60,830 nucleotides of DNA from a virus (IMGVR_UViG_3300025617_000023:1-60830); one strand, 5' to 3'; shown: positions 1 through 60,830, counted from the first letter of the stretch. Program-made: numbers and translations. Notes: generated from the sequence alone by a model not told the origin.

Positions 1-169
1 TAACCTTACCTAGCGGAACACCTTTGTGAAAGTCTCCTGAGATAAGATAGTTTAGTGCATATGATCCTGTTGAAATCCAATCAGTAGGATCGTTAAATCC
101 AGCACTCATGCCTGAGATACTTTTAGTTAAGTCCTTGCGGAACTTACTAACATCAAACGATTTAGCCAT
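1..169 (-). CDS. uvsX: UvsX, RecA-like recombinase (N-terminal part only)
   Basis: This gene is cut by the left window edge, so only the first 56 residues are visible. UvsX is the T4 RecA homologue, an ATPase that coats single-stranded DNA and drives strand exchange in recombination-dependent replication. The visible part has the phrase STGSYALNYLISG followed by GVPLGKV, which matches the start of the RecA core just before the Walker A loop of phage UvsX proteins. The Walker A itself lies outside the window. The ATG follows a good AGGAG ribosome site (plus-strand ctcct at about 176-180). It sits directly downstream of gp32, the usual functional partner, separated by a hairpin terminator. The family call is firm for this context; the catalytic parts cannot be checked. 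Confidence 0.85.
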   Translation of the reverse strand, partial: MAKSFDVSKFRKDLTKSISGMSAGFNDPTDWISTGSYALNYLISGDFHKGVPLGKV

Positions 170-196
170 TAAATTCTCCTATAAAGCTGTAAAGTA

Positions 197-229
197 AAAA
201 GGGTTGCAATCTGCAAAAGCAACCCTTTT
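197..229 (-). terminator. Hairpin terminator after gp32
   Basis: An 11-bp perfect inverted repeat (AAAAGGGTTGC and its complement) with an 11-base loop lies just past the gp32 stop. On the minus strand it is followed by a short T-rich stretch. It separates gp32 from uvsX, which suggests that much gp32 mRNA ends here and that uvsX is partly uncoupled from it. Confidence 0.8.
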
Positions 230-238
230 CAGTTGCCC

Positions 239-1222
239 TTAACCTTGACGTGAGCGGATCATTGCAAGAATGTCCTGTGCGCCGCCACCTTCTGCAGGTG
301 CTGCTTCTGCCGCTGGAGCAGGTGCTGGTGCTGCTTCTGCCGCTGGTGCAGGCTGTGCTTCTGGAGCAGGTGCGCTTTGACTTACAGCAGTAGCTTGTGG
401 GCTTGCTTCTTTCTGCGGATCGCCTGTACGTGCTTGCATGCCTGCAGGACGGAAGTAGTTGCTCCAACGTTCTGCATCATATGCTTCGCCATCTACTGAC
501 GCTTCAAACATTTCCTGCATTACTTTTACAGCAGTTGCGTCTGGCTTTTTAGGAAGGAATTCACTTAGATCAAAAAGACCATGTGTGTTAACAGCATTCA
601 TCTCTGCATCATTCAAAGGACGCTCACGACGTGCCCAGTTAGATGTGCCGTAGTCTGCATATCCACCTTTTGATGTTTTGTTAAGACGGAAGTCTACACC
701 AGCAGTATAATCTGTTGGCAGTTCTTCCATGTCTGGATCCATCAATGCTGCTTTGATAATTTGGAAGATTTGTGGACCAATAATAAAGCGACGAATTGGA
801 TTCTCAGGCGCTTCATCTGTAGTCAACGGATTGTCAGTTACAAACCCTTGGAATACGTATGAACGCTTTTTCCAATACTTACGACCCATGTCTTCTAGTG
901 AAGGATCTTTAAACCAACCACGTACTTCTTGTAGGATAGAACAGCTTTCGCCATACATTTCCATACACGGAACTTGTACTTGTACTGGACGTGAATCTGT
1001 TTCGCCTTTGATACCAGCGAACGGAAGTTTGATCATCAAACGTTCTGCCCAAAAGAAAGTGTTGTCTTGGTTGCCATCAGGAAGGAAACGGAAAGTTGCG
1101 CTTTCACCTTCTTTGATATTCCAGAATGGGTAAATTGGGTTTGGACCAGTTGGACCTTGGTTGCCGCCTGTGCGGGCTTCTTGTTCTTTGAGCTTTGCTC
1201 GGATTTCTGCTAATGATGCCAT
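239..1222 (-). CDS. gp32: gp32 single-stranded DNA-binding protein
   Basis: This 327-residue protein matches the T4 gp32 family, which coats single-stranded DNA during replication, recombination and repair. The basic N-terminus (residues 1-20, the cooperativity region) is followed by the conserved block PFWNIKEGESATFRFLPDG around residues 32-50. A Cys pair (CMEMYGESC, near residue 86) lies where the family has its zinc site, followed by GWFKDP. The last 60 or so residues are an Ala-Pro-rich low-complexity linker ending in DILAMIRSRQG, in place of the acidic T4 tail that recruits partners. An AGGAG ribosome site precedes the ATG. It has its own sigma-70 promoter at 1306-1334 and a leader hairpin at 1257-1276, and ends in a terminator. 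Length is close to T4 (301). Confidence 0.93.
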   Translation of the reverse strand: MASLAEIRAKLKEQEARTGGNQGPTGPNPIYPFWNIKEGESATFRFLPDGNQDNTFFWAERLMIKLPFAGIKGETDSRPVQVQVPCMEMYGESCSILQEVRGWFKDPSLEDMGRKYWKKRSYVFQGFVTDNPLTTDEAPENPIRRFIIGPQIFQIIKAALMDPDMEELPTDYTAGVDFRLNKTSKGGYADYGTSNWARRERPLNDAEMNAVNTHGLFDLSEFLPKKPDATAVKVMQEMFEASVDGEAYDAERWSNYFRPAGMQARTGDPQKEASPQATAVSQSAPAPEAQPAPAAEAAPAPAPAAEAAPAEGGGAQDILAMIRSRQG

Positions 1223-1256
1223 AGTGCCTTTTCTCCTAAATGTTATGCCTATGTGT

Positions 1257-1276
1257 AGAACAACTTATGTTGCTCT
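1257..1276 (-). promoter_or_regulatory. Hairpin in gp32 leader, possible autoregulatory site
   Basis: Eight base pairs (one G-U) close on an ATAA loop: AGAGCAAC and GTTGTTCT on the minus strand. It lies about 35-54 bases upstream of the gp32 start inside a roughly 75-base leader. T4 gp32 is known to repress its own translation by binding a leader pseudoknot. A structure here would fit the same role, but I see only the hairpin, not a second pseudoknot stem. Confidence 0.4.
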
Positions 1277-1305
1277 GTGCCTTTATATGTTATAGCACAG
1301 TATTA

Positions 1306-1334
1306 ATAATAACACCGTCTACAACGTTCGTCAA
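1306..1334 (-). promoter_or_regulatory. Sigma-70 promoter of gp32
   Basis: On the minus strand TTGACG is followed after exactly 17 bases by TATTAT. The predicted start near 1299 gives a leader of about 75 bases before gp32. This is a host-type promoter, which fits early or middle expression of a replication gene. Confidence 0.75.
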
Positions 1335-1380
1335 GTCTTTTTTGAAAGAAAAAACATAAAAACTTATGAGTGCTAGCAGA

Positions 1381-3300
1381 TTAACGTAAACCTGCTAACT
1401 CTCTCATTCTGTCGTAATCGTCATTTATTTCGTGTGCAGTGCCTTTGTCCATTTTTACAGGATGCATTTTGCCTGATCCTTTGGGATATTCAAATTCTGT
1501 TTTGTGTGCTCTTGCTGCTGCCGCTGCTGCCTGTGTAAAGTTTTCGTCTACTTCATCTTCCATTTGCTGTGGCTGTGAGCGCATCTGCCACTCGTCAAAC
1601 TTTGCTGTGATTTGTTCAATAAATGCCTTAGCAGGTTCTATGAACTGCTCGCCATAATCTTTTTCAATCATTGTTAGTACTGCTGTTTCGCCTTTAGGAA
1701 ACACGCCTGTCTCTCTATCAAAGTAACTTAGTATAAACTCACCGATTGGGGTTTTTTGTTCTTTTGGCTCTTCAGTGCCGTCGTCTTCTTTTTTATCAAA
1801 GTCGTGTGCATCTATATACTGCATTACAGGATATAATGTGTTTACTATTTGATTACCAAAACGTGCATTTTTGCCTGAGCCTGGTTGAGTTTCTAATTTC
1901 TTTGCTTCTTTACGCAATGCCATCATAGCATCGATTGCTTCTTGAAACTTTGGATCTATACCTTGAAATCCGCTTGTTCTTGCTTCAATCCAAGAATAAA
2001 CATCCCATACTTCATTAGCATACTCGTTTGCTAGGTTGCCTTCATACTCACCGTCACCTGTTTCGATCTTTTTGCCTTTACCACGTAATACACCTAGTGC
2101 GTCACTGGCGTCTTTGCTTGTCTTAATCATTGCTTCTTGTACATTGCCTTCGTTTGTGTCACATTCGCAAGGTGCGCAATTACATTCTTCGCACTCTTTT
2201 GCTTCTGCAAACTGACCCATCATTTCTTCAAAGCCTTGCTCAAGTGCAATTTCTTCTTTAGTACGTGTTGTTTTGCTGTTATTTGTTTCGTCTACTTCTT
2301 CGTCTTTACTATCTTCTGACACTAAGTCATTTGGTCCTAGTTCTTTGGCCTTAGTTGCTTCACTAACTAGTTTGTAAATGTATGGAAATACATCTGCTAG
2401 TTCTTCATTAAACTGTTTGATAGTTAATTGGTCAATCCAGTTTTCTTTAACATCTGCTGGTACATCTTCCATCATTGGTGTTTCAAATGCTGCAACAGTT
2501 TCTGCATAGTATGCTGGCTTTTGAAGTGACTCAATTGTTTTCTTAACTGTAGCAATACGCTCTTTAACAACATCTACATACCCTGCGAGACTTTCTGCCA
2601 TTACAGCACTGCGTCCCATGTAGTTTTTAAACTTGCGTAGTTTGCCCATTTCTTCTGATAGGCCTACAATGTGCTTACCAAAGTCATCATATGTGTTGCC
2701 ACCTTCTGCTACGTGACGTGCCATTGCTCTTGCACCACTTAGATGCTTGTATGGATAACGGAATCTTTCGCCGTCTGCACTTTCAATGTAAATCTTACCA
2801 ATTTTTTGTGTGCGTCCTGTTGCACTTTCTTGATTGATGTTTTCAGTATGTTGAATTACAATACGTGCTTCGCCTACTTTTTGGTAACTAATTTTACTTG
2901 TGCCGTATAGTTTTGATTCTGTCATTTGTCCGTCCTCAGGAGTTTTCGCTAAGAATTTATAATCTCTTTTATTTAAATTTGACTTTGTAATATCTCTTAC
3001 GCTGTAGTCTAACATACGCTTTTTGCTAAACACACGTAGTTCTTTTAGGAAATCGTACCACGCATCTTGTGTCATTTCGTCTTGATCTTCCATAAAGTCT
3101 TTGCTATAGATAACAGTTAGGCCTTCATCTTCTGAAATACTTACACTTACTTTACCTAGTCCATTATAGTCAAAATCAAAGAAACGTGCCATAGTCGGCT
3201 CGTTGGTAACTGTTCCAGTTTCGTCACCTATAGTAACTTCTGGAAAACGTCCTCTAATTTTATTAAAAAGGTCTTCGCCTATTAAGTCAAATTCTTGCAT
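1381..3300 (-). CDS. Probable virion structural protein, 639 residues, function unknown
   Basis: I recognise this as a type of large protein found beside the terminase in marine T4-like phages, but no function is known to me. The N-terminal 120 residues look folded and mixed alpha/beta. Residues 200-330 are helical and charged. A Cys cluster (CEECNCAPCEC) near residues 370-385 could bind metal. The C-terminal third is acidic and low in complexity, with an AAAAAARA run near the end. The start follows a late motif (GATAAATA) by only four bases, so a transcript from that promoter would be leaderless. The gene lies 19 bases downstream of gp17, so it may also be read from the packaging transcript. 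A possible stem overlaps the stop codon, but no clear terminator was seen. Confidence 0.6.
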   Translation of the reverse strand: MQEFDLIGEDLFNKIRGRFPEVTIGDETGTVTNEPTMARFFDFDYNGLGKVSVSISEDEGLTVIYSKDFMEDQDEMTQDAWYDFLKELRVFSKKRMLDYSVRDITKSNLNKRDYKFLAKTPEDGQMTESKLYGTSKISYQKVGEARIVIQHTENINQESATGRTQKIGKIYIESADGERFRYPYKHLSGARAMARHVAEGGNTYDDFGKHIVGLSEEMGKLRKFKNYMGRSAVMAESLAGYVDVVKERIATVKKTIESLQKPAYYAETVAAFETPMMEDVPADVKENWIDQLTIKQFNEELADVFPYIYKLVSEATKAKELGPNDLVSEDSKDEEVDETNNSKTTRTKEEIALEQGFEEMMGQFAEAKECEECNCAPCECDTNEGNVQEAMIKTSKDASDALGVLRGKGKKIETGDGEYEGNLANEYANEVWDVYSWIEARTSGFQGIDPKFQEAIDAMMALRKEAKKLETQPGSGKNARFGNQIVNTLYPVMQYIDAHDFDKKEDDGTEEPKEQKTPIGEFILSYFDRETGVFPKGETAVLTMIEKDYGEQFIEPAKAFIEQITAKFDEWQMRSQPQQMEDEVDENFTQAAAAAARAHKTEFEYPKGSGKMHPVKMDKGTAHEINDDYDRMRELAGLR

Positions 3301-3304
3301 AATG

Positions 3305-3311
3305 TATTTAT
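3305..3311 (-). promoter_or_regulatory. Late promoter motif upstream of the 639-residue gene
   Basis: The minus strand reads GGATAAATAC, close to the T4 late consensus TATAAATA. The motif ends four bases before the ATG at 3300, so the predicted start of transcription falls at the start codon. No ribosome site fits between them. Confidence 0.6.
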
Positions 3312-3319
3312 CCGCTTGA

Positions 3320-4900
3320 TTAAAAGTTTGTGCTTATAAAGATAGGCATAGGTGCTTCATAATCTTCTTGATCTTCTGCTTGTGTAAAGGTATTATAGAT
3401 TCGTGGATCCCAGTCTTTGAGTACAGCCATCATTCTCAGTGCCAATAGTGTAGCACTCACTAGATCGTCTCCCATTCCACTTTTAGCTTGATAACTTGAA
3501 CCTGTTGCAACAAATCCTTTTAGTTCTGATAATAATGGTTTACTATGAATAGTCATTTTGTCGTTTTCAATCATAGTTTTTAATCTACTACACGCTGTGA
3601 TTTTAGTACCATGTGTAGTGTTAAATCCCTTGCGGAACTTTCTTACATGTCCTTTACGCATAGGCTCACTTACAAACAGGCCTGGAATGTTTTCTTCACC
3701 GAAGTCGTTAATAACCAGCAAACATGCTTCACCGATGCCGTTGTTCTCTACACTCCAATATATACCGTTTGTGTTATTAGTTTCTTGTTGTAGGTATTTG
3801 CATATGTCTGCAAGCACTCTTACCTGACCTGGAATAGCAGTTTGGTTGTGTTGCCATTCTGCTACTTGTTCATATGACGGTAATTCAAACACTTGTATAG
3901 CAGCATTATCGCCGCCTGTGCCCATACTAGGATCTAATGCAACAGCATATGTGTATTGTGGACTTGGCTTTTTATACCAACGTGTTTGTCCCATGTTGAG
4001 TATAGGCGAAGCACCTTCCATAACAGCAAGTTTTAAACTGTTGATTAATGTTTCGTCAAATACTAGGAATTCGCAACCGTATTCTCGACGGAACTTTTCT
4101 TCACCAATACGTCCAATCTCTTCTTCTTTCCACTTGTCGTCTCTGTCAGGATGTTCGTCCCACTGTGCAACAAAACTGTGAAAGCCGTTTGATCCTAGTT
4201 CTTGTTCGTTGCCATGTGCATCAAACTTTTCTTCTGCTTGTTTCCAAATAGTAGCAAATGTATCTTCGTCACTGTTAGGTGTGCTAGTAATAATAGCACG
4301 ACCACCTGTTGCTAGTGTAGGCGAAATTGAAGTCCAAAACTCTTCGGCAATGTTAGGTTGCACAAATGCAAACTCGTCGCAGTATAGTAGCGAGATTGAC
4401 ATGCCGCGTCCTGTGTTGCCTGTTGTAGTCTGTGCTACAATACGTGATCCATTTTCAAATTCAATTGATTGTTTGTTGTAACTTGTAACACCTGCTCTAA
4501 TATGATCAGGGCAAGTTTCATATACAAAACGTATGCGTGACATAATCTCTTGCGCACCTGTGTACTTGTGTGCAGCAACAAGAATAGTTTGATCTGGATT
4601 AAACATAGCATACCATGCCAAATAGATACTTGCACATGTGGTCTTGCCTGTTTGTCTAGGCATCATGTTAATATTAAAGCGATAGTTGTGATAGCTGTGC
4701 ATCAATCGTAACTGATACTCAAACGGATCGAACAACAACTTGCCTTTAACGGGGTGTTGAATAAAAGCAAACTTGCGAGCAAAGTACAAGTATCCTTCAT
4801 TGGGATCCATGCATTTCATCAAGTCTTCAACTTGCTCGTTTGTATATGTTTCTTGTTTATTGGCCTTCTTAATTAAGACGCCGTCCAATGATGCTGCCAT
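3320..4900 (-). CDS. gp17: gp17 large terminase subunit
   Basis: This is the packaging motor ATPase and nuclease that drives DNA into proheads and cuts the concatemer. The 526-residue protein shows an ATPase domain with a Walker A at residues 80-88 (MPRQTGKTT), a Walker B ending in DE at 175-176 (LLYCDEFAF) and a coupling motif (TSTPN, about 206-210). The C-terminal RNase H-like nuclease has its acidic triad at ALDPS (D323), VENNG (E385) and GDD (D478/479). T4 gp17 is 610 residues, so this one is shorter mainly at the N-terminus. It follows the 116-residue gene by 7 bases, with AGG-like sequence nearby. The small subunit gp16 is 2.7 kb upstream instead of adjacent as in T4. Confidence 0.95.
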   Translation of the reverse strand: MAASLDGVLIKKANKQETYTNEQVEDLMKCMDPNEGYLYFARKFAFIQHPVKGKLLFDPFEYQLRLMHSYHNYRFNINMMPRQTGKTTCASIYLAWYAMFNPDQTILVAAHKYTGAQEIMSRIRFVYETCPDHIRAGVTSYNKQSIEFENGSRIVAQTTTGNTGRGMSISLLYCDEFAFVQPNIAEEFWTSISPTLATGGRAIITSTPNSDEDTFATIWKQAEEKFDAHGNEQELGSNGFHSFVAQWDEHPDRDDKWKEEEIGRIGEEKFRREYGCEFLVFDETLINSLKLAVMEGASPILNMGQTRWYKKPSPQYTYAVALDPSMGTGGDNAAIQVFELPSYEQVAEWQHNQTAIPGQVRVLADICKYLQQETNNTNGIYWSVENNGIGEACLLVINDFGEENIPGLFVSEPMRKGHVRKFRKGFNTTHGTKITACSRLKTMIENDKMTIHSKPLLSELKGFVATGSSYQAKSGMGDDLVSATLLALRMMAVLKDWDPRIYNTFTQAEDQEDYEAPMPIFISTNF

Positions 4901-4907
4901 ATTGTAT

Positions 4908-5258
4908 TTAACCTATTATATCGTCGTAATAACCAGTGTCGAATCTTAGGTCGAACAGTCTACGGCGATCTTGTTGAATTAAGATGTGTGTAGGTGCAGC
5001 ATACTCGCCGTATCTTGGTTCGCTCCACAGCCATTCGTATTCTAAACTAACATCTAATTTGCTGCACAGTTTCTTTAAACGTCTACGATTGTAGTTAGGA
5101 ACAATATACACAATAGCTTGATTGTTGCCCAAGTGTTCCCATTCGCCTGTCCATTGAGTAATTTTAATTTCGCTCTTTTTCCATGCTGCTGCACTCCATG
5201 GACAAACAGGTTTTATACTATCAAAATATGCGGACCAATCAATATCGTGTTGTGTCAT
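4908..5258 (-). CDS. Conserved small protein upstream of gp17, function unknown
   Basis: The 116-residue protein is rich in Trp, Tyr and Arg (WSAYF, PWSAAAWKKSEI, YNRRRLKKLCSKL, QQDRRRLFDLRF). It has no membrane segment or motif that I recognise. Its place just before gp17 might suggest a terminase partner, but the small terminase is a better match elsewhere (7624-8133). The gene starts right after a strong terminator and behind a weak late-like motif (TAAATA, five bases before the ATG). It therefore probably begins a new transcript that includes gp17. It could be a minor virion or packaging factor; that is a guess from position. Confidence 0.6.
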   Translation of the reverse strand: MTQHDIDWSAYFDSIKPVCPWSAAAWKKSEIKITQWTGEWEHLGNNQAIVYIVPNYNRRRLKKLCSKLDVSLEYEWLWSEPRYGEYAAPTHILIQQDRRRLFDLRFDTGYYDDIIG

Positions 5259-5263
5259 ACAGT

Positions 5264-5269
5264 TATTTA
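5264..5269 (-). promoter_or_regulatory. Weak late-type motif before the 116-residue gene
   Basis: The minus strand reads TAAATA, then ACTGT, then ATG. It departs from the ATAAATA core seen elsewhere in this window at the first base. It lies between a terminator and a start codon, which is where a promoter is needed. The spacing would again give a leaderless message. Confidence 0.35.
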
Positions 5270-5276
5270 CTCAAGA

Positions 5277-5300
5277 AAATAGGACCCGAAGGTCCTATTT
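5277..5300 (-). terminator. TTCG-loop terminator
   Basis: A perfect 10-bp stem (AAATAGGACC with its complement) is closed on the minus strand by a TTCG tetraloop, one of the most stable loops known. It is followed by TTCTTGAG. It ends the unit that contains the 297-residue gene. Confidence 0.9.
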
Positions 5301-5319
5301 GGCGTAACCCCACCGTAGT

Positions 5320-6213
5320 TTATTTTTTCTTGCCGCGGCCTCTGCCAGCCATTAGCTTGTCTTTGCCGCGTCCGCGTCCAGCCATTACTTTGCCACGACC
5401 TTCAGTAGTTTTGGTATCTTTTTTACCTTTGCCGAGATCGTCTTTGCCTTTGCCGTCTGCTGCATAGTCTGGCACCATTTTTCCATCTGGGCCTTTGACC
5501 ATAGTCTTTTTCTTTTCAGTTAATGCTGCATACAATGCTGCTTTGATATTTTCAACAGCCATTGGATTGTCGCCATCTTGTGTAGCAGCATATGATTTCT
5601 TTTTACGGTTTAGATCATTGCCGTCTGGGATAGCGTCACGCATGTCACCGTATTGTGGATCAGGCTCGTTAGCATAATCTTCTTCTTCAACGCTTTCTTC
5701 TGCTTTCTTTAGTGCATTGTTGATGTCGTCAAGATGCTGTTGCGCCATCATCATCTGTGTTTCATCGTAAAATTTTTCGTGTGCGCCGTCGCCGCTGGAT
5801 TGCATATTCTTAATACCAGCTTCAGCTTGGGCTTTCATTTTCAACAGTTCTTCACGGCTCTTACCGTCGTACTGGCCTTCTTCGACTTCTTCCATATCTG
5901 CTTCAGCGCCGCTAGGAAGTGGCATTTCTTTATCGTCAAAGCCTGGTTCATCCATCATTGCTGACAAACGTTCCATGTCCATGCGTGGTGAAAGCATTTT
6001 AGCACCTACTGGTTCTGCACCACCTAGTCCTGCATTTTTCATCATGTCTAGTAGATCTGCAACATGTTCTTTACCACTTGCGTTCATACTAACATTTACT
6101 GTTACTGGATTGCCTTTGTCCATTTCTGGTGCAGGTAGTGCTGCTGCTGGCATTTCTGTCATTCCACATTCTTCAATGTGATCCATCGATTCTAAAAGTT
6201 TTTTCATATCCAT
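5320..6213 (-). CDS. Acidic protein with basic repeat tail, probable prohead-core or internal virion protein
   Basis: The 297-residue protein has a Met-rich acidic N-terminal half (MDEPGFDDKEMPLPSGAEAD, EEVEEGQYDGKSREELL) with helical segments. It ends in a strongly basic tail of about 45 residues carrying two copies of MAGRGRGK and a final KKK. Such acid-base bipartite, helical proteins are typical of phage prohead cores and of internal DNA-binding virion proteins, but I do not recognise the family. It is four bases downstream of the 185-residue gene and probably translated with it, and it is followed by a terminator. In T4, core proteins are packaged and often cut by protease gp21. The tail might bind DNA. 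Confidence 0.55.
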   Translation of the reverse strand: MDMKKLLESMDHIEECGMTEMPAAALPAPEMDKGNPVTVNVSMNASGKEHVADLLDMMKNAGLGGAEPVGAKMLSPRMDMERLSAMMDEPGFDDKEMPLPSGAEADMEEVEEGQYDGKSREELLKMKAQAEAGIKNMQSSGDGAHEKFYDETQMMMAQQHLDDINNALKKAEESVEEEDYANEPDPQYGDMRDAIPDGNDLNRKKKSYAATQDGDNPMAVENIKAALYAALTEKKKTMVKGPDGKMVPDYAADGKGKDDLGKGKKDTKTTEGRGKVMAGRGRGKDKLMAGRGRGKKK

Positions 6214-6217
6214 AATT

Positions 6218-6775
6218 TCAGCCTCCTACAACTGCTTTAGTATTCTCTGCATCACCAATATCAGATGATTCTCCAACTGGAGCACCTTCTGCACCACTGT
6301 GTTCATTTTCCTTGCGAGCAGTTTCTAATTCTTTTAATAAACTCATTACACGATTGCCTGCTACATCTTCTTGTGCAGTTTCTCCGCCCATGTCTTCTTT
6401 GGTCAACATAGCTTCATACGGAGTATCGTCTTTCATTTCTTGATATTCTTCTCTTGGATCGTTTGCATTGCGTACAATAATGTATGCCTGATCAACGCCG
6501 CAGCATTTACCTACATACTCTTGTAGTACTTGACTTGTAGTTGGATATTCAACAGCAACTTCAAAGTATGTTACTTCCATATTTTGTAGTTGTGGGAAAT
6601 CTAGTGGACGTTCTTGAATTGGAGTTTTCTTTCCTGACGTCATATTAGAAACATTAAACTTTTTAAGTGATGTTTCCATAGAGTCTGCAAAGCCTTCTGG
6701 TAACGGTCCAGCAACTCCAATTTTAAATTCATAAGTCTTTTTAGACTCTGTAAGTATTTCTGTAAATGATCTCAT
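6218..6775 (-). CDS. Conserved probable virion protein, 185 residues
   Basis: No known function. The first 110 residues look like a compact alpha/beta domain with paired strands (TYEFKIGVAGPLPEGF, MEVTYFEVAVEYP, QAYIIVRNA) and a CC pair. The last 70 residues are acidic, with a helix (VMSLLKELETARKENEH) and a disordered end. A late motif lies about 30 bases upstream of the ATG, inside the end of the previous gene. The start codon sits inside a 14-bp perfect palindrome. It is followed after four bases by the 297-residue gene, and both are probably made late as structural or core components. Confidence 0.55.
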   Translation of the reverse strand: MRSFTEILTESKKTYEFKIGVAGPLPEGFADSMETSLKKFNVSNMTSGKKTPIQERPLDFPQLQNMEVTYFEVAVEYPTTSQVLQEYVGKCCGVDQAYIIVRNANDPREEYQEMKDDTPYEAMLTKEDMGGETAQEDVAGNRVMSLLKELETARKENEHSGAEGAPVGESSDIGDAENTKAVVGG

Positions 6776-6802
6776 TGCGCAATGATCCCTGTTCTATATG
6801 TA

Positions 6803-7624
6803 TTATTTATCTTCGTTGTGTTGATATTGTTCACGTCTGATAAACTGCATAATCTGTTTCATAGTATTAAAATGCGAGACGTTATTAAAATTAAATACTG
6901 CTTGAATATTTTCTAACAGAAAAATATTATACCAGCCTGATGTCATTCGTGTAAGAAAATCTTGCGCTGCTTGAATAAACGCAGTCTTTGCGTCTAAAAT
7001 ATAAAAATAACGTTCACATGCTAATACAGATATTTCTTCAATAACAGTTGCCATTTGCTCTTCATGACTAAGTGCATCAAACTTTTTTCGAGATACTTTT
7101 ACAGTTACATCGTTGTCTAATATTTTCTTATACGCAGGAATACTATCTAATTTTAATATATCATGTAATTCGTCGTGTTCAACATAACGACTAACTGAAC
7201 TATTAAAAAACTCTTCAGGAGGTAAATTAAAATTCATCGTCTCTCTAAAATTTTTGTAACGTTCTTTCCAATGTGTACGTAGCATATTTAAGATTTCTAA
7301 ATCGTATGTCACGCCTTTTTGCTGCAAGAATATAATATCGTTTACTGTTTTGTCTAAGTTGTAATTATACATTGCATGAGACATTTTTACAGTGAGCAAC
7401 CCAGTTGGATTTAGATAGTAATCTTCTATCATATTTTCTAGTTCTTTAAAAAAATATGACTCACTCGAATCTGTTATTTCAACTGGTAATTTTGTAGCTT
7501 TTAATTCATTAATTATTTCGGAGTTGTATAATTTTGAATCATATACAACTACATCAATATCTGTTGGAGATTTATAATAGTCGTCAAACCAGTAATTTAA
7601 AGCATACGATCCATATATTAGCAT
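6803..7624 (-). CDS. Nucleotidyltransferase-like protein (DNA polymerase beta superfamily signature)
   Basis: The 273-residue protein opens with YGSYALNYWF and, 16 residues later, DID (D22 and D24). This GS-x(n)-DxD pattern is the catalytic signature of the polymerase-beta-like nucleotidyltransferase superfamily. A later acidic residue (around EITD) could complete the metal site. The rest is helical with no domain I can name. Members of the superfamily add nucleotides to RNA, proteins or antibiotics, and some act in toxin-antitoxin or defence systems. The substrate here is unknown. The start overlaps the gp16 stop (TAATG), so the two are translationally coupled. The signature is at the very N-terminus, so no room is left for an upstream strand unless gp16 readthrough occurs. 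Confidence 0.6.
   Translation of the reverse strand: MLIYGSYALNYWFDDYYKSPTDIDVVVYDSKLYNSEIINELKATKLPVEITDSSESYFFKELENMIEDYYLNPTGLLTVKMSHAMYNYNLDKTVNDIIFLQQKGVTYDLEILNMLRTHWKERYKNFRETMNFNLPPEEFFNSSVSRYVEHDELHDILKLDSIPAYKKILDNDVTVKVSRKKFDALSHEEQMATVIEEISVLACERYFYILDAKTAFIQAAQDFLTRMTSGWYNIFLLENIQAVFNFNNVSHFNTMKQIMQFIRREQYQHNEDK
6804..6810 (-). promoter_or_regulatory. Late promoter motif for the 185/297-residue gene pair
   Basis: The minus strand reads AGATAAATAA. It overlaps the stop of the nucleotidyltransferase-like gene and lies 29 bases before the ATG at 6775. Confidence 0.6.
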
Positions 7625-8133
7625 TATTTTTTATCGCTACTATCTAGACCTTTGAGCTTCTCTAATAAACTATTACGGTCAGTAACAACATACCCTGCTC
7701 CGTTAACAATGTCGCCGTCGCCGGGTGCTGTACTATCTTTGTCCATCTTCTCTTTTTTAAGTTGCAATTCTACCATCTTAAGTTTTTTATCTAACTTTGC
7801 AACTTTAGCATCTAGAGATGTTTTAAGCATGCCGCCAGCAGTTTCAAATACTCTACCACTGTATCGTGCTTCGACGTTCATGCCTAGGTCCATTAAGTCG
7901 TCATATGCTTGCATTGCCTTGTCGGCAATTTCGTTTAGTTCTTCGTCTGCTTTTTGTCCCAGTCCTCTTACACTAGGCAATGCACTTGCAATTTTATCAA
8001 ATTCTTCAATATCACGAAATGTTTCAGCTTGATCAATTTCGTATTTCTTTTGCTCTGCTTCTTGGACTTCTGCATCTTCAATAATTTCTTTTGAATCAGG
8101 CAAGTTCAATAAATCTTCTAATTTCTTAGTCAT
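7624..8133 (-). CDS. gp16: gp16 small terminase subunit
   Basis: This 169-residue protein fits T4 gp16 (164 residues). It has a short N-terminal motif (LEDLLNLPDS), a central helical hairpin (residues 50-130) with the pattern MNVEARYSGRVFETAGGML and then a long Lys-rich coiled coil (AKVAKLDKKLKMVELQLKKEKM). A C-terminal beta segment ends in LLEKLKGL. Small terminases form rings that recognise phage DNA and stimulate the ATPase of gp17. A late motif (GATAAATA at 8160-8166) lies about 30 bases upstream, and a GGAAGG ribosome site precedes the ATG. It sits just after gp4. The match is by layout and motif style rather than strong identity, which is normal for this fast-evolving family. Confidence 0.75.
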   Translation of the reverse strand: MTKKLEDLLNLPDSKEIIEDAEVQEAEQKKYEIDQAETFRDIEEFDKIASALPSVRGLGQKADEELNEIADKAMQAYDDLMDLGMNVEARYSGRVFETAGGMLKTSLDAKVAKLDKKLKMVELQLKKEKMDKDSTAPGDGDIVNGAGYVVTDRNSLLEKLKGLDSSDKK

Positions 8134-8159
8134 GGTAGCCTTCCATTATATGCTACTAT

Positions 8160-8166
8160 TATTTAT
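8160..8166 (-). promoter_or_regulatory. Late promoter motif of gp16
   Basis: The minus strand reads AGATAAATAA, overlapping the last codons of gp4, and lies 27 bases before the gp16 ATG. Confidence 0.6.
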
Positions 8167-8600
8167 CTTTTGCGCCCAGTATGAAATATATCATCTTCAG
8201 TAACGATACGGAATGTAATTCCTTTTTGCTTGCACCATGCTCTTGCGGCTTCCCATTTGGCTTGATTAACAACATAATGTGCTTGATTATGTTTTGATTT
8301 GCCTAATCTTTCTCTCATTGCTTGATTAGCAGGTTTAACTTCAATAAGTTCTACACGTTTTTTAGTACTTTTATCTGCATAAGAAATAAAGAAGTCAGGT
8401 ACATAGATAGTCTGTTTGCCAGTTAGAGGATTACGATAAGGAATACGTACTGCTTCACTTGCCCATTGTTCAATTGCAGGATGCTCGTCACAGAATTTCA
8501 TAAAAGTAAATTCCCATCCTGAACGATATGTAGGTGCCTTATTACCTATATATTTTTCTGGATTTTTTAGATTGAATTTACCTTGAGCAAATCTAGACAT
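8163..8600 (-). CDS. gp4: gp4 head completion protein, nuclease-like
   Basis: The 145-residue protein matches the T4 gp4 (gp50/65) head completion family, needed to finish filled heads before tail joining. It starts MSRFAQGKF and has KYIGN, YRSGWEF, then YVPDFFISY and VELIEVKP. The last two form a PD-(D/E)xK nuclease core with D69, E87 and K89 and a preceding E30. T4 gp4 is 150 residues, so the gene is complete. The start lies one base after the stop of the 124-residue gene, which implies coupling. It is followed by gp16, so head completion and packaging genes are together. Confidence 0.9.
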   Translation of the reverse strand: MSRFAQGKFNLKNPEKYIGNKAPTYRSGWEFTFMKFCDEHPAIEQWASEAVRIPYRNPLTGKQTIYVPDFFISYADKSTKKRVELIEVKPANQAMRERLGKSKHNQAHYVVNQAKWEAARAWCKQKGITFRIVTEDDIFHTGRKR

Positions 8601-8601
8601 G

Positions 8602-8976
8602 TCATATTACAACGTTTCTTTGTTCGAACAATTCTTGCTGAGTATTACTGTCTCTAAACCCTAATACACTAGTTTTAGCTCTATTAAAATTAAGTATCTG
8701 AGCGACAATTAAACTTAGTTGTACGTCTGTTACACCTTTTAATGTATCAATTAGTGTTTGAACATTTAGATTGTCTATTTTTGCCTGTTGTAATAGTACA
8801 CTTGCTGTGTTGATTGCAGCAGTTTTTTCAAAACCTCTTTTAAGGAAATAACCAATAACTGCATCAACTTCACCAGGATTATAACTTATTTCTATGTTAT
8901 AAAAATTATTAAAATATTCAGGTGTTAGTTCTAAATTACTATTAATATTTGTACTATCTGATACAGACTTAGACAT
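8602..8976 (-). CDS. Conserved protein of marine T4-like phages, function unknown
   Basis: The 124-residue protein is mainly helical: EVDAVIGYFLKRGFEKTAAI, then ASVLLQQAKIDNLNVQTLID, then a LIVAQILNFNRAKTSVLG motif. I recall proteins of this pattern in other marine T4-like phages in the same neighbourhood, without a known role. The gene has an AAGGAA ribosome site and is packed between the tube-initiator-like gene (10-base gap) and gp4 (one-base gap). A minor baseplate or head role is plausible from context only. Confidence 0.6.
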   Translation of the reverse strand: MSKSVSDSTNINSNLELTPEYFNNFYNIEISYNPGEVDAVIGYFLKRGFEKTAAINTASVLLQQAKIDNLNVQTLIDTLKGVTDVQLSLIVAQILNFNRAKTSVLGFRDSNTQQELFEQRNVVI

Positions 8977-8986
8977 ATGATGTTCC

Positions 8987-10213
8987 TTAATAACCTAATT
9001 TACTTAACGTATTTGATGCGACTTGTGTTAACTTTTGGTCACCATTAGCAATACTAGTCGATATTTGTGCATCGTATGATGCTTTTTGCGAAGCTGATGC
9101 ATTATTATAATCGTTAATACTTACGTTGGGAAGAGCGCCACTATTAATTAATGCAGGATTTACTTGACTTGCAATAGCAGGATTTGACAATAGCGTATTG
9201 ATAGTGGATGCTCTTAACGATCTTGAATTATCCGATTGCGAAGTTGCTGCTTCTTGTTGATTTTGCGGATCAGGCACCGGTAATCGATTTTGTGATATTA
9301 CGTTAGACACTACGCTGCCTATTACACCAGTTGCCACTTGTTTAATTATATTTTTACTTGGACTATTGCTATTGCCAAAAGCCTTGTTTAATAATGCAGA
9401 TGTTCCCAAGCCTAATATCGAAGGAAGTAATCCTTTGCCGCCGTCATTACCTTGAATCATTGCGTTATCGAGATACCCTAGTGGACTTGGTTCTACATCG
9501 TAACCTGTGTTTGCGTCTGCAAACCCTGCTGGTGTATCTCCTGCAACTGTTCCACTAGTATATTGAACTGCTTCGTATGCAACACTTATTGTGTTTTCGT
9601 TAAAGTCTGTGCCGCTAGACTCAACACTACCGTGATCCCACGCTGTAAGTAACGGATTAACTAGTGTATAAGCTACCCACTCTCTGCGTGATAATTGATA
9701 TATTGTGATGTATTTAAAAAACGGATTTCTTTTGCCGTTATCTAATCCGTACGAAGGTACTTTTTCAAAATACTTGTCTCTAGGTACGTATGCACCATTA
9801 CTTCCAGTTGTTGCTTGATTAGCATCAACAAAATAGTATCTATAGTATTCTTCCAATAACGCTCTAGTAACTCCAGTATTATCATCATGAAATGCAATTC
9901 TACAGTCTTGATAATCAACACGAGTTTGTACATTCTTTTTACGATTGTACTGTTGTTTGTTTTCTACACTTGCTCTAAAACTTGGCAGATCTGCACTTTT
10001 AACAAGTATACCTATTTCTTTTTGAAATCTAAATACATTTGATGTAGCACTGTTGCCGACTTCTTCGTTAGGTTCAAACCTAACATGATACATGTATTTT
10101 GTTTTAGGCGAAAAGGCAAAATTATTTTGAGTATAAATTTGGTTCGCATGACGAGCATCACGCAAGTGTGTTTCTGATTGTAGGTTGAACAGGAATGCAT
10201 CTTTTAAACTCAT
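8987..10213 (-). CDS. Tail-tube-fold baseplate protein, gp54/gp48-like tube initiator
   Basis: The 408-residue protein has an N-terminal half that resembles the tail-tube fold: strands such as TKYMYHVRFEPN, EIGILVKSADLPSF and NVQTRVDYQDCRIAFHDD, then a helix LLEEYYRYYF. T4 gp54 and gp48 are the tube initiator and cap on the baseplate and share this fold with gp19. The second half (residues 235-408) is Gly/Ser/Asn-rich and probably flexible. It lies just downstream of gp19 and has its own late motif. The start is placed at the ATG five bases past GATAAATA, a leaderless arrangement. Whether it is gp54, gp48 or a fusion of roles cannot be decided by eye. Confidence 0.6.
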   Translation of the reverse strand: MSLKDAFLFNLQSETHLRDARHANQIYTQNNFAFSPKTKYMYHVRFEPNEEVGNSATSNVFRFQKEIGILVKSADLPSFRASVENKQQYNRKKNVQTRVDYQDCRIAFHDDNTGVTRALLEEYYRYYFVDANQATTGSNGAYVPRDKYFEKVPSYGLDNGKRNPFFKYITIYQLSRREWVAYTLVNPLLTAWDHGSVESSGTDFNENTISVAYEAVQYTSGTVAGDTPAGFADANTGYDVEPSPLGYLDNAMIQGNDGGKGLLPSILGLGTSALLNKAFGNSNSPSKNIIKQVATGVIGSVVSNVISQNRLPVPDPQNQQEAATSQSDNSRSLRASTINTLLSNPAIASQVNPALINSGALPNVSINDYNNASASQKASYDAQISTSIANGDQKLTQVASNTLSKLGY

Positions 10214-10218
10214 ACTAA

Positions 10219-10225
10219 TATTTAT
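10219..10225 (-). promoter_or_regulatory. Late promoter motif of the tube-initiator-like gene
   Basis: The minus strand reads GGATAAATAT, followed by TAGT and the ATG. The predicted transcript start coincides with the start codon. Confidence 0.6.
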
Positions 10226-10253
10226 CCTTATGTATAATGTGCATATATAAAGA

Positions 10254-10285
10254 AAAGCGAAGACTGAATTAACAATCTCCGCTTT
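10254..10285 (-). terminator. Hairpin terminator after gp19
   Basis: A 10-bp stem (AAAGCGGAGA with TCTTCGCTTT on the minus strand, one G-U pair) is followed by TCTTTATATA. It ends the gp19 message. Confidence 0.75.
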
Positions 10286-10316
10286 CTATATAAAACACCA
10301 ACCTTAACTAAACGTA

Positions 10317-10961
10317 TTAGCCAGTTACAGTTGTGCCGCCGATGCCTGCTGCTACTGCTCTTGTAACTGCTTCGCCGATGCCTTCGAATGACTCGTCTGC
10401 ACCAAATTGGATAGCGTTATCATAACGAATAGTTAATGAAGTAGTAACTGCTTCGTTAGTAGCATATGCTAATGTATTATAATTAGCCGATTCAATATAG
10501 CAACCTACTAAGCGGAATCGGTCAATTATGTTTGCACCATTTGCGCCGTTGCCGCCGTCTAGTATTTCGATACTAGTTTGGAACTTGTAAGTACCACTTG
10601 ATACTGCGCTGGACTGTTCGAAGAAGTCGAACTGCTTTTGTAGCTGCTGTCCAACAACTTTTTGTACGTTGTTGTTTGCATCTTCGCGTAGTGTAAGTGT
10701 AATTGGTTCCCATGTATGCTTACCAGCAAGATATGTTCTTGAGTTGTAAGCTTCAATTGTCATTTGCTCAAAACTTACGTTTGGACGAGTTACGTCTACT
10801 ACTTGTCTTGAAACTTCTCTTGTACCGTCTGGTCCACCAGTTGTACCGAAGTTGTCTAGTAATACTCTAAAGCGATACTGTAACTTAGGCATCAATAATG
10901 ACGAGTTAGATCCAGCACCTTCTGTAGGTACACTAATATTTTGTAATGTTGTGATTGGCAT
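10317..10961 (-). CDS. gp19: gp19 tail tube protein
   Basis: This 214-residue protein is the major tail tube subunit, stacked inside the sheath to form the DNA channel. Family features are the N-terminal strand LMPKLQYRFRVLLDNFG, the segment TRPNVSFEQMTIEAYNSRTY, KHTWEPITLTLRED, the QKQFDFFEQSSA helix and a final LTIRYDNAIQF strand. The length is a little above T4 gp19 (163), due mostly to the C-terminus and a short insertion. It has a late promoter and an AGGAG site 8 bases before the ATG, and it is framed by terminators on both sides. It is therefore probably a single-gene, high-output transcript, which suits an abundant virion protein. Confidence 0.92.
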   Translation of the reverse strand: MPITTLQNISVPTEGAGSNSSLLMPKLQYRFRVLLDNFGTTGGPDGTREVSRQVVDVTRPNVSFEQMTIEAYNSRTYLAGKHTWEPITLTLREDANNNVQKVVGQQLQKQFDFFEQSSAVSSGTYKFQTSIEILDGGNGANGANIIDRFRLVGCYIESANYNTLAYATNEAVTTSLTIRYDNAIQFGADESFEGIGEAVTRAVAAGIGGTTVTG

Positions 10962-10979
10962 TCTTAATCTCCTATACAG

Positions 10980-10986
10980 TATTTAT
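10980..10986 (-). promoter_or_regulatory. Late promoter motif of gp19
   Basis: The minus strand reads GCATAAATACTGTATAG, and the same block ATAAATACTGTATAG recurs at the gp18 promoter. The leader is about 13 bases with the ribosome site inside it. Confidence 0.7.
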
Positions 10987-10991
10987 GCTTA

Positions 10992-11019
10992 AATGAGTGG
11001 AGATTATTCTCCACTCATT
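10992..11019 (-). terminator. Hairpin terminator after gp18
   Basis: A perfect 12-bp stem (AATGAGTGGAGA with its complement) and a 4-base loop lie just past the gp18 stop, before the gp19 promoter. Confidence 0.8.
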
Positions 11020-11030
11020 ATATGCGCATA

Positions 11031-14000
11031 TTAACCTAGTGCTGCAATCTCGCCTGTGTTTTTAATACGCAATGGAATGTAGATAAATTCAATTGCTTTA
11101 ACTGGCTCAATGGCAATATCTAAGTAAAGCTCGTTACGATCAATTCTTGATGGTGTGTTGTTTGATTCATCACACACTACTAGGAAGTCGTATAGTGCTC
11201 TTAGTGCTACTAGCTCTAGTAGCAATGCATCTGCTGCTGCTTTGACTTGATCTCTTGTGATCTTATCATTTGGTTCAAACAAGTATGGCTTAGCCAATAG
11301 CTCAAGCTGTCCACGTAAGTAAACAGTTAGACGTGCTACGTTCACACGATCCAATGCACTTGCATTTCTTGCACGAGTCTTTTGACCAAATACAACAAGT
11401 CCTGCGCCACTAATAAACGTAATTGGGTTAATTGCGTTTGAATATAGTGTATCACGCTGTCCAGTATTAAGTGCTACAGACTTAAATTCGCCTTCACTTG
11501 TAATATATCCTGAACTTGTAGCGTTGCTCACGCCGCCTCGTCTTGTGCCTGCTGGCGCAAACCAAGGGAAAGCAACCTGATCATTTAGTACGATAGTGCG
11601 TAGTGCCATATGACTTGGTGGAACAACAATGTTGTTTCCTGCATTATCACTTGTGAAACCTGAACCGTAATACATAGCCATGTACTCGTCAAAGCTAACT
11701 GCACCATTGTCGTTGTCTTCAAGTGCTAGTTTAACGTTAGTTGCCCATTCGTTTAATGAAGTTGCATCTGGTGTTAAACGGAATGGTGTATCACCAATAA
11801 CAAATGCTGTTAAGCGTCTGTCATAGTTTAGTGTGATCATTTCGCCAATTAGCTCTGGATAACCTGGAGTAGCAATTAGGTTAAACTGACGACTTTCTTC
11901 GTCACGAATATCCTGGTTGCTGTTAACAGTTGCTTGTAATGCTTGTACAACACTCTTACGCTGTGCGTGACGTCCGAAGCTACCCGAACCGTCTGCTTGG
12001 TTACCTGAGTCAGTAACCCAACGGTGTGGATAGTAAGCTGCCATTGAAGCGCCAGCATCAACTCCGCCTTGACGAATGTTTTTCTCTGCTGTATCTACAT
12101 AGTTACGCTCAAAACGCTTAACGTTAAATCCACTCTTGCGTAGGTTCCATAGCAACATACCTTTTGGATATAGAGCAGGATCTGGACAGTCTGTGTCTAC
12201 ATAATCACTTAGCATTAATTCTGCAATAGTCGCACTTGGTGCATCATCTGCTGTTCCACCAGTGTCGCCTTGACGTGCATCTGCGAATAACACTCCGTTT
12301 TCAGTAGTTTGGTCTGCTTTATCAAGTAATACCCACTCACTTAGTGTGCCGTTATATCTGTAAATTGCTGGATAGTTTTCAATATCTGCAGTTGATATCC
12401 AAATATCGCCATTAACTAGATCAGTTGTACCATCTGCTTGTTTGGTAGGTTCTGAAGCAGCAACAATTGGTCCTTCTGGATCTGTGCCGCTGTATGGGCT
12501 AGCAATATCACTTAAACCGCTTGCGCCGTCATATGCAAGTCCTACCCAAGCTTCGCCGTTGTGTACTAGGAGATCAACTTCGTCAACAACACTATTGTAC
12601 CATAGCTGACCTTGTGCAGGTAAGTTAAGTGGCTCTGTGCCTGATGCTGTATAAACTAAAGGTTTCCAGTTAGAAGCAACAATACCTTCAGCAGTATCTG
12701 CAGCATCGTCATTGTCACTATCTGGACCATTGTAAAGGTTAGCAACCGAAGCTGGAACAAATCCTGCTAGTGCCAGACCTCCATCTGTATCGATCATCTT
12801 AATATCGCCACCTAGCTTATGAGAAATAACAATTCTATTTTGTGAATCAACTAGTGCTACGACATTTGTCATGCCCAGTGCGTTAATTGCTGCTACTATT
12901 GTTTCTGAATCAGATGAGTCACCAGCAGCAGTAATACTAACTCCAGACGAAGTTGATAATGAATTAGATGCTACTTTAGTTTCCTGAAGCGTAAATGTAT
13001 AAGTGGCAGCCGCAGTAAACTGATTAGAAATAACACTACCAGTAACAGTTGTTGCGCCTGTAGTTGCTCTTGTAAACACTTTGTAGTTAACAATTGGATT
13101 TGTTAGCTCTTCTGTATTCACTTTAGCATAAAGGGCGCCTGCTGCAAGATTTGCGCCGCCGCCTGCTGCATCGAGACCATAGATAGCACCTTCTGAAGTT
13201 GTATAAATTGGTGTTGTTACTGAAGACCATAGCTGTGTAGCTGCGTTATACTGTCTAATACTAAGCTTCGCGCCGCCGTTTGGAGTAGTTGTTTTGATCC
13301 AAACTGAACCTGTTGGGGCTGGGTTGTCATCACTGTCTTTAAATTCTGGAACATTAGTATGCGGTGCTGTTGCAACTCTAGGCGAACTGTATGTTCCTGC
13401 TGTTAACGCTAAGTCTGTTAGCAAATCACCTGTGCCTGCAGAAATTGCAATTTTGCCGTCGGCAGTTGCACCATCTGACATTGCAGTACTATCTGCATAA
13501 ATTTCTACCTGATTGTCAACTAGTGCAGCAGTAATACCGTCTATAGCTCTGTCATTAATACCAGTAACTACGTCGGCCATTGTAGTGCCAGTTGTTGGTG
13601 TAGTTGTCAAACCGTTGATAGTAAGTGTGTCGCCTAGTGTAAGTGTTGTTGTAGAAAGTTTTGCAGTAGTAAGTGTTGCGTGGCTGTTTTTCCATGCATC
13701 GCTACCTACTTCAACCCATTCGCCTGCATCGACGCCTGCTTCTGTGTTACCAGCTGATTTGAAGTACAGTCTATTCATATTGTCGTTTGCATCTACTGCA
13801 TATTGCCCAATTGAACCAATTGATTCTTTTGGATAATTACCTTCTGTGTTTCCGACTAAGTCTGTGACTACAGTAATAACAAGTGGATCTTGTGCAGTAA
13901 AACTCTGTCCGCCTGACGTTGAAATTTCTGCTGAATTCCATGCAAGGATACCGTAGTTACTTGTAGATGTATCCATCCAGTATGCACCGTCTGCTGGCTC

Positions 14001-14384
14001 TCCGCCTGGTGCTGTAGCACTTGCTGTTAATTCTGCTAAATCTAAATCTGCACGAACAACATATGCACGGTTACTTACACCCAGTGTCGAGTATGCAGCC
14101 TGTAAGCCATATTCGTTAAGCTCTCCGCCGTGAATCATGTTACCGTTGTTGTCGCTATAAAATAATGCGTCGCCAAATGTTTCACCAAGCTCACGCTGAC
14201 TGGTGATCAAATAAGGTCTTCCCGCATTTGCTTTTGTTGTACCTGCTGCTGTTCCTGTGCCACTGCTTTTAGTTTTATTAGTCGCAGTAGCAACAAAGAT
14301 CATAGGTACCGTTCCAGCTGCTGCTGGGGTGTAGAATGATTCGTCAATTACATTGACCTCTACGCCTGGTGATACTAATGCCAT
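11031..14384 (-). CDS. gp18: gp18 contractile tail sheath protein with large insertion
   Basis: The sheath subunit contracts to drive the tube into the host. The N-terminus (MALVSPGVEVNVIDES, then PYLITSQRELGETFGD) and the last 390 residues (IRQGGVDAGAS, ATPGYPELIGEM, FPWFAPAGTRRGGV, NPITFISGAGLVVFGQKT, then the final LDIAIEPVKAIEFIYIPLRI) are typical. At 1117 residues it is far longer than T4 gp18 (659). The extra length lies between about residues 140 and 730 and contains at least four short repeats of the form G-x-W/Y-x-x-T...W, for example GDIWIST and GSVWIKT. These are probably surface domains on the sheath. It has a late promoter, an AGGAG site and a terminator, so it is an independent unit. 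Confidence 0.93.
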   Translation of the reverse strand: MALVSPGVEVNVIDESFYTPAAAGTVPMIFVATATNKTKSSGTGTAAGTTKANAGRPYLITSQRELGETFGDALFYSDNNGNMIHGGELNEYGLQAAYSTLGVSNRAYVVRADLDLAELTASATAPGGEPADGAYWMDTSTSNYGILAWNSAEISTSGGQSFTAQDPLVITVVTDLVGNTEGNYPKESIGSIGQYAVDANDNMNRLYFKSAGNTEAGVDAGEWVEVGSDAWKNSHATLTTAKLSTTTLTLGDTLTINGLTTTPTTGTTMADVVTGINDRAIDGITAALVDNQVEIYADSTAMSDGATADGKIAISAGTGDLLTDLALTAGTYSSPRVATAPHTNVPEFKDSDDNPAPTGSVWIKTTTPNGGAKLSIRQYNAATQLWSSVTTPIYTTSEGAIYGLDAAGGGANLAAGALYAKVNTEELTNPIVNYKVFTRATTGATTVTGSVISNQFTAAATYTFTLQETKVASNSLSTSSGVSITAAGDSSDSETIVAAINALGMTNVVALVDSQNRIVISHKLGGDIKMIDTDGGLALAGFVPASVANLYNGPDSDNDDAADTAEGIVASNWKPLVYTASGTEPLNLPAQGQLWYNSVVDEVDLLVHNGEAWVGLAYDGASGLSDIASPYSGTDPEGPIVAASEPTKQADGTTDLVNGDIWISTADIENYPAIYRYNGTLSEWVLLDKADQTTENGVLFADARQGDTGGTADDAPSATIAELMLSDYVDTDCPDPALYPKGMLLWNLRKSGFNVKRFERNYVDTAEKNIRQGGVDAGASMAAYYPHRWVTDSGNQADGSGSFGRHAQRKSVVQALQATVNSNQDIRDEESRQFNLIATPGYPELIGEMITLNYDRRLTAFVIGDTPFRLTPDATSLNEWATNVKLALEDNDNGAVSFDEYMAMYYGSGFTSDNAGNNIVVPPSHMALRTIVLNDQVAFPWFAPAGTRRGGVSNATSSGYITSEGEFKSVALNTGQRDTLYSNAINPITFISGAGLVVFGQKTRARNASALDRVNVARLTVYLRGQLELLAKPYLFEPNDKITRDQVKAAADALLLELVALRALYDFLVVCDESNNTPSRIDRNELYLDIAIEPVKAIEFIYIPLRIKNTGEIAALG

Positions 14385-14422
14385 GTTATTTCTCCTGTTG
14401 GATGTTAGTGTGTTCTATACAG

Positions 14423-14429
14423 TATTTAT
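14423..14429 (-). promoter_or_regulatory. Late promoter motif of gp18
   Basis: The minus strand reads TAATAAATACTGTATAG, nearly identical to the gp19 promoter. The leader is about 33 bases and carries CAGGAG before the ATG. Confidence 0.7.
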
Positions 14430-14487
14430 TATATTCATAGTAAAACACCTGTTATAACACCCCGAAAAAGGGACCGAAAAGGTGAGC

Positions 14488-14493
14488 TAAATA
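14488..14493 (+). promoter_or_regulatory. Late-type motif of the HNH-like gene
   Basis: The plus strand reads CTAAATACAAT then ATG. The core TAAATA lies four bases before the start codon, as in other candidate leaderless genes here. A short structured stretch (CCCGAAAAAGGG) precedes it. Confidence 0.4.
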
Positions 14494-14497
14494 CAAT

Positions 14498-14833
14498 ATG
14501 AGACCATTATGCAAGTGTAAACAGCGTCCAGCAGCAATAAACTACAAAAAAGGTAATAAAACCTACTATCGTAAACTATGCGAGACTTGTTTACGCAACG
14601 GTGAAGGACACGGAATTCCTAAGTGGAAACAACGAGGGTATGAGAAAAAAAATACTTGCGAAAAATGTAATTTTTCAAGCAAGCATATAGAAGTGTTTAA
14701 TGTGTTTCATATAGACGGCGATTTAAATAATTGCCGTCACAATAATCTAAAAACTATATGTGCTAACTGTCAGCGTACTTTACAAAAAGAAGGAGTTAAA
14801 TGGAAGCAAGGAGATTTAACTCCCGACTTCTGA
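14498..14833 (+). CDS. HNH-like zinc-ribbon protein
   Basis: The 111-residue protein carries two Cys pairs near the N-terminus (CKC and CETC) and a second set (CEKC and CANC) that bracket an HNH-like core, FHIDGDLNNCRHNNL. The first His, the Asp and the Asn of an HNH nuclease are visible, but the position of the last His is Gln (CANCQ). It may thus be a weak or inactive nuclease, or a zinc-binding DNA or RNA protein. It is the only plus-strand gene between 1 and 16.48 kb and overlaps the end of the kinase gene by 18 bases, tail to tail. Small HNH proteins of this type are common in T4-like phages as free-standing, possibly mobile genes. Confidence 0.7.
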   Translation: MRPLCKCKQRPAAINYKKGNKTYYRKLCETCLRNGEGHGIPKWKQRGYEKKNTCEKCNFSSKHIEVFNVFHIDGDLNNCRHNNLKTICANCQRTLQKEGVKWKQGDLTPDF

Positions 14834-15340
14834 TACACTATAAGGATCAATGTGCTCAATAAGTTGAGCCAAGTTAAACTCTAAATCTTCAAGTGTGCCG
14901 TTATTGTCAATAGTATAATCTGCCATCCACTGTTCTAAGCTCATTGAGTTTTTGCTTTCGGGAGGAAGATGATCACTGCGATCTACCCAAATAGCTTTGT
15001 CAAATACACCAGTATTCTTCATAGCATGGAATTCACGCTTATTACGCAAGCCGCAATAGATGTCATGTGCTTTGAATATTTCTCTACCCAGTGTACCTGC
15101 ATCGGGTACATTGTAATCACAGATAGCTTCATACCATTCTTGACGATGGTTATGTCTATCTGCATAACACTGCTCTTCGTCAGTGTATCCGTACTTGTCT
15201 TTTAGATCATTATAGATAAACAACTTGCTACAGAACTTGCTGCTGCTTTCAAAACTATAACCATATTTGTCGCGAAGCATTTCACATACAGTGTCTTTAC
15301 CGTGACGTCCGTGACCTATAACTAGCAGTTTTAGTTTCAT
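14816..15340 (-). CDS. P-loop nucleotide kinase, dNMP-kinase-like
   Basis: The 174-residue protein begins with a strand and a P-loop, LLVIGHGRHGKDT (residues 5-17), with the GKDT ending typical of T4 gp1 deoxynucleoside monophosphate kinase and its relatives. Later come CGLRNKREFHAM and a KAIWVDRSDH strand, consistent with the substrate and lid region. The probable role is to raise the deoxynucleotide supply by phosphorylating dNMPs. Substrate choice cannot be read from the sequence. T4 gp1 is 241 residues, so this is a short version. It has a good sigma-70 promoter and an AGGAG site, which fits early expression. Confidence 0.7.
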   Translation of the reverse strand: MKLKLLVIGHGRHGKDTVCEMLRDKYGYSFESSSKFCSKLFIYNDLKDKYGYTDEEQCYADRHNHRQEWYEAICDYNVPDAGTLGREIFKAHDIYCGLRNKREFHAMKNTGVFDKAIWVDRSDHLPPESKNSMSLEQWMADYTIDNNGTLEDLEFNLAQLIEHIDPYSVSEVGS

Positions 15341-15362
15341 ATTGTTCTCCTATAATTATATT

Positions 15363-15390
15363 ATTATAACAGAACTTATGTATTTGTCAA
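15363..15390 (-). promoter_or_regulatory. Sigma-70 promoter of the nucleotide kinase gene
   Basis: The minus strand has TTGACA and TATAAT, both perfect hexamers, with a 16-base spacer. The predicted start is about 15 bases upstream of the ATG, with AGGAG in between. Confidence 0.8.
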
Positions 15391-15392
15391 CC

Positions 15393-15623
15393 TTAATCGT
15401 AACCTAATACTGCAACTCGGTTTATTTCTTCTGCTTCTCTTTCTGCCCAAGCAGCAGGGAATCCTTTTTCATGAACACAATTTTCGTGATTGCCCCAGAT
15501 GCGTTTCATATAGCTATCGTATATTCCTTCTACATCTTTGTCGGACCATGATTGGGGGATTAATGAACCTTTTACTATCCAGTAAAAGCGGTTGGCTTCT
15601 TTTCTTACAAACGGACTGCACAC
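15393..15623 (-). CDS. Small conserved-looking protein, function unknown
   Basis: The 76-residue protein uses a GTG start with GGAG eight bases upstream. It is rich in Trp and charged residues (RFYWIVKGSLIPQSW, YMKRIWGNHENC, FPAAWAEREAEEINRV). No motif is recognised. It is separated from gp13 by a 67-base gap that holds a possible promoter, and it lies upstream of the nucleotide kinase, whose own promoter overlaps its end. Codon use is like its neighbours. Confidence 0.5.
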   Translation of the reverse strand: MCSPFVRKEANRFYWIVKGSLIPQSWSDKDVEGIYDSYMKRIWGNHENCVHEKGFPAAWAEREAEEINRVAVLGYD

Positions 15624-15638
15624 AATAGTAACTCCTTT

Positions 15639-15666
15639 GTTATATTGTATTTACAGCATATGTAAA
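15639..15666 (-). promoter_or_regulatory. Possible promoter of the 76-residue gene
   Basis: The minus strand has TTTACA, 16 bases, then TATAAC. A late-like TAAATACAATAT lies inside the same stretch, so either class could be meant. The evidence does not decide. Confidence 0.35.
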
Positions 15667-15690
15667 TGTTAGCGTAAACTCGGGTGTTTT

Positions 15691-16449
15691 TTAACCTATT
15701 AAGAATCCATAGCCCGTGCCGCCTGGTACAGCCATACTAACTTCAACTTCAAGTTTTTCCATTTCAGCTTGTGCTTCAGCTTTTAGTGTGTCGCCGTTAA
15801 GTGTTGATCCGCCTTGAGGACCTGCAATAGTAGCAAATTTACTACGTGCTTCTCCGAGCATATATTTACAGGCTGCTAACGTATAATCTTTGATCCACTG
15901 CACTGCTAGATAGTCATTTAATAGTTCACTATCAGGACGATAGTTGTAGCAGTAAAGTAATAATCCTTCTTCTGCTCTCGGGCGCTGTAGCAGTGTTAGC
16001 TTCTTGCTGGTATTACTCCAATTAAATTCAATAAAGCTACCAAACATTCTGCCAACTAATTCTTGATGTTGCGCAAACATATCGTATGTTGCTAGTCCGC
16101 CAAGTTTAGATCCTGACAACAAATATGTATTTGTATAAGCCATGTTAAACGGTTCAAACAAACTGCCGCCGTCTCCGCCGCCAGTACGTGAACCAATACT
16201 TCTACGAAATAGTTTACGTACTTCCATAACTTCATTAGGTAACACATATTCGTTTTGATCTACAACTGTAGTTAAAAACATATAGCTTTCTTCGACTGCG
16301 TTATCGCTGCGTTGTCTAAAGCGTGTTAGCGCCTTTGTAAGTGCAGTATTATAATGTATCGGGTCAAGTTCAACATCAACCATGCCCCCGCCGAGCATTG
16401 CATTTACATAGTCAAATACTTCTTGTTTTTGTGTCGCTAAATCTGCCAT
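15691..16449 (-). CDS. gp13: gp13 neck protein
   Basis: In T4 gp13 closes the filled head and joins it to the tail together with gp14. The 252-residue protein has VDVELDPIHYNTALTKAL near the start, like the T4 segment that follows INVELTPDQ. It ends with the family pattern WIKDYTLAACKYMLGEARSKF, then GPQGGSTLNGD, a Glu-rich helix and GTGYGFLIG (T4 ends PPFGILVG). The start is taken at MADLATQ because GGAG lies eight bases upstream and the late motif just before that. An in-frame ATG further upstream at 16533 would read through the promoter and is rejected. It is transcribed away from gp14. Confidence 0.85.
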   Translation of the reverse strand: MADLATQKQEVFDYVNAMLGGGMVDVELDPIHYNTALTKALTRFRQRSDNAVEESYMFLTTVVDQNEYVLPNEVMEVRKLFRRSIGSRTGGGDGGSLFEPFNMAYTNTYLLSGSKLGGLATYDMFAQHQELVGRMFGSFIEFNWSNTSKKLTLLQRPRAEEGLLLYCYNYRPDSELLNDYLAVQWIKDYTLAACKYMLGEARSKFATIAGPQGGSTLNGDTLKAEAQAEMEKLEVEVSMAVPGGTGYGFLIG

Positions 16450-16465
16450 ATTGGTTCTCCAATAG

Positions 16466-16486
16466 TATTTATCCGTCGGATAAATA
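16466..16486. promoter_or_regulatory. Divergent palindromic late promoter pair for gp13 and gp14
   Basis: TATTTATCC-GTC-GGATAAATA is a perfect inverted repeat. Each strand therefore reads GGATAAATA outward: leftward to gp13 (GGAG then ATG) and rightward to gp14 (AGGAG then the in-frame start). The two motifs are separated by three bases. Confidence 0.75.
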
Positions 16487-16510
16487 TATATAACGAATAG
16501 GAGAAGAGCT

Positions 16511-17671
16511 ATCCCTCGCTTATCATTATACAAACCGGAACGCGGTAATGATTATCATTTTTTGGACAAACAAATCCAAGAGATGTTTACCATTGGCGGC
16601 ACTGATATCAATATTCACAAGTTTCTTGGAGCAGTAAATCCAGAAGAAGGTGAAGGAACGGCTGATCAGCCTACATACGATGCTGTTGCAGAAACTAACA
16701 TACAAGACTTACTGTTCTTAGAAAATAGAGACAGAAAGTACGATCCTGATGTTTATAACATTCGCGGAATTTATAATGTTCAAGATATAGACTTCGATCT
16801 CAGTGCGTTTGGTTTATTTTTAAGCAATGACACACTTATGTTAACTATACATATTAATTCAAGTGTTAAAACACTGGGCAGAAAAATTATAAGTGGCGAT
16901 GTAATCGAATTGCCTCATTTAAAAGACGAATATGCACTTAACGATTATAGTGTTGCACTTAAAAGATTCTATGTTGTAGAAGACGTTAACCGTGCAGCAG
17001 AAGGATTCAGCCAAACTTGGTATCCACACTTATATCGCTTAAAACTAAAACAAATATATGATGGACAAGAATATAATGAAATATTAGACTTGCCTGCAGA
17101 AGAAGGCAGCGACGATACATTACGTGACATGCTGTCAACATACGAAAAAGAAATGCAAATTTCAAATGCCGTAGTTGCACAAGCTGAAGCAGATGCTCCA
17201 AAAAGCGGATACGACATTAGTCATTATTACACAGTAAGTACAAACGACGACGGTAGTGTTGCACTACAAACAGCTGACGATACTGACATCGAAGCAAGTA
17301 ATATAGGCAGAACAGTTGATGAAATTACTAGCAGACCCGAACGAGAAGGGTATACTGGATACCTAGTAGGAACTGGAGATGCTGCACCAAATGGAGCACC
17401 GTTTGGTTTTGGAATATCGTTTCCGATACTCAATGAAGAAGGCGACTATTTTTTACGTACAGACTTTTTACCTAATAGAATGTTCCGTTATGACGGATCA
17501 CGTTGGGTTAAAGTTCAAGACGATATTAGAATGACACTGAGCAATACACTCGAGCGTCAAACTTATAAAACGACATTTATTAATAATACTAATACTAACG
17601 AAATCGACGGCGAAACTGTTGATGAAAGACAAAGTCTTAGTAAAGCTCTTAGACCCAAGGCAGATAATTAA
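16511..17671 (+). CDS. gp14: gp14 neck protein, probably started at a non-standard ATC codon
   Basis: This neck protein would sit between head and tail. Features are EMFTIGGTDINIHKFLG, ETNIQDLLFLENRDRKYD, the VNDI-like GLFLSNDTLMLTIH strand and GDVIELPHLKDEYAL, the last matching the T4 gp14 block GDLIYFP. The usual starts do not fit: TTG at 16562 and ATG at 16583 have no ribosome site. The frame stays open upstream to 16484, and AGGAG at 16499-16503 lies seven bases before an in-frame ATC at 16511. The extra residues (PRLSLYKPERGNDYHF) look like real protein. I therefore place the start at 16511, giving 386 residues. A conventional caller would begin at 16562. The stop overlaps gp15 (TAATG). 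Confidence 0.65.
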   Translation: MPRLSLYKPERGNDYHFLDKQIQEMFTIGGTDINIHKFLGAVNPEEGEGTADQPTYDAVAETNIQDLLFLENRDRKYDPDVYNIRGIYNVQDIDFDLSAFGLFLSNDTLMLTIHINSSVKTLGRKIISGDVIELPHLKDEYALNDYSVALKRFYVVEDVNRAAEGFSQTWYPHLYRLKLKQIYDGQEYNEILDLPAEEGSDDTLRDMLSTYEKEMQISNAVVAQAEADAPKSGYDISHYYTVSTNDDGSVALQTADDTDIEASNIGRTVDEITSRPEREGYTGYLVGTGDAAPNGAPFGFGISFPILNEEGDYFLRTDFLPNRMFRYDGSRWVKVQDDIRMTLSNTLERQTYKTTFINNTNTNEIDGETVDERQSLSKALRPKADN

Positions 17672-19083
17672 TGCAACATTTTTATGACGGACAAGTAAGA
17701 AGATATCTTACACAAATGATGCGCATACTTGCAAACTTTCCTGTACAAGACGGAAAGGGTGTGCAAAAAGATGTTCCGGTTACTTACGGAGATTTAACTC
17801 GTCAAGTTGCTAATATTATTAGAGAAAACAGCGAAAACAAATTGCCCAGTGCGCCACGCATTGCTGTTTACTTAACAGGTCTTGAACTAGACAAAGACAG
17901 ACTTACAGATTCAACATATACTCGTAAAACAAATATTAGAGAACGTGCATACGACGATGAAGCAGGTGAATACCTAAATACGCAGGGCAAAAACTATACA
18001 GTAGAACGACTAATTCCAACTCCGTATATGATGCGTGTTAATGCAGATATATGGACTAGTAATACTGATCAAAAGCTACAGTTGCTTGAGCAAATTCTAG
18101 TTCTGTTCAATCCTAGTTTGGAAATGCAAACCACAGATAACTTTATCGACTGGACCAGTATTACTGTTGTTAATTTAGAAAACGTAACATGGTCAAATAG
18201 AAGTGTTCCTGTAGGAGTCGACAGCGAAATTGATATTGCTACTCTTACATTTAGTGTACCTATCTATATCAGTCCGCCTACTAAAGTACGCAAGATGGGT
18301 GTTATTACTAATATTATTACAAGTATGTTCGACGAAACATTAGGCGACATTGAATCAGGAGTAAGTGCTCCTGTGCTGAATGCATATGATGATGTGCCGC
18401 GAGCTGGTATCACAGAGAATGAATTTGGCAGAAAGTCTATATCTGATACTGCTGCTGAGATGGCTAATGTTAATTACAATACCTACGGTGTATTTGTAAA
18501 TAGCGACAGTGCTCAAATATTTTCAAACGGCGCCGTTGGTAATAAAAATTGGAGAGAAATTTTTGAAGCGTTACCTGGACAATATGCTGCTGATGTAAGT
18601 AGAATATACCTTACCAGTCAAGACAATTCAAAAACTGTCACAGGAACATTTACACTAAGTCCGTTTGATGAAGGCAAAATATTAATTAACTGGGACTCTG
18701 ATAGTTTTCCGAGTGATACTGTGATTGCAGGACGTACTAGTATCGATTACATTATTAATCCAGCTAACTTTAATCCTAGTTCAATTAAAACCAACGGAGT
18801 AAGATTACTACTCTTGGAAGATGTAGGCAATGAAGATGCTACTGAATCCCCAGTTGCTTGGCAAAACGCAGACACTAGTGCGCTAGTTGCAAGTGCTAAT
18901 GACATTGTTGAGTGGGACGGCAGTACATGGAACATTGTGTTTGATGCAAGTGCTGCAACAGAAGTTACATACACTACAAATTTAAACACAGGCGTACAAT
19001 ACAGATTTAACAATGGTGATTGGCTATTGAGCATCGATGGAGATTATCCAGTTGGCACCTGGAGAGTTGAACTAGCAGGCTAA
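17671..19083 (+). CDS. gp15: gp15 tail terminator / sheath stabiliser
   Basis: T4 gp15 caps the tail and binds the neck. The N-terminus of this 470-residue protein, FYDGQVRRYLTQMMRILANF, then VPVTYGDLTRQ, matches the T4 pattern FYNSSFRRYATLMGDLFSN and VPITYAS. It goes on with TPYMMRVNADIWTSNTDQ and LEQILVLFNPSLEMQT, equivalent to the T4 IYELSIFTRYED and VEQILPYFQPHFN. T4 gp15 is 272 residues; the extra 200 at the C-terminus form a separate beta-rich domain (from about residue 270) ending with a W-x-x-x...GTWRVEL repeat-like segment. Start and stop overlap with gp14 shows coupling. Expression is from the rightward late promoter. Confidence 0.85.
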   Translation: MQHFYDGQVRRYLTQMMRILANFPVQDGKGVQKDVPVTYGDLTRQVANIIRENSENKLPSAPRIAVYLTGLELDKDRLTDSTYTRKTNIRERAYDDEAGEYLNTQGKNYTVERLIPTPYMMRVNADIWTSNTDQKLQLLEQILVLFNPSLEMQTTDNFIDWTSITVVNLENVTWSNRSVPVGVDSEIDIATLTFSVPIYISPPTKVRKMGVITNIITSMFDETLGDIESGVSAPVLNAYDDVPRAGITENEFGRKSISDTAAEMANVNYNTYGVFVNSDSAQIFSNGAVGNKNWREIFEALPGQYAADVSRIYLTSQDNSKTVTGTFTLSPFDEGKILINWDSDSFPSDTVIAGRTSIDYIINPANFNPSSIKTNGVRLLLLEDVGNEDATESPVAWQNADTSALVASANDIVEWDGSTWNIVFDASAATEVTYTTNLNTGVQYRFNNGDWLLSIDGDYPVGTWRVELAG

Positions 19084-19091
19084 TTATATGT

Positions 19092-19532
19092 ATGAACAAT
19101 ATGATTACTTGCAGTGGCGCACTGTTTTATACATTAGATACACATAGATTTTTATTTCTACATCGAGCTCATGGTAAAAAATCTGATCTTTGGGGATTAG
19201 TAGGCGGCACTAATGAGGGCGTTGAAACACCATTTGAAGGACTGAGGCGAGAAATAGAAGAAGAAATTGGCTTCTTGCCGTCTATTAAAAAAACACTTCC
19301 GCTAGAAAGTTTTGTATCTCACGATAGTAGATTTTATTTTCACACATATCTTTGTGTTGTGGATGAGGAATTTATTCCTCAACTAAACAACGAACACAAT
19401 GGATATGCATGGTGCAGTTTCACTAAGTGGCCAAAGCCTTTGCATCACGGGTTGCGTAATACACTCCAAAGTAAAATTAATCTAGCTAAACTAGAAACTG
19501 TATTTAAAACTATTAATTTACTTGACAGTTAA
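19092..19532 (+). CDS. Nudix hydrolase
   Basis: The 146-residue protein contains a perfect Nudix box, Gx5Ex7REUxEExGU, at residues 39-61 (G39, E45, R53, E54, E57, E58, G60). Nudix enzymes cleave nucleoside diphosphates linked to another group, with a divalent metal held by the box glutamates. GDP-mannose mannosyl hydrolase-like members favour nucleotide sugars, and other members clear oxidised dNTPs or decap RNA. The pattern HRAHGKKSDLWGLVGG resembles general dNTP or sugar-type Nudix proteins and does not settle the substrate. Its place between gp15 and the ADP-heptose operon makes a nucleotide-sugar role thinkable. The hldE promoter overlaps its last codons. Confidence 0.85.
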   Translation: MNNMITCSGALFYTLDTHRFLFLHRAHGKKSDLWGLVGGTNEGVETPFEGLRREIEEEIGFLPSIKKTLPLESFVSHDSRFYFHTYLCVVDEEFIPQLNNEHNGYAWCSFTKWPKPLHHGLRNTLQSKINLAKLETVFKTINLLDS

Positions 19533-19550
19533 GAAAAATAATTGTATAAT
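19522..19550 (+). promoter_or_regulatory. Perfect consensus sigma-70 promoter of the ADP-heptose operon
   Basis: TTGACA, a 17-base spacer and TATAAT: both hexamers and the spacing are ideal. The predicted transcript start, about seven bases past the -10, coincides with the A of the hldE ATG at 19557. Confidence 0.85.
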
Positions 19551-19556
19551 AATGTT

Positions 19557-20696
19557 ATGAATAAAGTGTTAGTTATTGGCGATATAATTATTGACAAATA
19601 TATTTACGGAACATCGACACGGTTGAGTCCCGAAGCGCCTGTACCTGTAGTAGCACAAAAACGTGTTGTAGAAACTACAGGCGGTGCAGGACTTGTTTAC
19701 GAAAACTTAAAAAGTCTCGGTGTTGATGTTGAGCTGTTTGAGTATGCATCTAAAAAATGTGTAAAGACTCGCGTTATGTGCGACGGTCACTATGTTACAC
19801 GTATAGATGACGATCACTATGCAGACGGCGTCGAAGTTTGCAACACAATTCTTCGCAACGACTTTAGCAAATACGAGTATGTAATCCTAAGCGATTACAA
19901 CAAAGGTGTATTAGACGAGTCTATTAAGATTATCGAACATCTTAATAAATTTGGATGCCGTGTAATTGTTGATCCTAAGTCACATGCAGAAAACTACGAA
20001 GGTGCATGGTTAGTTAAACCCAACGAAAAGGAATTTCAAGAATACTTCCTTAATTGGCATGGTAATATTATTACAACAAGAGCAGGCAAAAGTGTTGTTG
20101 CTAAGATTGACAATGAAGTTTACGAAGTAGATGTTGACATTGTTGAAGTTAGTGATGTAACTGGTGCTGGAGACTGTTTTCTAGCTGCATTTGTTTATGC
20201 CCTTACAAAAGATTATGATTACAAAAAAGCAATTGAACTAGCAGTTAAAGGCTCACGCAAAAGTGTTCAGCACACGGGCACGTATACGCTTGCTGTAAGC
20301 GACTTGGAAGAAAGAGTAGTGTTTACTAACGGAGTTTTTGATATACTACACAAGGGTCATTTTGAGCTGTTAGCAGAAGCACGAACACTGGGTGAAAAAC
20401 TAATTGTAGGCATTAACAGCGATGCTAGTGTAAAGCGCCTTAAGGGCGAAACACGCCCTGTTAACAACCAAATGAAACGCATCAGTCAATTAGAAATATT
20501 ACCGTGGGTAGATCAAGTAGTTGTGTTTCACGAAGATACACCTTACGAATTAATTAAAGAAATAAAGCCGCATGTTATTGTTAAAGGCGGCGATTACACA
20601 GTAGACGAAGTTGTCGGTCACGACTTAGCAGATGTGCATCTAGTACAAACACAAGAAGGTTATTCAACAACTAGTATTATAGAGGCAAGCAAATGA
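19557..20696 (+). CDS. hldE: HldE, bifunctional heptose-7-P kinase / heptose-1-P adenylyltransferase
   Basis: HldE phosphorylates D-glycero-beta-D-manno-heptose 7-phosphate and later joins heptose 1-phosphate to AMP, making ADP-heptose. The kinase domain (residues 1-250) has VIGDIIIDKYIYG, SPEAPVPVV, the NPNE-like KPNEKEF and the catalytic GAGD at 203-206. The adenylyltransferase (255-379) has FTNGVFDILHKGHFELL, NSDASVKRLKG, RPVN and KGGDY. E. coli HldE is 477 residues; this one is 379, mainly through a shorter kinase and a missing linker, but all key motifs remain. A TTG start at 19542 is possible. The ATG at 19557 is preferred, at the transcript start with no ribosome site, so the message would be leaderless. 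It overlaps hldD by four bases (ATGA). Confidence 0.93.
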   Translation: MNKVLVIGDIIIDKYIYGTSTRLSPEAPVPVVAQKRVVETTGGAGLVYENLKSLGVDVELFEYASKKCVKTRVMCDGHYVTRIDDDHYADGVEVCNTILRNDFSKYEYVILSDYNKGVLDESIKIIEHLNKFGCRVIVDPKSHAENYEGAWLVKPNEKEFQEYFLNWHGNIITTRAGKSVVAKIDNEVYEVDVDIVEVSDVTGAGDCFLAAFVYALTKDYDYKKAIELAVKGSRKSVQHTGTYTLAVSDLEERVVFTNGVFDILHKGHFELLAEARTLGEKLIVGINSDASVKRLKGETRPVNNQMKRISQLEILPWVDQVVVFHEDTPYELIKEIKPHVIVKGGDYTVDEVVGHDLADVHLVQTQEGYSTTSIIEASK

Positions 20697-21511
20697 GAAT
20701 ATTAGTAACAGGTCACGAAGGATTTGTTGGAAAGAATATTGCACACTATCTACAATCACAAGGTCATGAAGTAGAAGGATGGGAATGGGAACCAGGAATA
20801 CTTCCTAGTACAGAAGATTATGACTGGTGCATACACTTAGGTGCAATCAGTAGTACAACATACACAGACGTAAATCAAATACTTGAACAAAATTTTGAGT
20901 TTAGTGTAAGATTAGCACAAGTGTGTGAAAACTTTGGTACTAATTTTCAATATGCAAGTAGTGCAAGCGTATATGGTCCTACTGATCACTTTACAGAGGA
21001 CATGTCATTGTTGCCCCAAAGTCCGTATGCATGGTCAAAATATTTGTTTGACAGATTTATTAATCAGTATATTGACGAATTTCAAATTACGATTCAAGGG
21101 TTTCGCTACTTTAATGTATACGGTCCTAATGAAGAACACAAAGGCGATCAAGCTAGTCCTTACACTAAATTTACACAACAAGCAATAAACAATGGAGTTG
21201 TAAAACTTTTTGAAGATAGCAAAAACTATAAGCGTGATTTTGTTTGTGTAGAAGATATCTGCCGATTACATGATAAAATGATGGGTGTAGATACAAGTGG
21301 CATTTTCAATGCAGGCACAGGCGCTGTTACCAGTTTCGATACAGTGGGTCGTGAAATTGCTAAAAAATATTCTGCAGACGTACAATATATACCGATGCCA
21401 GATAATTTAAAATCACAGTATCAAAAGTATACATGTGCAAACTTAGACAAATTAAATTCTGTAGTAGATATGGAATGGACTAGTATAAAGGATTACATCA
21501 ATGAAAAATGA
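20693..21511 (+). CDS. hldD: HldD, ADP-heptose 6-epimerase
   Basis: This short-chain dehydrogenase-type enzyme converts ADP-D-glycero-D-manno-heptose to the L-glycero form, using NADP. Seen are the Rossmann motif TGHEGFVG (residues 6-13), SSTT, YASSASVYG, the catalytic Y112 and K116 in YAWSK, then GFRYFNVYGPNEEHKG and NYKRDFVCVEDI and the end motif YTCANLDKL. These match E. coli HldD (310 residues) closely and distinguish it from other nucleotide-sugar epimerases. At 272 residues it is compact. Start overlap with hldE and end overlap with the cupin gene (11 bases) show a tight operon. Confidence 0.92.
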   Translation: MRILVTGHEGFVGKNIAHYLQSQGHEVEGWEWEPGILPSTEDYDWCIHLGAISSTTYTDVNQILEQNFEFSVRLAQVCENFGTNFQYASSASVYGPTDHFTEDMSLLPQSPYAWSKYLFDRFINQYIDEFQITIQGFRYFNVYGPNEEHKGDQASPYTKFTQQAINNGVVKLFEDSKNYKRDFVCVEDICRLHDKMMGVDTSGIFNAGTGAVTSFDTVGREIAKKYSADVQYIPMPDNLKSQYQKYTCANLDKLNSVVDMEWTSIKDYINEK

Positions 21512-21923
21512 AGAGCCAACTAGACTAACCGGCGTTGTGCCTAAAGGATGGGGTTATGAATTAATTTGGGCCACTAACGACAAGTATTGTGGTAAAATTA
21601 TGTTCTTTGAAAAGTCTAATGCAAAATTTAGCATGCATTTCCACAAGGAAAAGGACGAAACTTGGTTTGTAAATAATGGACGGTTTAAGGTAAGATGGAT
21701 TGACACCAATGATGCAGTGTTATATGAAAAAGTATTAAAAGAAGGCGATGTTTGGCACAATCCTCCTCTACAACCACATCAGTTAATTTGTTTAGAAGAA
21801 GGTTCTAGTATTACCGAAGTGAGTACTGCTGATAGTGTTGAAGATAATTATCGCGTTGCTCCAGGCGATAGTCAAAAACATCAATACGAGCCTAATTTAA
21901 ATCCAGAAGATCAAGATGATTGA
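21501..21923 (+). CDS. Cupin-domain protein of the ADP-heptose operon
   Basis: The 140-residue protein is a single cupin. WGYELIWATNDKYCGKIMFF leads into SMHFHKEKDETWFVNNG, with the metal ligands H46, H48 and E53, and a later His at PHQL (H93). This resembles stand-alone cupins related to the C-terminal domain of mannose-1-phosphate guanylyltransferase/isomerase. A sugar isomerase or sugar-phosphate-binding role is plausible, and it might replace or assist a missing step in heptose synthesis. The frame overlaps hldD and gmhB on either side, so it is co-translated with them. No isomerase GmhA is present in the window. Function is inferred only from neighbours. Confidence 0.75.
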   Translation: MKNEEPTRLTGVVPKGWGYELIWATNDKYCGKIMFFEKSNAKFSMHFHKEKDETWFVNNGRFKVRWIDTNDAVLYEKVLKEGDVWHNPPLQPHQLICLEEGSSITEVSTADSVEDNYRVAPGDSQKHQYEPNLNPEDQDD

Positions 21924-22539
21924 TATTTACTGGGGAGACGACCAATTATCTTCGCCTGATTATGTTGCACCCAAGTGTGTAATTGGATTAGATAGAGATG
22001 GCGTAATAAATGTTGATCGCGGCACATATACTTGGAAGGGATCTGACTTTGATCCTATTGAAGGCAGTCTAGAAGCAATTGCACGATTGCGCAAGTTAGG
22101 CCACGGAATTGCTATCATAACAAATCAAGGCGGCATCGAAAAAGGATTATTTACTGAAGAAGATGTCGAAGCATTGCATATGTACATGTTAGAATTATTG
22201 GGTAAAGCTGGTTGTCCAAGCATCGATGCCATTTACTATAGTGCAAGTAGTCATAAATCTGATATGTATGCTAAACCCAATACTGGAATGTTCAAACGTT
22301 GCGAAAAAGAACAAAAACATAAAAAAATTAAATTTAATCGCGGATACTATGTGGGTGATAAAATGAGTGATCTCAAAGCTGCCCACAAAATAGGTGCAAA
22401 ACCTGTATTAGTTCGAACCGGTTACGGCTCTGAAACTGAAAAAGAATTAAAGAAGTTTACCTACCGCGACATAAGAAAAAAGACCATCATATTTGATGAT
22501 CTTAAATCTTTCGCAGATTGGATGGAAGCGCAAGTTTAA
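21916..22539 (+). CDS. gmhB: GmhB-like heptose 1,7-bisphosphate phosphatase (HAD family)
   Basis: In heptose synthesis GmhB removes the 7-phosphate between the two HldE steps. The 207-residue protein shows the HAD motifs: LDRDGVIN with nucleophile D26 and acid D28, TNQGGI (about 69-74), Lys in KPNTGM (K120), and VGDKMSDLKAA with D148 and D152. These follow GmhB and histidinol-phosphatase-type enzymes. The zinc-binding Cys/His cluster usual before KPxPGM in GmhB is absent (here SASSHKSDMYAKPNTGM). An extra 20 residues precede the core. It ends the operon, and its stop overlaps the stop of the convergent 2242-residue gene by four bases within a hairpin. Confidence 0.82.
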   Translation: MIDIYWGDDQLSSPDYVAPKCVIGLDRDGVINVDRGTYTWKGSDFDPIEGSLEAIARLRKLGHGIAIITNQGGIEKGLFTEEDVEALHMYMLELLGKAGCPSIDAIYYSASSHKSDMYAKPNTGMFKRCEKEQKHKKIKFNRGYYVGDKMSDLKAAHKIGAKPVLVRTGYGSETEKELKKFTYRDIRKKTIIFDDLKSFADWMEAQV

Positions 22540-22550
22540 GCCTGCGCTTC
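22525..22550. terminator. Inverted repeat at the convergent gene ends
   Basis: GAAGCGCA and its perfect complement flank TTTAA where the stop codons of gmhB and the 2242-residue gene overlap. Both strands therefore carry the same hairpin, coding EAQ near both C-termini. No strong T-run follows, so termination in either direction is possible but unproven. Confidence 0.4.
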
Positions 22551-25500
22551 GCCCCATTTTAGAATCAAGTTACCGTCGATATCAGCGCCACTAATCTTAT
22601 AAACATTAATAGCTAATACATCAGGGCCATTGGGGAACGTCCCTCTGCCTCCCAACGGAGTGTTTGTAAGTTCTTTCAATGCCGATAGATCTAGTGTAGA
22701 ACGTTCACCTGGAGTCGCAATAAACGAGAATACTGTTTCTCCCGGTTGGGCAAATGGTGGTTGAACAAATTCAAATTGAACAGTGCCTGTATTTTGTACT
22801 AATGTTCCACTAAACGTCTGATTGAACGAAACTTTATAATATTCCGTATTCCCAAATTCTTCCAGTGCAATAGAAGAAATTAGTGTACTAGCTGGGAATG
22901 TTACGGACCCGCCTGTTTGTGTAACTGCGGTGCCGGGAATTGCATTTGATGCTAAGAAAGTGTTAACATCTAAATATGCAAAACTTGAGTTGGTCAGTGA
23001 CGTTTGGCGCTGTAGAGTAACTGTTCCGCTTACTGTGCCTGAATACCTACTGTTAAAATACAGTCTATAATATCTACTATTTTGATCGCCTCTTCCCCAC
23101 GGTCCATTTATGAAAGTTATTTGCCTGGGAGTTGAGAAACTTGAATTAGCAGATCCCGACGTTCCCGATACAAAGTCTCCAACCTGAGCACCTGTGCTTT
23201 CAAAGGAAGCTTGTCGAACATCTACATAGCTAGTATTTGATCTATTATAACGTACATCAGCTGTAGTTTCGATATTTGCTTGTGCAGTTGCAGTAGCTGT
23301 AGTAGCAGCATCACCTGTACTCCACTGTGTACCACCGCCCGGAGCAATCTGAGCAAAACTGGGCTGTCCACCTTGAGCAACACCGCTTAGTCCTTGCCAA
23401 CTTACACTTCCTGGATCAATTGGGAAGTTTTGCGGATTCAACACACCTTCAACAATGATGCCGCCTTCGCCTGCTGCGCCAGAAGCTGATGTAATTTCAA
23501 GTCCCTGTAGTAGAAGCTGCGCACGGTTTAGTAGTTCTCTTTCGCCTAAGTCGCCTACAATAGCATTTGACACACTAGGTGATAGTCTAATCATAAATGC
23601 AGTCTGTTTAGTAGTACTAATAGTAACACCAGTTTCAGCATATGAGAAAATGTATCCTCGATCTTCGTCAAATCCGCCGTCTGTAATAAACGCACTACCC
23701 CAGTGACTAATTAATGGCGTAGTAGTTTGAGATATTAGTACCACTCCAGTACTGCTACTATGCGCAGAAGCATCTCCTGCTGTATAACTTCTTACAGATC
23801 CGCCTTGGAAATTTGTAAATACAGCAGATCTTGTGCATCCTGTTAAAGTATTGCCTGTTCTTCCTGTAAAATTAATAATTTCATTGTCTATATAAACAGT
23901 ACCAGATGTCGGGAAAAACTTGCCGTTTTCGCTATCCAAAGGCACAGTAACTTGAGTGCTGTTCATGTCAGCAGCTAGTTTTGCATTAGGACCTTCATTA
24001 GTAACTTCGTAACGAACAGGCAAGTTACCTGATCTCATAAACGCTTCTGTGTTCACGTTTGAGTTACGCATTCTGTGTGCAAATACAAAGTTACCGTCTG
24101 CACCACGTAGCATAAAGTCAATGAAACCAGCACCGTACCAACTGTATTGAATTCCGATCATCTGCATCTTAGCAATGTCAATATCGTATCCGCTAGGTCC
24201 TGTTCCGTCTAATCTATCTAAGTTAAAGTCTGCTTGCTTGGTACGCTTGTCAAACACTAGCATTGCTTTGGCACCAGTAACATTAGATACACCTCTAAAG
24301 TCAGGCGTTACTGTCATATTAGTTTGATCAATAACATGAGACACAACATGTGTCATACCTCTAATAATAATCCTATCGCCAGCTTTAAGTTGATCTCTAA
24401 ATCTAGTATCAGTTCCAGTTACAGCATTTTTGTCAACATCGATTGCAATAGTGCCTGCTACTTGATATGTACCAGTACGTTGTACCACGTTGATCTGTGT
24501 GCCATCGTATTCCCAGAAAATTCCATTTTGATCATCAAAGATACCTGAACGTACAGTGGCGCCGTGCCATCTAACAACACTCATTTGTGCTGCAAAGCCC
24601 AATACCGCTGTTGTTGCGCCAAGTCTGCGTTGAGATAAAACTTTAAATGTACGCTCGTTTACTACTTCAACAACTTCGTAATCAAATTGTGGCGGGACAG
24701 CAGTTTGTGGTCCACTGTTATAGCCAGGAGTGTCTACACCCAATAATCTAATTATTCCGCCAACTTGTACACCGTGATCGTTGTCGTCTGTTGTAATTGT
24801 AATTTCTGATCCAACTTCTACGCCGTCAGCTGTAACACTACGTATATCATAACTTGGAGCAAATAGCGCACCAGTTGTGTACATAATGCCTTTACCTGAC
24901 TGATAACGAATGTACTTTTTACTTTGACGAATTGCTTGCGCACCGTGTTGCGGACCGCCTGTTCCTAGTTGTACGCCGCCGTCAAACGGTCTGTGTATAA
25001 AGAAGCTATCAGGTCTTGGGTATACTGATCCGAGTATCGGATCATTATTATTATCAATATCAATCGATCCCACTGTTCTTGCTTGGAATCGTAACGTTAA
25101 TGTAGACGGTATCTCAGTAGCAATATAAGATCCTGCTGCTAATTCGTGATTGTTTGATCCATCGTCAGAATCAATACTGGTAATAAATGTATCACCCGGA
25201 ACTAATCCGTGTGCTGTTTCAAATTCTGCCTCAATTGTAGCGACAGCACTAAACGTAATCGGAGCCCCTGATACGATTGGCGCCGTTGTTGCTTCCGACA
25301 TCGTTACTGTTGATATTAAATCTATATTTTCTCCAGGTGCTGCTTCTACTGATGATGTAGTAAATGCCGAAATGCCGCCAGTTTCATCAACAGTTGTAAC
25401 ATTTATAAGAATATCATTTAGTGGAGATACTCCGTCAACTACCGAAGCTTCAACTTCTAGTCTGTTTCCTGGTTCATATCCTGAACCAGGATTAGTAATA

Positions 25501-28500
25501 GAAATACTTGAATAATTTCCTGAATTTCTAATTATAGTAAATTCTGCACCTGTACCTAAAGAAGGATTGTTAGTTCCGACAACATCAATATATACACCAA
25601 TAGGAATGTATCCTGTGCCTGATGCTGTAATTGTTTGTATTTCGCCTCCTTCCAAGTCAGTAATTGATGTTATAGTAATCGATAAGTCGTTTTCAGGTGT
25701 CGTGCCTCCGAAAACAGTTCCGGAAATAGTATGTATTTGTCCAACGTTGTACCCTTCTCCAGGTGCTACTAATGTAGCGTTAAATACACCCTCGGGGTTT
25801 TGAGTAACATCAAATGTAGCATCTATCGGAACTCTATTTATACCAGGTATTCCTGATAAAGTGTCTCCATTAAATGTCACACCAACAGCAGTAAACGATG
25901 TAATGGTGCCGTTGGCGTCAACATTATCAATTGTAATTGTTAAATCGTTAGCTGGTGTGGCGCCGCCTAACTGATCGCCTGCAACAGTGATGGTCTCAGT
26001 AGGAACAAAATTTATTCCATTATTTGTAAATATTACTGTATACGAATCGCCTGTAACTTGAACATCAATAACTGCGGCAGAACCACTAGCTGATGTTGTA
26101 GTATATGCAACCCCTGTAAATGTTTTATCTACTTGTGGAGCTGAACCAGCAAATGTAACTGTGTTAATTGCTCCTATAGATTTTACACTACCAATTCTTA
26201 CAGTTGCATCGCCGTTGCCAGTTGATAGTGTTACTACATCAAATTCAGCATACCCTGATCCTGCGTCTACGATTGTAACATCTGTAATAATTCCGTCGCC
26301 GCCTTCAGTAATCGTCAATGTTAGTCCGGTGCCAGAGCCGCCTGTTGTTGCAACAGTAGTGCCACTAGTATAACCAGTACCTCCATCTTGTAATTGTACA
26401 CTAGTTGCCTGTCCACCAGTCGTTTCAACTTCGTCTACAGATATATACAAGATACGTTCTGGTCCGCTATAACCTGGCACCAATACGTCTGCCGCCGCAG
26501 TTAGAACATCGCCGATGGCATAATCTGCACCAGTTTGTGCTGCGGTAACATCAACTGAACTAAAAATTCCATCTTGGAATGAAATATCAAAACCAGCACC
26601 TGCGCCGTTGCCGCCTGTGAATGTTGCAGTTTGCCCTTCTAAAAGAAGATCGTTATCGAAATGCAAACCATTGATAGATGCCACGGCAATTGAATTTGCA
26701 CTGCCTACTTCATCTACAACAATAACTGCATCATTAGCAGGAGTCGCGCCGCCTAACTGAGTACCTAAAATTGTTATTCTGTCTCCTACTTTGTAATTAA
26801 TGCCATCATTTTCGATTGCATCAATCACGTAGGTTAAACTAGAATCTCCTGAATATGATATATCAAACTTAGCACCTGAACCAATTCCAGTATCATTGTC
26901 CGGCTCAACTCCAATATATTCGTTTCTATTGCCTATAATTTCGCGTGTAAAATTGCCATTAAACGTAATTGTATTTCCATCAACAGATGTAATATATATT
27001 GCATTTCCATCTCCACGATCGACTGCTAAATTTTCTACAACACCTGTAATATCTTGCACTGTGATTTGATTTTGACCAGCTGGAATATTACTATTAGATA
27101 ATGGTGTTACAAATGTGCCGCCGCCTTCACTTTGATCGATAATACTTGTTACTTGAGAGCCAACTGGTATACTTGATTGACTTAGAGGCGAGCCAAGTTC
27201 TGGCGCTGAGCCGTCAAATGGTATCACTACTTCGCCGGATAATACGCCTAACTGTGCAAACATTGTTCCAGAACTACCATTACTTGCTATGGTAAATTCT
27301 GGTTGTCCGATAGATGCACCTGTATAAAATCCAGCTTCTCTTAATTGTGTATAACCAGTAGATAAAACTTCTCCTACTGTTGATCCAACTTTTGCTTTTG
27401 CAAAATACTGGAATGTAGTGTTACTAGGAACGTTGACAATAATAAACGTGCCTTCTGCTCTAGAGGCGCCTGCAATACTATTTTCTAATGCTTTAATACT
27501 TATAGGAGTGCCTGCTTCAAAGCCGTGTGCGGCTACAGTACTTACAGTAATTAATGACTGACCAACACCAGACCCTTGATCGTTTGCTAGTACTGTAATT
27601 GTGCCTACCATATTTGCATGAGAACTACATTGGTAAAAATAGGTGCCAGCATCGCCAGGCTGAGTAACCCATATTATTTCTTCTCCGGTATTGCCGCCAT
27701 TGTTAGTAACATTGCTAACTGGATTTGCTGTGCCTGTGCCTTGTATTGTTTTAAAATAAAACGGATGACTACTGTTAGCATTGTTTGTAACAATTAAAGT
27801 ATCACCTTCGATCAACGTAATACTTGGATCATTACCGGTAACGTTGCCATTTCTGTCTTGAGCATTACTCCATACCCAATCATTAGTTCCAGAGTTTGTA
27901 ACATCTGCAGTAAATATTCTAACAGGTTCACTTAAACTTGAATCTGTAACAACTCTGACTACATCAGTATCGGTTCCTGGTATTTCATACACACTAGGAT
28001 ATCCGCGCATTGTGCCTATAGCACTCCATTTTGTAGGCTGTAATCCGTACTCAAAGTCAGCATCGAGCATGGATACAGGCATAGCAGCACGTGGACGTTC
28101 AATAGCATCTGTACCAAAATCAAATGGTCTAGTTCTAACTTCTTTTTCTTCCACAAATATTTGTATGTCATCAGTTGACAAGTGATCACTAGTATCGTAA
28201 TTTAATTTAATAGTCGAGACGCCGTCGGTGGTTTCTTTAAACTTTAAGAAATCTTCATCAATTGTATCCTTAATTTCAATTAATGCGCCTGTATTAACAT
28301 TGGTAAAGTTATATAAAACTTCACTTCGTGTAGAATTTGATATTAATAGCAATTCATCAATACTATAGCGTCCTTGTATTTTAATGGTTCCAACGCCGAC
28401 AGGAACAAGTGTCGGCTGTGCTCCTAAACCATTTGTAATAACATCCACTGTATTAAATGCTAGTGTATTAATTTTAGTAGCAGGGCCCGACGTAACTGAA

Positions 28501-29264
28501 TCCGCCAAGGCACTCGAGAATGTATGCGTACTGGTATCTGAGCTAATTCCTACATTAACTGTAATTGTTGTTGAAGTAGTATCAGTAATAATAAGCGGTG
28601 CATAATAAAACGGATCTTTTCCAGTATCGTTGGGCACTCCTGAAGCTCTTGGATATGGGTGTTCAGTAGCATCGCCATCTAAAGTACATGTAAATGATAT
28701 TCCGCCTGGAGCAATAAAAATTTCGTCTCCTACTGACAACGTGTGTGTGCCAATTGTTACATTCATAACTCCTGTAGTTGGTGTATATGTTGCACCTGTT
28801 GGAGTAAATGTTGATGTTGATTCACTAGCTGTGCCAGTAAGCGTTTGAGACACTTTGGTATTTAAAGCAGAATATGCAACTTGTGCAAGAATATTGTCTT
28901 GAATTAAATTACCGATCCATGTGTGTGTTTGTATTTCTGGTTCACGATCGCCGTCAACCTGTGCTACACCTTGATCCCAATAGTATTTTACTGTATTATA
29001 AAGTTTTTCATTGCCGCCATATCTCAAATCGTTTAAGTATGCATCAATTATATAACCTACATCTCTTTCGCATTTTTCTTGATTGTATGTATACCCTACA
29101 AATCCTGCTGCGTCGGCATCAACTTGAGATTGTATCCATGCTGTAGATTCTTTTTGTATAAACTCTTTGTTAGAGTTTATTAAACTGTAAGCGTTTGGAT
29201 ATCGGTAATCATTCGCTCCAATTCCCGGTTTAAATACATAATTTTTTATTTGCGTCTTTGCCAT
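22536..29264 (-). CDS. Giant modular virion protein with cupredoxin domain, probable tail fibre or baseplate component
   Basis: At 2242 residues this is the largest gene here. Residues 25-120 form a helical module (SNKEFIQKE, KCERDVGYIIDAYL, GGNEK) that recurs in the 1833-residue fibre. Residues about 450-560 are a cupredoxin: GDTLIVTNNANSSHPFYF, then GTYFYQCSSHANMVG. The ligands His, Cys, His and Met are all present, with C-x2-H-x2-M spacing as in amicyanin. Residues 760-1300 hold repeats like GxGYxxGDxxTIxG...GGATPANDxxI. The remaining 900 residues, including FIHRPFDGGVQLGTGGPQHG and DYDID-like parts, match large virion proteins of marine T4-like phages. It is the last gene of the long minus-strand fibre region. 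Confidence 0.75.
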   Translation of the reverse strand: MAKTQIKNYVFKPGIGANDYRYPNAYSLINSNKEFIQKESTAWIQSQVDADAAGFVGYTYNQEKCERDVGYIIDAYLNDLRYGGNEKLYNTVKYYWDQGVAQVDGDREPEIQTHTWIGNLIQDNILAQVAYSALNTKVSQTLTGTASESTSTFTPTGATYTPTTGVMNVTIGTHTLSVGDEIFIAPGGISFTCTLDGDATEHPYPRASGVPNDTGKDPFYYAPLIITDTTSTTITVNVGISSDTSTHTFSSALADSVTSGPATKINTLAFNTVDVITNGLGAQPTLVPVGVGTIKIQGRYSIDELLLISNSTRSEVLYNFTNVNTGALIEIKDTIDEDFLKFKETTDGVSTIKLNYDTSDHLSTDDIQIFVEEKEVRTRPFDFGTDAIERPRAAMPVSMLDADFEYGLQPTKWSAIGTMRGYPSVYEIPGTDTDVVRVVTDSSLSEPVRIFTADVTNSGTNDWVWSNAQDRNGNVTGNDPSITLIEGDTLIVTNNANSSHPFYFKTIQGTGTANPVSNVTNNGGNTGEEIIWVTQPGDAGTYFYQCSSHANMVGTITVLANDQGSGVGQSLITVSTVAAHGFEAGTPISIKALENSIAGASRAEGTFIIVNVPSNTTFQYFAKAKVGSTVGEVLSTGYTQLREAGFYTGASIGQPEFTIASNGSSGTMFAQLGVLSGEVVIPFDGSAPELGSPLSQSSIPVGSQVTSIIDQSEGGGTFVTPLSNSNIPAGQNQITVQDITGVVENLAVDRGDGNAIYITSVDGNTITFNGNFTREIIGNRNEYIGVEPDNDTGIGSGAKFDISYSGDSSLTYVIDAIENDGINYKVGDRITILGTQLGGATPANDAVIVVDEVGSANSIAVASINGLHFDNDLLLEGQTATFTGGNGAGAGFDISFQDGIFSSVDVTAAQTGADYAIGDVLTAAADVLVPGYSGPERILYISVDEVETTGGQATSVQLQDGGTGYTSGTTVATTGGSGTGLTLTITEGGDGIITDVTIVDAGSGYAEFDVVTLSTGNGDATVRIGSVKSIGAINTVTFAGSAPQVDKTFTGVAYTTTSASGSAAVIDVQVTGDSYTVIFTNNGINFVPTETITVAGDQLGGATPANDLTITIDNVDANGTITSFTAVGVTFNGDTLSGIPGINRVPIDATFDVTQNPEGVFNATLVAPGEGYNVGQIHTISGTVFGGTTPENDLSITITSITDLEGGEIQTITASGTGYIPIGVYIDVVGTNNPSLGTGAEFTIIRNSGNYSSISITNPGSGYEPGNRLEVEASVVDGVSPLNDILINVTTVDETGGISAFTTSSVEAAPGENIDLISTVTMSEATTAPIVSGAPITFSAVATIEAEFETAHGLVPGDTFITSIDSDDGSNNHELAAGSYIATEIPSTLTLRFQARTVGSIDIDNNNDPILGSVYPRPDSFFIHRPFDGGVQLGTGGPQHGAQAIRQSKKYIRYQSGKGIMYTTGALFAPSYDIRSVTADGVEVGSEITITTDDNDHGVQVGGIIRLLGVDTPGYNSGPQTAVPPQFDYEVVEVVNERTFKVLSQRRLGATTAVLGFAAQMSVVRWHGATVRSGIFDDQNGIFWEYDGTQINVVQRTGTYQVAGTIAIDVDKNAVTGTDTRFRDQLKAGDRIIIRGMTHVVSHVIDQTNMTVTPDFRGVSNVTGAKAMLVFDKRTKQADFNLDRLDGTGPSGYDIDIAKMQMIGIQYSWYGAGFIDFMLRGADGNFVFAHRMRNSNVNTEAFMRSGNLPVRYEVTNEGPNAKLAADMNSTQVTVPLDSENGKFFPTSGTVYIDNEIINFTGRTGNTLTGCTRSAVFTNFQGGSVRSYTAGDASAHSSSTGVVLISQTTTPLISHWGSAFITDGGFDEDRGYIFSYAETGVTISTTKQTAFMIRLSPSVSNAIVGDLGERELLNRAQLLLQGLEITSASGAAGEGGIIVEGVLNPQNFPIDPGSVSWQGLSGVAQGGQPSFAQIAPGGGTQWSTGDAATTATATAQANIETTADVRYNRSNTSYVDVRQASFESTGAQVGDFVSGTSGSANSSFSTPRQITFINGPWGRGDQNSRYYRLYFNSRYSGTVSGTVTLQRQTSLTNSSFAYLDVNTFLASNAIPGTAVTQTGGSVTFPASTLISSIALEEFGNTEYYKVSFNQTFSGTLVQNTGTVQFEFVQPPFAQPGETVFSFIATPGERSTLDLSALKELTNTPLGGRGTFPNGPDVLAINVYKISGADIDGNLILKWGEAQA

Positions 29265-29267
29265 GTT

Positions 29268-30155
29268 TTATAATCCAAATGCTATTGCTAATGATAGTGC
29301 CGTACTATCCACATACTGCCGATTAGTTACACTAGTATTAGTCACAGGTGTCTGTGTTACTGTTGCTGATGTAAATGCTGCTGCTGCTGGAGCAGTTCCT
29401 CCAATTGCCGTATTGTCTATAGTGCTGTTATTTATTGTAATACTTAATCCAGAAGAATTTAATTCGCCAAGTTTTATATCAGCAACTTGAAGAATTATCT
29501 TGTTTTCTGCATTTAGTTCTAAATTGGTTAATGAACTTAGTTTTGGTATTCCTACTCCGGATAAATTCAGTTCGCCGGCTACATGTAAATCTTTTTCAAT
29601 TCCAACGCCGCCAGCTACAGTAATTGCACCAGTTGTTGCACTAGTTGAGTTAGTTGTAGAGTTAACATCTATTGTACTAAACAGTCCAGTAGGATCAACA
29701 ACATTGATTACTCCAATGTTATTTCTAAGTTCATCTGAATAATATAATGTATCCGGAGCATTTAATGGAACACTCCATCTTAGTACACCGTCTACTTTAA
29801 GTTGTGCATCAGCCCCTTGAGATCCGTCAGAGTGACTTATGCCACTGTTGTACTGTAGTGATTCAAGCTCATTGCCTGTAAGAATTTGAATTTTTAAATC
29901 TGGTATGTCAAGACTGAAACTGTATGTTTCTTGTCTAGAAACTGTAATAGTAGGATTTGGTGCTTCACCTAATTCTGCAATAAAAAAGTCGTTGTCTGCA
30001 TCAGTAACAGTAAAATTTACAAATAAAACTTCATCTGTATCAGCTTCATCTACTGTAGTAATAGATGCAGCAATAATGTTACCTTCAGAATCGACAGAAA
30101 ATCCCGGTCCTTTAAAACCATACTGCGATTCAAATGGCGAGTTTACTATCGGCAT
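29268..30155 (-). CDS. Tail-fibre-like virion protein, 295 residues
   Basis: The protein starts MPIVNSPFESQYGFKGPGFSVD and has a beta-rich N-terminal part. It continues with ATTGAITVAGGVGIEKDLHV, which is the repeated GG-G-I-x-K-x-L-x-V-x-G pattern found in many phage fibre proteins, and LNAENKIILQVADIKLGELN. The C-terminal PVTNTSVTNRQYVDSTALSL resembles the trimerising ends of fibres. The domain order suggests an accessory short fibre or fibre base. It has its own late motif and AGGAG site and lies three bases upstream of the 2242-residue gene, so the two are probably co-expressed. Confidence 0.65.
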   Translation of the reverse strand: MPIVNSPFESQYGFKGPGFSVDSEGNIIAASITTVDEADTDEVLFVNFTVTDADNDFFIAELGEAPNPTITVSRQETYSFSLDIPDLKIQILTGNELESLQYNSGISHSDGSQGADAQLKVDGVLRWSVPLNAPDTLYYSDELRNNIGVINVVDPTGLFSTIDVNSTTNSTSATTGAITVAGGVGIEKDLHVAGELNLSGVGIPKLSSLTNLELNAENKIILQVADIKLGELNSSGLSITINNSTIDNTAIGGTAPAAAAFTSATVTQTPVTNTSVTNRQYVDSTALSLAIAFGL

Positions 30156-30173
30156 TTACATTCTCCTATATGT

Positions 30174-30180
30174 TATTTAT
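30174..30180 (-). promoter_or_regulatory. Late promoter motif of the 295- and 2242-residue genes
   Basis: The minus strand reads AGATAAATAACATATAGGAG, with the ribosome site inside the short leader. Confidence 0.65.
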
Positions 30181-30191
30181 CTGACTACAGT

Positions 30192-30629
30192 TCAGACTAC
30201 TAACGGAGTTTGTGTGTGAAAATATTGTGCAGTATAAATGACCTTTGTTCCTGTAAAGTCTTTTGCAGTGATAGCGTTTTCTAGATCTTCTGCAACAATT
30301 ACAGGATTTAAAATAACATCTACATAACTATTATTTACAGTAGCACTTATTGTAAGAATATCATCAAGTGTATGATTTCTTGCAAATACTACTATACTTG
30401 CACGGTCTTTTGACGCAGTAACTAAAACTTTTATAACTTCTTTATTTTCAACATCATAATCAGCACTTATAGTATACTCTACACTAGAAAATTCTCCTAC
30501 GTGCCATCTGTCTAGTAAAGTATCTGTATGTACTTGTTTCCAAGGACCATTGTGACTAGTCCCTAGATTATTCTTAAATAAAATTGTGTTCTTCAAACCA
30601 TTTGTCAAAAACTTTTTTAAATTTTGCAT
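30192..30629 (-). CDS. Small virion-type protein, 145 residues
   Basis: No firm function. Residues include LTNGLKNTILFKNNLGTSHN, then GPWKQVHTDTLLDRWHVGEF, a strand-rich middle and a final TKVIYTAQYFHTQ. I recall this pattern from small structural proteins of marine T4-like phages, as separate proteins or as a domain of larger ones. It follows the carbamoyltransferase gene, with a late motif overlapping the end of that gene, and precedes the 295-residue fibre gene. Confidence 0.6.
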   Translation of the reverse strand: MQNLKKFLTNGLKNTILFKNNLGTSHNGPWKQVHTDTLLDRWHVGEFSSVEYTISADYDVENKEVIKVLVTASKDRASIVVFARNHTLDDILTISATVNNSYVDVILNPVIVAEDLENAITAKDFTGTKVIYTAQYFHTQTPLVV

Positions 30630-30648
30630 TAACTGCCCCTATTTTTAG

Positions 30649-30655
30649 TATTTAT
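30649..30655 (-). promoter_or_regulatory. Late promoter motif of the 145-residue gene
   Basis: The minus strand reads CGATAAATAC, overlapping the stop of the carbamoyltransferase, with the ATG about 20 bases downstream. Confidence 0.6.
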
Positions 30656-32451
30656 CGGTTTTTGACAGTTATTAACTTATTGTATTCCGGCAAGTATAAG
30701 TATTCAATTTCACTTTCAACAAGTGTACGTACAGCATCGTCCAATGTTTCTACTAATGGCTCCCCGCCTAGATTAAAACTAGTATTGAAAATTATTGGAC
30801 ATCCTGTCTTTTCTTTAAATGCTTTAATAATACTGTAGTAATTTGGATTTTGTTCCTTTGTTACTGTTTGAATACGACATGTTCCATCTACATGTATAAT
30901 TCCTGGTATTTTTTCTTCAATGCCGGGCATACAATTTACAGCATACATCATTGTAGGAGAATTTTTCATTCCTCTTAAATCAAACCATTCGTGTACATCT
31001 TCTTCTAGAATACTTCCTGCAAATGGACGGAAGTATTCTCGATGCTTGACACTGTTAACAAAATCTTTTGCATTATCATCTGTTGGATCATACATAATAC
31101 TTCTATTTCCTAAAGCTCTAGGTCCATTTTCGGATCTGCCTTGAAATAGTGTTACAATGTTCCTATCTACAATTAAATCAACTGCATCTTGTTCTGTTGC
31201 TTCTGAAATTTCAACATTGTATTTTTCAACAACTTCAGTAATATCGTCTTCTGAATAGTTATACTCTGGTCCTAAGTATACATTATCAGCTTGTGGCTTA
31301 ACTTCGATACTCTGTGTATGTTGATGATGCCATATTAGTGCGGCGCCCATTGCAGTACCCGCGTCGTTTGATATAGGCTCTACGTAAATATTGATTCCTT
31401 CGTTTTGGAGTTCTTTTAAATAATAATAGTTAGCAACACAATTTAATCCATATCCGCCACTGATAACTACATTTTTAGATCCACTAATATTTACAGCATG
31501 TCTAATTAAATCCGCAACTGCTTTTTGTGTTTCGGTTTGCACAGCATATGCCATGTCTCTTCTATTTTGTAATAATGTAATATCGCCATCTGTATTATCT
31601 CTTAAATATTCATAAGGTGAAGTATTTACAACTGCTCCGTTTGGATATCTCGGCAATATTGAATTCCTGTTTATCGTAGGAAATGGATAATCATTTTTAT
31701 CAACGATGTTTGGTATTTGATCATTTTCTTTACCGTACGGAAATAGTCCCATTGTTTTGCCGGCTTCGATACTACTCCAGCCGCAGTACTCTGTTACTGC
31801 TTCATAGGACTTAACAATTCCTGCTTTATCTGAAATACTCAAATCAAATTTCGCGCCGGGTTCCCATTCTCCAGCATCAAAGTCTTCAACATAAGCATTT
31901 ACTATCATTTCTCTTGCGCCCATAGTTTTATGTAAAGTTTTGATAGTTGCTGGGTATTCGCATTTATAGATACTTTCAGTTTCATAAACTGTAAGACTAT
32001 CACCGTCGATTGTAATTGGGAAGAATGTCCCAGCACCGTCGACTATAACTGCAACTGCCTCTTCAAAGCCGCTACGATAAAAAGCCATACCTGCATGCAT
32101 CTTGTGGTGATACATTGCCATATCAATAACTTGAGGATGGCGTCCGTATTCGTCAAGCGCCAATTTATCAATTAACCCTACTTTTCTTGCAAGTCCACTG
32201 TAAACATCTTCTCCAGTGTAATCTAGTTTTCCAGCAGTAGCAGACAATGGAGTTGTATGCGAAATACAAAGAAAATCTATTTTATCTGTATACTCTTTAA
32301 TTTTAAGCATACTTGCTAAAGGACCGCCGTCGTATTTTGAACGGGTGAGTCTTTCTTCCTCAATACTGAACACAATTTCGCCGTCTTTTAAAAGACATAC
32401 TCCTGCATTGTGTCCTCTAGCAATACCAGCAATCCACGTATGTTTTTTCAT
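30652..32451 (-). CDS. NodU/CmcH/TobZ-type O-carbamoyltransferase
   Basis: These enzymes move a carbamoyl group from carbamoyl phosphate to a hydroxyl of a sugar or related compound, through carbamoyl-AMP. The N-terminal ASKHA-fold domain has GIARGHNAGVCLLKDG, SIEEERLTR, CISHTTPL and the metal motif HHKMHA at 115-120, then VIVDGAGTFF. The C-terminal domain has FQGRSENGPRALGNRSI and REYFRPFAGSILEED. The order is typical of the family (about 550-610 residues). The start is set at MKKHTW (599 residues) because GAGG lies eight bases upstream. A further in-frame ATG at 32484 would overlap the SGNH gene. It is one base from the SGNH gene and follows the GT9 gene, so all three probably act on the same glycan. 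The acceptor is unknown. Confidence 0.88.
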   Translation of the reverse strand: MKKHTWIAGIARGHNAGVCLLKDGEIVFSIEEERLTRSKYDGGPLASMLKIKEYTDKIDFLCISHTTPLSATAGKLDYTGEDVYSGLARKVGLIDKLALDEYGRHPQVIDMAMYHHKMHAGMAFYRSGFEEAVAVIVDGAGTFFPITIDGDSLTVYETESIYKCEYPATIKTLHKTMGAREMIVNAYVEDFDAGEWEPGAKFDLSISDKAGIVKSYEAVTEYCGWSSIEAGKTMGLFPYGKENDQIPNIVDKNDYPFPTINRNSILPRYPNGAVVNTSPYEYLRDNTDGDITLLQNRRDMAYAVQTETQKAVADLIRHAVNISGSKNVVISGGYGLNCVANYYYLKELQNEGINIYVEPISNDAGTAMGAALIWHHQHTQSIEVKPQADNVYLGPEYNYSEDDITEVVEKYNVEISEATEQDAVDLIVDRNIVTLFQGRSENGPRALGNRSIMYDPTDDNAKDFVNSVKHREYFRPFAGSILEEDVHEWFDLRGMKNSPTMMYAVNCMPGIEEKIPGIIHVDGTCRIQTVTKEQNPNYYSIIKAFKEKTGCPIIFNTSFNLGGEPLVETLDDAVRTLVESEIEYLYLPEYNKLITVKNR

Positions 32452-32452
32452 T

Positions 32453-33322
32453 TTAATATCCTCTATATCTTTTATCGTAAGCATCTAATTCAAACTCTAA
32501 CACGTCACCAAACATTTGTAAATCTGGAATATTCGTTCGAGCTTCTCGGCATATTTCAAGCCATTCTATTTGTTTTAATGTTAATTTATTATTCGGCATA
32601 TTTAAACTCGGCTTAACTACATTATATAACCAATCAATGCCCAAGTTAGGTGACGGATGTGGATCCGTCCAAGTTTTTTTACTTTCACCAACATCCCATG
32701 TATATAACTCTTCTTTATTTTTCCAGGTGTAACATCCTATAGGCTCAAGCCAGTTTGGCTCATTCCATACTTTCTTATAAGGAAGAAATAACTCGTGATC
32801 CCACAAGCTATCAGATGTTAAAGAATTAATTTCTCCGTATCCTCCAGGATTTATTGTAAAATCCGTTCCTAGCTTTTCAAACTCTCCTATACTAGTCATT
32901 TTCCAATTGCATTTTTTAGATTTAACAAGCTCTAGTGTAGAATAAATTGCATTTAAAGACAGCATTATATACGAATTTTCATCGAAAAAAGTGTCTAACC
33001 ATTTTTTATCATACAGTTCTAAATTAGTATAACCAAATATGCTTCCTTTGGTTTTCCATCCGTTTGCTGCATCTCTATCTGTTTCTTCTTTGAACAAATG
33101 ATAATCATGTCTAATATGGCTTGTCCATTGTATAATCACAGTATCTTCATTAGTAATATTATTTTTTACAAAACACTCAGCTACTCTATTAGCAATAGCA
33201 ACATTGCCAATACCCGGGACGCCCCAATTTTCAAAATAATCAAATTCTAATCCAAGAAAATCTGCCCAAGTTGGCCAAGCATAATTAGTAAAACTACATC
33301 CGAATGTAAACAGCCTTGACAT
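32453..33322 (-). CDS. SGNH/GDSL-type hydrolase
   Basis: The 289-residue protein begins TFGCSFTNYAWPTWADFLG, with the block I motif GCSFT (nucleophile S10). Block V appears as DPHPSPNLG near residue 220, giving the Asp and His. A Gly-Asn pair (PGIGNVAIAN, about 36-45) could supply the oxyanion hole. SGNH enzymes are esterases or acyl hydrolases. Phage members remove or shift O-acetyl groups on host polysaccharides. Position between the GT9 and carbamoyltransferase genes (one-base gaps on both sides) suggests trimming of the same sugar. It could instead belong to a surface esterase of the tail. No signal peptide is seen. Confidence 0.72.
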   Translation of the reverse strand: MSRLFTFGCSFTNYAWPTWADFLGLEFDYFENWGVPGIGNVAIANRVAECFVKNNITNEDTVIIQWTSHIRHDYHLFKEETDRDAANGWKTKGSIFGYTNLELYDKKWLDTFFDENSYIMLSLNAIYSTLELVKSKKCNWKMTSIGEFEKLGTDFTINPGGYGEINSLTSDSLWDHELFLPYKKVWNEPNWLEPIGCYTWKNKEELYTWDVGESKKTWTDPHPSPNLGIDWLYNVVKPSLNMPNNKLTLKQIEWLEICREARTNIPDLQMFGDVLEFELDAYDKRYRGY

Positions 33323-33323
33323 A

Positions 33324-34283
33324 TTATTTCTTTTTATCGGCTTTCTTTTTATCAGACATTGAATCTTTTACAGTAGAAATAATAACCTCTTCGACCTTAT
33401 CGTTCATTGCCATAATGCCTTCATTCATTCTGTCTGTATACTCGTCTTGTGTAATACGAATAGGACTGTAAATTCTAGCACCTTCGCCCATATCCAATAC
33501 ATTAAATGGTTTATGATCTGGATACGATACATTTTCTTTAAATGTACTTCCGACGACAACAGTTGCAGGTATATCTAAAGAATATGCTAAATGCTGTCCA
33601 ACACTATCACAACCCAGGAAGTGGTCTGATTGACTAATGATTGCAGTCCATGTTCTTAAATCAATATTTTGCGGGATTGCGATTGGCTGTGTTATTCCAT
33701 GTTTTTGAAATTCAATTGCAATTTCACCCATAAAAATTATAGCATACTCCTTGGATAGTTCTTTAACAAGATTAACAACAGTTTCTGGTTCAAAGCTTCT
33801 TCCACTAAAGTCTGTAATCATTCCATTGTCATTTACAACACCTCGGCCAAACGGTTGAAATACTACAGCTTTATCTTTTCCTGTTTTTTCTTTTACTTCT
33901 CGTACTACTTGTGCTGCGGAAAGTTTTTCTTGCTTGCTTAATCTAATAGTAGGTTTGGGCAAATCTCTTACACCTTTATTGTTTATTTCAATATCGTATG
34001 CTTGTGATAGATTTGCTTTTTGGTTATAATATTCCCAAACTCTGTAAGGTTCTGGACTTACTAGTTCCATATCTTTTAGTTTATCTTCAAACAAGTTTTT
34101 ATGCCACACATCATATGCTTTAGCATGTAAAACCGGGTGTCCTTTGTAAAAATCAGTGCCGCCTTCGCAAACAATAAGGAAGTCGTTGTCTGGATTTTCT
34201 TCGTGAAATTTTTCTAATGCGGGTATAGAGCACACTACTCTTCCTGCGCCGCCATTAATAAAAAATGCTTTATTTCTTGACAT
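33324..34283 (-). CDS. GT9 family heptosyltransferase-like glycosyltransferase
   Basis: GT9 enzymes transfer L-glycero-D-manno-heptose from ADP-heptose, as in lipopolysaccharide core assembly. The protein (319 residues from the ATG at 34283) has an N-terminal GGAGRVVCSIPALE near residues 10-24, where GT9 proteins have their GD-x4-P start. The C-terminal domain has AVVFQPFGRG, FSGRSF, FMGE and, near 226, FLGCDSVGQHLAYSL followed by PATVVVGST, equal to the GxDxGxxHxA donor site. The tail (DKKKADKKK) is basic. The start is set where AGGA lies eight bases upstream, rather than the in-frame ATG at 34349. It leads the three-gene cassette with a late promoter at 34316. ADP-heptose could come from the hldE operon. 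Confidence 0.8.
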   Translation of the reverse strand: MSRNKAFFINGGAGRVVCSIPALEKFHEENPDNDFLIVCEGGTDFYKGHPVLHAKAYDVWHKNLFEDKLKDMELVSPEPYRVWEYYNQKANLSQAYDIEINNKGVRDLPKPTIRLSKQEKLSAAQVVREVKEKTGKDKAVVFQPFGRGVVNDNGMITDFSGRSFEPETVVNLVKELSKEYAIIFMGEIAIEFQKHGITQPIAIPQNIDLRTWTAIISQSDHFLGCDSVGQHLAYSLDIPATVVVGSTFKENVSYPDHKPFNVLDMGEGARIYSPIRITQDEYTDRMNEGIMAMNDKVEEVIISTVKDSMSDKKKADKKK

Positions 34284-34315
34284 ATATAAAGTCCTATCTA
34301 AGTTATGTATGCATT

Positions 34316-34322
34316 TATTTAT
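34316..34322 (-). promoter_or_regulatory. Late promoter motif of the GT9-SGNH-carbamoyltransferase cassette
   Basis: The minus strand reads TAATAAATAA, about 33 bases before the GT9 ATG and just past a terminator, so it starts a separate transcript. Confidence 0.6.
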
Positions 34323-34360
34323 TAGTAGGATGTATGCTGAATGGACCAAACTGAACTCAA

Positions 34361-34388
34361 AAAAAAAGGCGCACCTAGCGCCTTTTTT
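34361..34388 (-). terminator. Strong hairpin terminator after the adhesin cluster
   Basis: GGCGC and GCGCC with a 5-base loop are flanked by A and T runs (at least 6 each). On the minus strand it is followed by a long T-tract, a classical intrinsic terminator. It separates the adhesin/partner genes from the sugar cassette. Confidence 0.92.
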
Positions 34389-34406
34389 AGTAACAGTAGT
34401 TGAGTA

Positions 34407-35372
34407 TTAATCTGGAAGATTATCTAACGCAGAAGAATGCCCGTCTACTCTGTCGACGTTTTCGATAGGATTTCTAATTATTGTAATCTTATGCGGAGCA
34501 ACTGTTGCAATTTTTGACATATCAATTGTTGCACCTGATCCATTGCTAGAGTCTGATGTATAAAACACATTTGTGTACGAACCTGCTTCTTTATGATAGT
34601 TGTAACAGTGTTTCGAAGATGAAGTAAATGCAGTAATTGCTCCGGAGTCATCTACCTCTGAAACAGTAAGTAGAATATCTGCTGCATTAGTATTATTTTT
34701 AAATGCAGGATCTGATAGTAAAATACTGTCTCCTACAGCATATCCAGATCCAGCATTATCCAATGTAATATCCCAAGCGGCACCGCAGGTTGTAGGCAAA
34801 TTTCTCAAATATTTTTTAAACTTAGCTACTTTGTTATATACCGATTCTGGTAAATCTTCTGACAGACTGCGATCCGCATTATTCAATAAATTGTTTCTGT
34901 AGTTAATAAATGTTTCCCAATCCATTATTGGAGCCTTCCAAGGAAACGGTTTAACAAAACTCTCAGTGTCAGGATTATATACTATTTCAGTAACTTCGTA
35001 AACGTGATCTGGCAACATTGGATCATTTCTAACATAAGGAATTGCAGATCCTGGAACTTCTTCGCTAACTGTTGACAGCGTGTCAATATCAAAATTACCG
35101 TCAGCTGGTAGTAGAGCGCAAATTAAAGTTTCTTCATTGCAGTCAATTCTAACAGCATATTGGCCGTCATCTTGATTATTGAATTCACCATTATCCCATT
35201 GTTCTTCTGGAATAGTTGCATTAACCATTTTATTTGTTGTACTATCAAATACCACATATTTGTATGCAGGACCTGAATACGTCATTGTTGCTTTAGTAAG
35301 ATCTACATTGGTTTGCGAATATTGATCGTCGGTTTGGTCGTATGTAAACTCTTTTGTTATATTTGTCATCAT
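34407..35372 (-). CDS. Adhesin partner protein, 321 residues
   Basis: The N-terminus (EFTYDQTDDQYSQTNVDLTK, then YSGPAYKYVVFDSTT) aligns by eye with that of the 215-residue protein at 36931-37578, and so does MDWETFINYRNNLLNNADRS with VTWDDVIDSRNGALTATDGK. A C-terminal insertion carries one copy of the GSGYAVGDSILLSD repeat found in the giant fibres. The final part (HKITIIRNPIENVDRVDG) is unique. The two partner genes alternate with the three Cys/Gly-rich adhesin-like genes. They may be chaperones, connectors or fibre tips for those. No enzyme motif is present. It ends in a terminator, and its start codon is preceded by AGGAA. Confidence 0.6.
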   Translation of the reverse strand: MMTNITKEFTYDQTDDQYSQTNVDLTKATMTYSGPAYKYVVFDSTTNKMVNATIPEEQWDNGEFNNQDDGQYAVRIDCNEETLICALLPADGNFDIDTLSTVSEEVPGSAIPYVRNDPMLPDHVYEVTEIVYNPDTESFVKPFPWKAPIMDWETFINYRNNLLNNADRSLSEDLPESVYNKVAKFKKYLRNLPTTCGAAWDITLDNAGSGYAVGDSILLSDPAFKNNTNAADILLTVSEVDDSGAITAFTSSSKHCYNYHKEAGSYTNVFYTSDSSNGSGATIDMSKIATVAPHKITIIRNPIENVDRVDGHSSALDNLPD

Positions 35373-35381
35373 TGTTTCCTA

Positions 35382-36155
35382 TTAGTAATACACCACATAA
35401 ACCATGCCGCCGCCGCCATGCTCGCCGCCACAACATTGGTTATCGAACTTTGAAGCCGATAGACCGCCGCCTCCTGGGAACATTCCGCAGCCGCAGCCGC
35501 CGTGCCATGATCTGCAACCGCCCGGGCCAGCTCTAAACCCGCCAGCAGTAAATGGAGCATTTGCAGTTACTTGGTATCCGTTTCCGAAACAGTACTGATT
35601 GGGGTGTATACTACCGTTTGTTCCACCTACATGAAAATCTGGTGTTGCGTTGCCGTCGGAGGTGCCGTATGTGCCTAAACAGCAGAAACACATTGAACAA
35701 CAATCATAGCAGTTGCCCATGAAAAAGCAGCGTCTATCGTATGCTGTATTCATACCACCACAAACGCATAGTTTCCAACTTGGACTGCCGCCGCCTCCGT
35801 TTGAACATATGTAAGATGAACAGCCGCAGCATCCACATTGCCAACTAGGATCAGTACATCTTCCTGAGCTTGCTGCACAGATTGTAAATGTATCTCCTGG
35901 ATTTACGCTAACACTTTTAATAGCGTAACCGCCACTGCCTGCGCCTGGGCCTTGTTGACAACAACATACTCCTGCACCACTGCCGCCTCCGCTCCATATT
36001 TCAAATACTGCGTAGCTTTTTCCTGTTGGCACAGTCCACAAGCAACAGCATCCACCATTTGAACTACTTCTACTGCTGTTCCAAACACTGAATTCTCCTG
36101 GCTCAATAGGTGCGCCTTCTTCATATCCGAATAAATAATCTCTTAAATTTGCCAT
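35382..36155 (-). CDS. Cys- and Gly-rich adhesin-like virion protein (copy 1)
   Basis: The 257-residue protein holds about 28 Cys and long Gly runs. It starts with LRDYLFGYEEG, followed by NGGCCCLWTVPTGKSYAVFEI, GGGSGAGVCCC and GGYAIKSVSVNPGDTFTICAA, then patches such as CGCCGCSSYIC and a Gly-rich end. Two paralogues lie beside it (36168-36926 and 37590-38339) with the same opening and the same GGCCCLWT-like motif. Glycine-rich, loop-heavy proteins form receptor-binding tips in T-even phages (gp38 adhesins), so a receptor-binding role is plausible. Cysteines may form disulfides after release into oxidising water, or bind metal. No signal peptide or membrane segment is seen. It lies ten bases upstream of the 321-residue partner. 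Confidence 0.65.
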   Translation of the reverse strand: MANLRDYLFGYEEGAPIEPGEFSVWNSSRSSSNGGCCCLWTVPTGKSYAVFEIWSGGGSGAGVCCCQQGPGAGSGGYAIKSVSVNPGDTFTICAASSGRCTDPSWQCGCCGCSSYICSNGGGGSPSWKLCVCGGMNTAYDRRCFFMGNCYDCCSMCFCCLGTYGTSDGNATPDFHVGGTNGSIHPNQYCFGNGYQVTANAPFTAGGFRAGPGGCRSWHGGCGCGMFPGGGGLSASKFDNQCCGGEHGGGGMVYVVYY

Positions 36156-36167
36156 GTTATATTTTCC

Positions 36168-36926
36168 TTATGCGCCTGCTGTTGTTGAATAATAGATCGA
36201 AACCAAGCCACCGGCGCCCGGTGCTCCGCAGTTAAAGCCTGTAGAACTTGCTACAGCACTTGCGCCGCCGCCTCCTGGCCACATAGCACTGCCGCCTACA
36301 CCATTTCCGCTAGTATGTGTGCAATAAGACATTGTAGGTCTGTTTCCGCCTAGTGTATAAGGAGCAGAAGGCATAAATCCGTATGCGTCTGCACCACACA
36401 TTGGGCTTCCTTTTGCAGCGCCGTTTACTCCACATAACCCAAATGATCCACACCAAGAACCGCACTGATATTGTGCGCAAAATTGACAACTACAGTTAAT
36501 TTGGAAATAACATCTTGTGCCGCCTGGTCCGCCACCTGCTGCACATACTTGAACTGCGCCGCCATTTATATTTACAAAGCTTGGGCTTCCTGTACAGCCA
36601 GTTCCGTTGTCGCGACTACAATATGTTGTTCCTGCTGCACATATAGTATATTCTTCGCCGCCAGTTAATCCAGTAATAATCTTTCTAGCATACGATCCAG
36701 AACCGCCAGGCCAGCCACTTCTACAGCAACAAGCACCTGCGCCTCCGCCGCCGCCTCCCCATAGTTCTATAGCAAACCATGAAGTACTGTCTGGTACAGT
36801 AAATAGACAACAAGCGCCGCCGTTATTTTGTGTTGTTTTATTAGCGTTAAAGATATGAACTTCATTAATATCTAAAGTTGTATCTTGAGATCCGCCAATT
36901 TGTAAAAGTGTTCTTAAGCCTGCCAT
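36168..36926 (-). CDS. Cys- and Gly-rich adhesin-like virion protein (copy 2)
   Basis: This 252-residue paralogue has about 19 Cys. Its start, LRTLLQIGG, resembles that of copy 3 (LRTLLSDL). The shared core is NNGGACCLFTVPDSTSWFAI, GGGGGGAGACCC, GSYARKIITGL and EEYTICAAGTTYC, followed by CYFQINCSCQFC and a Gly-rich tail. The variable part is the middle, where the Cys pattern differs from the other copies, as expected for a binding surface. It is separated by five bases from the 215-residue partner and by 12 from copy 1. Confidence 0.65.
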   Translation of the reverse strand: MAGLRTLLQIGGSQDTTLDINEVHIFNANKTTQNNGGACCLFTVPDSTSWFAIELWGGGGGGAGACCCRSGWPGGSGSYARKIITGLTGGEEYTICAAGTTYCSRDNGTGCTGSPSFVNINGGAVQVCAAGGGPGGTRCYFQINCSCQFCAQYQCGSWCGSFGLCGVNGAAKGSPMCGADAYGFMPSAPYTLGGNRPTMSYCTHTSGNGVGGSAMWPGGGGASAVASSTGFNCGAPGAGGLVSIYYSTTAGA

Positions 36927-36930
36927 GTTA

Positions 36931-37578
36931 TTAATCCTCTGGGTGATCTGGCATGTTTACTTTCCATGCTTCGATTTCATTATCAGTACCGTAACCAAAC
37001 GTAACTGGCAAATCTCTTAGTGCCTGTCTATAGTCTATCCAAGGTTGTTTGATTGAATCTGGCTGATCTGGTGATATCTTACCGTCTGTTGCAGTAAGTG
37101 CACCATTTCTCGAGTCGATTACATCATCCCATGTTACATAGGTTTCAATCATACTTCCTAAAACCCACGCAGTTCCATTGTGTACTAGGCCGTCTAAATC
37201 GTAAGTTTGGCTTAATGTAGCTGTAGTTTCATATGTACATTCGCTTCCATCCGGCAAAGTGTCAGTTGTTGTTGATGTATCTGCATAAGTTACATCGTAT
37301 TCACGAATAATTGATATAATAACAGGATCGTCTGCTGCTACAACTTCAACTTTGCGTAATCCTTCAGGTACTGGTACATCTGCTCCGTCATCTTCACTAG
37401 TTAACGGAGGCTGTTCTCGTGATATCAATCCAGTATCGTTATCTACAAACTGCCAAATTCTATCTGGCCCTGTGTATGATGCAGATGCTGTTCTATTTAA
37501 ACTAGTGGTCGTTGCATACAACTTGTCTGCAATATCATAAGTAAAACTTACTGTTGTTTCTGTAATTGGTGTTGGCAT
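36931..37578 (-). CDS. Adhesin partner protein, 215 residues
   Basis: The protein starts PITETTVSFTYDIADKLYATT and continues YTGPDRIWQFVDNDTGL, parallel to the 321-residue partner downstream. It lacks the GSGY repeat insert of that protein and ends DLPVTFGYGTDNEIEAWK, the equivalent of NLPTTCGAAWDITLDN. The pair is thus a duplication with later insertion or loss. It sits between adhesin copies 2 and 3. No known domain is recognised. Confidence 0.6.
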   Translation of the reverse strand: MPTPITETTVSFTYDIADKLYATTTSLNRTASASYTGPDRIWQFVDNDTGLISREQPPLTSEDDGADVPVPEGLRKVEVVAADDPVIISIIREYDVTYADTSTTTDTLPDGSECTYETTATLSQTYDLDGLVHNGTAWVLGSMIETYVTWDDVIDSRNGALTATDGKISPDQPDSIKQPWIDYRQALRDLPVTFGYGTDNEIEAWKVNMPDHPED

Positions 37579-37589
37579 TTTAATTCCTC

Positions 37590-38339
37590 TTATGTGTATG
37601 TTATTTTAACAAATCCGGCTGCGCCGTGCTGACCATGGCAACGTCCATCGCTACAAGCTCTTCCTGATGTGCCGCCGCCTGCTGGCCATGATGGCACTGA
37701 ACACATATGATAAGGTCCACTTCCGGCCGGTTCTTTAGCACAGAACGAAGCAGTTTTTCTTTCTGCGCCTACGCCTCCAGCAGTGATCATGTGTATGTCA
37801 TTGTTACAGTGGCAGCTAACAAAACTTATTCCGCCAGTGCCATCCATAACTATGTCGCCAAGTCCTGTTCCAGACAGTAGGCCCCAGCAACAGATATATC
37901 CGTAACAAAAACCCCCTCGTGTCATTTGACTACAACCGCCTGTGCCACCAATGGCACATCCAATTGTACTTCCTGCTGTGATGTCAAACACATAGCTTGG
38001 ATTAGATCTGCCAATGATTCCGCAGCATCCTCCACAGTCAGTTGATCCGCCTGCGCATATTCTATATTGACATCCTTCTGTTGTAGCTATTGTTTTAAGT
38101 GCATAAGAGCCGCCTGTTGCCATAGTTCCTGCACGCTCACAGCATCTTGCTCCAGCTCCGCCGCCGCCTGCGCCGTACATTTCAAATGTAACACTGGTTG
38201 TGCCTGCAGGGGCTGTCCATAAACAACAGCATCCGCCGTTGCTTGCTCCAGTGTCAGTATCTCGGACGTAAAAAACCCTATTCGGATTGCCGATCGGCTG
38301 CGGTGCTAAATCTGATAGTAGTGTGCGTAAACTTGGCAT
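37590..38339 (-). CDS. Cys- and Gly-rich adhesin-like virion protein (copy 3)
   Basis: This 249-residue paralogue has about 21 Cys. Shared blocks are LRTLLSDL at the start, SNGGCCCLWTAPAGTTSVTF, GAGGGGAGARCC, GGSYALKTIATTEGCQYRICAGG, and a Gly-rich end with GQHGAAGFVKITYT. The middle (MTRGGFCYGYICCWGLL, SFVSCHCNND) is different from the other two copies. It is one base from the 108-residue gene upstream. Three copies in a row suggest repeated duplication of a receptor-binding unit. Confidence 0.65.
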   Translation of the reverse strand: MPSLRTLLSDLAPQPIGNPNRVFYVRDTDTGASNGGCCCLWTAPAGTTSVTFEMYGAGGGGAGARCCERAGTMATGGSYALKTIATTEGCQYRICAGGSTDCGGCCGIIGRSNPSYVFDITAGSTIGCAIGGTGGCSQMTRGGFCYGYICCWGLLSGTGLGDIVMDGTGGISFVSCHCNNDIHMITAGGVGAERKTASFCAKEPAGSGPYHMCSVPSWPAGGGTSGRACSDGRCHGQHGAAGFVKITYT

Positions 38340-38340
38340 A

Positions 38341-38667
38341 TTAGCTTCCTGAAATTACCCATCCATATGTTGCTCCTGAATATACTAAAACAGGTGCAGC
38401 ATTGTTGATGTCGATTGTTAAATTTTCTGCGGTGCCTTGTATATTGGCTCCATTTCTTGCTACTGTAATTGCACTTGTGCCTGCGTTACCGGCGGCATCT
38501 AAAACTTGTACAGTATCGCCGACTAATGCATCTGCTGCCGCCGGTAATGTAATTGTAATTCCACCCGACGTACATAGTACTCTGTCATTGGTAACAGCTT
38601 GATAACTGGTCCCTGTAGTGACAGTAGTAGTAGCATAAGTCAGTGTACTTGTGATATATCTTCCCAT
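38341..38667 (-). CDS. Small beta-rich virion-type protein, 108 residues
   Basis: The protein is Thr- and Ala-rich with alternating hydrophobic strands: DRVLCTSGGITITLPAAADAL, DTVQVLDAAGNAGTSAITVA, and YSGATYGWVISG at the end. The pattern recurs in phage fibre tips and C-terminal fibre domains, where the segment TLP-x-A...V-x-D...I-x-V-x-R-x-G-x-x-I forms a beta fold. It leads the adhesin cluster transcript, with a late motif about 25 bases upstream and a GGAAG site. It may attach the adhesins or act as a fibre-tip element. Confidence 0.6.
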   Translation of the reverse strand: MGRYITSTLTYATTTVTTGTSYQAVTNDRVLCTSGGITITLPAAADALVGDTVQVLDAAGNAGTSAITVARNGANIQGTAENLTIDINNAAPVLVYSGATYGWVISGS

Positions 38668-38690
38668 AAGAGTTCTTCCTTTGTTACTTG

Positions 38691-38697
38691 TATTTAT
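38691..38697 (-). promoter_or_regulatory. Late promoter motif of the adhesin cluster
   Basis: The minus strand reads GCATAAATACAAG, overlapping the stop of the 105-residue gene; the ATG lies 24 bases on, after AGGAAG. The cluster up to the terminator at 34361 would be one transcript. Confidence 0.6.
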
Positions 38698-39011
38698 GCA
38701 GTTGTTTCAATTCCAAACGCTACAACACTTACGTTTGCTTGCGAGGAACGCACAACTATTTTCTGACTTGCACCTAGTACTATACCAGTGCGTTCTAATA
38801 TGTTTTTTGGCAGTAATTCTGTTTCGAATTCTATATACTCACCAAGTGTTGGTGTATCAAGATCTGCTATAGCAACATTTATTACTGTAGGCTGTGTGCC
38901 TCTGTTTACAATATTTAAACTTGCCACAGTATAAATATCTGCGGGCGTTTCGTAAACTGTTGTATTTGTGCCTGCTGCGAGATCTGCTCCTGCTAGTCTA
39001 CCTGTGGCCAT
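38694..39011 (-). CDS. Small beta-sandwich-like virion protein (105 residues)
   Basis: The layout is short strands, YTVASLNIVNRGTQPTVINVAI, then EYIEFETELLPKNILERTGIVLG and QKIVVRSSQANVSVVAFGIE. The same plan appears in two other small genes, 49689-50018 and 56591-56926. The plan resembles the small proteins found between fibre genes in marine T4-like phages. It follows the 1833-residue fibre by 14 bases. A connector or assembly role is plausible. Confidence 0.6.
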   Translation of the reverse strand: MATGRLAGADLAAGTNTTVYETPADIYTVASLNIVNRGTQPTVINVAIADLDTPTLGEYIEFETELLPKNILERTGIVLGASQKIVVRSSQANVSVVAFGIETTA

Positions 39012-39025
39012 TTTTTATTTCTCCG

Positions 39026-42000
39026 TTACTGTTGTAAAAAGTAATTCATTGCAACTGGTGAGCCACTAACTCCGCCAGTGTAATTTACCTTCTGTAATAT
39101 ATTTATCTGATCGCCTGTCGTTGTTGTTATTTCCTGCCCACTAATTAATACCGAGCCAGCAGTAATGCTGTTAACATTAAGTTCGCCAGCGCCGCCACCA
39201 ATTTGTGAAGCAATATAGGTTTTAATTGCTTTTTGTGTTGGAACAATGTTATCACTATTAGCTGTAAACGTTCCGTCTACACTAAATTCAGTAATAGTTG
39301 CTCCAGTACCACCAAGTTCGACTGCACCCAATGATAGTTCGTTTAGTCCACTAATATTAAATGCATCAGCATTTAGTGTAGCGACCCCTGTTGCCTGTTC
39401 AACGTTAAACAAACGTCCAACACGGAAGTTACCATCTTGGTCTGTACTGGTGTAGAATACTCGACCGCCGCCGCCAACAACAGTTTCTTTTTCGGGGTCA
39501 ACTGGATTGGCTGGAATTCCTGGATAATTGGTGTCTCCAAAATTACCAGTACCAATATCTAGGAAATCGTGTCCTGTTAATCGTACTTGTGAATAGCGTA
39601 TACGCATTGTAATATCACTATCGTGTTCTACAGCCTCACTAACAGTTATTTCTGGACTTAGTTGAAGTTGTGCTGAATACGGACCAGTACCTATTAAATC
39701 TCGAACGTTGACTAGTTTATAATATTCGCCGGGAATTCCAGAAAATTCAATATTTGATCCAGGAAGTGGCTTTTCTGATAAATTTGTAACTCTAACTAGC
39801 GTACCTGGTTGATATAAATCAGCATGTCCGTCACCTGTGATATCACAAGTAGCAGTGACAAATCCTGCGCCTCTGTTGGTCCAAGTAGGCTGTGCTAGAA
39901 CACCGTTACCTATTCTAACAGTATGCGGAGCATCTGCTGTATTATTTGGATCAGTAAAGGTCATTACTGGAGCACTATTGTACCCTGTGCCTGGATCCCA
40001 GATAGTTATTTGAGTAATTGCTCCATCTGAAACAATTGCTCTCCCTTTTGCTGTGTCTGCATATAATCCACTAGGCGGTGCAGCAAATGTAATTCTAGGT
40101 TCAATACTGTAATTTGTAGTATCATTTAGTGCTGCTTCTATTGCAAGACCTGTAACATGATCCCATCCAGCTGTATCGTCACTCATTTTCTTAACGGTGG
40201 CAACCTTTGTTCCATTATTATATGTGTCAATGTACCCATACTGTCCTGCGCCGACACCTGCTGTTAAGTAAATCGCCATTCCTACATATTGACTGCTTAA
40301 TCTTCCATCTGTGTTAGAAAGAGTAATACTTGTTGCATTACCAAGCTGTGCAACGTTTTGTGCATCAAGATATCCTTCGCCGCCTCTGTCGTCTGCCGGA
40401 TCTGTAAGCCTAACTTCAAATACGCCGCCATTAACTGTTTGTGCATTATCAACTTCTGCTCCAAATCCTTCACCAGTAACAGTAAACTGAGTTGCATCGC
40501 CGATAGTAGCAACATCAAATGTTAAATCAGGTGCGCTGCCGCCGCCAAGTAAACTATCAGAAATTGTAATAACATCTGCTACTACGTGTCCGCTGCCGCC
40601 TTTGTTAACAATTACAGTAGCTAAACCAAACTCGTCAACAATAATATCAAAGTCTTGACCTGTTCCACTTCCTGATGACGAACCAGACACATTATAATAT
40701 GTTCCTTCTGTTCTGTCACCGTCTGCTGCGCCGACGTTTTCAATGGTTAAAAGTGCATCAGTGGCTGTAGTATAGTCGCTTCCTGCATTAGCATATTCAA
40801 GTGTTAATACATTATTTCCATCAGTAAGTACGCGGTGAACTACCGCATCAAAGAATTGGTTAGTTACTTTACCGGTAATTGGAATCTCTGTTTCGTCAAC
40901 GCCTTCAGCTACTGTACCAAATGTACCATAAGAACTGTTACCGTTGGTAGCACGAATCTTACCACCATTTTCAGCTAGGTATCCAATATGTCCATAATAT
41001 GAGAACACAGAAACAAGTTCTGTTCTACCTAGGTTTGTACACCATACACCAATACCATCTGATATAATTTGTGTAAAGTCGTTGGCAACAATCGAGTCAT
41101 TACCTCCATCGTGTAAGTCGCCGTCAATTTTACAACCAATACAGCCTGTACCAAATGTAGATACGTTTTGTACATATGGTGACTTATTGATAATCCATGC
41201 ATCGACATGTGCTGGACCCCATCCTGGATCAAGACTTACAAACGCACCTGCTGATGGACGCTTGGTTCCGTATATATTATCTGCTCCTAATGTACCCGAT
41301 AGTCCGGTTACTGTGCAGTTGCGTAGACCTGTACCATTACGCATGTAGAACATGTCTTCTAGTGTACTTCCGCCTACAGCATTTACATAATAACGTGCAT
41401 ATAATAAAGATTTGTAATTTCCTGTGTAAATTAAATCATATTTAATTGCATCGATATATCTGTTTACATCTCTACGACATTTATCTTCGTCGTATGTATA
41501 TGCAGGATAAGTATCAGCAATATAAGCAATAGCTTCTTCTACTAAGAAATTTCTGTTTGCTTCAATTGACTCAACAGCATAAGTGTAATCTGTTGTAGTG
41601 TTTGGATCATTCGAACCATACGACACAGGAACTGTACTATCTCCCGATGCACCATTAACTCCATGGTCAATATAATCATAAATCTGCTGCCATAATTCTG
41701 TTGCAAAGGTTCCTGCTGCTGCACTTCCTACTGGACTTGTAGTAACTGGATCCTCAGCATTTCCAGTAGTTTTAGTAACAGTACCCGGCGCGGTAACAAT
41801 TGCAGATGTAATAGTTTTTAATCTATCAATTGCATCTAACGTATACGGTGTATCTGCACTATCTACTAGTGAAGCTGCCGGAGAAATACGTGTTGAACGC
41901 AATTCATCTCCTATAACTGCTGTATTTTCAGGAACAATAATTGGTAATACTTCACTAAAGTTACCTGTTTTAACAAATATACTAGTTTGCGGTTTAACTT

Positions 42001-44527
42001 CTGCTGGAACATTTCCAGTGTTGCCTTCTGTAATTGCATTAGTAACTATTGCTGTTAATGTTGTTACAGTTGTTAGTGCATCTACTTCTTCTACGAATGC
42101 AGAATTAGTATACTGGTTTAAACTGCCGCGTACTGTTGCTGGAGCAAGATTTGACATAACTGCATCTGCAAGAGTAACAATATATCCAAGAGCACCTGCT
42201 GTTTGTGTAGGATTATCTGCAAGGTACGTATCACCAGCTGCGTTAAAATAAGCTAGTGCTGCTGCTCTTGAGCGCTCATTACCACCGTGTGACAAATCCC
42301 ATATAACTGCATCTAATACTTGTCCTGTGTCTCTGCGACACGATGCTTCGAGATATGAAAGATCTAAAGTCATTGAACCTGTTGCGTCAGATAGTGCAAG
42401 TATGGCGCCGCCTTTTGTTGCTGATACTGTAAATGTAGTTGCATCAAGAACAGTGTTTACAAAGTATTCTGTATCAGCAACAATATTGCCAAAAGTTGTA
42501 CCTGTAAATTTAACTGCTGTTTCTCCTGCTACTAACCAACTAGTATCAGTTATTGTAATAGCATCTGTTGATGCTGTAGTAGCAGTAGCAGTATCTGTGT
42601 AAGTTGCTTTGATATATTCAATAACTTCATCTTGTATAAAGCTTCTGTTTCTTTCTAAAAGACTTTTAGCATTATATCTAATTGCACCCGCTTGTACTTG
42701 TTCAGTTGCATAACGTATTGTTTTCCAAGGACGGTCTAATGTAACGCCATAACTAGGTGCTGGATCATCAACCCCTCCATTAGTTTCTACATAAAATACA
42801 TTGTTGATTGCACCAAAACTTGTCCATTCTGGAGCGTCGGCTGCATCATTGACTTTAAGCACTTGGCCTGGTGTCCCGACTGGCAATCTAGTTGCGCCAG
42901 CGCCGCCGTAGTAAACTAGATCACCTTCAGTAGTTAAATTTCCTGATTCTGCGCCTGCTACTAACAGATTCCATTCACTACCGTCTACATCTTGGTCTGG
43001 TCTGTTTTGTGCTGTAATTTCGTCTGAAGTATGAGCAAGTATACAGATATAACTGTTTACTCCATGCTGTACACTATCGCCTGCATCGTAGAAAGTTGCA
43101 TCGGTCCAGTCGCCTTTCCACTCAACACCTTCGTTTAAGCGCTGCCAGTATAGAGGATTGGGCGGACGGAATCCTTCGTGCTTTAGAATACAAAGATATG
43201 TATATCCGCCTAAACGAATTACATCACCTTCTATATATTCTGCTGTAGCACTATCATCTTCGTAATCGCCTAAAAAGCGGAATCCTGTAGTAAATAGATC
43301 CCAATCACTATCGTTATCACTAGGCTTTAATCCACTGTTATTTGTAATAGAAACATAACTATAGCCTCCATAGGTTACAAAATCTCCAGGCTGATAACTA
43401 GCATAAGCATCCCAGCTATCTTCAAATTCTAGTCCTTCAACAAATTGCGCCCAATTAGATTCATCTGTTGCCAAACTGGTTGTACTAGTATGTTGTGTTG
43501 TACAAATCCATACACCACCGCCGTATTTTACAACATCATTAATTTTATAGCGTGTAGAACCTTCCCAGTCTGACTTGTATTCGATACCTTTGTGTAGATA
43601 ATCCCATTTAGATTGATCTGTTTCTAGACCGTCGGCATCTGATACTGCACTGGTATGGCCCTGATTACAAATATATAAGGTGCCGCCGTAGCGCACAATA
43701 TCATTTACTCTATAACGTGTACTAGTATTCCAAATATCTGTCCAATAAAACCCTTCACTGAATATATTCCATTTAGATTGATCTGCTTCTAGACCGTCGG
43801 AGAGTGTTCCAGAACTGGTATGATCTTCTATACAAATGTATACAGTGCCATTATATTTTGCAATATCATTTACTTTATAACGAGTACCAATTTCCCAATC
43901 GGCTTTGTAATCAAATCCTTCAGCAAACAAGTCCCACTTGCTAATAACTTCACTAATTGTAAATGTTAAATCAGCAGCTCCGCCGCCGCCTATAGCTGCA
44001 TCAGAAATTGTTATTACTTCGCCAACAACATATCCGTCGCCTGGCGCATTGAGTGTAATAGTTGCGCCACCACCGGACACAACTACAACATCAACAGTTA
44101 AACCTTTGCCGAGTTGATTACTAGATGTAGCTACACCAGTATATGTTCCAAGTGTTCTGCTTAAATCTGGAGCGTCCGTAGTTGTTATTGCTGTAGTTGT
44201 ACCTTGCTCAAATTCTAATCCTAAGTCAGAATCAAATGTACTAGTGTGTGCAGTATTTGCAATATATAAATATCCGCCGTACTTTACAATATCATTTACT
44301 TTATAGTAATTTTGTATGCCCCAGTCGCCTTTCCATACAACACCATCTGAAATTTTATTCCAGTAGGTTGATTGTTCGTCTGTAAACAATGTCGGAGCAG
44401 TATGGCCTGCAATACAAACATATGTGTTTCCGCCGTTGCGAACAATATCGTCTTTGTAGTAGACTGTGGAAGCTGCCCAATCGCCCTTCCAAATAAATCT
44501 AATTCTACCTAATTTAAACTCTGCCAT
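39026..44527 (-). CDS. Long tail-fibre-like protein with eight sugar-binding-like repeats and an interrupted beta-helix (1833 residues)
   Basis: Eight N-terminal repeats of about 50-70 residues (residues 1-560) have the pattern W-x-x-x-x-x-Y-x-x-x-D-x-V-x-y-G-x-x-Y-x-C, as in chitin-binding CBM5/12-type modules. A copy of the GDGYVVGEVITISD repeat sits between repeats 2 and 3. Then comes a pectate-lyase-like beta-helix (IFVKTGNFSEVLPI, GDELRST, GTGLRNCTVTGLSGTLG, EGVDETEIPITG, about 570-1230). Two helical modules with CRRD (CRRDTGQVLDAVIWDL near 730 and CRRDVNRYIDAIKYDL near 1020) interrupt it. The C-terminal 200 residues (GHDFLDIGTGNFGDTNYPG, STDQDGNFRVGRLFNV, NISGLNELSLG) match the 1572-residue paralogue. 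It has a late motif and GGAG before the ATG. Confidence 0.78.
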   Translation of the reverse strand: MAEFKLGRIRFIWKGDWAASTVYYKDDIVRNGGNTYVCIAGHTAPTLFTDEQSTYWNKISDGVVWKGDWGIQNYYKVNDIVKYGGYLYIANTAHTSTFDSDLGLEFEQGTTTAITTTDAPDLSRTLGTYTGVATSSNQLGKGLTVDVVVVSGGGATITLNAPGDGYVVGEVITISDAAIGGGGAADLTFTISEVISKWDLFAEGFDYKADWEIGTRYKVNDIAKYNGTVYICIEDHTSSGTLSDGLEADQSKWNIFSEGFYWTDIWNTSTRYRVNDIVRYGGTLYICNQGHTSAVSDADGLETDQSKWDYLHKGIEYKSDWEGSTRYKINDVVKYGGGVWICTTQHTSTTSLATDESNWAQFVEGLEFEDSWDAYASYQPGDFVTYGGYSYVSITNNSGLKPSDNDSDWDLFTTGFRFLGDYEDDSATAEYIEGDVIRLGGYTYLCILKHEGFRPPNPLYWQRLNEGVEWKGDWTDATFYDAGDSVQHGVNSYICILAHTSDEITAQNRPDQDVDGSEWNLLVAGAESGNLTTEGDLVYYGGAGATRLPVGTPGQVLKVNDAADAPEWTSFGAINNVFYVETNGGVDDPAPSYGVTLDRPWKTIRYATEQVQAGAIRYNAKSLLERNRSFIQDEVIEYIKATYTDTATATTASTDAITITDTSWLVAGETAVKFTGTTFGNIVADTEYFVNTVLDATTFTVSATKGGAILALSDATGSMTLDLSYLEASCRRDTGQVLDAVIWDLSHGGNERSRAAALAYFNAAGDTYLADNPTQTAGALGYIVTLADAVMSNLAPATVRGSLNQYTNSAFVEEVDALTTVTTLTAIVTNAITEGNTGNVPAEVKPQTSIFVKTGNFSEVLPIIVPENTAVIGDELRSTRISPAASLVDSADTPYTLDAIDRLKTITSAIVTAPGTVTKTTGNAEDPVTTSPVGSAAAGTFATELWQQIYDYIDHGVNGASGDSTVPVSYGSNDPNTTTDYTYAVESIEANRNFLVEEAIAYIADTYPAYTYDEDKCRRDVNRYIDAIKYDLIYTGNYKSLLYARYYVNAVGGSTLEDMFYMRNGTGLRNCTVTGLSGTLGADNIYGTKRPSAGAFVSLDPGWGPAHVDAWIINKSPYVQNVSTFGTGCIGCKIDGDLHDGGNDSIVANDFTQIISDGIGVWCTNLGRTELVSVFSYYGHIGYLAENGGKIRATNGNSSYGTFGTVAEGVDETEIPITGKVTNQFFDAVVHRVLTDGNNVLTLEYANAGSDYTTATDALLTIENVGAADGDRTEGTYYNVSGSSSGSGTGQDFDIIVDEFGLATVIVNKGGSGHVVADVITISDSLLGGGSAPDLTFDVATIGDATQFTVTGEGFGAEVDNAQTVNGGVFEVRLTDPADDRGGEGYLDAQNVAQLGNATSITLSNTDGRLSSQYVGMAIYLTAGVGAGQYGYIDTYNNGTKVATVKKMSDDTAGWDHVTGLAIEAALNDTTNYSIEPRITFAAPPSGLYADTAKGRAIVSDGAITQITIWDPGTGYNSAPVMTFTDPNNTADAPHTVRIGNGVLAQPTWTNRGAGFVTATCDITGDGHADLYQPGTLVRVTNLSEKPLPGSNIEFSGIPGEYYKLVNVRDLIGTGPYSAQLQLSPEITVSEAVEHDSDITMRIRYSQVRLTGHDFLDIGTGNFGDTNYPGIPANPVDPEKETVVGGGGRVFYTSTDQDGNFRVGRLFNVEQATGVATLNADAFNISGLNELSLGAVELGGTGATITEFSVDGTFTANSDNIVPTQKAIKTYIASQIGGGAGELNVNSITAGSVLISGQEITTTTGDQINILQKVNYTGGVSGSPVAMNYFLQQ

Positions 44528-44551
44528 TTAAAAACTCCGCTCTATTTAATA

Positions 44552-44558
44552 TATTTAT
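44552..44558 (-). promoter_or_regulatory. Late promoter motif of the 1833-residue fibre gene
   Basis: The minus strand reads TGATAAATAT, about 25 bases before the ATG, with CGGAG between. Confidence 0.6.
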
Positions 44559-44572
44559 CATATCCATCTTTA

Positions 44573-47500
44573 TTATATTCCAAAGTATTGTATGGTCAAC
44601 ATACCGCCATCGATACCGCCGATTTGATTTACAGGTACAGGAATATTAATTTGATTGTCTGAAGTAGTTGTAATATTATTTCCACTAACTTTAACTTGTC
44701 CAGCAATTAATGAGTTAGTCAGTGCATCTGCACCACCACTACTAATTCTACTTTCTAAGTAACTAAGAATTGCTGCTTGAGTAGGTACAATATTATTTGA
44801 ATTCGCTACAAACGTTCCATCTTTACTAAATTCTCGAATAACAACAGCACTTCCGCCTACTTGGATACCGCCTAGTGATAATTCTGAAAGCCCGCCGAGC
44901 TCGAATAAATCTGCATTAACTGTAACAGTACCTGATGCCTGTTCAACTGCAAATAATTCTCCAACTCTAAAGTTACCGTCTTGGTCTGTACTTGTGTAGA
45001 AAACTCTGCCGCCGCCAAAGTCAGCAGTTTCATTAAACGGCTGTCTTGGATTTTCTGGATCTTCTCCTTCTAAATATAAATTAGGATATCTAGTACTAGT
45101 AGTATTACCAGTACCAATATCTAAGAAGTCGTGTCCTGTTAAACGGACTTGGCTGTACTGTTCTCTTATAATCAGTGTCTCTTCGTGATCGGGAGAGTTT
45201 TGATTAGTAAGCGGAGGACTAATATTAACTGTTAAATCTAAATTAGGCGCTATTCCAGACTCTGATACAACAGTAGTTAATCTATATGTACGATCATCGA
45301 TGCCGTTAATAACAACGTTTGCTCCAGGACCTGGTACACGAGTAACATTTTTAAGTTTTACTGTTTTTCCAATTTGGAAAATATCTGCGAATCCGTCACC
45401 GGTAATAGTCGATGTTGCTGTAATATATCCTTCGCCTCTGTTAGTAAACATTGGTTGTGTAAGAACTCCGTCATTTATTCTTACAGAATATTCTGCATAT
45501 ATCGTACTTTCGGGATCAAAAATAGTTACTAGTGGTGTAGTATTATAATTGCTTCCAGGATTGTAAATAATAAAATCTTGCAATCTACTAGAAGATACGT
45601 TAACTCTAGCAAATGCAGTCGAACCAACTTCTACAGTATCCCAATCAGGGCCGTTTGCAACAGCAATCCAATTTTTAGTATTTGGCATATATTCCATTTG
45701 ACCCCATACTCTATTGTCAGACAATGCATACGTTGTACTATCACTAGTAAATGTTTTCCATACATTGCCATCGTCAGTTTTTGCAAATTTATTAGATGTG
45801 CCAGTTGCAATAAAAATTCCAGCGCCGTACGAAATAGTATCGTATGTATCGTCACTTTCAATAACACTTTCGTACCATGTAATTCCATCAAAGCTATAAG
45901 CAGTTTTATTGTTTGATCCTAATGCAACAAATCTATTATTTCCGTATGTAACTTTCCAGTCACTTGGTGAAATTGCTAAGGATGTAGTAGTCCAGGAAGA
46001 TCCAGAATCTTCTGAATATGCTACGTCTCCTGTACTACTAACAATAATAAACTTGTTATTACCGTATGCAGACGACCCTGCAACGCCAGTAGCAGACGAG
46101 TAATTAGCACCGTGGTCTGACGAGTAACTCACGCTACCGTCATCTAGAACTAATATAACTTTGCCTGCGCCGTCTGATGCTATACTTACATAATTTGTAG
46201 AAGCAGCACTAGACTCAACAAAGTCATTGAGCGCACCACTTTGTGAAGTATAATAATATGTACTGTCTCCAACAATTATAAATTCTTGTCCAGTATATAT
46301 TGCTCCTAATGCAGATGTACCTGTTCTTAAAAAGCTAGAATTACTCGTCCAAGTAGCGCCTGCGTTTATACTATAAGCATGCGTTTCTCCTAAATCTGTA
46401 GGAACAACAAGAATTTTTTGATCTTTATCTGATACAATAAATTTGTAAGTATTAGAGCTTAGTCCAGTGCCTAAAGGTGTTGCACTAAAATTAGGATCGT
46501 CAACTACTACTGCCGGTTCGATTTTATATCTAGTTGTGGCATCTAAAACATTTGCAATCGGCCAACCTGGATATATATGATCCCATCCACTTGCTCCGTC
46601 AGATTCTCTACTAACTATTGCAATTTTTGTTAATGGATCGTATCCAGTGATATAAGCATATTGCCCTACCCCTGCGCCGCTGTCTAGAAATATTCTCATA
46701 CCAACATATTTTTCTGCTGTTCCTGTTTCATCAGATGCTGCTAGTGTAATTTGTGTTGAATTTCCAGACTGAGCGCTATTCAATAGGTATTGATAATTTA
46801 AGCCTCCAGGTGTACTTGAATCTGCTGGATCGATTAATCTAATTTGGCTTAGAGAATTTTGTCTAAATTCTCCGTATTCAGCTGTTGCATTAATGCCCGG
46901 TCCAGCTATAGTAGAAGTTGCCGAAGTGTAACTTTGTCCAGCATGTGAATATCCCATTCCGAGAATCTGAGTACCGTCTGTATGTACAACATGTACTAAT
47001 GATTCTTGTGTTCTATTATCTATTTCTGCTGTAATTGGAGTTTCTGTTTCGTCAAAACCTTCTGCAACTGATCCAAATGAACCATATGAATTGTTACCAT
47101 TTGTTGCACGTAAAATTCCGCCGTTCTCAGACAAATATCCAATATGACAGAAATACGTAAACACAGATACAAGCTCTGAACGTCCGCCGTTAAGTGCCCA
47201 GTATCCGATTCCGTCACTTAATACTTGAGTGAAATCGTTTGCAACTGCTGACTTATTGCCGCCGTTGTGTAGCGATCCGTCAAGTTTCATACCAATACAT
47301 CCAGTACCGAATGTGGTTACATTTTGTACGTAGCACGATTTATTAATGATCCACACAGTTTCGTCATCTGGTCCAGCACCTGGATCGAGACTTACAAATG
47401 CACCTGCTGTCGGACGGCGTGTTAAATATTGATTTGGAGTTCCTAATGTGCCTGATAATCCTTGAAGTGTCATATTTCTAATTCCACTTCCGTTATTAAC

Positions 47501-49291
47501 ATAGAACATATTTCCTTGTTCGTATCCTATTGCCGGTTGTATTACTGTGCTTCTTAATTCGTCGCCACACAATGCACAATTTCTAGGAACCTTAATTGGA
47601 AGTTGTTCGCTATAAATTCCTGTTTTGATAAAAATAGTAGTGTTTACATTGTCAGTATCAATATTTGCAGAGATGTATTCGCATGCATACTTTACTGTTT
47701 TAAAAGGAGCATTAAGAGTTAAACCGCCGCCTTGTACGTCGAGGCCAGCTGGGCTTACAAAAAATACATTAGGTACTTCTTCAAAGTTTTCCCATGTAAT
47801 ACTGCCGTTAACAGCCTTTAAAAGGTTGCCAGGCTCTCCAATTGCAAATCTTGCAGTTTCAATATCGTCGTGTGTTCTTAAATCGCCGCGATTAGTTAAT
47901 ACATTACTAGCAGTACCTTGTATTAATAATCTCCAGTAATTTTCATTAGTATTTTCAAGATCGAGATCAGGACGACTATCGCTTTCGGTTCCTAAATGTC
48001 TTGATATACAAATATACGTTGTTCCTGCATATGTTACAACATCACCCAAGTGATATTCAATGTTGTCAACCCAATAATTTTTCCATTTGCGTCCTGTTAC
48101 AAGAATTTGCCATTTTGTGTTGTCCGAATCTGGATTAATTGCAGCACTATCAGCAATTGCAATATATAAATATCCTTGATCTCTTACTACATCTCCTGTT
48201 TTATAAGATGTTGCAGATACCCAATCTCCTAAATGACGATATCCTTCTTTAAGTAATTCCCATTCGCCAGTGTCTTGGAGCAGTCCGTTAACACTAGGCA
48301 CACTGTCAGTGTTATTTTGTAAGGCAGTATAAGCATATCCGCCGTATACAACAATATCTCCCTTGTTGTATTCAACGTCATTAACCCATATAGTGTCAAA
48401 CTCTAGACCTGGAACATAAATTTCCCAACTTGATTGATCACTTCTTAGACTGGTTCCAGAAGAATGACCTACTATTGCTCTCCATAGCGACCCGCCGTAT
48501 TTTACAACATCATATTTTTTATATCGATATTCAGTAACCCAGTTTCCTGTATATTCAATACCTTCTAAAAATATTTCCCATTTAGATTGATCTTCTTCTA
48601 GTCCGTCATCAGCATCGGCAGCACTATTGTGTCCTTCTATACATCTATAACTGATAGCACCATATTTGACGATATCGTCAACTGCATATCTAGTATCAAT
48701 GGTCCAATCTGTTCTCCAATTATCACTTCTAGTAACAATTGACCATTTCGATTGATCGTCTTCTAGTCCTAACGCATAAGAATCGGCAGCAACATGCTTT
48801 TCAATACAAATATATGTTATGCCATTATAAATTACAACATCGCCTAAATTATAATACTGCGGTGTACCTAGGTCTTCTCCATCAGGAGCAATACTAGGTG
48901 TCCACGTATTAAGCCAATTGTATGTTGTAGCTACAATGGTCCATTTCAAAACATCTTGTATTAGAGCCTGAGATCTAATATTTGTAGATTCGTGTTCTTC
49001 GATACACTGATAAACATACCCACTATACTTAATTATGTCTCCGAGATGATAGTATGTAGTAAATTGCCAATCACCTCTCCATTGATTACCGTCAAACATT
49101 AATTCCCAACGTGTGTTGGGTGCTTCTAAGTTCAAGTCTGGATAGATTTTATTCGAATTAGATTCGTGACCAATCAAACATACGTATGACTTTCCTTCAA
49201 AACGAACAATATCGTCTTTAACATACTGTGTTGATATTGTCCAGTCGCCTTTCCATCTAAATCTAATTCTATCTAAATTAAAATCTGCCAT
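44573..49291 (-). CDS. Long tail-fibre-like protein with sugar-binding-like repeats, beta-helix and beta-propeller (1572 residues)
   Basis: This paralogue of the 1833-residue protein also has eight N-terminal repeats (for example WKGDWTISTQYVKDDIVRF, then YVCLIGH). Its beta-helix (about 500-760) is uninterrupted: IFIKTGIYSEQLPI, GDELRST, GSGIRNMTLQGLSGTLG, LVSVFTYFCHIGYLSENGG. At about 945-1215 it carries a block of sialidase-type Asp-box repeats (YSEDSGSSW, YSSDHGANY, YSINAGATW, TDDGNVW), consistent with a beta-propeller. The paralogue has no counterpart of this block. The C-terminus again has GHDFLDIGTGN and STDQDGNFRVGELFAVEQ. It probably binds or senses a surface glycan. The ATG is preceded by a purine-rich AGAGAGAAG. 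Confidence 0.78.
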   Translation of the reverse strand: MADFNLDRIRFRWKGDWTISTQYVKDDIVRFEGKSYVCLIGHESNSNKIYPDLNLEAPNTRWELMFDGNQWRGDWQFTTYYHLGDIIKYSGYVYQCIEEHESTNIRSQALIQDVLKWTIVATTYNWLNTWTPSIAPDGEDLGTPQYYNLGDVVIYNGITYICIEKHVAADSYALGLEDDQSKWSIVTRSDNWRTDWTIDTRYAVDDIVKYGAISYRCIEGHNSAADADDGLEEDQSKWEIFLEGIEYTGNWVTEYRYKKYDVVKYGGSLWRAIVGHSSGTSLRSDQSSWEIYVPGLEFDTIWVNDVEYNKGDIVVYGGYAYTALQNNTDSVPSVNGLLQDTGEWELLKEGYRHLGDWVSATSYKTGDVVRDQGYLYIAIADSAAINPDSDNTKWQILVTGRKWKNYWVDNIEYHLGDVVTYAGTTYICISRHLGTESDSRPDLDLENTNENYWRLLIQGTASNVLTNRGDLRTHDDIETARFAIGEPGNLLKAVNGSITWENFEEVPNVFFVSPAGLDVQGGGLTLNAPFKTVKYACEYISANIDTDNVNTTIFIKTGIYSEQLPIKVPRNCALCGDELRSTVIQPAIGYEQGNMFYVNNGSGIRNMTLQGLSGTLGTPNQYLTRRPTAGAFVSLDPGAGPDDETVWIINKSCYVQNVTTFGTGCIGMKLDGSLHNGGNKSAVANDFTQVLSDGIGYWALNGGRSELVSVFTYFCHIGYLSENGGILRATNGNNSYGSFGSVAEGFDETETPITAEIDNRTQESLVHVVHTDGTQILGMGYSHAGQSYTSATSTIAGPGINATAEYGEFRQNSLSQIRLIDPADSSTPGGLNYQYLLNSAQSGNSTQITLAASDETGTAEKYVGMRIFLDSGAGVGQYAYITGYDPLTKIAIVSRESDGASGWDHIYPGWPIANVLDATTRYKIEPAVVVDDPNFSATPLGTGLSSNTYKFIVSDKDQKILVVPTDLGETHAYSINAGATWTSNSSFLRTGTSALGAIYTGQEFIIVGDSTYYYTSQSGALNDFVESSAASTNYVSIASDGAGKVILVLDDGSVSYSSDHGANYSSATGVAGSSAYGNNKFIIVSSTGDVAYSEDSGSSWTTTSLAISPSDWKVTYGNNRFVALGSNNKTAYSFDGITWYESVIESDDTYDTISYGAGIFIATGTSNKFAKTDDGNVWKTFTSDSTTYALSDNRVWGQMEYMPNTKNWIAVANGPDWDTVEVGSTAFARVNVSSSRLQDFIIYNPGSNYNTTPLVTIFDPESTIYAEYSVRINDGVLTQPMFTNRGEGYITATSTITGDGFADIFQIGKTVKLKNVTRVPGPGANVVINGIDDRTYRLTTVVSESGIAPNLDLTVNISPPLTNQNSPDHEETLIIREQYSQVRLTGHDFLDIGTGNTTSTRYPNLYLEGEDPENPRQPFNETADFGGGRVFYTSTDQDGNFRVGELFAVEQASGTVTVNADLFELGGLSELSLGGIQVGGSAVVIREFSKDGTFVANSNNIVPTQAAILSYLESRISSGGADALTNSLIAGQVKVSGNNITTTSDNQINIPVPVNQIGGIDGGMLTIQYFGI

Positions 49292-49302
49292 TTTCTTCTC
49301 TC

Positions 49303-49677
49303 TTATAATCCGTTAGATGATGAATTTTCATCATATATATAATTGTGATTTATTCTTGCTATTAACTCGCCTTCATCATTTACATAGTAAGAAATATTCC
49401 TATCATCCCAGCGGAACTGCTCGTAATTTAAGTTTTCATAAACTAGGTCATGATTTACATCGCGACCTTCGTAAAAGTCTTGCCCTTGTTCAAAACTAGG
49501 ATAATTTTGAACCGGATCTCCGGGTTTATTGATCATTATAGTATCTGTTGCTTTCATTTGATCCAGCTTGCCAATAAACAATTCTCCTTGGTCTGTTCTA
49601 CGCAGACCATAGAAAAATCTATCTTGTACTGCATTTTGCATGTGATCTGGAGTAAATCCTGTGTAATTTGCTGACAT
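49303..49677 (-). CDS. Conserved small virion protein, 124 residues
   Basis: The protein includes DRFFYGLRRTDQGELFIGKL, then INKPGDPVQNYPSFEQGQDF and YENLNYEQFRWDDRNISYYV. I recall this strongly conserved pattern (KPGDP-x-x-NYPSFEQG-x-DFxEGRD) from structural proteins of other marine T4-like phages, where its role is not defined. It lies between the 1572-residue fibre and a 109-residue protein with 11-base gaps, so it is made together with the fibres. No enzyme motif is present. Confidence 0.65.
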   Translation of the reverse strand: MSANYTGFTPDHMQNAVQDRFFYGLRRTDQGELFIGKLDQMKATDTIMINKPGDPVQNYPSFEQGQDFYEGRDVNHDLVYENLNYEQFRWDDRNISYYVNDEGELIARINHNYIYDENSSSNGL

Positions 49678-49688
49678 TTTTTTATTCC

Positions 49689-50018
49689 TTATACAATATC
49701 TACGTAACTAATAACTGCATCTAATGCTTCATCTTGATCAGCTACTAAATAAAGTTCATTAGTAGGAGCAAGAATTAATTTTTCTCCTGCTGCAAGAGCG
49801 TGCAGACTGCTATTAGGCGGCACCATAACATCTTTCATAAAGTAACCTTCGACACTAGTATCATCATGTATTAGCACACTTGCATAAACTACAAAGTCTG
49901 TTAGATTAGCTAAGTTAAGACCTATAATTGTCGAACGTGTAGCTGCGTCTGTTTCTAGTGCAAGTATAGGAATAGGTCCTACTTCTTTTACTACCTTATT
50001 TTTAAATTGTGTTGCCAT
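49689..50018 (-). CDS. Small beta-sandwich-like virion protein (109 residues)
   Basis: The same plan as the 105- and 111-residue proteins: STIIGLNLANLTDFVVYASVLI, then GYFMKDVMVPPNSSLHALAAGEKLILAPTN and a final ALDAVISYVDIV. In the three, a Pro-Pro or LPAGE-like turn precedes the central strand. It lies four bases downstream of the 1111-residue fibre and upstream of the 124-residue protein. A linking or tip role in fibre assembly is a guess from position. Confidence 0.6.
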   Translation of the reverse strand: MATQFKNKVVKEVGPIPILALETDAATRSTIIGLNLANLTDFVVYASVLIHDDTSVEGYFMKDVMVPPNSSLHALAAGEKLILAPTNELYLVADQDEALDAVISYVDIV

Positions 50019-50022
50019 CTGT

Positions 50023-53000
50023 TTATCCTAATGTTAATACGTATTCAATTGCTAAGTCTTCCGCTGCTGCAAAACTAATTGACCCTGTTGCACCTGCAAC
50101 TGAAACCCAGCTAAATCCGTCCCATATTTCTAAATATCGTTGTTCTGTGTTATAACGCACCATCCCAGTTTCTCTGTATGCTGCGGCTGGACGTTGTACG
50201 TTTGATCCTACTGGAACAATAAATCCGTTGTTGCCTTCGATTTTAAAATAACCGCTTCCTTGTTGTTCAAAATTAAGTACTCCATCTATCTCAGTATTGG
50301 TTATCGTAGAACCTTTAAATGCAATATTATCAATAATTACAGAACCTGTGCCATTTGCACTGAGTGTTAAGTCGGTATTTGTTGTTTCCGTTGTAATAAC
50401 GTTACCGTCAATACTAATATCATCTACTTCAATTCTAGGTGTTTCTAGTTTATCTGCATCGATTGTTGTTACAACATTATCTTGTATATAGAATCTTATT
50501 ACACCGTCATTAGCACCAGGGGTTAGTTCTGCTGTAATACGTGTATCTAAGTCTAAATCATAAACACCATTGAGTGCAATCCAGTTGCCGTCATATCCTT
50601 CATACAAGTTGGTTTCAGTATTATAACGAATCATACCAGTTGCTGGCGTTGGGCGACTTGCTGTATCTCCTTTGGGCAATTGTAGCGCACTTGTTGAATT
50701 GATTCTAACTGTGCCGCTGTCTGCGTCTAAGTTGATGTCTCCACTTAAACTTTCAATAGTATTGCCACTTAAACGTAAATTACCAGTATCAATCTTATCG
50801 CCAGTAATAGTTGTCTGACTACTGCCTGTGGTAATTGTTATGCCACTTGATGTGTTGATATTAAAAGTTGAACTACTAAAGTCTACAGTGCCGTCTTCTT
50901 GATTTACATAAAATAGATCGCCAACTCTAAAGTCGCCTTTGTGATCTACTGAACTAAATCTTATTTGTGCATTATTTGATTCGACAATTTCGTTTGCTTG
51001 AATTACATTGTTATCGTCGTTGTCAGTTTCTTTGCCTACGCCAATGTATGCTAAGTTTTGACTGATTAGATACATCAGCACACCTGGTCCGTCGCCTACA
51101 ATGCCGTAGTTGCCGTAAACACACGCACTTGCAATTGAACGTACTTCGCCTCCGAATTCTGTTTGATCTGCTAGTGTAACAAAGTTAGCAGTTGCACCGT
51201 TGCTAAATCTTAAATCTTGTGAATTGGTAGTATCGTCAATGATTGTAGTCGAGCCATCTACTGCGTTATTAAAATGTAATAATAATTTAGTATCAGCGTC
51301 ACTTGCAAACTCTGATGATGGTTGCACAAAGTTTGATGTGTATCTTGCTAGTCCTTTTGTAACTCTAAACTCGTCTATATATCCGTTTGTAAAGTCTGCA
51401 CCGTTCCAAGTAGCACCTATTACTAAAGGTTTAGCAATATCGTAATCTGTTGAATCTACCCAAGGAGTACCTTGGCTTGCACCGTTTACAAATAATTTTG
51501 TAGTTCCTGCGCTACGACTAACTGCAATGTGATACCATGTGTTAACTAATAATGTAGGTCCAGTAATTCTATTTGCATTAAAAGAATAAAAATTAAGTTG
51601 TGCGCTTGAGTTAACATAAAGTACTGGAGCAACGTCTGTGCCTGCGCCTGCTCTAAAGTCAAATAAGTTATTTGTTACAGATACATCTGTAAGATAGAAC
51701 CAACCTTCAACAGTATAATCGCCTGTGCCAAATCCGAAGTCGTTATTTGATGCAATACCAATATAATCAGTAGTTCCATTGAGCTCTAAACTACTAGCGC
51801 CAAACTTTTTAATTGTTGTGTCTGTAGTAGGAGTTCCGTACTTGGTTATTATTTTGCCGCCACGCTCTCCGGCAGTTTCTAATCCTGTTAAATTACCATC
51901 AACATAAAACTTCCCATCTGCATCTACACCGTTGATAGTACCTGTTGCAAGCACTGTTGTACCGTCTGTGTCGTAGTATGTAAAGGTGTTTCCGTTAGCG
52001 ATAGTACCAGTTAGTCCGTCTACTCTAACTGCTGTCTGTCCAGTTCCTCGTAAGCCTGTAGAACCATCTACGCCGTATATGCCACGGTTAGCAAAGTATG
52101 TAAAGCTGTTTAGCCATTCTACTCTAGCGCCGTTAGTTACTGTAATAGCGTCTACGCCTGGGGTAATAAATGTAGCACTATGGAACAGCATGGTAGCTTC
52201 CAAGCTTGTAGCTGCTGCTACAGCGCCGTCTATGTACGCTCCGCGCCCTGCATCACCCTCGTCGAAACCTCTTGGATCTGCTGCGCTTGTAACGCTGCCT
52301 TGAGTAATAACACTGATGTTTCTAATGTAAGGTGAACGGTTGTTTCCTGATACTGTAAAGCCAGGAGCAAACTTAAATGCATATCCTGTGTAGAATCCTG
52401 AAATAGTTAAATCTTCAACTGTTGAGCCGCCATTCAATAAAAATGCATCATTACTGTTTGTAGCAACTGTTGGCGTAATATTAATACTACGTATGCTGTG
52501 GCCTTTTACAGTAACTCCTGTAGGCACAGTCATTGGAAATTCTTCTTGATAAACACCTGGATAAATGTGTATTGTATCACCACTAGTTGCTTGACTTAGT
52601 GCATACTTTAACGAACCGTACGGATCGTTAGGGTGATCACCTGTATAACTATCACTGCCGTTTTCAGCAACATAGTAAATGTTTCCTTGACGCAGTGCAA
52701 TATCTACGCCGTCAACTTCTATCGAAGTTGTTCTAACTGTTCCAGCTGTCAGTGTTCGAGTGTATACATCTGACCATTGTTTGCCGCCAGATGCAGGATC
52801 ACTTCCTAGTGCATACGTATTTGTTGCATCAGGAATAATGTCTGAATTAATTTCCGCATTAAATGTAATATTGTCAGTGTCAGCATCACCAATGGTAATA
52901 TTGCCATCTGCTGTGATTGAGCCTGTTGCAGTAATATTTCCTGTTACATTAGTATCTGCAAATATTTCTACAGTGCCAGTACCGTTAGGCGAAAACTCTA

Positions 53001-53358
53001 TATTTGTATTAGTTTCATTTGAACTAATAACATTATTTTCTAAATCTAAACTGTCAATTGTTAGACGATTTTGATAGATAACATTATCAGCTGCACCTAA
53101 ATTAAGTGTGGGCTGATTTGTTGAAATTGTAGTTCCAGTGATATTAACATCACCGATATTAGCGAGTGTGCTAACTTCTAGTGCAGGTGCTCTAGTTGTA
53201 CCAATTACATCTAAATCGTATTGAGGCGACGCATTGTTTATACCGATGCGGCTATTATTAACATCTAGATATAATAAGTCGTCCTCAAACGCAATATTTA
53301 CTCCTTCACGAAGTAAGTTTGCCTTTAAGAGCGGACCCGATATGCGACCGATAGCCAT
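50023..53358 (-). CDS. Tail-fibre-like protein with beta-helix and LamG-type lectin domain (1111 residues)
   Basis: The N-terminus (GPLLKANLLREGVNIAF, then LLYLDVNNSRIGIN) is shared with the 829-residue paralogue. A pectate-lyase-like beta-helix at about 220-420 starts IYYVAENGSDSYTGDHPNDP and passes IYPGVYQEEFPMTVP and MLFHSATFITPGVDAI. A LamG/concanavalin-like domain at about 520-700 is inserted after it: SLELNGTTDYIGIASNNDF, YTVEGWFYL, TWYHIAVSRS, TKLFVNG, and GYIDEFRVTKGLARY. After it come VYGNYGIVGDGPGVLMYL and SSVDHKGDFRVGDLFYV, which realign with the paralogue. Two copies of the G-x-x-RYNTE-x-x-x-x-E-x-x-x-G-x-W motif are near the end. It lies downstream of a 118-base leader with a micro-ORF. 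Confidence 0.78.
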   Translation of the reverse strand: MAIGRISGPLLKANLLREGVNIAFEDDLLYLDVNNSRIGINNASPQYDLDVIGTTRAPALEVSTLANIGDVNITGTTISTNQPTLNLGAADNVIYQNRLTIDSLDLENNVISSNETNTNIEFSPNGTGTVEIFADTNVTGNITATGSITADGNITIGDADTDNITFNAEINSDIIPDATNTYALGSDPASGGKQWSDVYTRTLTAGTVRTTSIEVDGVDIALRQGNIYYVAENGSDSYTGDHPNDPYGSLKYALSQATSGDTIHIYPGVYQEEFPMTVPTGVTVKGHSIRSINITPTVATNSNDAFLLNGGSTVEDLTISGFYTGYAFKFAPGFTVSGNNRSPYIRNISVITQGSVTSAADPRGFDEGDAGRGAYIDGAVAAATSLEATMLFHSATFITPGVDAITVTNGARVEWLNSFTYFANRGIYGVDGSTGLRGTGQTAVRVDGLTGTIANGNTFTYYDTDGTTVLATGTINGVDADGKFYVDGNLTGLETAGERGGKIITKYGTPTTDTTIKKFGASSLELNGTTDYIGIASNNDFGFGTGDYTVEGWFYLTDVSVTNNLFDFRAGAGTDVAPVLYVNSSAQLNFYSFNANRITGPTLLVNTWYHIAVSRSAGTTKLFVNGASQGTPWVDSTDYDIAKPLVIGATWNGADFTNGYIDEFRVTKGLARYTSNFVQPSSEFASDADTKLLLHFNNAVDGSTTIIDDTTNSQDLRFSNGATANFVTLADQTEFGGEVRSIASACVYGNYGIVGDGPGVLMYLISQNLAYIGVGKETDNDDNNVIQANEIVESNNAQIRFSSVDHKGDFRVGDLFYVNQEDGTVDFSSSTFNINTSSGITITTGSSQTTITGDKIDTGNLRLSGNTIESLSGDINLDADSGTVRINSTSALQLPKGDTASRPTPATGMIRYNTETNLYEGYDGNWIALNGVYDLDLDTRITAELTPGANDGVIRFYIQDNVVTTIDADKLETPRIEVDDISIDGNVITTETTNTDLTLSANGTGSVIIDNIAFKGSTITNTEIDGVLNFEQQGSGYFKIEGNNGFIVPVGSNVQRPAAAYRETGMVRYNTEQRYLEIWDGFSWVSVAGATGSISFAAAEDLAIEYVLTLG

Positions 53359-53403
53359 CTCTTCTCCTCAATACGGGGATCCTGTCCCTCTAGCCAAATT
53401 CTC

Positions 53404-53415
53404 AGCCTTTCGGCT
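53404..53415 (-). promoter_or_regulatory. GAAA-loop hairpin in the fibre leader
   Basis: On the minus strand AGCC-GAAA-GGCT forms a short stem with a stable GNRA loop between the micro-ORF and the fibre start. It is about 45 bases before the AGGAGAAG site, so it might influence translation. No terminator-like T-run follows. Confidence 0.35.
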
Positions 53416-53424
53416 CTTTGCTGG

Positions 53425-53469
53425 TTAACCACAGTATGGACACACAAAACAATGGTCGCTGCTTTGCAT
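53425..53469 (-). CDS. Candidate micro-ORF in the leader of the 1111-residue fibre gene
   Basis: The sequence encodes MQSSDHCFVCPYCG, 14 residues and a TAA stop. The ATG lies six bases past a late motif, so it would be translated from the very start of the transcript. Three Cys in C-x2-C-x2-C are striking for a chance peptide. Past the stop the same frame stays open for 18 more codons (PAKSRKAENLARGTGSPY), so it could also be the remains of a small zinc-ribbon gene or a readthrough product. No ribosome site is present. It is speculative, too short for firm support. Confidence 0.3.
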   Translation of the reverse strand: MQSSDHCFVCPYCG

Positions 53470-53475
53470 TAATAG

Positions 53476-53482
53476 TATTTAT
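53476..53482 (-). promoter_or_regulatory. Late promoter motif of the 1111-residue fibre gene
   Basis: The minus strand reads CGATAAATACTATTA then ATG of the micro-ORF. The real fibre ATG is 118 bases further on, the longest late leader seen here. Confidence 0.6.
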
Positions 53483-53494
53483 CGTTTTTGAAGA

Positions 53495-55984
53495 TTAACC
53501 CAGTACAAGGGTATAGATATCGACTAGTTCTTTTAAGATAGGTTCAGTAACTTCTTCGCCTTCGCCTGCTGCACGTTGCCATGCGCCGCCGTCAGATTCA
53601 TTGTATACTTCTAGGAAACCTAAACCAGGCCCAGCTTCGGTAGAATACCTAGTTTCGCCAGTTACAGGTGAAACATTTCGTTGTGCATTGTCGCCAAACG
53701 GAATAACAAGTCCTGTGGTTCCGTTAAATTTCACATATCCTAATCCTGTTGTAGTAAGTGTTAGTAAATTATCACTAATATTAGAAAAATTATTTTCTTT
53801 TATTTCAATATCAAATATATCAACAACATTTGTTGCTGTAGTTCTTCTAAGTTCTAAATCTGAATTCGATAATGTTGTTGTGATTAGATTATTATCAAAT
53901 AATACGTCACCTGTTGATAATCCATGTAAATTGGTACTGTTAAAATCTACTGAGCCAACTTGAATATCGTTTACTCTAATAATAATATTATTACTAGTAT
54001 CGTGTGCATCAATGCTATCGACTCTATCACTTGAATATATGCCACCAAAACTTAAATTACCTGAACTATAACCTTCAAATAAATTTGTATCAGTATTGTA
54101 TCTAATATCAGCAGTTTCGTTGTTTTGTTGAAGTGTAGTGCCTCGACTAATTATTAAACTTGCATTATTATCAGTATTAAACAATTCTGTTTGAGGACTT
54201 AGATTTAAATCTCCATCAAGTGTAGTAACAGTATTGCCAGTAATTCTTATATTACCTGTATCAACTCTTTCACCATCAATAAAAGTAATTTCTAAACCGT
54301 TGTTTACGTTTATACTTCCAATGCCGCTAAAGTCAATTGAGTTTGCATCAATGCTTGTTTCGCCTGTATCAAAGTCTACAAAGAACGCATCGCCTACACT
54401 AAATTTACCTTTTTGATCTGTACTGGTATGTACAATGCTTCCAGAATTTAATTCTGTTACTTCTTGACTTTTTATAGCAAGTGTGTTATCATTACTTGTG
54501 TCTTTACCTGTACCAATATAAGCGAAGTTATGTCCTATTAGATACATTAGCGTGTTAGCACCGTCTGCTTCTGCACCGTAGTTACCATACACATTTGCTG
54601 AGCCAATTGATCTCAGTTCTGCACCATAGCGTATTGATGCATCCGGCATTAGTTTGCCGCTTGCACCTTGTGTTGCATATAATCCTCTATTTGCAAAATA
54701 TGTAAATGAATTTAACCATTCTACTCTTACGCCATTGGTCATTGTAATACAATCAACACCAGGCGTCATAAATGTACAACTGTGAAACAGCATACTAGCT
54801 TCTAGACTTGCACTGTCTAATGTTGCGCCGTCTATTAGTGCGCCTTTGCCCGCATCGCCTTGTGCAAAACCTCTTGGATCGTCTGCACTTGTAACACTAC
54901 CTTTTGTAATTACAGTGACGTTTCTAATATAGGGAGAACGTGTGCTTACTAGTCCGCTGGCTGTGAACTGGAATGCATAGCCTGTATAGAAGTCTTTGAT
55001 GGTTAAATTTTCAATAGTAACATCATCTTCTAAATAAAATGCACTATTACTTTGTGTAGCAACTGTTGGTTTGATTATTACATTTCGTATGTCTTCGCCA
55101 ACTACATCAACATGTGACGGAACAGTTAGAGGAAATTCTTCTTCATACTCTCCAGGAAATATATGTATTACAGTTGGTCCTGATGTACTGCCATCCACTT
55201 GTGTAAGCGCATGTTTTAGTGTACGAAAGGCGCCATGCTGATGATCACCTACGTTAGTGTCACTTCCTAGTGTACTAACATAAAATGTATTGCCTTGTCT
55301 TCGTGCAAGACTTGAAGAGCCACTGCCGACTTCCAGAGTATCTAACACTACTACTTCACCATTTACTAAACTAGTGTAAATATCTAACCATTGTTTAGAT
55401 GCTGATCCTAAGTCACTAGTATTAGTTTGATCTGGAACAATATCACTATTAACATCAGCCGCGAACGTAACATTATCTTCGTCATTATCACCCAGCGTAA
55501 AGTCACCACTTGTGGTAATATTTCCAGTTGCATGTAGTCCGCCTGTAATATTCCAGTTACTATTAATATTAACTGTACCGTTTCCGTTTGGACGTATTTC
55601 AATATTAGTATCAGTAGTAGTTGTACTAATTGTATTAAAGTCTATTTTTAAATCGTCAGTTGCTATAGCAGTAGCACTAATATTGGTTGCAGCATTAAAA
55701 TTAATAAATCCATCGCCTCCTAGTGCTTCAATACGACTAGTATCAATTGTAAAATTTGCAATGTTATTGTAAGTTGATATTAAATTTGAAGATGCTAACG
55801 TATTAGGAATAGTTAGCGCATCAGAAGCAGCTTCTGTATTAATACCAATTTTAGCATTATTAACATCTAAGTGAAGTAACGCAGTGTCGCCGCTTGTATT
55901 TTTAAAGTTAAGATTGACGCCTTGACGTAATAGATTATCTTTTAATACCCCGCCGCCGATACGGCCATTCTGTGGTTCTGGCAT
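53495..55984 (-). CDS. Tail-fibre-like protein with beta-helix (829 residues)
   Basis: This paralogue of the 1111-residue protein shares GGVLKDNLLRQGVNLNF, a beta-helix at about 230-430 (FYVSTLGSDTNVGDHQHG, IFPGEYEEEFPLTVP, MLFHSCTFMTPGVDCITM, SFTYFANRG), VYGNYGAEADGANTLMYL, TSTDQKGKFSVGDAFFV, and the ending TGETRYSTEAG. It lacks the LamG domain. Its beta-helix suggests a trimeric fibre or tail spike that may bind or process polysaccharide. No catalytic residues could be assigned. The late motif at 56008-56014 and a GAGGAGAAG site precede the start. Confidence 0.75.
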   Translation of the reverse strand: MPEPQNGRIGGGVLKDNLLRQGVNLNFKNTSGDTALLHLDVNNAKIGINTEAASDALTIPNTLASSNLISTYNNIANFTIDTSRIEALGGDGFINFNAATNISATAIATDDLKIDFNTISTTTTDTNIEIRPNGNGTVNINSNWNITGGLHATGNITTSGDFTLGDNDEDNVTFAADVNSDIVPDQTNTSDLGSASKQWLDIYTSLVNGEVVVLDTLEVGSGSSSLARRQGNTFYVSTLGSDTNVGDHQHGAFRTLKHALTQVDGSTSGPTVIHIFPGEYEEEFPLTVPSHVDVVGEDIRNVIIKPTVATQSNSAFYLEDDVTIENLTIKDFYTGYAFQFTASGLVSTRSPYIRNVTVITKGSVTSADDPRGFAQGDAGKGALIDGATLDSASLEASMLFHSCTFMTPGVDCITMTNGVRVEWLNSFTYFANRGLYATQGASGKLMPDASIRYGAELRSIGSANVYGNYGAEADGANTLMYLIGHNFAYIGTGKDTSNDNTLAIKSQEVTELNSGSIVHTSTDQKGKFSVGDAFFVDFDTGETSIDANSIDFSGIGSINVNNGLEITFIDGERVDTGNIRITGNTVTTLDGDLNLSPQTELFNTDNNASLIISRGTTLQQNNETADIRYNTDTNLFEGYSSGNLSFGGIYSSDRVDSIDAHDTSNNIIIRVNDIQVGSVDFNSTNLHGLSTGDVLFDNNLITTTLSNSDLELRRTTATNVVDIFDIEIKENNFSNISDNLLTLTTTGLGYVKFNGTTGLVIPFGDNAQRNVSPVTGETRYSTEAGPGLGFLEVYNESDGGAWQRAAGEGEEVTEPILKELVDIYTLVLG

Positions 55985-56007
55985 GCCCTACTTCTCCTCT
56001 GACAATG

Positions 56008-56014
56008 TATTTAT
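56008..56014 (-). promoter_or_regulatory. Late promoter motif of the 829-residue fibre gene
   Basis: The minus strand reads AAATAAATAC, overlapping the end of the 192-residue gene, 24 bases before the ATG. Confidence 0.5.
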
Positions 56015-56589
56015 TTGTCTAGGTTATGAATTACTGTAACTGGTTTGCCTGTAGGCACTGGGCTTGTAAATTTAATCCACCAACCTGTGCCTGTTTCAGT
56101 ATAAGGATGATTAGGTCCTTCTTCTGCGCCGCCTGAAGTAATTTCAGCAGTTTGATGTATTGTGTAGTTTGTGGTAGGTATTTGTACTACATTTTCAATT
56201 AATACAATAATATTATTAGCAGTTGCAGGCACAGGATAATCCGGGTCGTTACTTTGTAATTCGCCAAATACAGTTTCATCTGCTGCTATATTGCCTACGC
56301 CTAAGTTTTGCCAAACAACTCCAGGATCTTGGTTAGGTTCTTTAAAACGTACTTCTCTCCATGCGCCGTTTTGATATACTTCTAATTGTTCATCCGTTGT
56401 ATTATATCGAACTTGTCCGACATTAGAACTAGTAGCTACGCCAACTTCGCCTGGACGTTCAGAAAGCGGTCCTACAGGAACAACCATAGCACGTTGACTG
56501 TCAACAATAACTTGATCGTCAATGTCGTATTGTACTCCTTTGCCTGTAATACTTCTTAAGTTAGTTGTTTGACGTTTTATTAGTCTCAT
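56011..56589 (-). CDS. Fibre-related virion protein, 192 residues
   Basis: Central to the protein is SSNVGQVRYNTTDEQLEVYQNG followed by AWREV, the same G-x-x-RYNTE-x-x-x-x-E-x-x-x-G-x-W motif that occurs near the C-termini of the 829- and 1111-residue fibres. The second half (VIVLIENVVQIPTTNYTI, TGWWIKFTSPVPTGKPVTVI) is an immunoglobulin-like beta segment common in phage adhesin-attached proteins. It is one base from the 111-residue gene. It may be a short fibre or a connector that copies the fibre fold. Confidence 0.6.
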   Translation of the reverse strand: MRLIKRQTTNLRSITGKGVQYDIDDQVIVDSQRAMVVPVGPLSERPGEVGVATSSNVGQVRYNTTDEQLEVYQNGAWREVRFKEPNQDPGVVWQNLGVGNIAADETVFGELQSNDPDYPVPATANNIIVLIENVVQIPTTNYTIHQTAEITSGGAEEGPNHPYTETGTGWWIKFTSPVPTGKPVTVIHNLDK

Positions 56590-56590
56590 T

Positions 56591-56926
56591 TTATACTTCC
56601 AAGTAACTCACGGTAGCAGCTAGATTAGTTAAGTCGCTTCCTATATCAGGTTCTGCTACAAATGCAATTTTATCGCCTTCTTCTAGTACAATTTTTTCAT
56701 TGTCAAAAGTAAATGTTTCACCCGCAGGCAATGTTAAGTTATTGATAACTCGTGTTACTGAATTACTTAAACTGGAACTTTGTGGAATTAAATGCATATC
56801 AAATGATGCCGATGCCGATGCATCATTATTACAAACTAGAATATTTGTTATTGCATACGATTTACTTGCAGGAACAGTTACTATATCTAATTGTGTAGTT
56901 GTTAATTGTTGGTTTACTATAGCCAT
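56591..56926 (-). CDS. Small beta-sandwich-like virion protein (111 residues)
   Basis: The third member of the small set: AITNILVCNNDASASASFDMHL, VINNLTLPAGETFTFDNEKIVLEEGDKIAFVA and NLAATVSYLEV. The LPAGE-x-x-x-x-x-x-K-I-V-L-E-G-D pattern is clear here and weaker in the 105- and 109-residue copies. It lies nine bases downstream of the 328-residue gene. Confidence 0.6.
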   Translation of the reverse strand: MAIVNQQLTTTQLDIVTVPASKSYAITNILVCNNDASASASFDMHLIPQSSSLSNSVTRVINNLTLPAGETFTFDNEKIVLEEGDKIAFVAEPDIGSDLTNLAATVSYLEV

Positions 56927-56935
56927 TTCTTATCC

Positions 56936-57922
56936 TTAAAACAGCATGCTAAACAGCAATGCTCTATTTTTACTTACTAATTCGTCTCTGTTGTCTTGAT
57001 CGTTGGCAAAGAATATTCCCGATTTACCTGTGTACTCGTCTGCTACATAAATCTTAGTCCCATCTAAAGGATTAGGAGGTAATAAACTAGGATCATCGTC
57101 ACTCGGTACTCTATTCAAATGCAGTGTGTCGTCTATTCTAATACTGCCAGTTCCTGATGATTTTAAAACTAAGTCTTCATTACTACTAATAGTTTCAATA
57201 GTAGATCCTGCAATTCTAATTTCATCAAATTCCCAACGATCTGCATACAGTTGGCTAACAGTGTTACCGTCAATTGCAAAAGTAATTACACTGTCAACGC
57301 CGGTATTTTCTTCGTCGTCAATTGTAATACTACTAACACTTAATACGCCGTCACCAATCTGACGCAAGAAAACGTTTGCAAAGTTAAATGCAATATAATC
57401 AACTACGGATTGCGTATTTGGGATAACATCTGCATTTGCAGCATCATATCCTGTTAGTTCTCCAAAACCGTCATATGTGAATACTTTTCTTTCATAATCA
57501 ACTGTTGGATTTACTTGTAGTCTTCCAGCTCCTGCATCTAATAGTAAATTTTGACCGCCAGTATTAATTTCATTAGTTCTTAGAGACAATAAGTTACTGT
57601 TTTGGTCATAAACAATAAATCCACTTACATCTTCATCGTATCCAAAAAATGCATGCGGCAATGTCCCTCGATTTATTTCTAAACCAGCAAATGAGTCGAA
57701 ACCTTGAATACCTGCTGAGTTTTCGTCTCCTCTATTAAGTTCAATTACTCTGTCTTCAATAGTTAGTTCAGCAGTATTAATGGTAGTAGTGTCGCCGCGT
57801 ACTAGCAAATTACCCGAAATTTCAACAGTGCCTGTTTCAAAACCTGTATCCAAATAGATAGTGCCGCCTGTTTTTACAGTTACTTTATAATTTCCGTTTG
57901 GTACGTTTAGATACTTTGACAT
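56936..57922 (-). CDS. Fibre-related virion protein, 328 residues
   Basis: The protein starts LNVPNGNYKVTVKTGGTIYLDTG and has the repeated motif GNLLVRGDTTTINTAELTIEDRVIELNRG, seen in phage fibre proteins as an N-terminal attachment segment. A middle part (VITFAIDGNTVSQLYADRWEFDEIRI, then SSNEDLVLKSSGTGSIRIDDTLHL) matches the phrase TGSVIID/DLTLSANGTG in the 1111-residue fibre. It ends with GIFFANDQDNRDELVSKNRALLFSM. It is the first fibre gene after the capsid region. No late motif was found directly before its ATG, and its ribosome site is AAGGAAT. Confidence 0.6.
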   Translation of the reverse strand: MSKYLNVPNGNYKVTVKTGGTIYLDTGFETGTVEISGNLLVRGDTTTINTAELTIEDRVIELNRGDENSAGIQGFDSFAGLEINRGTLPHAFFGYDEDVSGFIVYDQNSNLLSLRTNEINTGGQNLLLDAGAGRLQVNPTVDYERKVFTYDGFGELTGYDAANADVIPNTQSVVDYIAFNFANVFLRQIGDGVLSVSSITIDDEENTGVDSVITFAIDGNTVSQLYADRWEFDEIRIAGSTIETISSNEDLVLKSSGTGSIRIDDTLHLNRVPSDDDPSLLPPNPLDGTKIYVADEYTGKSGIFFANDQDNRDELVSKNRALLFSMLF

Positions 57923-57940
57923 TTACTATTCCTTAAAAAT

Positions 57941-57964
57941 GTGTAGGGGATTGCTCCCCTACAC
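57941..57964 (-). terminator. Hairpin terminator after the 143-residue gene
   Basis: A perfect 10-bp stem (GTGTAGGGGA with its complement) and a 4-base loop, followed on the minus strand by ATTTTTAAGG. Confidence 0.85.
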
Positions 57965-57978
57965 GTTTACTTTGCTTA

Positions 57979-58410
57979 TTAATCAACTGGATCGTCTGAC
58001 TCAAAGTCATCTGCGTCTGGTGCGCCGTCAACGTTGTCAATAGTTGCATCATCACCAGCTTCTTCTATTTCAACTGCACCGTCTGTTGTGCTGTCTGAGA
58101 AGTTCCAAGCAATGCTTGCGCCTGTGTCAAGTGTTACTTTGCGTCCTGCAATTTTAGTTACTTGACGCGGTGTTGCGCCATCATCTAAAACTGTAATTGT
58201 CATTTCGCCTGCTGCAACATCACCTGAAGCTTTGTCTACTAATACACAATCTTCTGTTGCTGTACCATCTGTGCAACGGAATTTTTTACTTCCAAGCTGC
58301 TTTACAATCCAGCCGTTTACTGAACCGGCGCCGTTGTGAAACTGTACTTTAATTTCGTCACCGCCTGCTGTAGGTGGTCCGAAGAATCTTTTATTAATTG
58401 GTCTTCCCAT
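57979..58410 (-). CDS. Conserved small virion protein next to gp23, 143 residues
   Basis: The protein is compact: GRPINKRFFGPPTAGGDEIKV, then VNGWIVKQLGSKKFRCTDGT, MTITVLDDGATPRQVTKIAGRKVTLDTG and an acidic tail of about 35 residues (EEAGDDATIDNVDG, DDFESDDPVD). I recall this as strongly conserved near gp23 in marine T4-like phages, function unknown. The acidic tail and place between capsid and fibres suggest a capsid-decoration or head-tail role. Terminators on both sides and its own promoter make it a single-gene transcript, as for abundant virion proteins. Confidence 0.65.
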   Translation of the reverse strand: MGRPINKRFFGPPTAGGDEIKVQFHNGAGSVNGWIVKQLGSKKFRCTDGTATEDCVLVDKASGDVAAGEMTITVLDDGATPRQVTKIAGRKVTLDTGASIAWNFSDSTTDGAVEIEEAGDDATIDNVDGAPDADDFESDDPVD

Positions 58411-58497
58411 TTGTTTTCTCCTTTAAAACGTTCTAGGTTTACGCAGTGGGTCAGTTCTGCATAAGTCCGCGTTACACGGCACGATTTACGACATAAG

Positions 58498-58504
58498 TAT
58501 TTAT
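58498..58504 (-). promoter_or_regulatory. Late promoter motif of the 143-residue gene
   Basis: The minus strand reads TGATAAATAC; the leader to the ATG at 58410 is about 80 bases with an AAAGGAG site at the end. The leader is C-rich in its middle, and no clear hairpin was found. Confidence 0.6.
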
Positions 58505-58534
58505 CAATTGTATAGATATAGATATGTAGTCGTA

Positions 58535-58560
58535 AAAATAGGCGCCGTAGCGCCTATTTT
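58535..58560 (-). terminator. Strong hairpin terminator after gp23
   Basis: GGCGC and GCGCC with a 4-base loop are extended by AAAATA and TATTTT for an 11-bp stem. It lies about 20 bases past the gp23 stop. Confidence 0.9.
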
Positions 58561-58582
58561 AGTTTTTACTAAAAAGTAAAAC

Positions 58583-59764
58583 TTAGCTGAAGCTTACATT
58601 GCCATTAGTAATAGCAACATTGCCTAGGTAATCAGCTGCATTGCCTAGTGACGATGCAGTGTTATTCAACTCAACATATCCATAACGTGTCATGAACGAT
58701 ACTGTTGGTTCAAATGTACCTGGATCTAGTACAACGCCTGAGCTCATTAGTGGGATGTATGGGCAGTAGAATGCCGCTGCATCTGATTCACTTGAACCTT
58801 TGTAGCCGATTAGTACTGGTGCACTATCAGCAGCATATGTGTTTACATATACTTTCATTGCGTTGTTCAATGTACCAACCATTTTAGTGTTAGTTGGTGC
58901 TTCGAATGTACCTTCTGTTGTACGAGCGAACGCTGAAGTAGTTGCAGACTGTAGAATTGTAAGCGCGAATGGCGATACAACTGCCCAGTTACCTGCGCCA
59001 CGACGTGTACGCTGTGCGATCAAGTTACTTACGCGGTTGATTTGAACTGCAAGTGCTGCATGCTCGTCACCGACAAAAGTAGCTGTACCTGATACTGCTG
59101 CTTGGTCATAAGTTTGTGCTGCTGCACCACTTAGTGTTTGAAGCGAACCAAGAACTTCTTGGTCAATCTCAGCAGTAATCTCTTGTGCAAGAGCTGCCAT
59201 GATTTCTGCTTCAACGTCAATACCGTGCATAGACTGTGCGTCTTGTGCAGCTTCAAACGTCCAGCGAGCTGACAACTTACGTGTCTTAGCTTCAACTGTC
59301 TGCTTTAAGATCTGGATTGACATTTTACGTCCAGCTGCACCTTCAAGTGTTGCTGTACTGTCTGCTTTACCAGTGTTTGCACCTGAATACTGCTCAGCAA
59401 TTTTGAATGGGCTTAGAGCTTCTTCGCCTGCTGTTGTTCCAGTAACGTCACCGTTAGCTGCAACTGTATCCGAGTAACGTACACGTAGTGTGTGAATTTG
59501 ACCAACTGGGCCAGTCATTGGCTGTACGCCGACTAGTTCGTTAGCAATAACTGTTGGCATTACACGTCTGATAACTGGTAGGATAACACGGTTAAGTGTT
59601 GCTACGTTACCAGCAGATGTTGCGCCTGCTGTAGCACTCTCTGACAAGTACTTGCGTGTGTTTTCTAGTGTAGCTGCCATTACAGACTTCTTGTTGCCTT
59701 GCAGGCCTTCAAGAAGAGCAGTTTTGGTGTCTACCCAGCGTGATTCTAGTAGTTCTGACATCAT
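58583..59764 (-). CDS. gp23: gp23 major capsid protein
   Basis: The 393-residue protein forms the hexamers of the head shell. Family marks are LLESRWVDTKTALLEGLQG, LPVIRRVMPTVIANELVGVQPM (about 66-87), LRVRYSD, KMSIQILKQTVEAKTRKL, YSGANTG and, near the end, FYCPYIPLMSSGVVLDPGTF followed by MTRYGYVELN. T4 gp23 is 521 residues and is cut after residue 65; this version is shorter and probably cut earlier by protease gp21 (not in the window). Two ATGs in a row begin the gene. The second (59761) has the better AGGAG spacing. It is seven bases downstream of gp22 and ends with a strong terminator. Confidence 0.95.
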   Translation of the reverse strand: MMSELLESRWVDTKTALLEGLQGNKKSVMAATLENTRKYLSESATAGATSAGNVATLNRVILPVIRRVMPTVIANELVGVQPMTGPVGQIHTLRVRYSDTVAANGDVTGTTAGEEALSPFKIAEQYSGANTGKADSTATLEGAAGRKMSIQILKQTVEAKTRKLSARWTFEAAQDAQSMHGIDVEAEIMAALAQEITAEIDQEVLGSLQTLSGAAAQTYDQAAVSGTATFVGDEHAALAVQINRVSNLIAQRTRRGAGNWAVVSPFALTILQSATTSAFARTTEGTFEAPTNTKMVGTLNNAMKVYVNTYAADSAPVLIGYKGSSESDAAAFYCPYIPLMSSGVVLDPGTFEPTVSFMTRYGYVELNNTASSLGNAADYLGNVAITNGNVSFS

Positions 59765-59771
59765 TATCTCC

Positions 59772-60830
59772 TTAATTTAATCCAGCAAGACGACGTATAT
59801 CTAATACATTTGATTCGTCTGCTTTAGTTGTCATTGGTTCCGTACGGTTGCCTGTTACTTCTTTGCCTTCAGTTAGTGGTGCCTTGCGCTTTGCTGGAGT
59901 ATTTCCGTCGATAACCGATGGTAAGTACTTGTCGAAAGACTTTTGTAGTCTATCTGTCTGTACGGATTCCAGTAAGTCTGTCATAATCTCACGCTGGTCT
60001 TTGCCTAGTGGCGAAATCAACGAGTTCATAATCTTTTCTCTACGTGCTGATTCAACTAAACGTGATTTCTCTTTGTTTACTGATTCTGCAAGAGTTTTTG
60101 CTTTTGTAGCAAATGCCTTAGCTTCTGCTAGTTGCTTGTCTTTAGCAGCTAGTACGCCCATGAGTTTTGAAACTTCTGAATTTTCATTCAAGTGTGAAGT
60201 TGTATACTCGTTTGCAAATGCTTCAAATATTTTACGACCAAAGTCGTTTCTACGTGCTGTGTCAATATCTTCTTTAAGTGCAGTAATTTCACCTTTAAGT
60301 GATTTACCAACCATTTCAGATACTGCTGTAGCACTTCTTTCGATAAAGTCAGCTTTGACTTTTGCGAAGTGTGTTTTAGCTTCACGAACTAATTTTACTT
60401 TAGTTTCTGCTAAATCTTTTTTGTCTTCATTGAATTCTGCAATTTCACCTGCTAGAGACTCAACAACAAACTCTTCTAGCTTGGCATATGATTCAGCCAT
60501 TGCTTTCTTGTCTGCTCTCAATTCTTTAATTTCAGCTGCTAAGTTTTCAGCAACGAAACCCTTTAGTAGATCTGCATTTTCACGTTGGGCAACAGCATAT
60601 TTTGCTTTTGCTTCTGCTAGTTGCTTGCGGTCTTCTGCAAACTCTGCGATCTCTTCAGCAAGACGCTCAGATAGTAGTGAGTCAATAGCTTCAACCATAG
60701 TTGACTTATCGTGCTCATACTTTTCAGCAAATTCTTCGCGTAACTCAGCAGTTGCCTGCATTTTGTTTTCTTGAACTTTTGCTTCCCAAGCTTCTTCAAT
60801 TTGTTCTCTAATCTCAGTTGAAACAACGTC
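59772..60830 (-). CDS. gp22: gp22 prohead core scaffold protein (N-terminus beyond window)
   Basis: The frame stays open through the right edge, so the N-terminus is missing; an internal ATG at 60761 is probably not the start. The visible 352 residues are almost entirely helical, with Glu, Lys and Ala-rich coiled-coil repeats of the type LAEEIAEFAEDRKQLAEAK, KELRADKKAMAESYAKLEEF. They are followed by DFGRKIFEAFANEYTTSHLNE and the conserved end VLDIRRLAGL. Scaffold gp22 forms the core around which gp23 assembles and is degraded after assembly. The gene is directly upstream of gp23, the T4 order. T4 gp22 is 269 residues, so this one is longer. Confidence 0.9.
   Translation of the reverse strand, partial: DVVSTEIREQIEEAWEAKVQENKMQATAELREEFAEKYEHDKSTMVEAIDSLLSERLAEEIAEFAEDRKQLAEAKAKYAVAQRENADLLKGFVAENLAAEIKELRADKKAMAESYAKLEEFVVESLAGEIAEFNEDKKDLAETKVKLVREAKTHFAKVKADFIERSATAVSEMVGKSLKGEITALKEDIDTARRNDFGRKIFEAFANEYTTSHLNENSEVSKLMGVLAAKDKQLAEAKAFATKAKTLAESVNKEKSRLVESARREKIMNSLISPLGKDQREIMTDLLESVQTDRLQKSFDKYLPSVIDGNTPAKRKAPLTEGKEVTGNRTEPMTTKADESNVLDIRRLAGLN

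Follow-up and report, generated by a model that had tools for sequence, protein, structure and literature searches.

A GT9-fold glycosyltransferase and carbamoyltransferase operon paired with Gly/Cys-rich adhesin genes in T4-like phages, and its possible role in the decoration of tail adhesins

T4-like phages that carry genes for ADP-heptose together with a putative heptosyltransferase and an O-carbamoyltransferase (CBT) raise the question of which molecule receives the sugar. Sugar genes of cyanophages are usually filed as LPS genes, their use is unclear, and they have even been considered possible "stuffer DNA" (Sullivan et al. 2010, PMC3037559). The sequence-only reading of the DNA analysed here proposed a phage system that makes, transfers and carbamoylates heptose, and offered host LPS and the neighbouring adhesins as alternative acceptors. 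We examined this proposal in the window, a marine T4-like phage fragment of 60.8 kb (IMG/VR record IMGVR_UViG_3300025617_000023:1-60830), and in its relatives.

Heptose genes and their link to the GT9-CBT operon

All ORFs named in the earlier reading were present at the positions given there, and the plus-strand operon (19557-22539) also contains a cupin gene that had been left out, giving the order HldE, HldD, cupin, GmhB (Table 1). The minus-strand operon (34283-30652) has the order GT9, SGNH, CBT. The intervals between GT9 and SGNH and between SGNH and CBT are each one base, as had been claimed, when the start of CBT is placed at the downstream ATG (32451). The large tail gene encodes a virion protein that showed a weak plastocyanin/azurin-like match at residues ~478-558 (E=0.012, below the Pfam cut-off).

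Table 1. Features of the two operons and of the adjoining adhesin region in the window.
Position	Strand	Feature	Basis or remark
19557..20696	+	HldE-like: D-glycero-D-manno-heptose-7-P kinase (shortened, ~245 aa) fused to heptose-1-P adenylyltransferase	domains, GAGD and HxGH motifs
20693..21511	+	HldD-like ADP-heptose 6-epimerase	NCBIfam, PDB match
21501..21923	+	Cupin (phrog_7851); candidate sugar-phosphate isomerase that may stand in for GmhA (hypothesis)	invariant HxH-E-H set
21916..22539	+	GmhB-like heptose bisphosphate 7-phosphatase	beta type is the best score
22536-29264		Large tail gene	between heptose genes and CBT-GT9
30652..32451	-	TobZ/NodU-type O-carbamoyltransferase (CBT)	ORF could begin at 32484
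32453..33322	-	SGNH-fold hydrolase/acyltransferase	invariant Ser10 and His222
33324..34283	-	GT9-fold glycosyltransferase (phrog_8954), putative heptosyltransferase	invariant R15 at the WaaC D13 position
34316..34322	-	ATAAATA, T4 late-promoter-like element	32 bp upstream of GT9
34407..35372	-	phrog_9740-family protein (tail-fibre-assembly-like)	companion of adhesins
35382..36155	-	Gly/Cys-rich adhesin 1; proposed acceptor	10.9% Cys; phrog_4205
36168..36926	-	Gly/Cys-rich adhesin 2; proposed acceptor	7.5% Cys; Gly_rich_2 above cut-off
36931..37578	-	Second phrog_9740-family protein	tail-fibre-assembly PHROG matches
37590..38339	-	Gly/Cys-rich adhesin 3; proposed acceptor	8.4% Cys

The HldE protein has PfkB and cytidylyltransferase domains, and its top NCBIfam model was HldE (2.6e-84). 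The HldD protein matched TIGR02197 (2.1e-67), with 1eq2 as the closest PDB chain, and the GmhB protein was recognized at 3.2e-40, with 4pnh as the closest chain. The best matches of all three are true ADP-heptose enzymes, at scores under the NCBIfam curated equivalog cut-offs. The Tyr, Lys and Ser that we take to be the catalytic residues of E. coli HldD align with the window protein. The kinase domain of HldE (19557-20290) falls short of its bacterial counterparts by about 70 residues, and in cyanophages the kinase and the adenylyltransferase are separate genes in the reversed order.

The kinase, adenylyltransferase, phosphatase and epimerase of the proposed pathway are present. For the isomerase GmhA, gmhA was found in 0 of 44 relatives and on none of the phage contigs of G046. 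T4-GC 306 is annotated as "phosphoheptose isomerase" in many cyanophages, but these short proteins (L081:17916-18239, L083:18027-18371) match HAD phosphatases (EcbF-BcbF) and not GmhA. The cupin is favoured as a substitute for GmhA by its general linkage to HldD, which it adjoins in 80 of 81 loci, and by its lyxose-isomerase-like matches. The genome of its closest bacterial relative has gmhA, and the 2 kb locus there contains no heptose genes; we therefore hypothesize only that the cupin may replace GmhA.

In the cyanophages S-CAM1, S-SSM7 and P-SSM2, a single cassette has the order GT9, CBT, adenylyltransferase, kinase, HAD phosphatase, cupin and epimerase, sometimes with extra genes between, and S-CAM3 and Sf-FS3 agree in the parts read. 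In many metagenomic relatives the heptose genes and CBT-GT9 face each other without an intervening tail gene, whereas in the window type the large tail gene separates them. Among 14 terminase-chosen contigs, GT9 and a strong HldD match were both found in 6, neither in 8, and one alone in 0 (p=3e-4; short contigs can miss both). Strict co-occurrence was rejected, since exceptions occur in both directions. The operon lacked an HldD match in G021, G022 and G026-G028 (G022 and G027 were read gene by gene), and freshwater-type relatives have kept the operon and the adhesins with the heptose genes absent. Conversely, heptose genes occurred without GT9 in G036, S-T4, P-TIM68, Sf-CH8 and S-SM2. The survey of relatives thus supports the view that the heptose genes and GT9-CBT belong together, as the sequence-only reading had supposed, but the coupling is not strict.

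The GT9 protein and its operon partners

The GT9 protein had no Pfam or NCBIfam match by sequence, and its sole PHROG match has no assigned function. Searches of PDB sequences with GT9 and SGNH gave nothing useful, and therefore we used fold comparison for both. The AlphaFold model of GT9 (68 sequences; pLDDT 94.6, pTM 0.91) had 3tov (GT9), WaaC, TibC and WaaF as its top Foldseek matches. Comparison with a bacterial GT9 profile by hhalign gave 96% (E=1.5e-9), and the combined matches of a 68%-identical relative reached 22.2 bits against the PF01075 cut-off of 22. The GT9 assignment rests on the predicted structure, with the profile comparison and this relative in support.

The position of WaaC D13 and TibC D110, presumed to be the catalytic base, is occupied by R15, and Arg stands there in 68 of 68 aligned homologues. 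The donor-site pair of WaaC, D261/H266, corresponds to D226/H231, which is invariant in the alignment, and WaaC K192 corresponds to the invariant R162, as read from a gapped region. With R15 in place of the Asp and D226/H231 kept, the model and the alignment indicate a GT9-fold enzyme with an altered catalytic centre. This partly touches a condition that the sequence-only reading had set against itself, a donor pocket clearly built for another nucleotide sugar: the donor-side motif is conserved, but the catalytic Asp is an invariant Arg. We therefore only propose ADP-heptose as the donor, on the basis of the genomic context.

The altered residue leads to an alternative, namely that the enzyme modifies the adhesins with another donor or another chemistry while the heptose genes feed something else. 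Besides the change of Asp to Arg, the phages that have only the operon or only the heptose genes agree with it. However, the contiguous cassette in five named cyanophages, the perfect co-occurrence in the terminase-chosen set and the invariance of the nucleotide-site pair D226/H231 speak against it, and relatives without heptose genes could draw on ADP-heptose of the host. We consider this alternative unlikely.

The bacterial context of GT9 was not usable, as the relatives sit in MAGs and two long contigs resemble mis-binned phage. These two, PBPT01000016 (335 kb, L309) and PBPT01000082 (153 kb, L311), belong to a Neomarinimicrobiota MAG, contain the GT9 gene of the phage type and resemble T4-like phage; similar matches were seen in MAGs labelled Euryarchaeota, Actinomycetota and Flavobacteriales. 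Two GT9 copies flank one carbamoyltransferase in some relatives (L067, L075, L119-L126).

The predicted structure supports the SGNH fold, with modest TM-scores (~0.4); the catalytic Ser10 and His222 are invariant, and the canonical Asp has a different position. Searching the named phages with SGNH by tblastn gave no match. Two tandem SGNH genes lie between GT9 and CBT in L042, L048-L052 and L056. The longer CBT ORF (30652-32484) matched both Carbam_trans Pfam domains and carries the catalytic motifs HxxxH, VDG, NDxG, GPRALGNRS and RIQ, some of which vary among relatives. In cyanophages (L361, L363, L364, L082), the CBT and adhesin genes have 2OG-Fe(II) oxygenases in their vicinity. Some of these are labelled prolyl 4-hydroxylase or leprecan-like, and a further modification of the adhesins by the oxygenases is possible.

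Of the 18 ATAAATA elements on the minus strand of the window, 12 precede a minus-strand start by 5-60 bp, for which ~3.7% of positions qualify; the element 32 bp before GT9 is one of them. An element within 110 nt of GT9 is kept in 30 of 97 relatives, as compared to 7% in shuffles. An overall excess of such elements was rejected (23 found, 25.5 expected); the enrichment is only in the position upstream of starts. Late expression fits decoration of the virion and is no proof of it.

Pairing of the operon with Gly/Cys-rich adhesins

The tightest partner of GT9-CBT was a family of Gly/Cys-rich adhesins with 8-11% Cys. With an iterated Gly-rich profile, a Gly/Cys-rich protein was found at 68 of 68 distinct GT9 loci for which 7.5 kb or more of sequence upstream was available. 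Such a profile could drift, and therefore the pairing was rechecked in other ways. Of the 62 loci whose upstream sequence was long enough, 61 have an ORF of at least 150 aa with at least 4% Cys no more than 8 kb from GT9, at a median distance of 1.9 kb, and among GT9-negative relatives 0 of 454 ORFs combined at least 4% Cys with at least 7% Gly. When loci were picked by the adhesin alone, GT9 was present in 71 of 77, and the remaining six contigs end within ~2 kb past the adhesin. A fixed-alignment adhesin profile applied to 61 records matched 35 of 43 GT9-positive and 0 of 18 GT9-negative records (p=1.2e-9). The P-SSM2 adhesin gave 22 matches in 50,697 phage records, of which 21 were GT9-positive and the remaining one was another contig from the same single cell; in these records the match lists of adhesin and GT9 are nearly identical. 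As many of the compared contigs are fragments and mutually related, these counts are not independent events.

In AG-345-O18 and P14, which have GT9 and no homologue of the adhesin, unrelated proteins with 9-11% Cys adjoin GT9. S-CAM8 and P-RSM4, which are GT9-negative cyanophages, have a CBT relative beside a Gly-rich, Cys-poor protein. A distant GT9 homologue of a Vibrio phage (27% identity), which likewise has the Arg, lacks a Cys-rich neighbour, and this protein as a query against viral contigs returned nothing. A tblastn search of the named phages with the window adhesin gave no match.

What the operon may decorate

Taken together, we think it rather probable that the operon, expressed late, decorates the Gly/Cys-rich tail adhesins of the virion with heptose or carbamoyl-heptose by use of phage-made ADP-heptose. 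The operon almost always adjoins Cys-rich adhesin genes, and therefore its target is probably the phage's own adhesins, not the host surface. The gene identities and folds, the conserved operon, the near-obligate pairing and the late-promoter-like element are the computed basis of this proposal, and we suggest the following donor, order of steps and benefit. HldE, HldD and GmhB of the phage would produce ADP-heptose, the first step being supplied possibly by the cupin in place of GmhA and otherwise by the host; relatives without heptose genes would take ADP-heptose from the host. GT9, SGNH and CBT would be expressed late together with the tail genes. GT9 would then move heptose onto the adhesins, CBT would carbamoylate the adhesin-borne sugar, and SGNH would trim or acylate it. 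The outcome would be chemically decorated receptor-binding tips, and the phage would benefit from a change in receptor binding or from a protected adhesin.

As the acceptor residue, Cys is an attractive candidate and Ser/Thr the conservative one. We speculate that the GT9-like enzymes may be S-glycosyltransferases that heptosylate Cys thiols of the adhesins, CBT then giving S-linked carbamoyl-heptose at the receptor-binding tips, although we give this idea a low probability. Since thiols are more acidic, such a reaction would not require the catalytic Asp. The Cys-richness common to otherwise unrelated GT9 neighbours (O18, P14 and G006 types) and the Arg at the base position in every aligned homologue point in this direction, whereas the Vibrio homologue has Arg without a Cys-rich neighbour. 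If true, this linkage would be a new protein modification.

The other acceptor proposed earlier was the host surface, where carbamoylated heptose on LPS would block superinfection or the loss of progeny to cell debris. O-carbamoylated heptose is known in Pseudomonas LPS cores (WapO; PMC8005017), the best fold matches of GT9 include WaaC and WaaF, and heptose genes also lie within large sugar clusters of GT9-negative cyanophages such as S-T4, P-TIM68 and S-SM2. The co-occurrence of T4-GC 304, 305, 307 and 308 was already noted in 2010, and they were classed as LPS genes (PMC3037559). However, the operon follows Cys-rich adhesins more tightly than it follows the heptose genes, and its immediate surroundings showed no membrane-targeting, ligase or flippase partner. 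In addition, heptose is absent from the LPS of marine Synechococcus (PMC4515613), yet phages of this host carry the cassette. Thus, the Cys-rich pairing favours the neighbouring adhesins, and host LPS seems an improbable acceptor.

Tail-fibre regions are hotspots of gene exchange, and therefore genes may travel together without acting on each other; that adhesin and modification genes merely share a swapped hotspot agrees with the hyper-variability of the region and with the inverted orientation that the operon has in G022 and G027 compared with the adjacent genes, but it is very doubtful in view of the near one-to-one presence across distant genera, the Cys-richness of all the differing adhesin types and the Gly-rich, Cys-poor adhesins of GT9-negative phages.

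Decoration of the adhesins has partial counterparts in known systems. TibC is a protein heptosyltransferase using ADP-heptose (PMC4358343), and like the TibC/AAH autotransporter heptosyltransferases the window enzyme has a GT9 fold and a gene beside an adhesin gene, making an ADP-heptose donor and a protein acceptor plausible. Unlike them, it has Arg for Asp110, its proposed acceptor is a Gly/Cys-rich phage adhesin and not a beta-helix autotransporter, and a carbamoyltransferase is added; no autotransporter gene was seen. With WaaC/WaaF and WapO it shares the fold and the combination of heptose and O-carbamoylation, but the phage operon lies in a tail-fibre region, lacks the catalytic Asp13 and LPS-core partners, and is tightly linked to adhesins. 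The cyanophage "LPS" clusters (T4-GC 302-308; PMC3037559) contain orthologous genes and, unlike the window, are not split by a tail gene. Mycobacteriophages glycosylate their own virion proteins, namely capsid and tail-tube subunits (Freeman et al. 2023, as cited in PMC12619734), whereas here receptor-binding adhesins are the predicted targets, with heptose and carbamoyl. In their Gly-rich composition and predicted receptor-binding role, the adhesins resemble the tail-fibre tips of T2/S16-type gp38, but contain 8-11% Cys.

The cyanophage clusters, TibC-type protein heptosylation, carbamoylated heptose of Pseudomonas LPS and virion glycosylation are thus known. With respect to the open-access literature, three points seem to be new: the near-obligate link to Cys-rich adhesins, the assignment of T4-GC 302 to GT9, and the loss of the catalytic Asp. 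The first two were not found in the available text of Sullivan et al. 2010 (PMC3037559). The pairing makes the sugar genes of cyanophages, which are abundant marine phages, a testable system for the modification of receptor-binding proteins. If true, this would bear on the evolution of host range and would add a route of protein heptosylation and carbamoylation outside bacteria.
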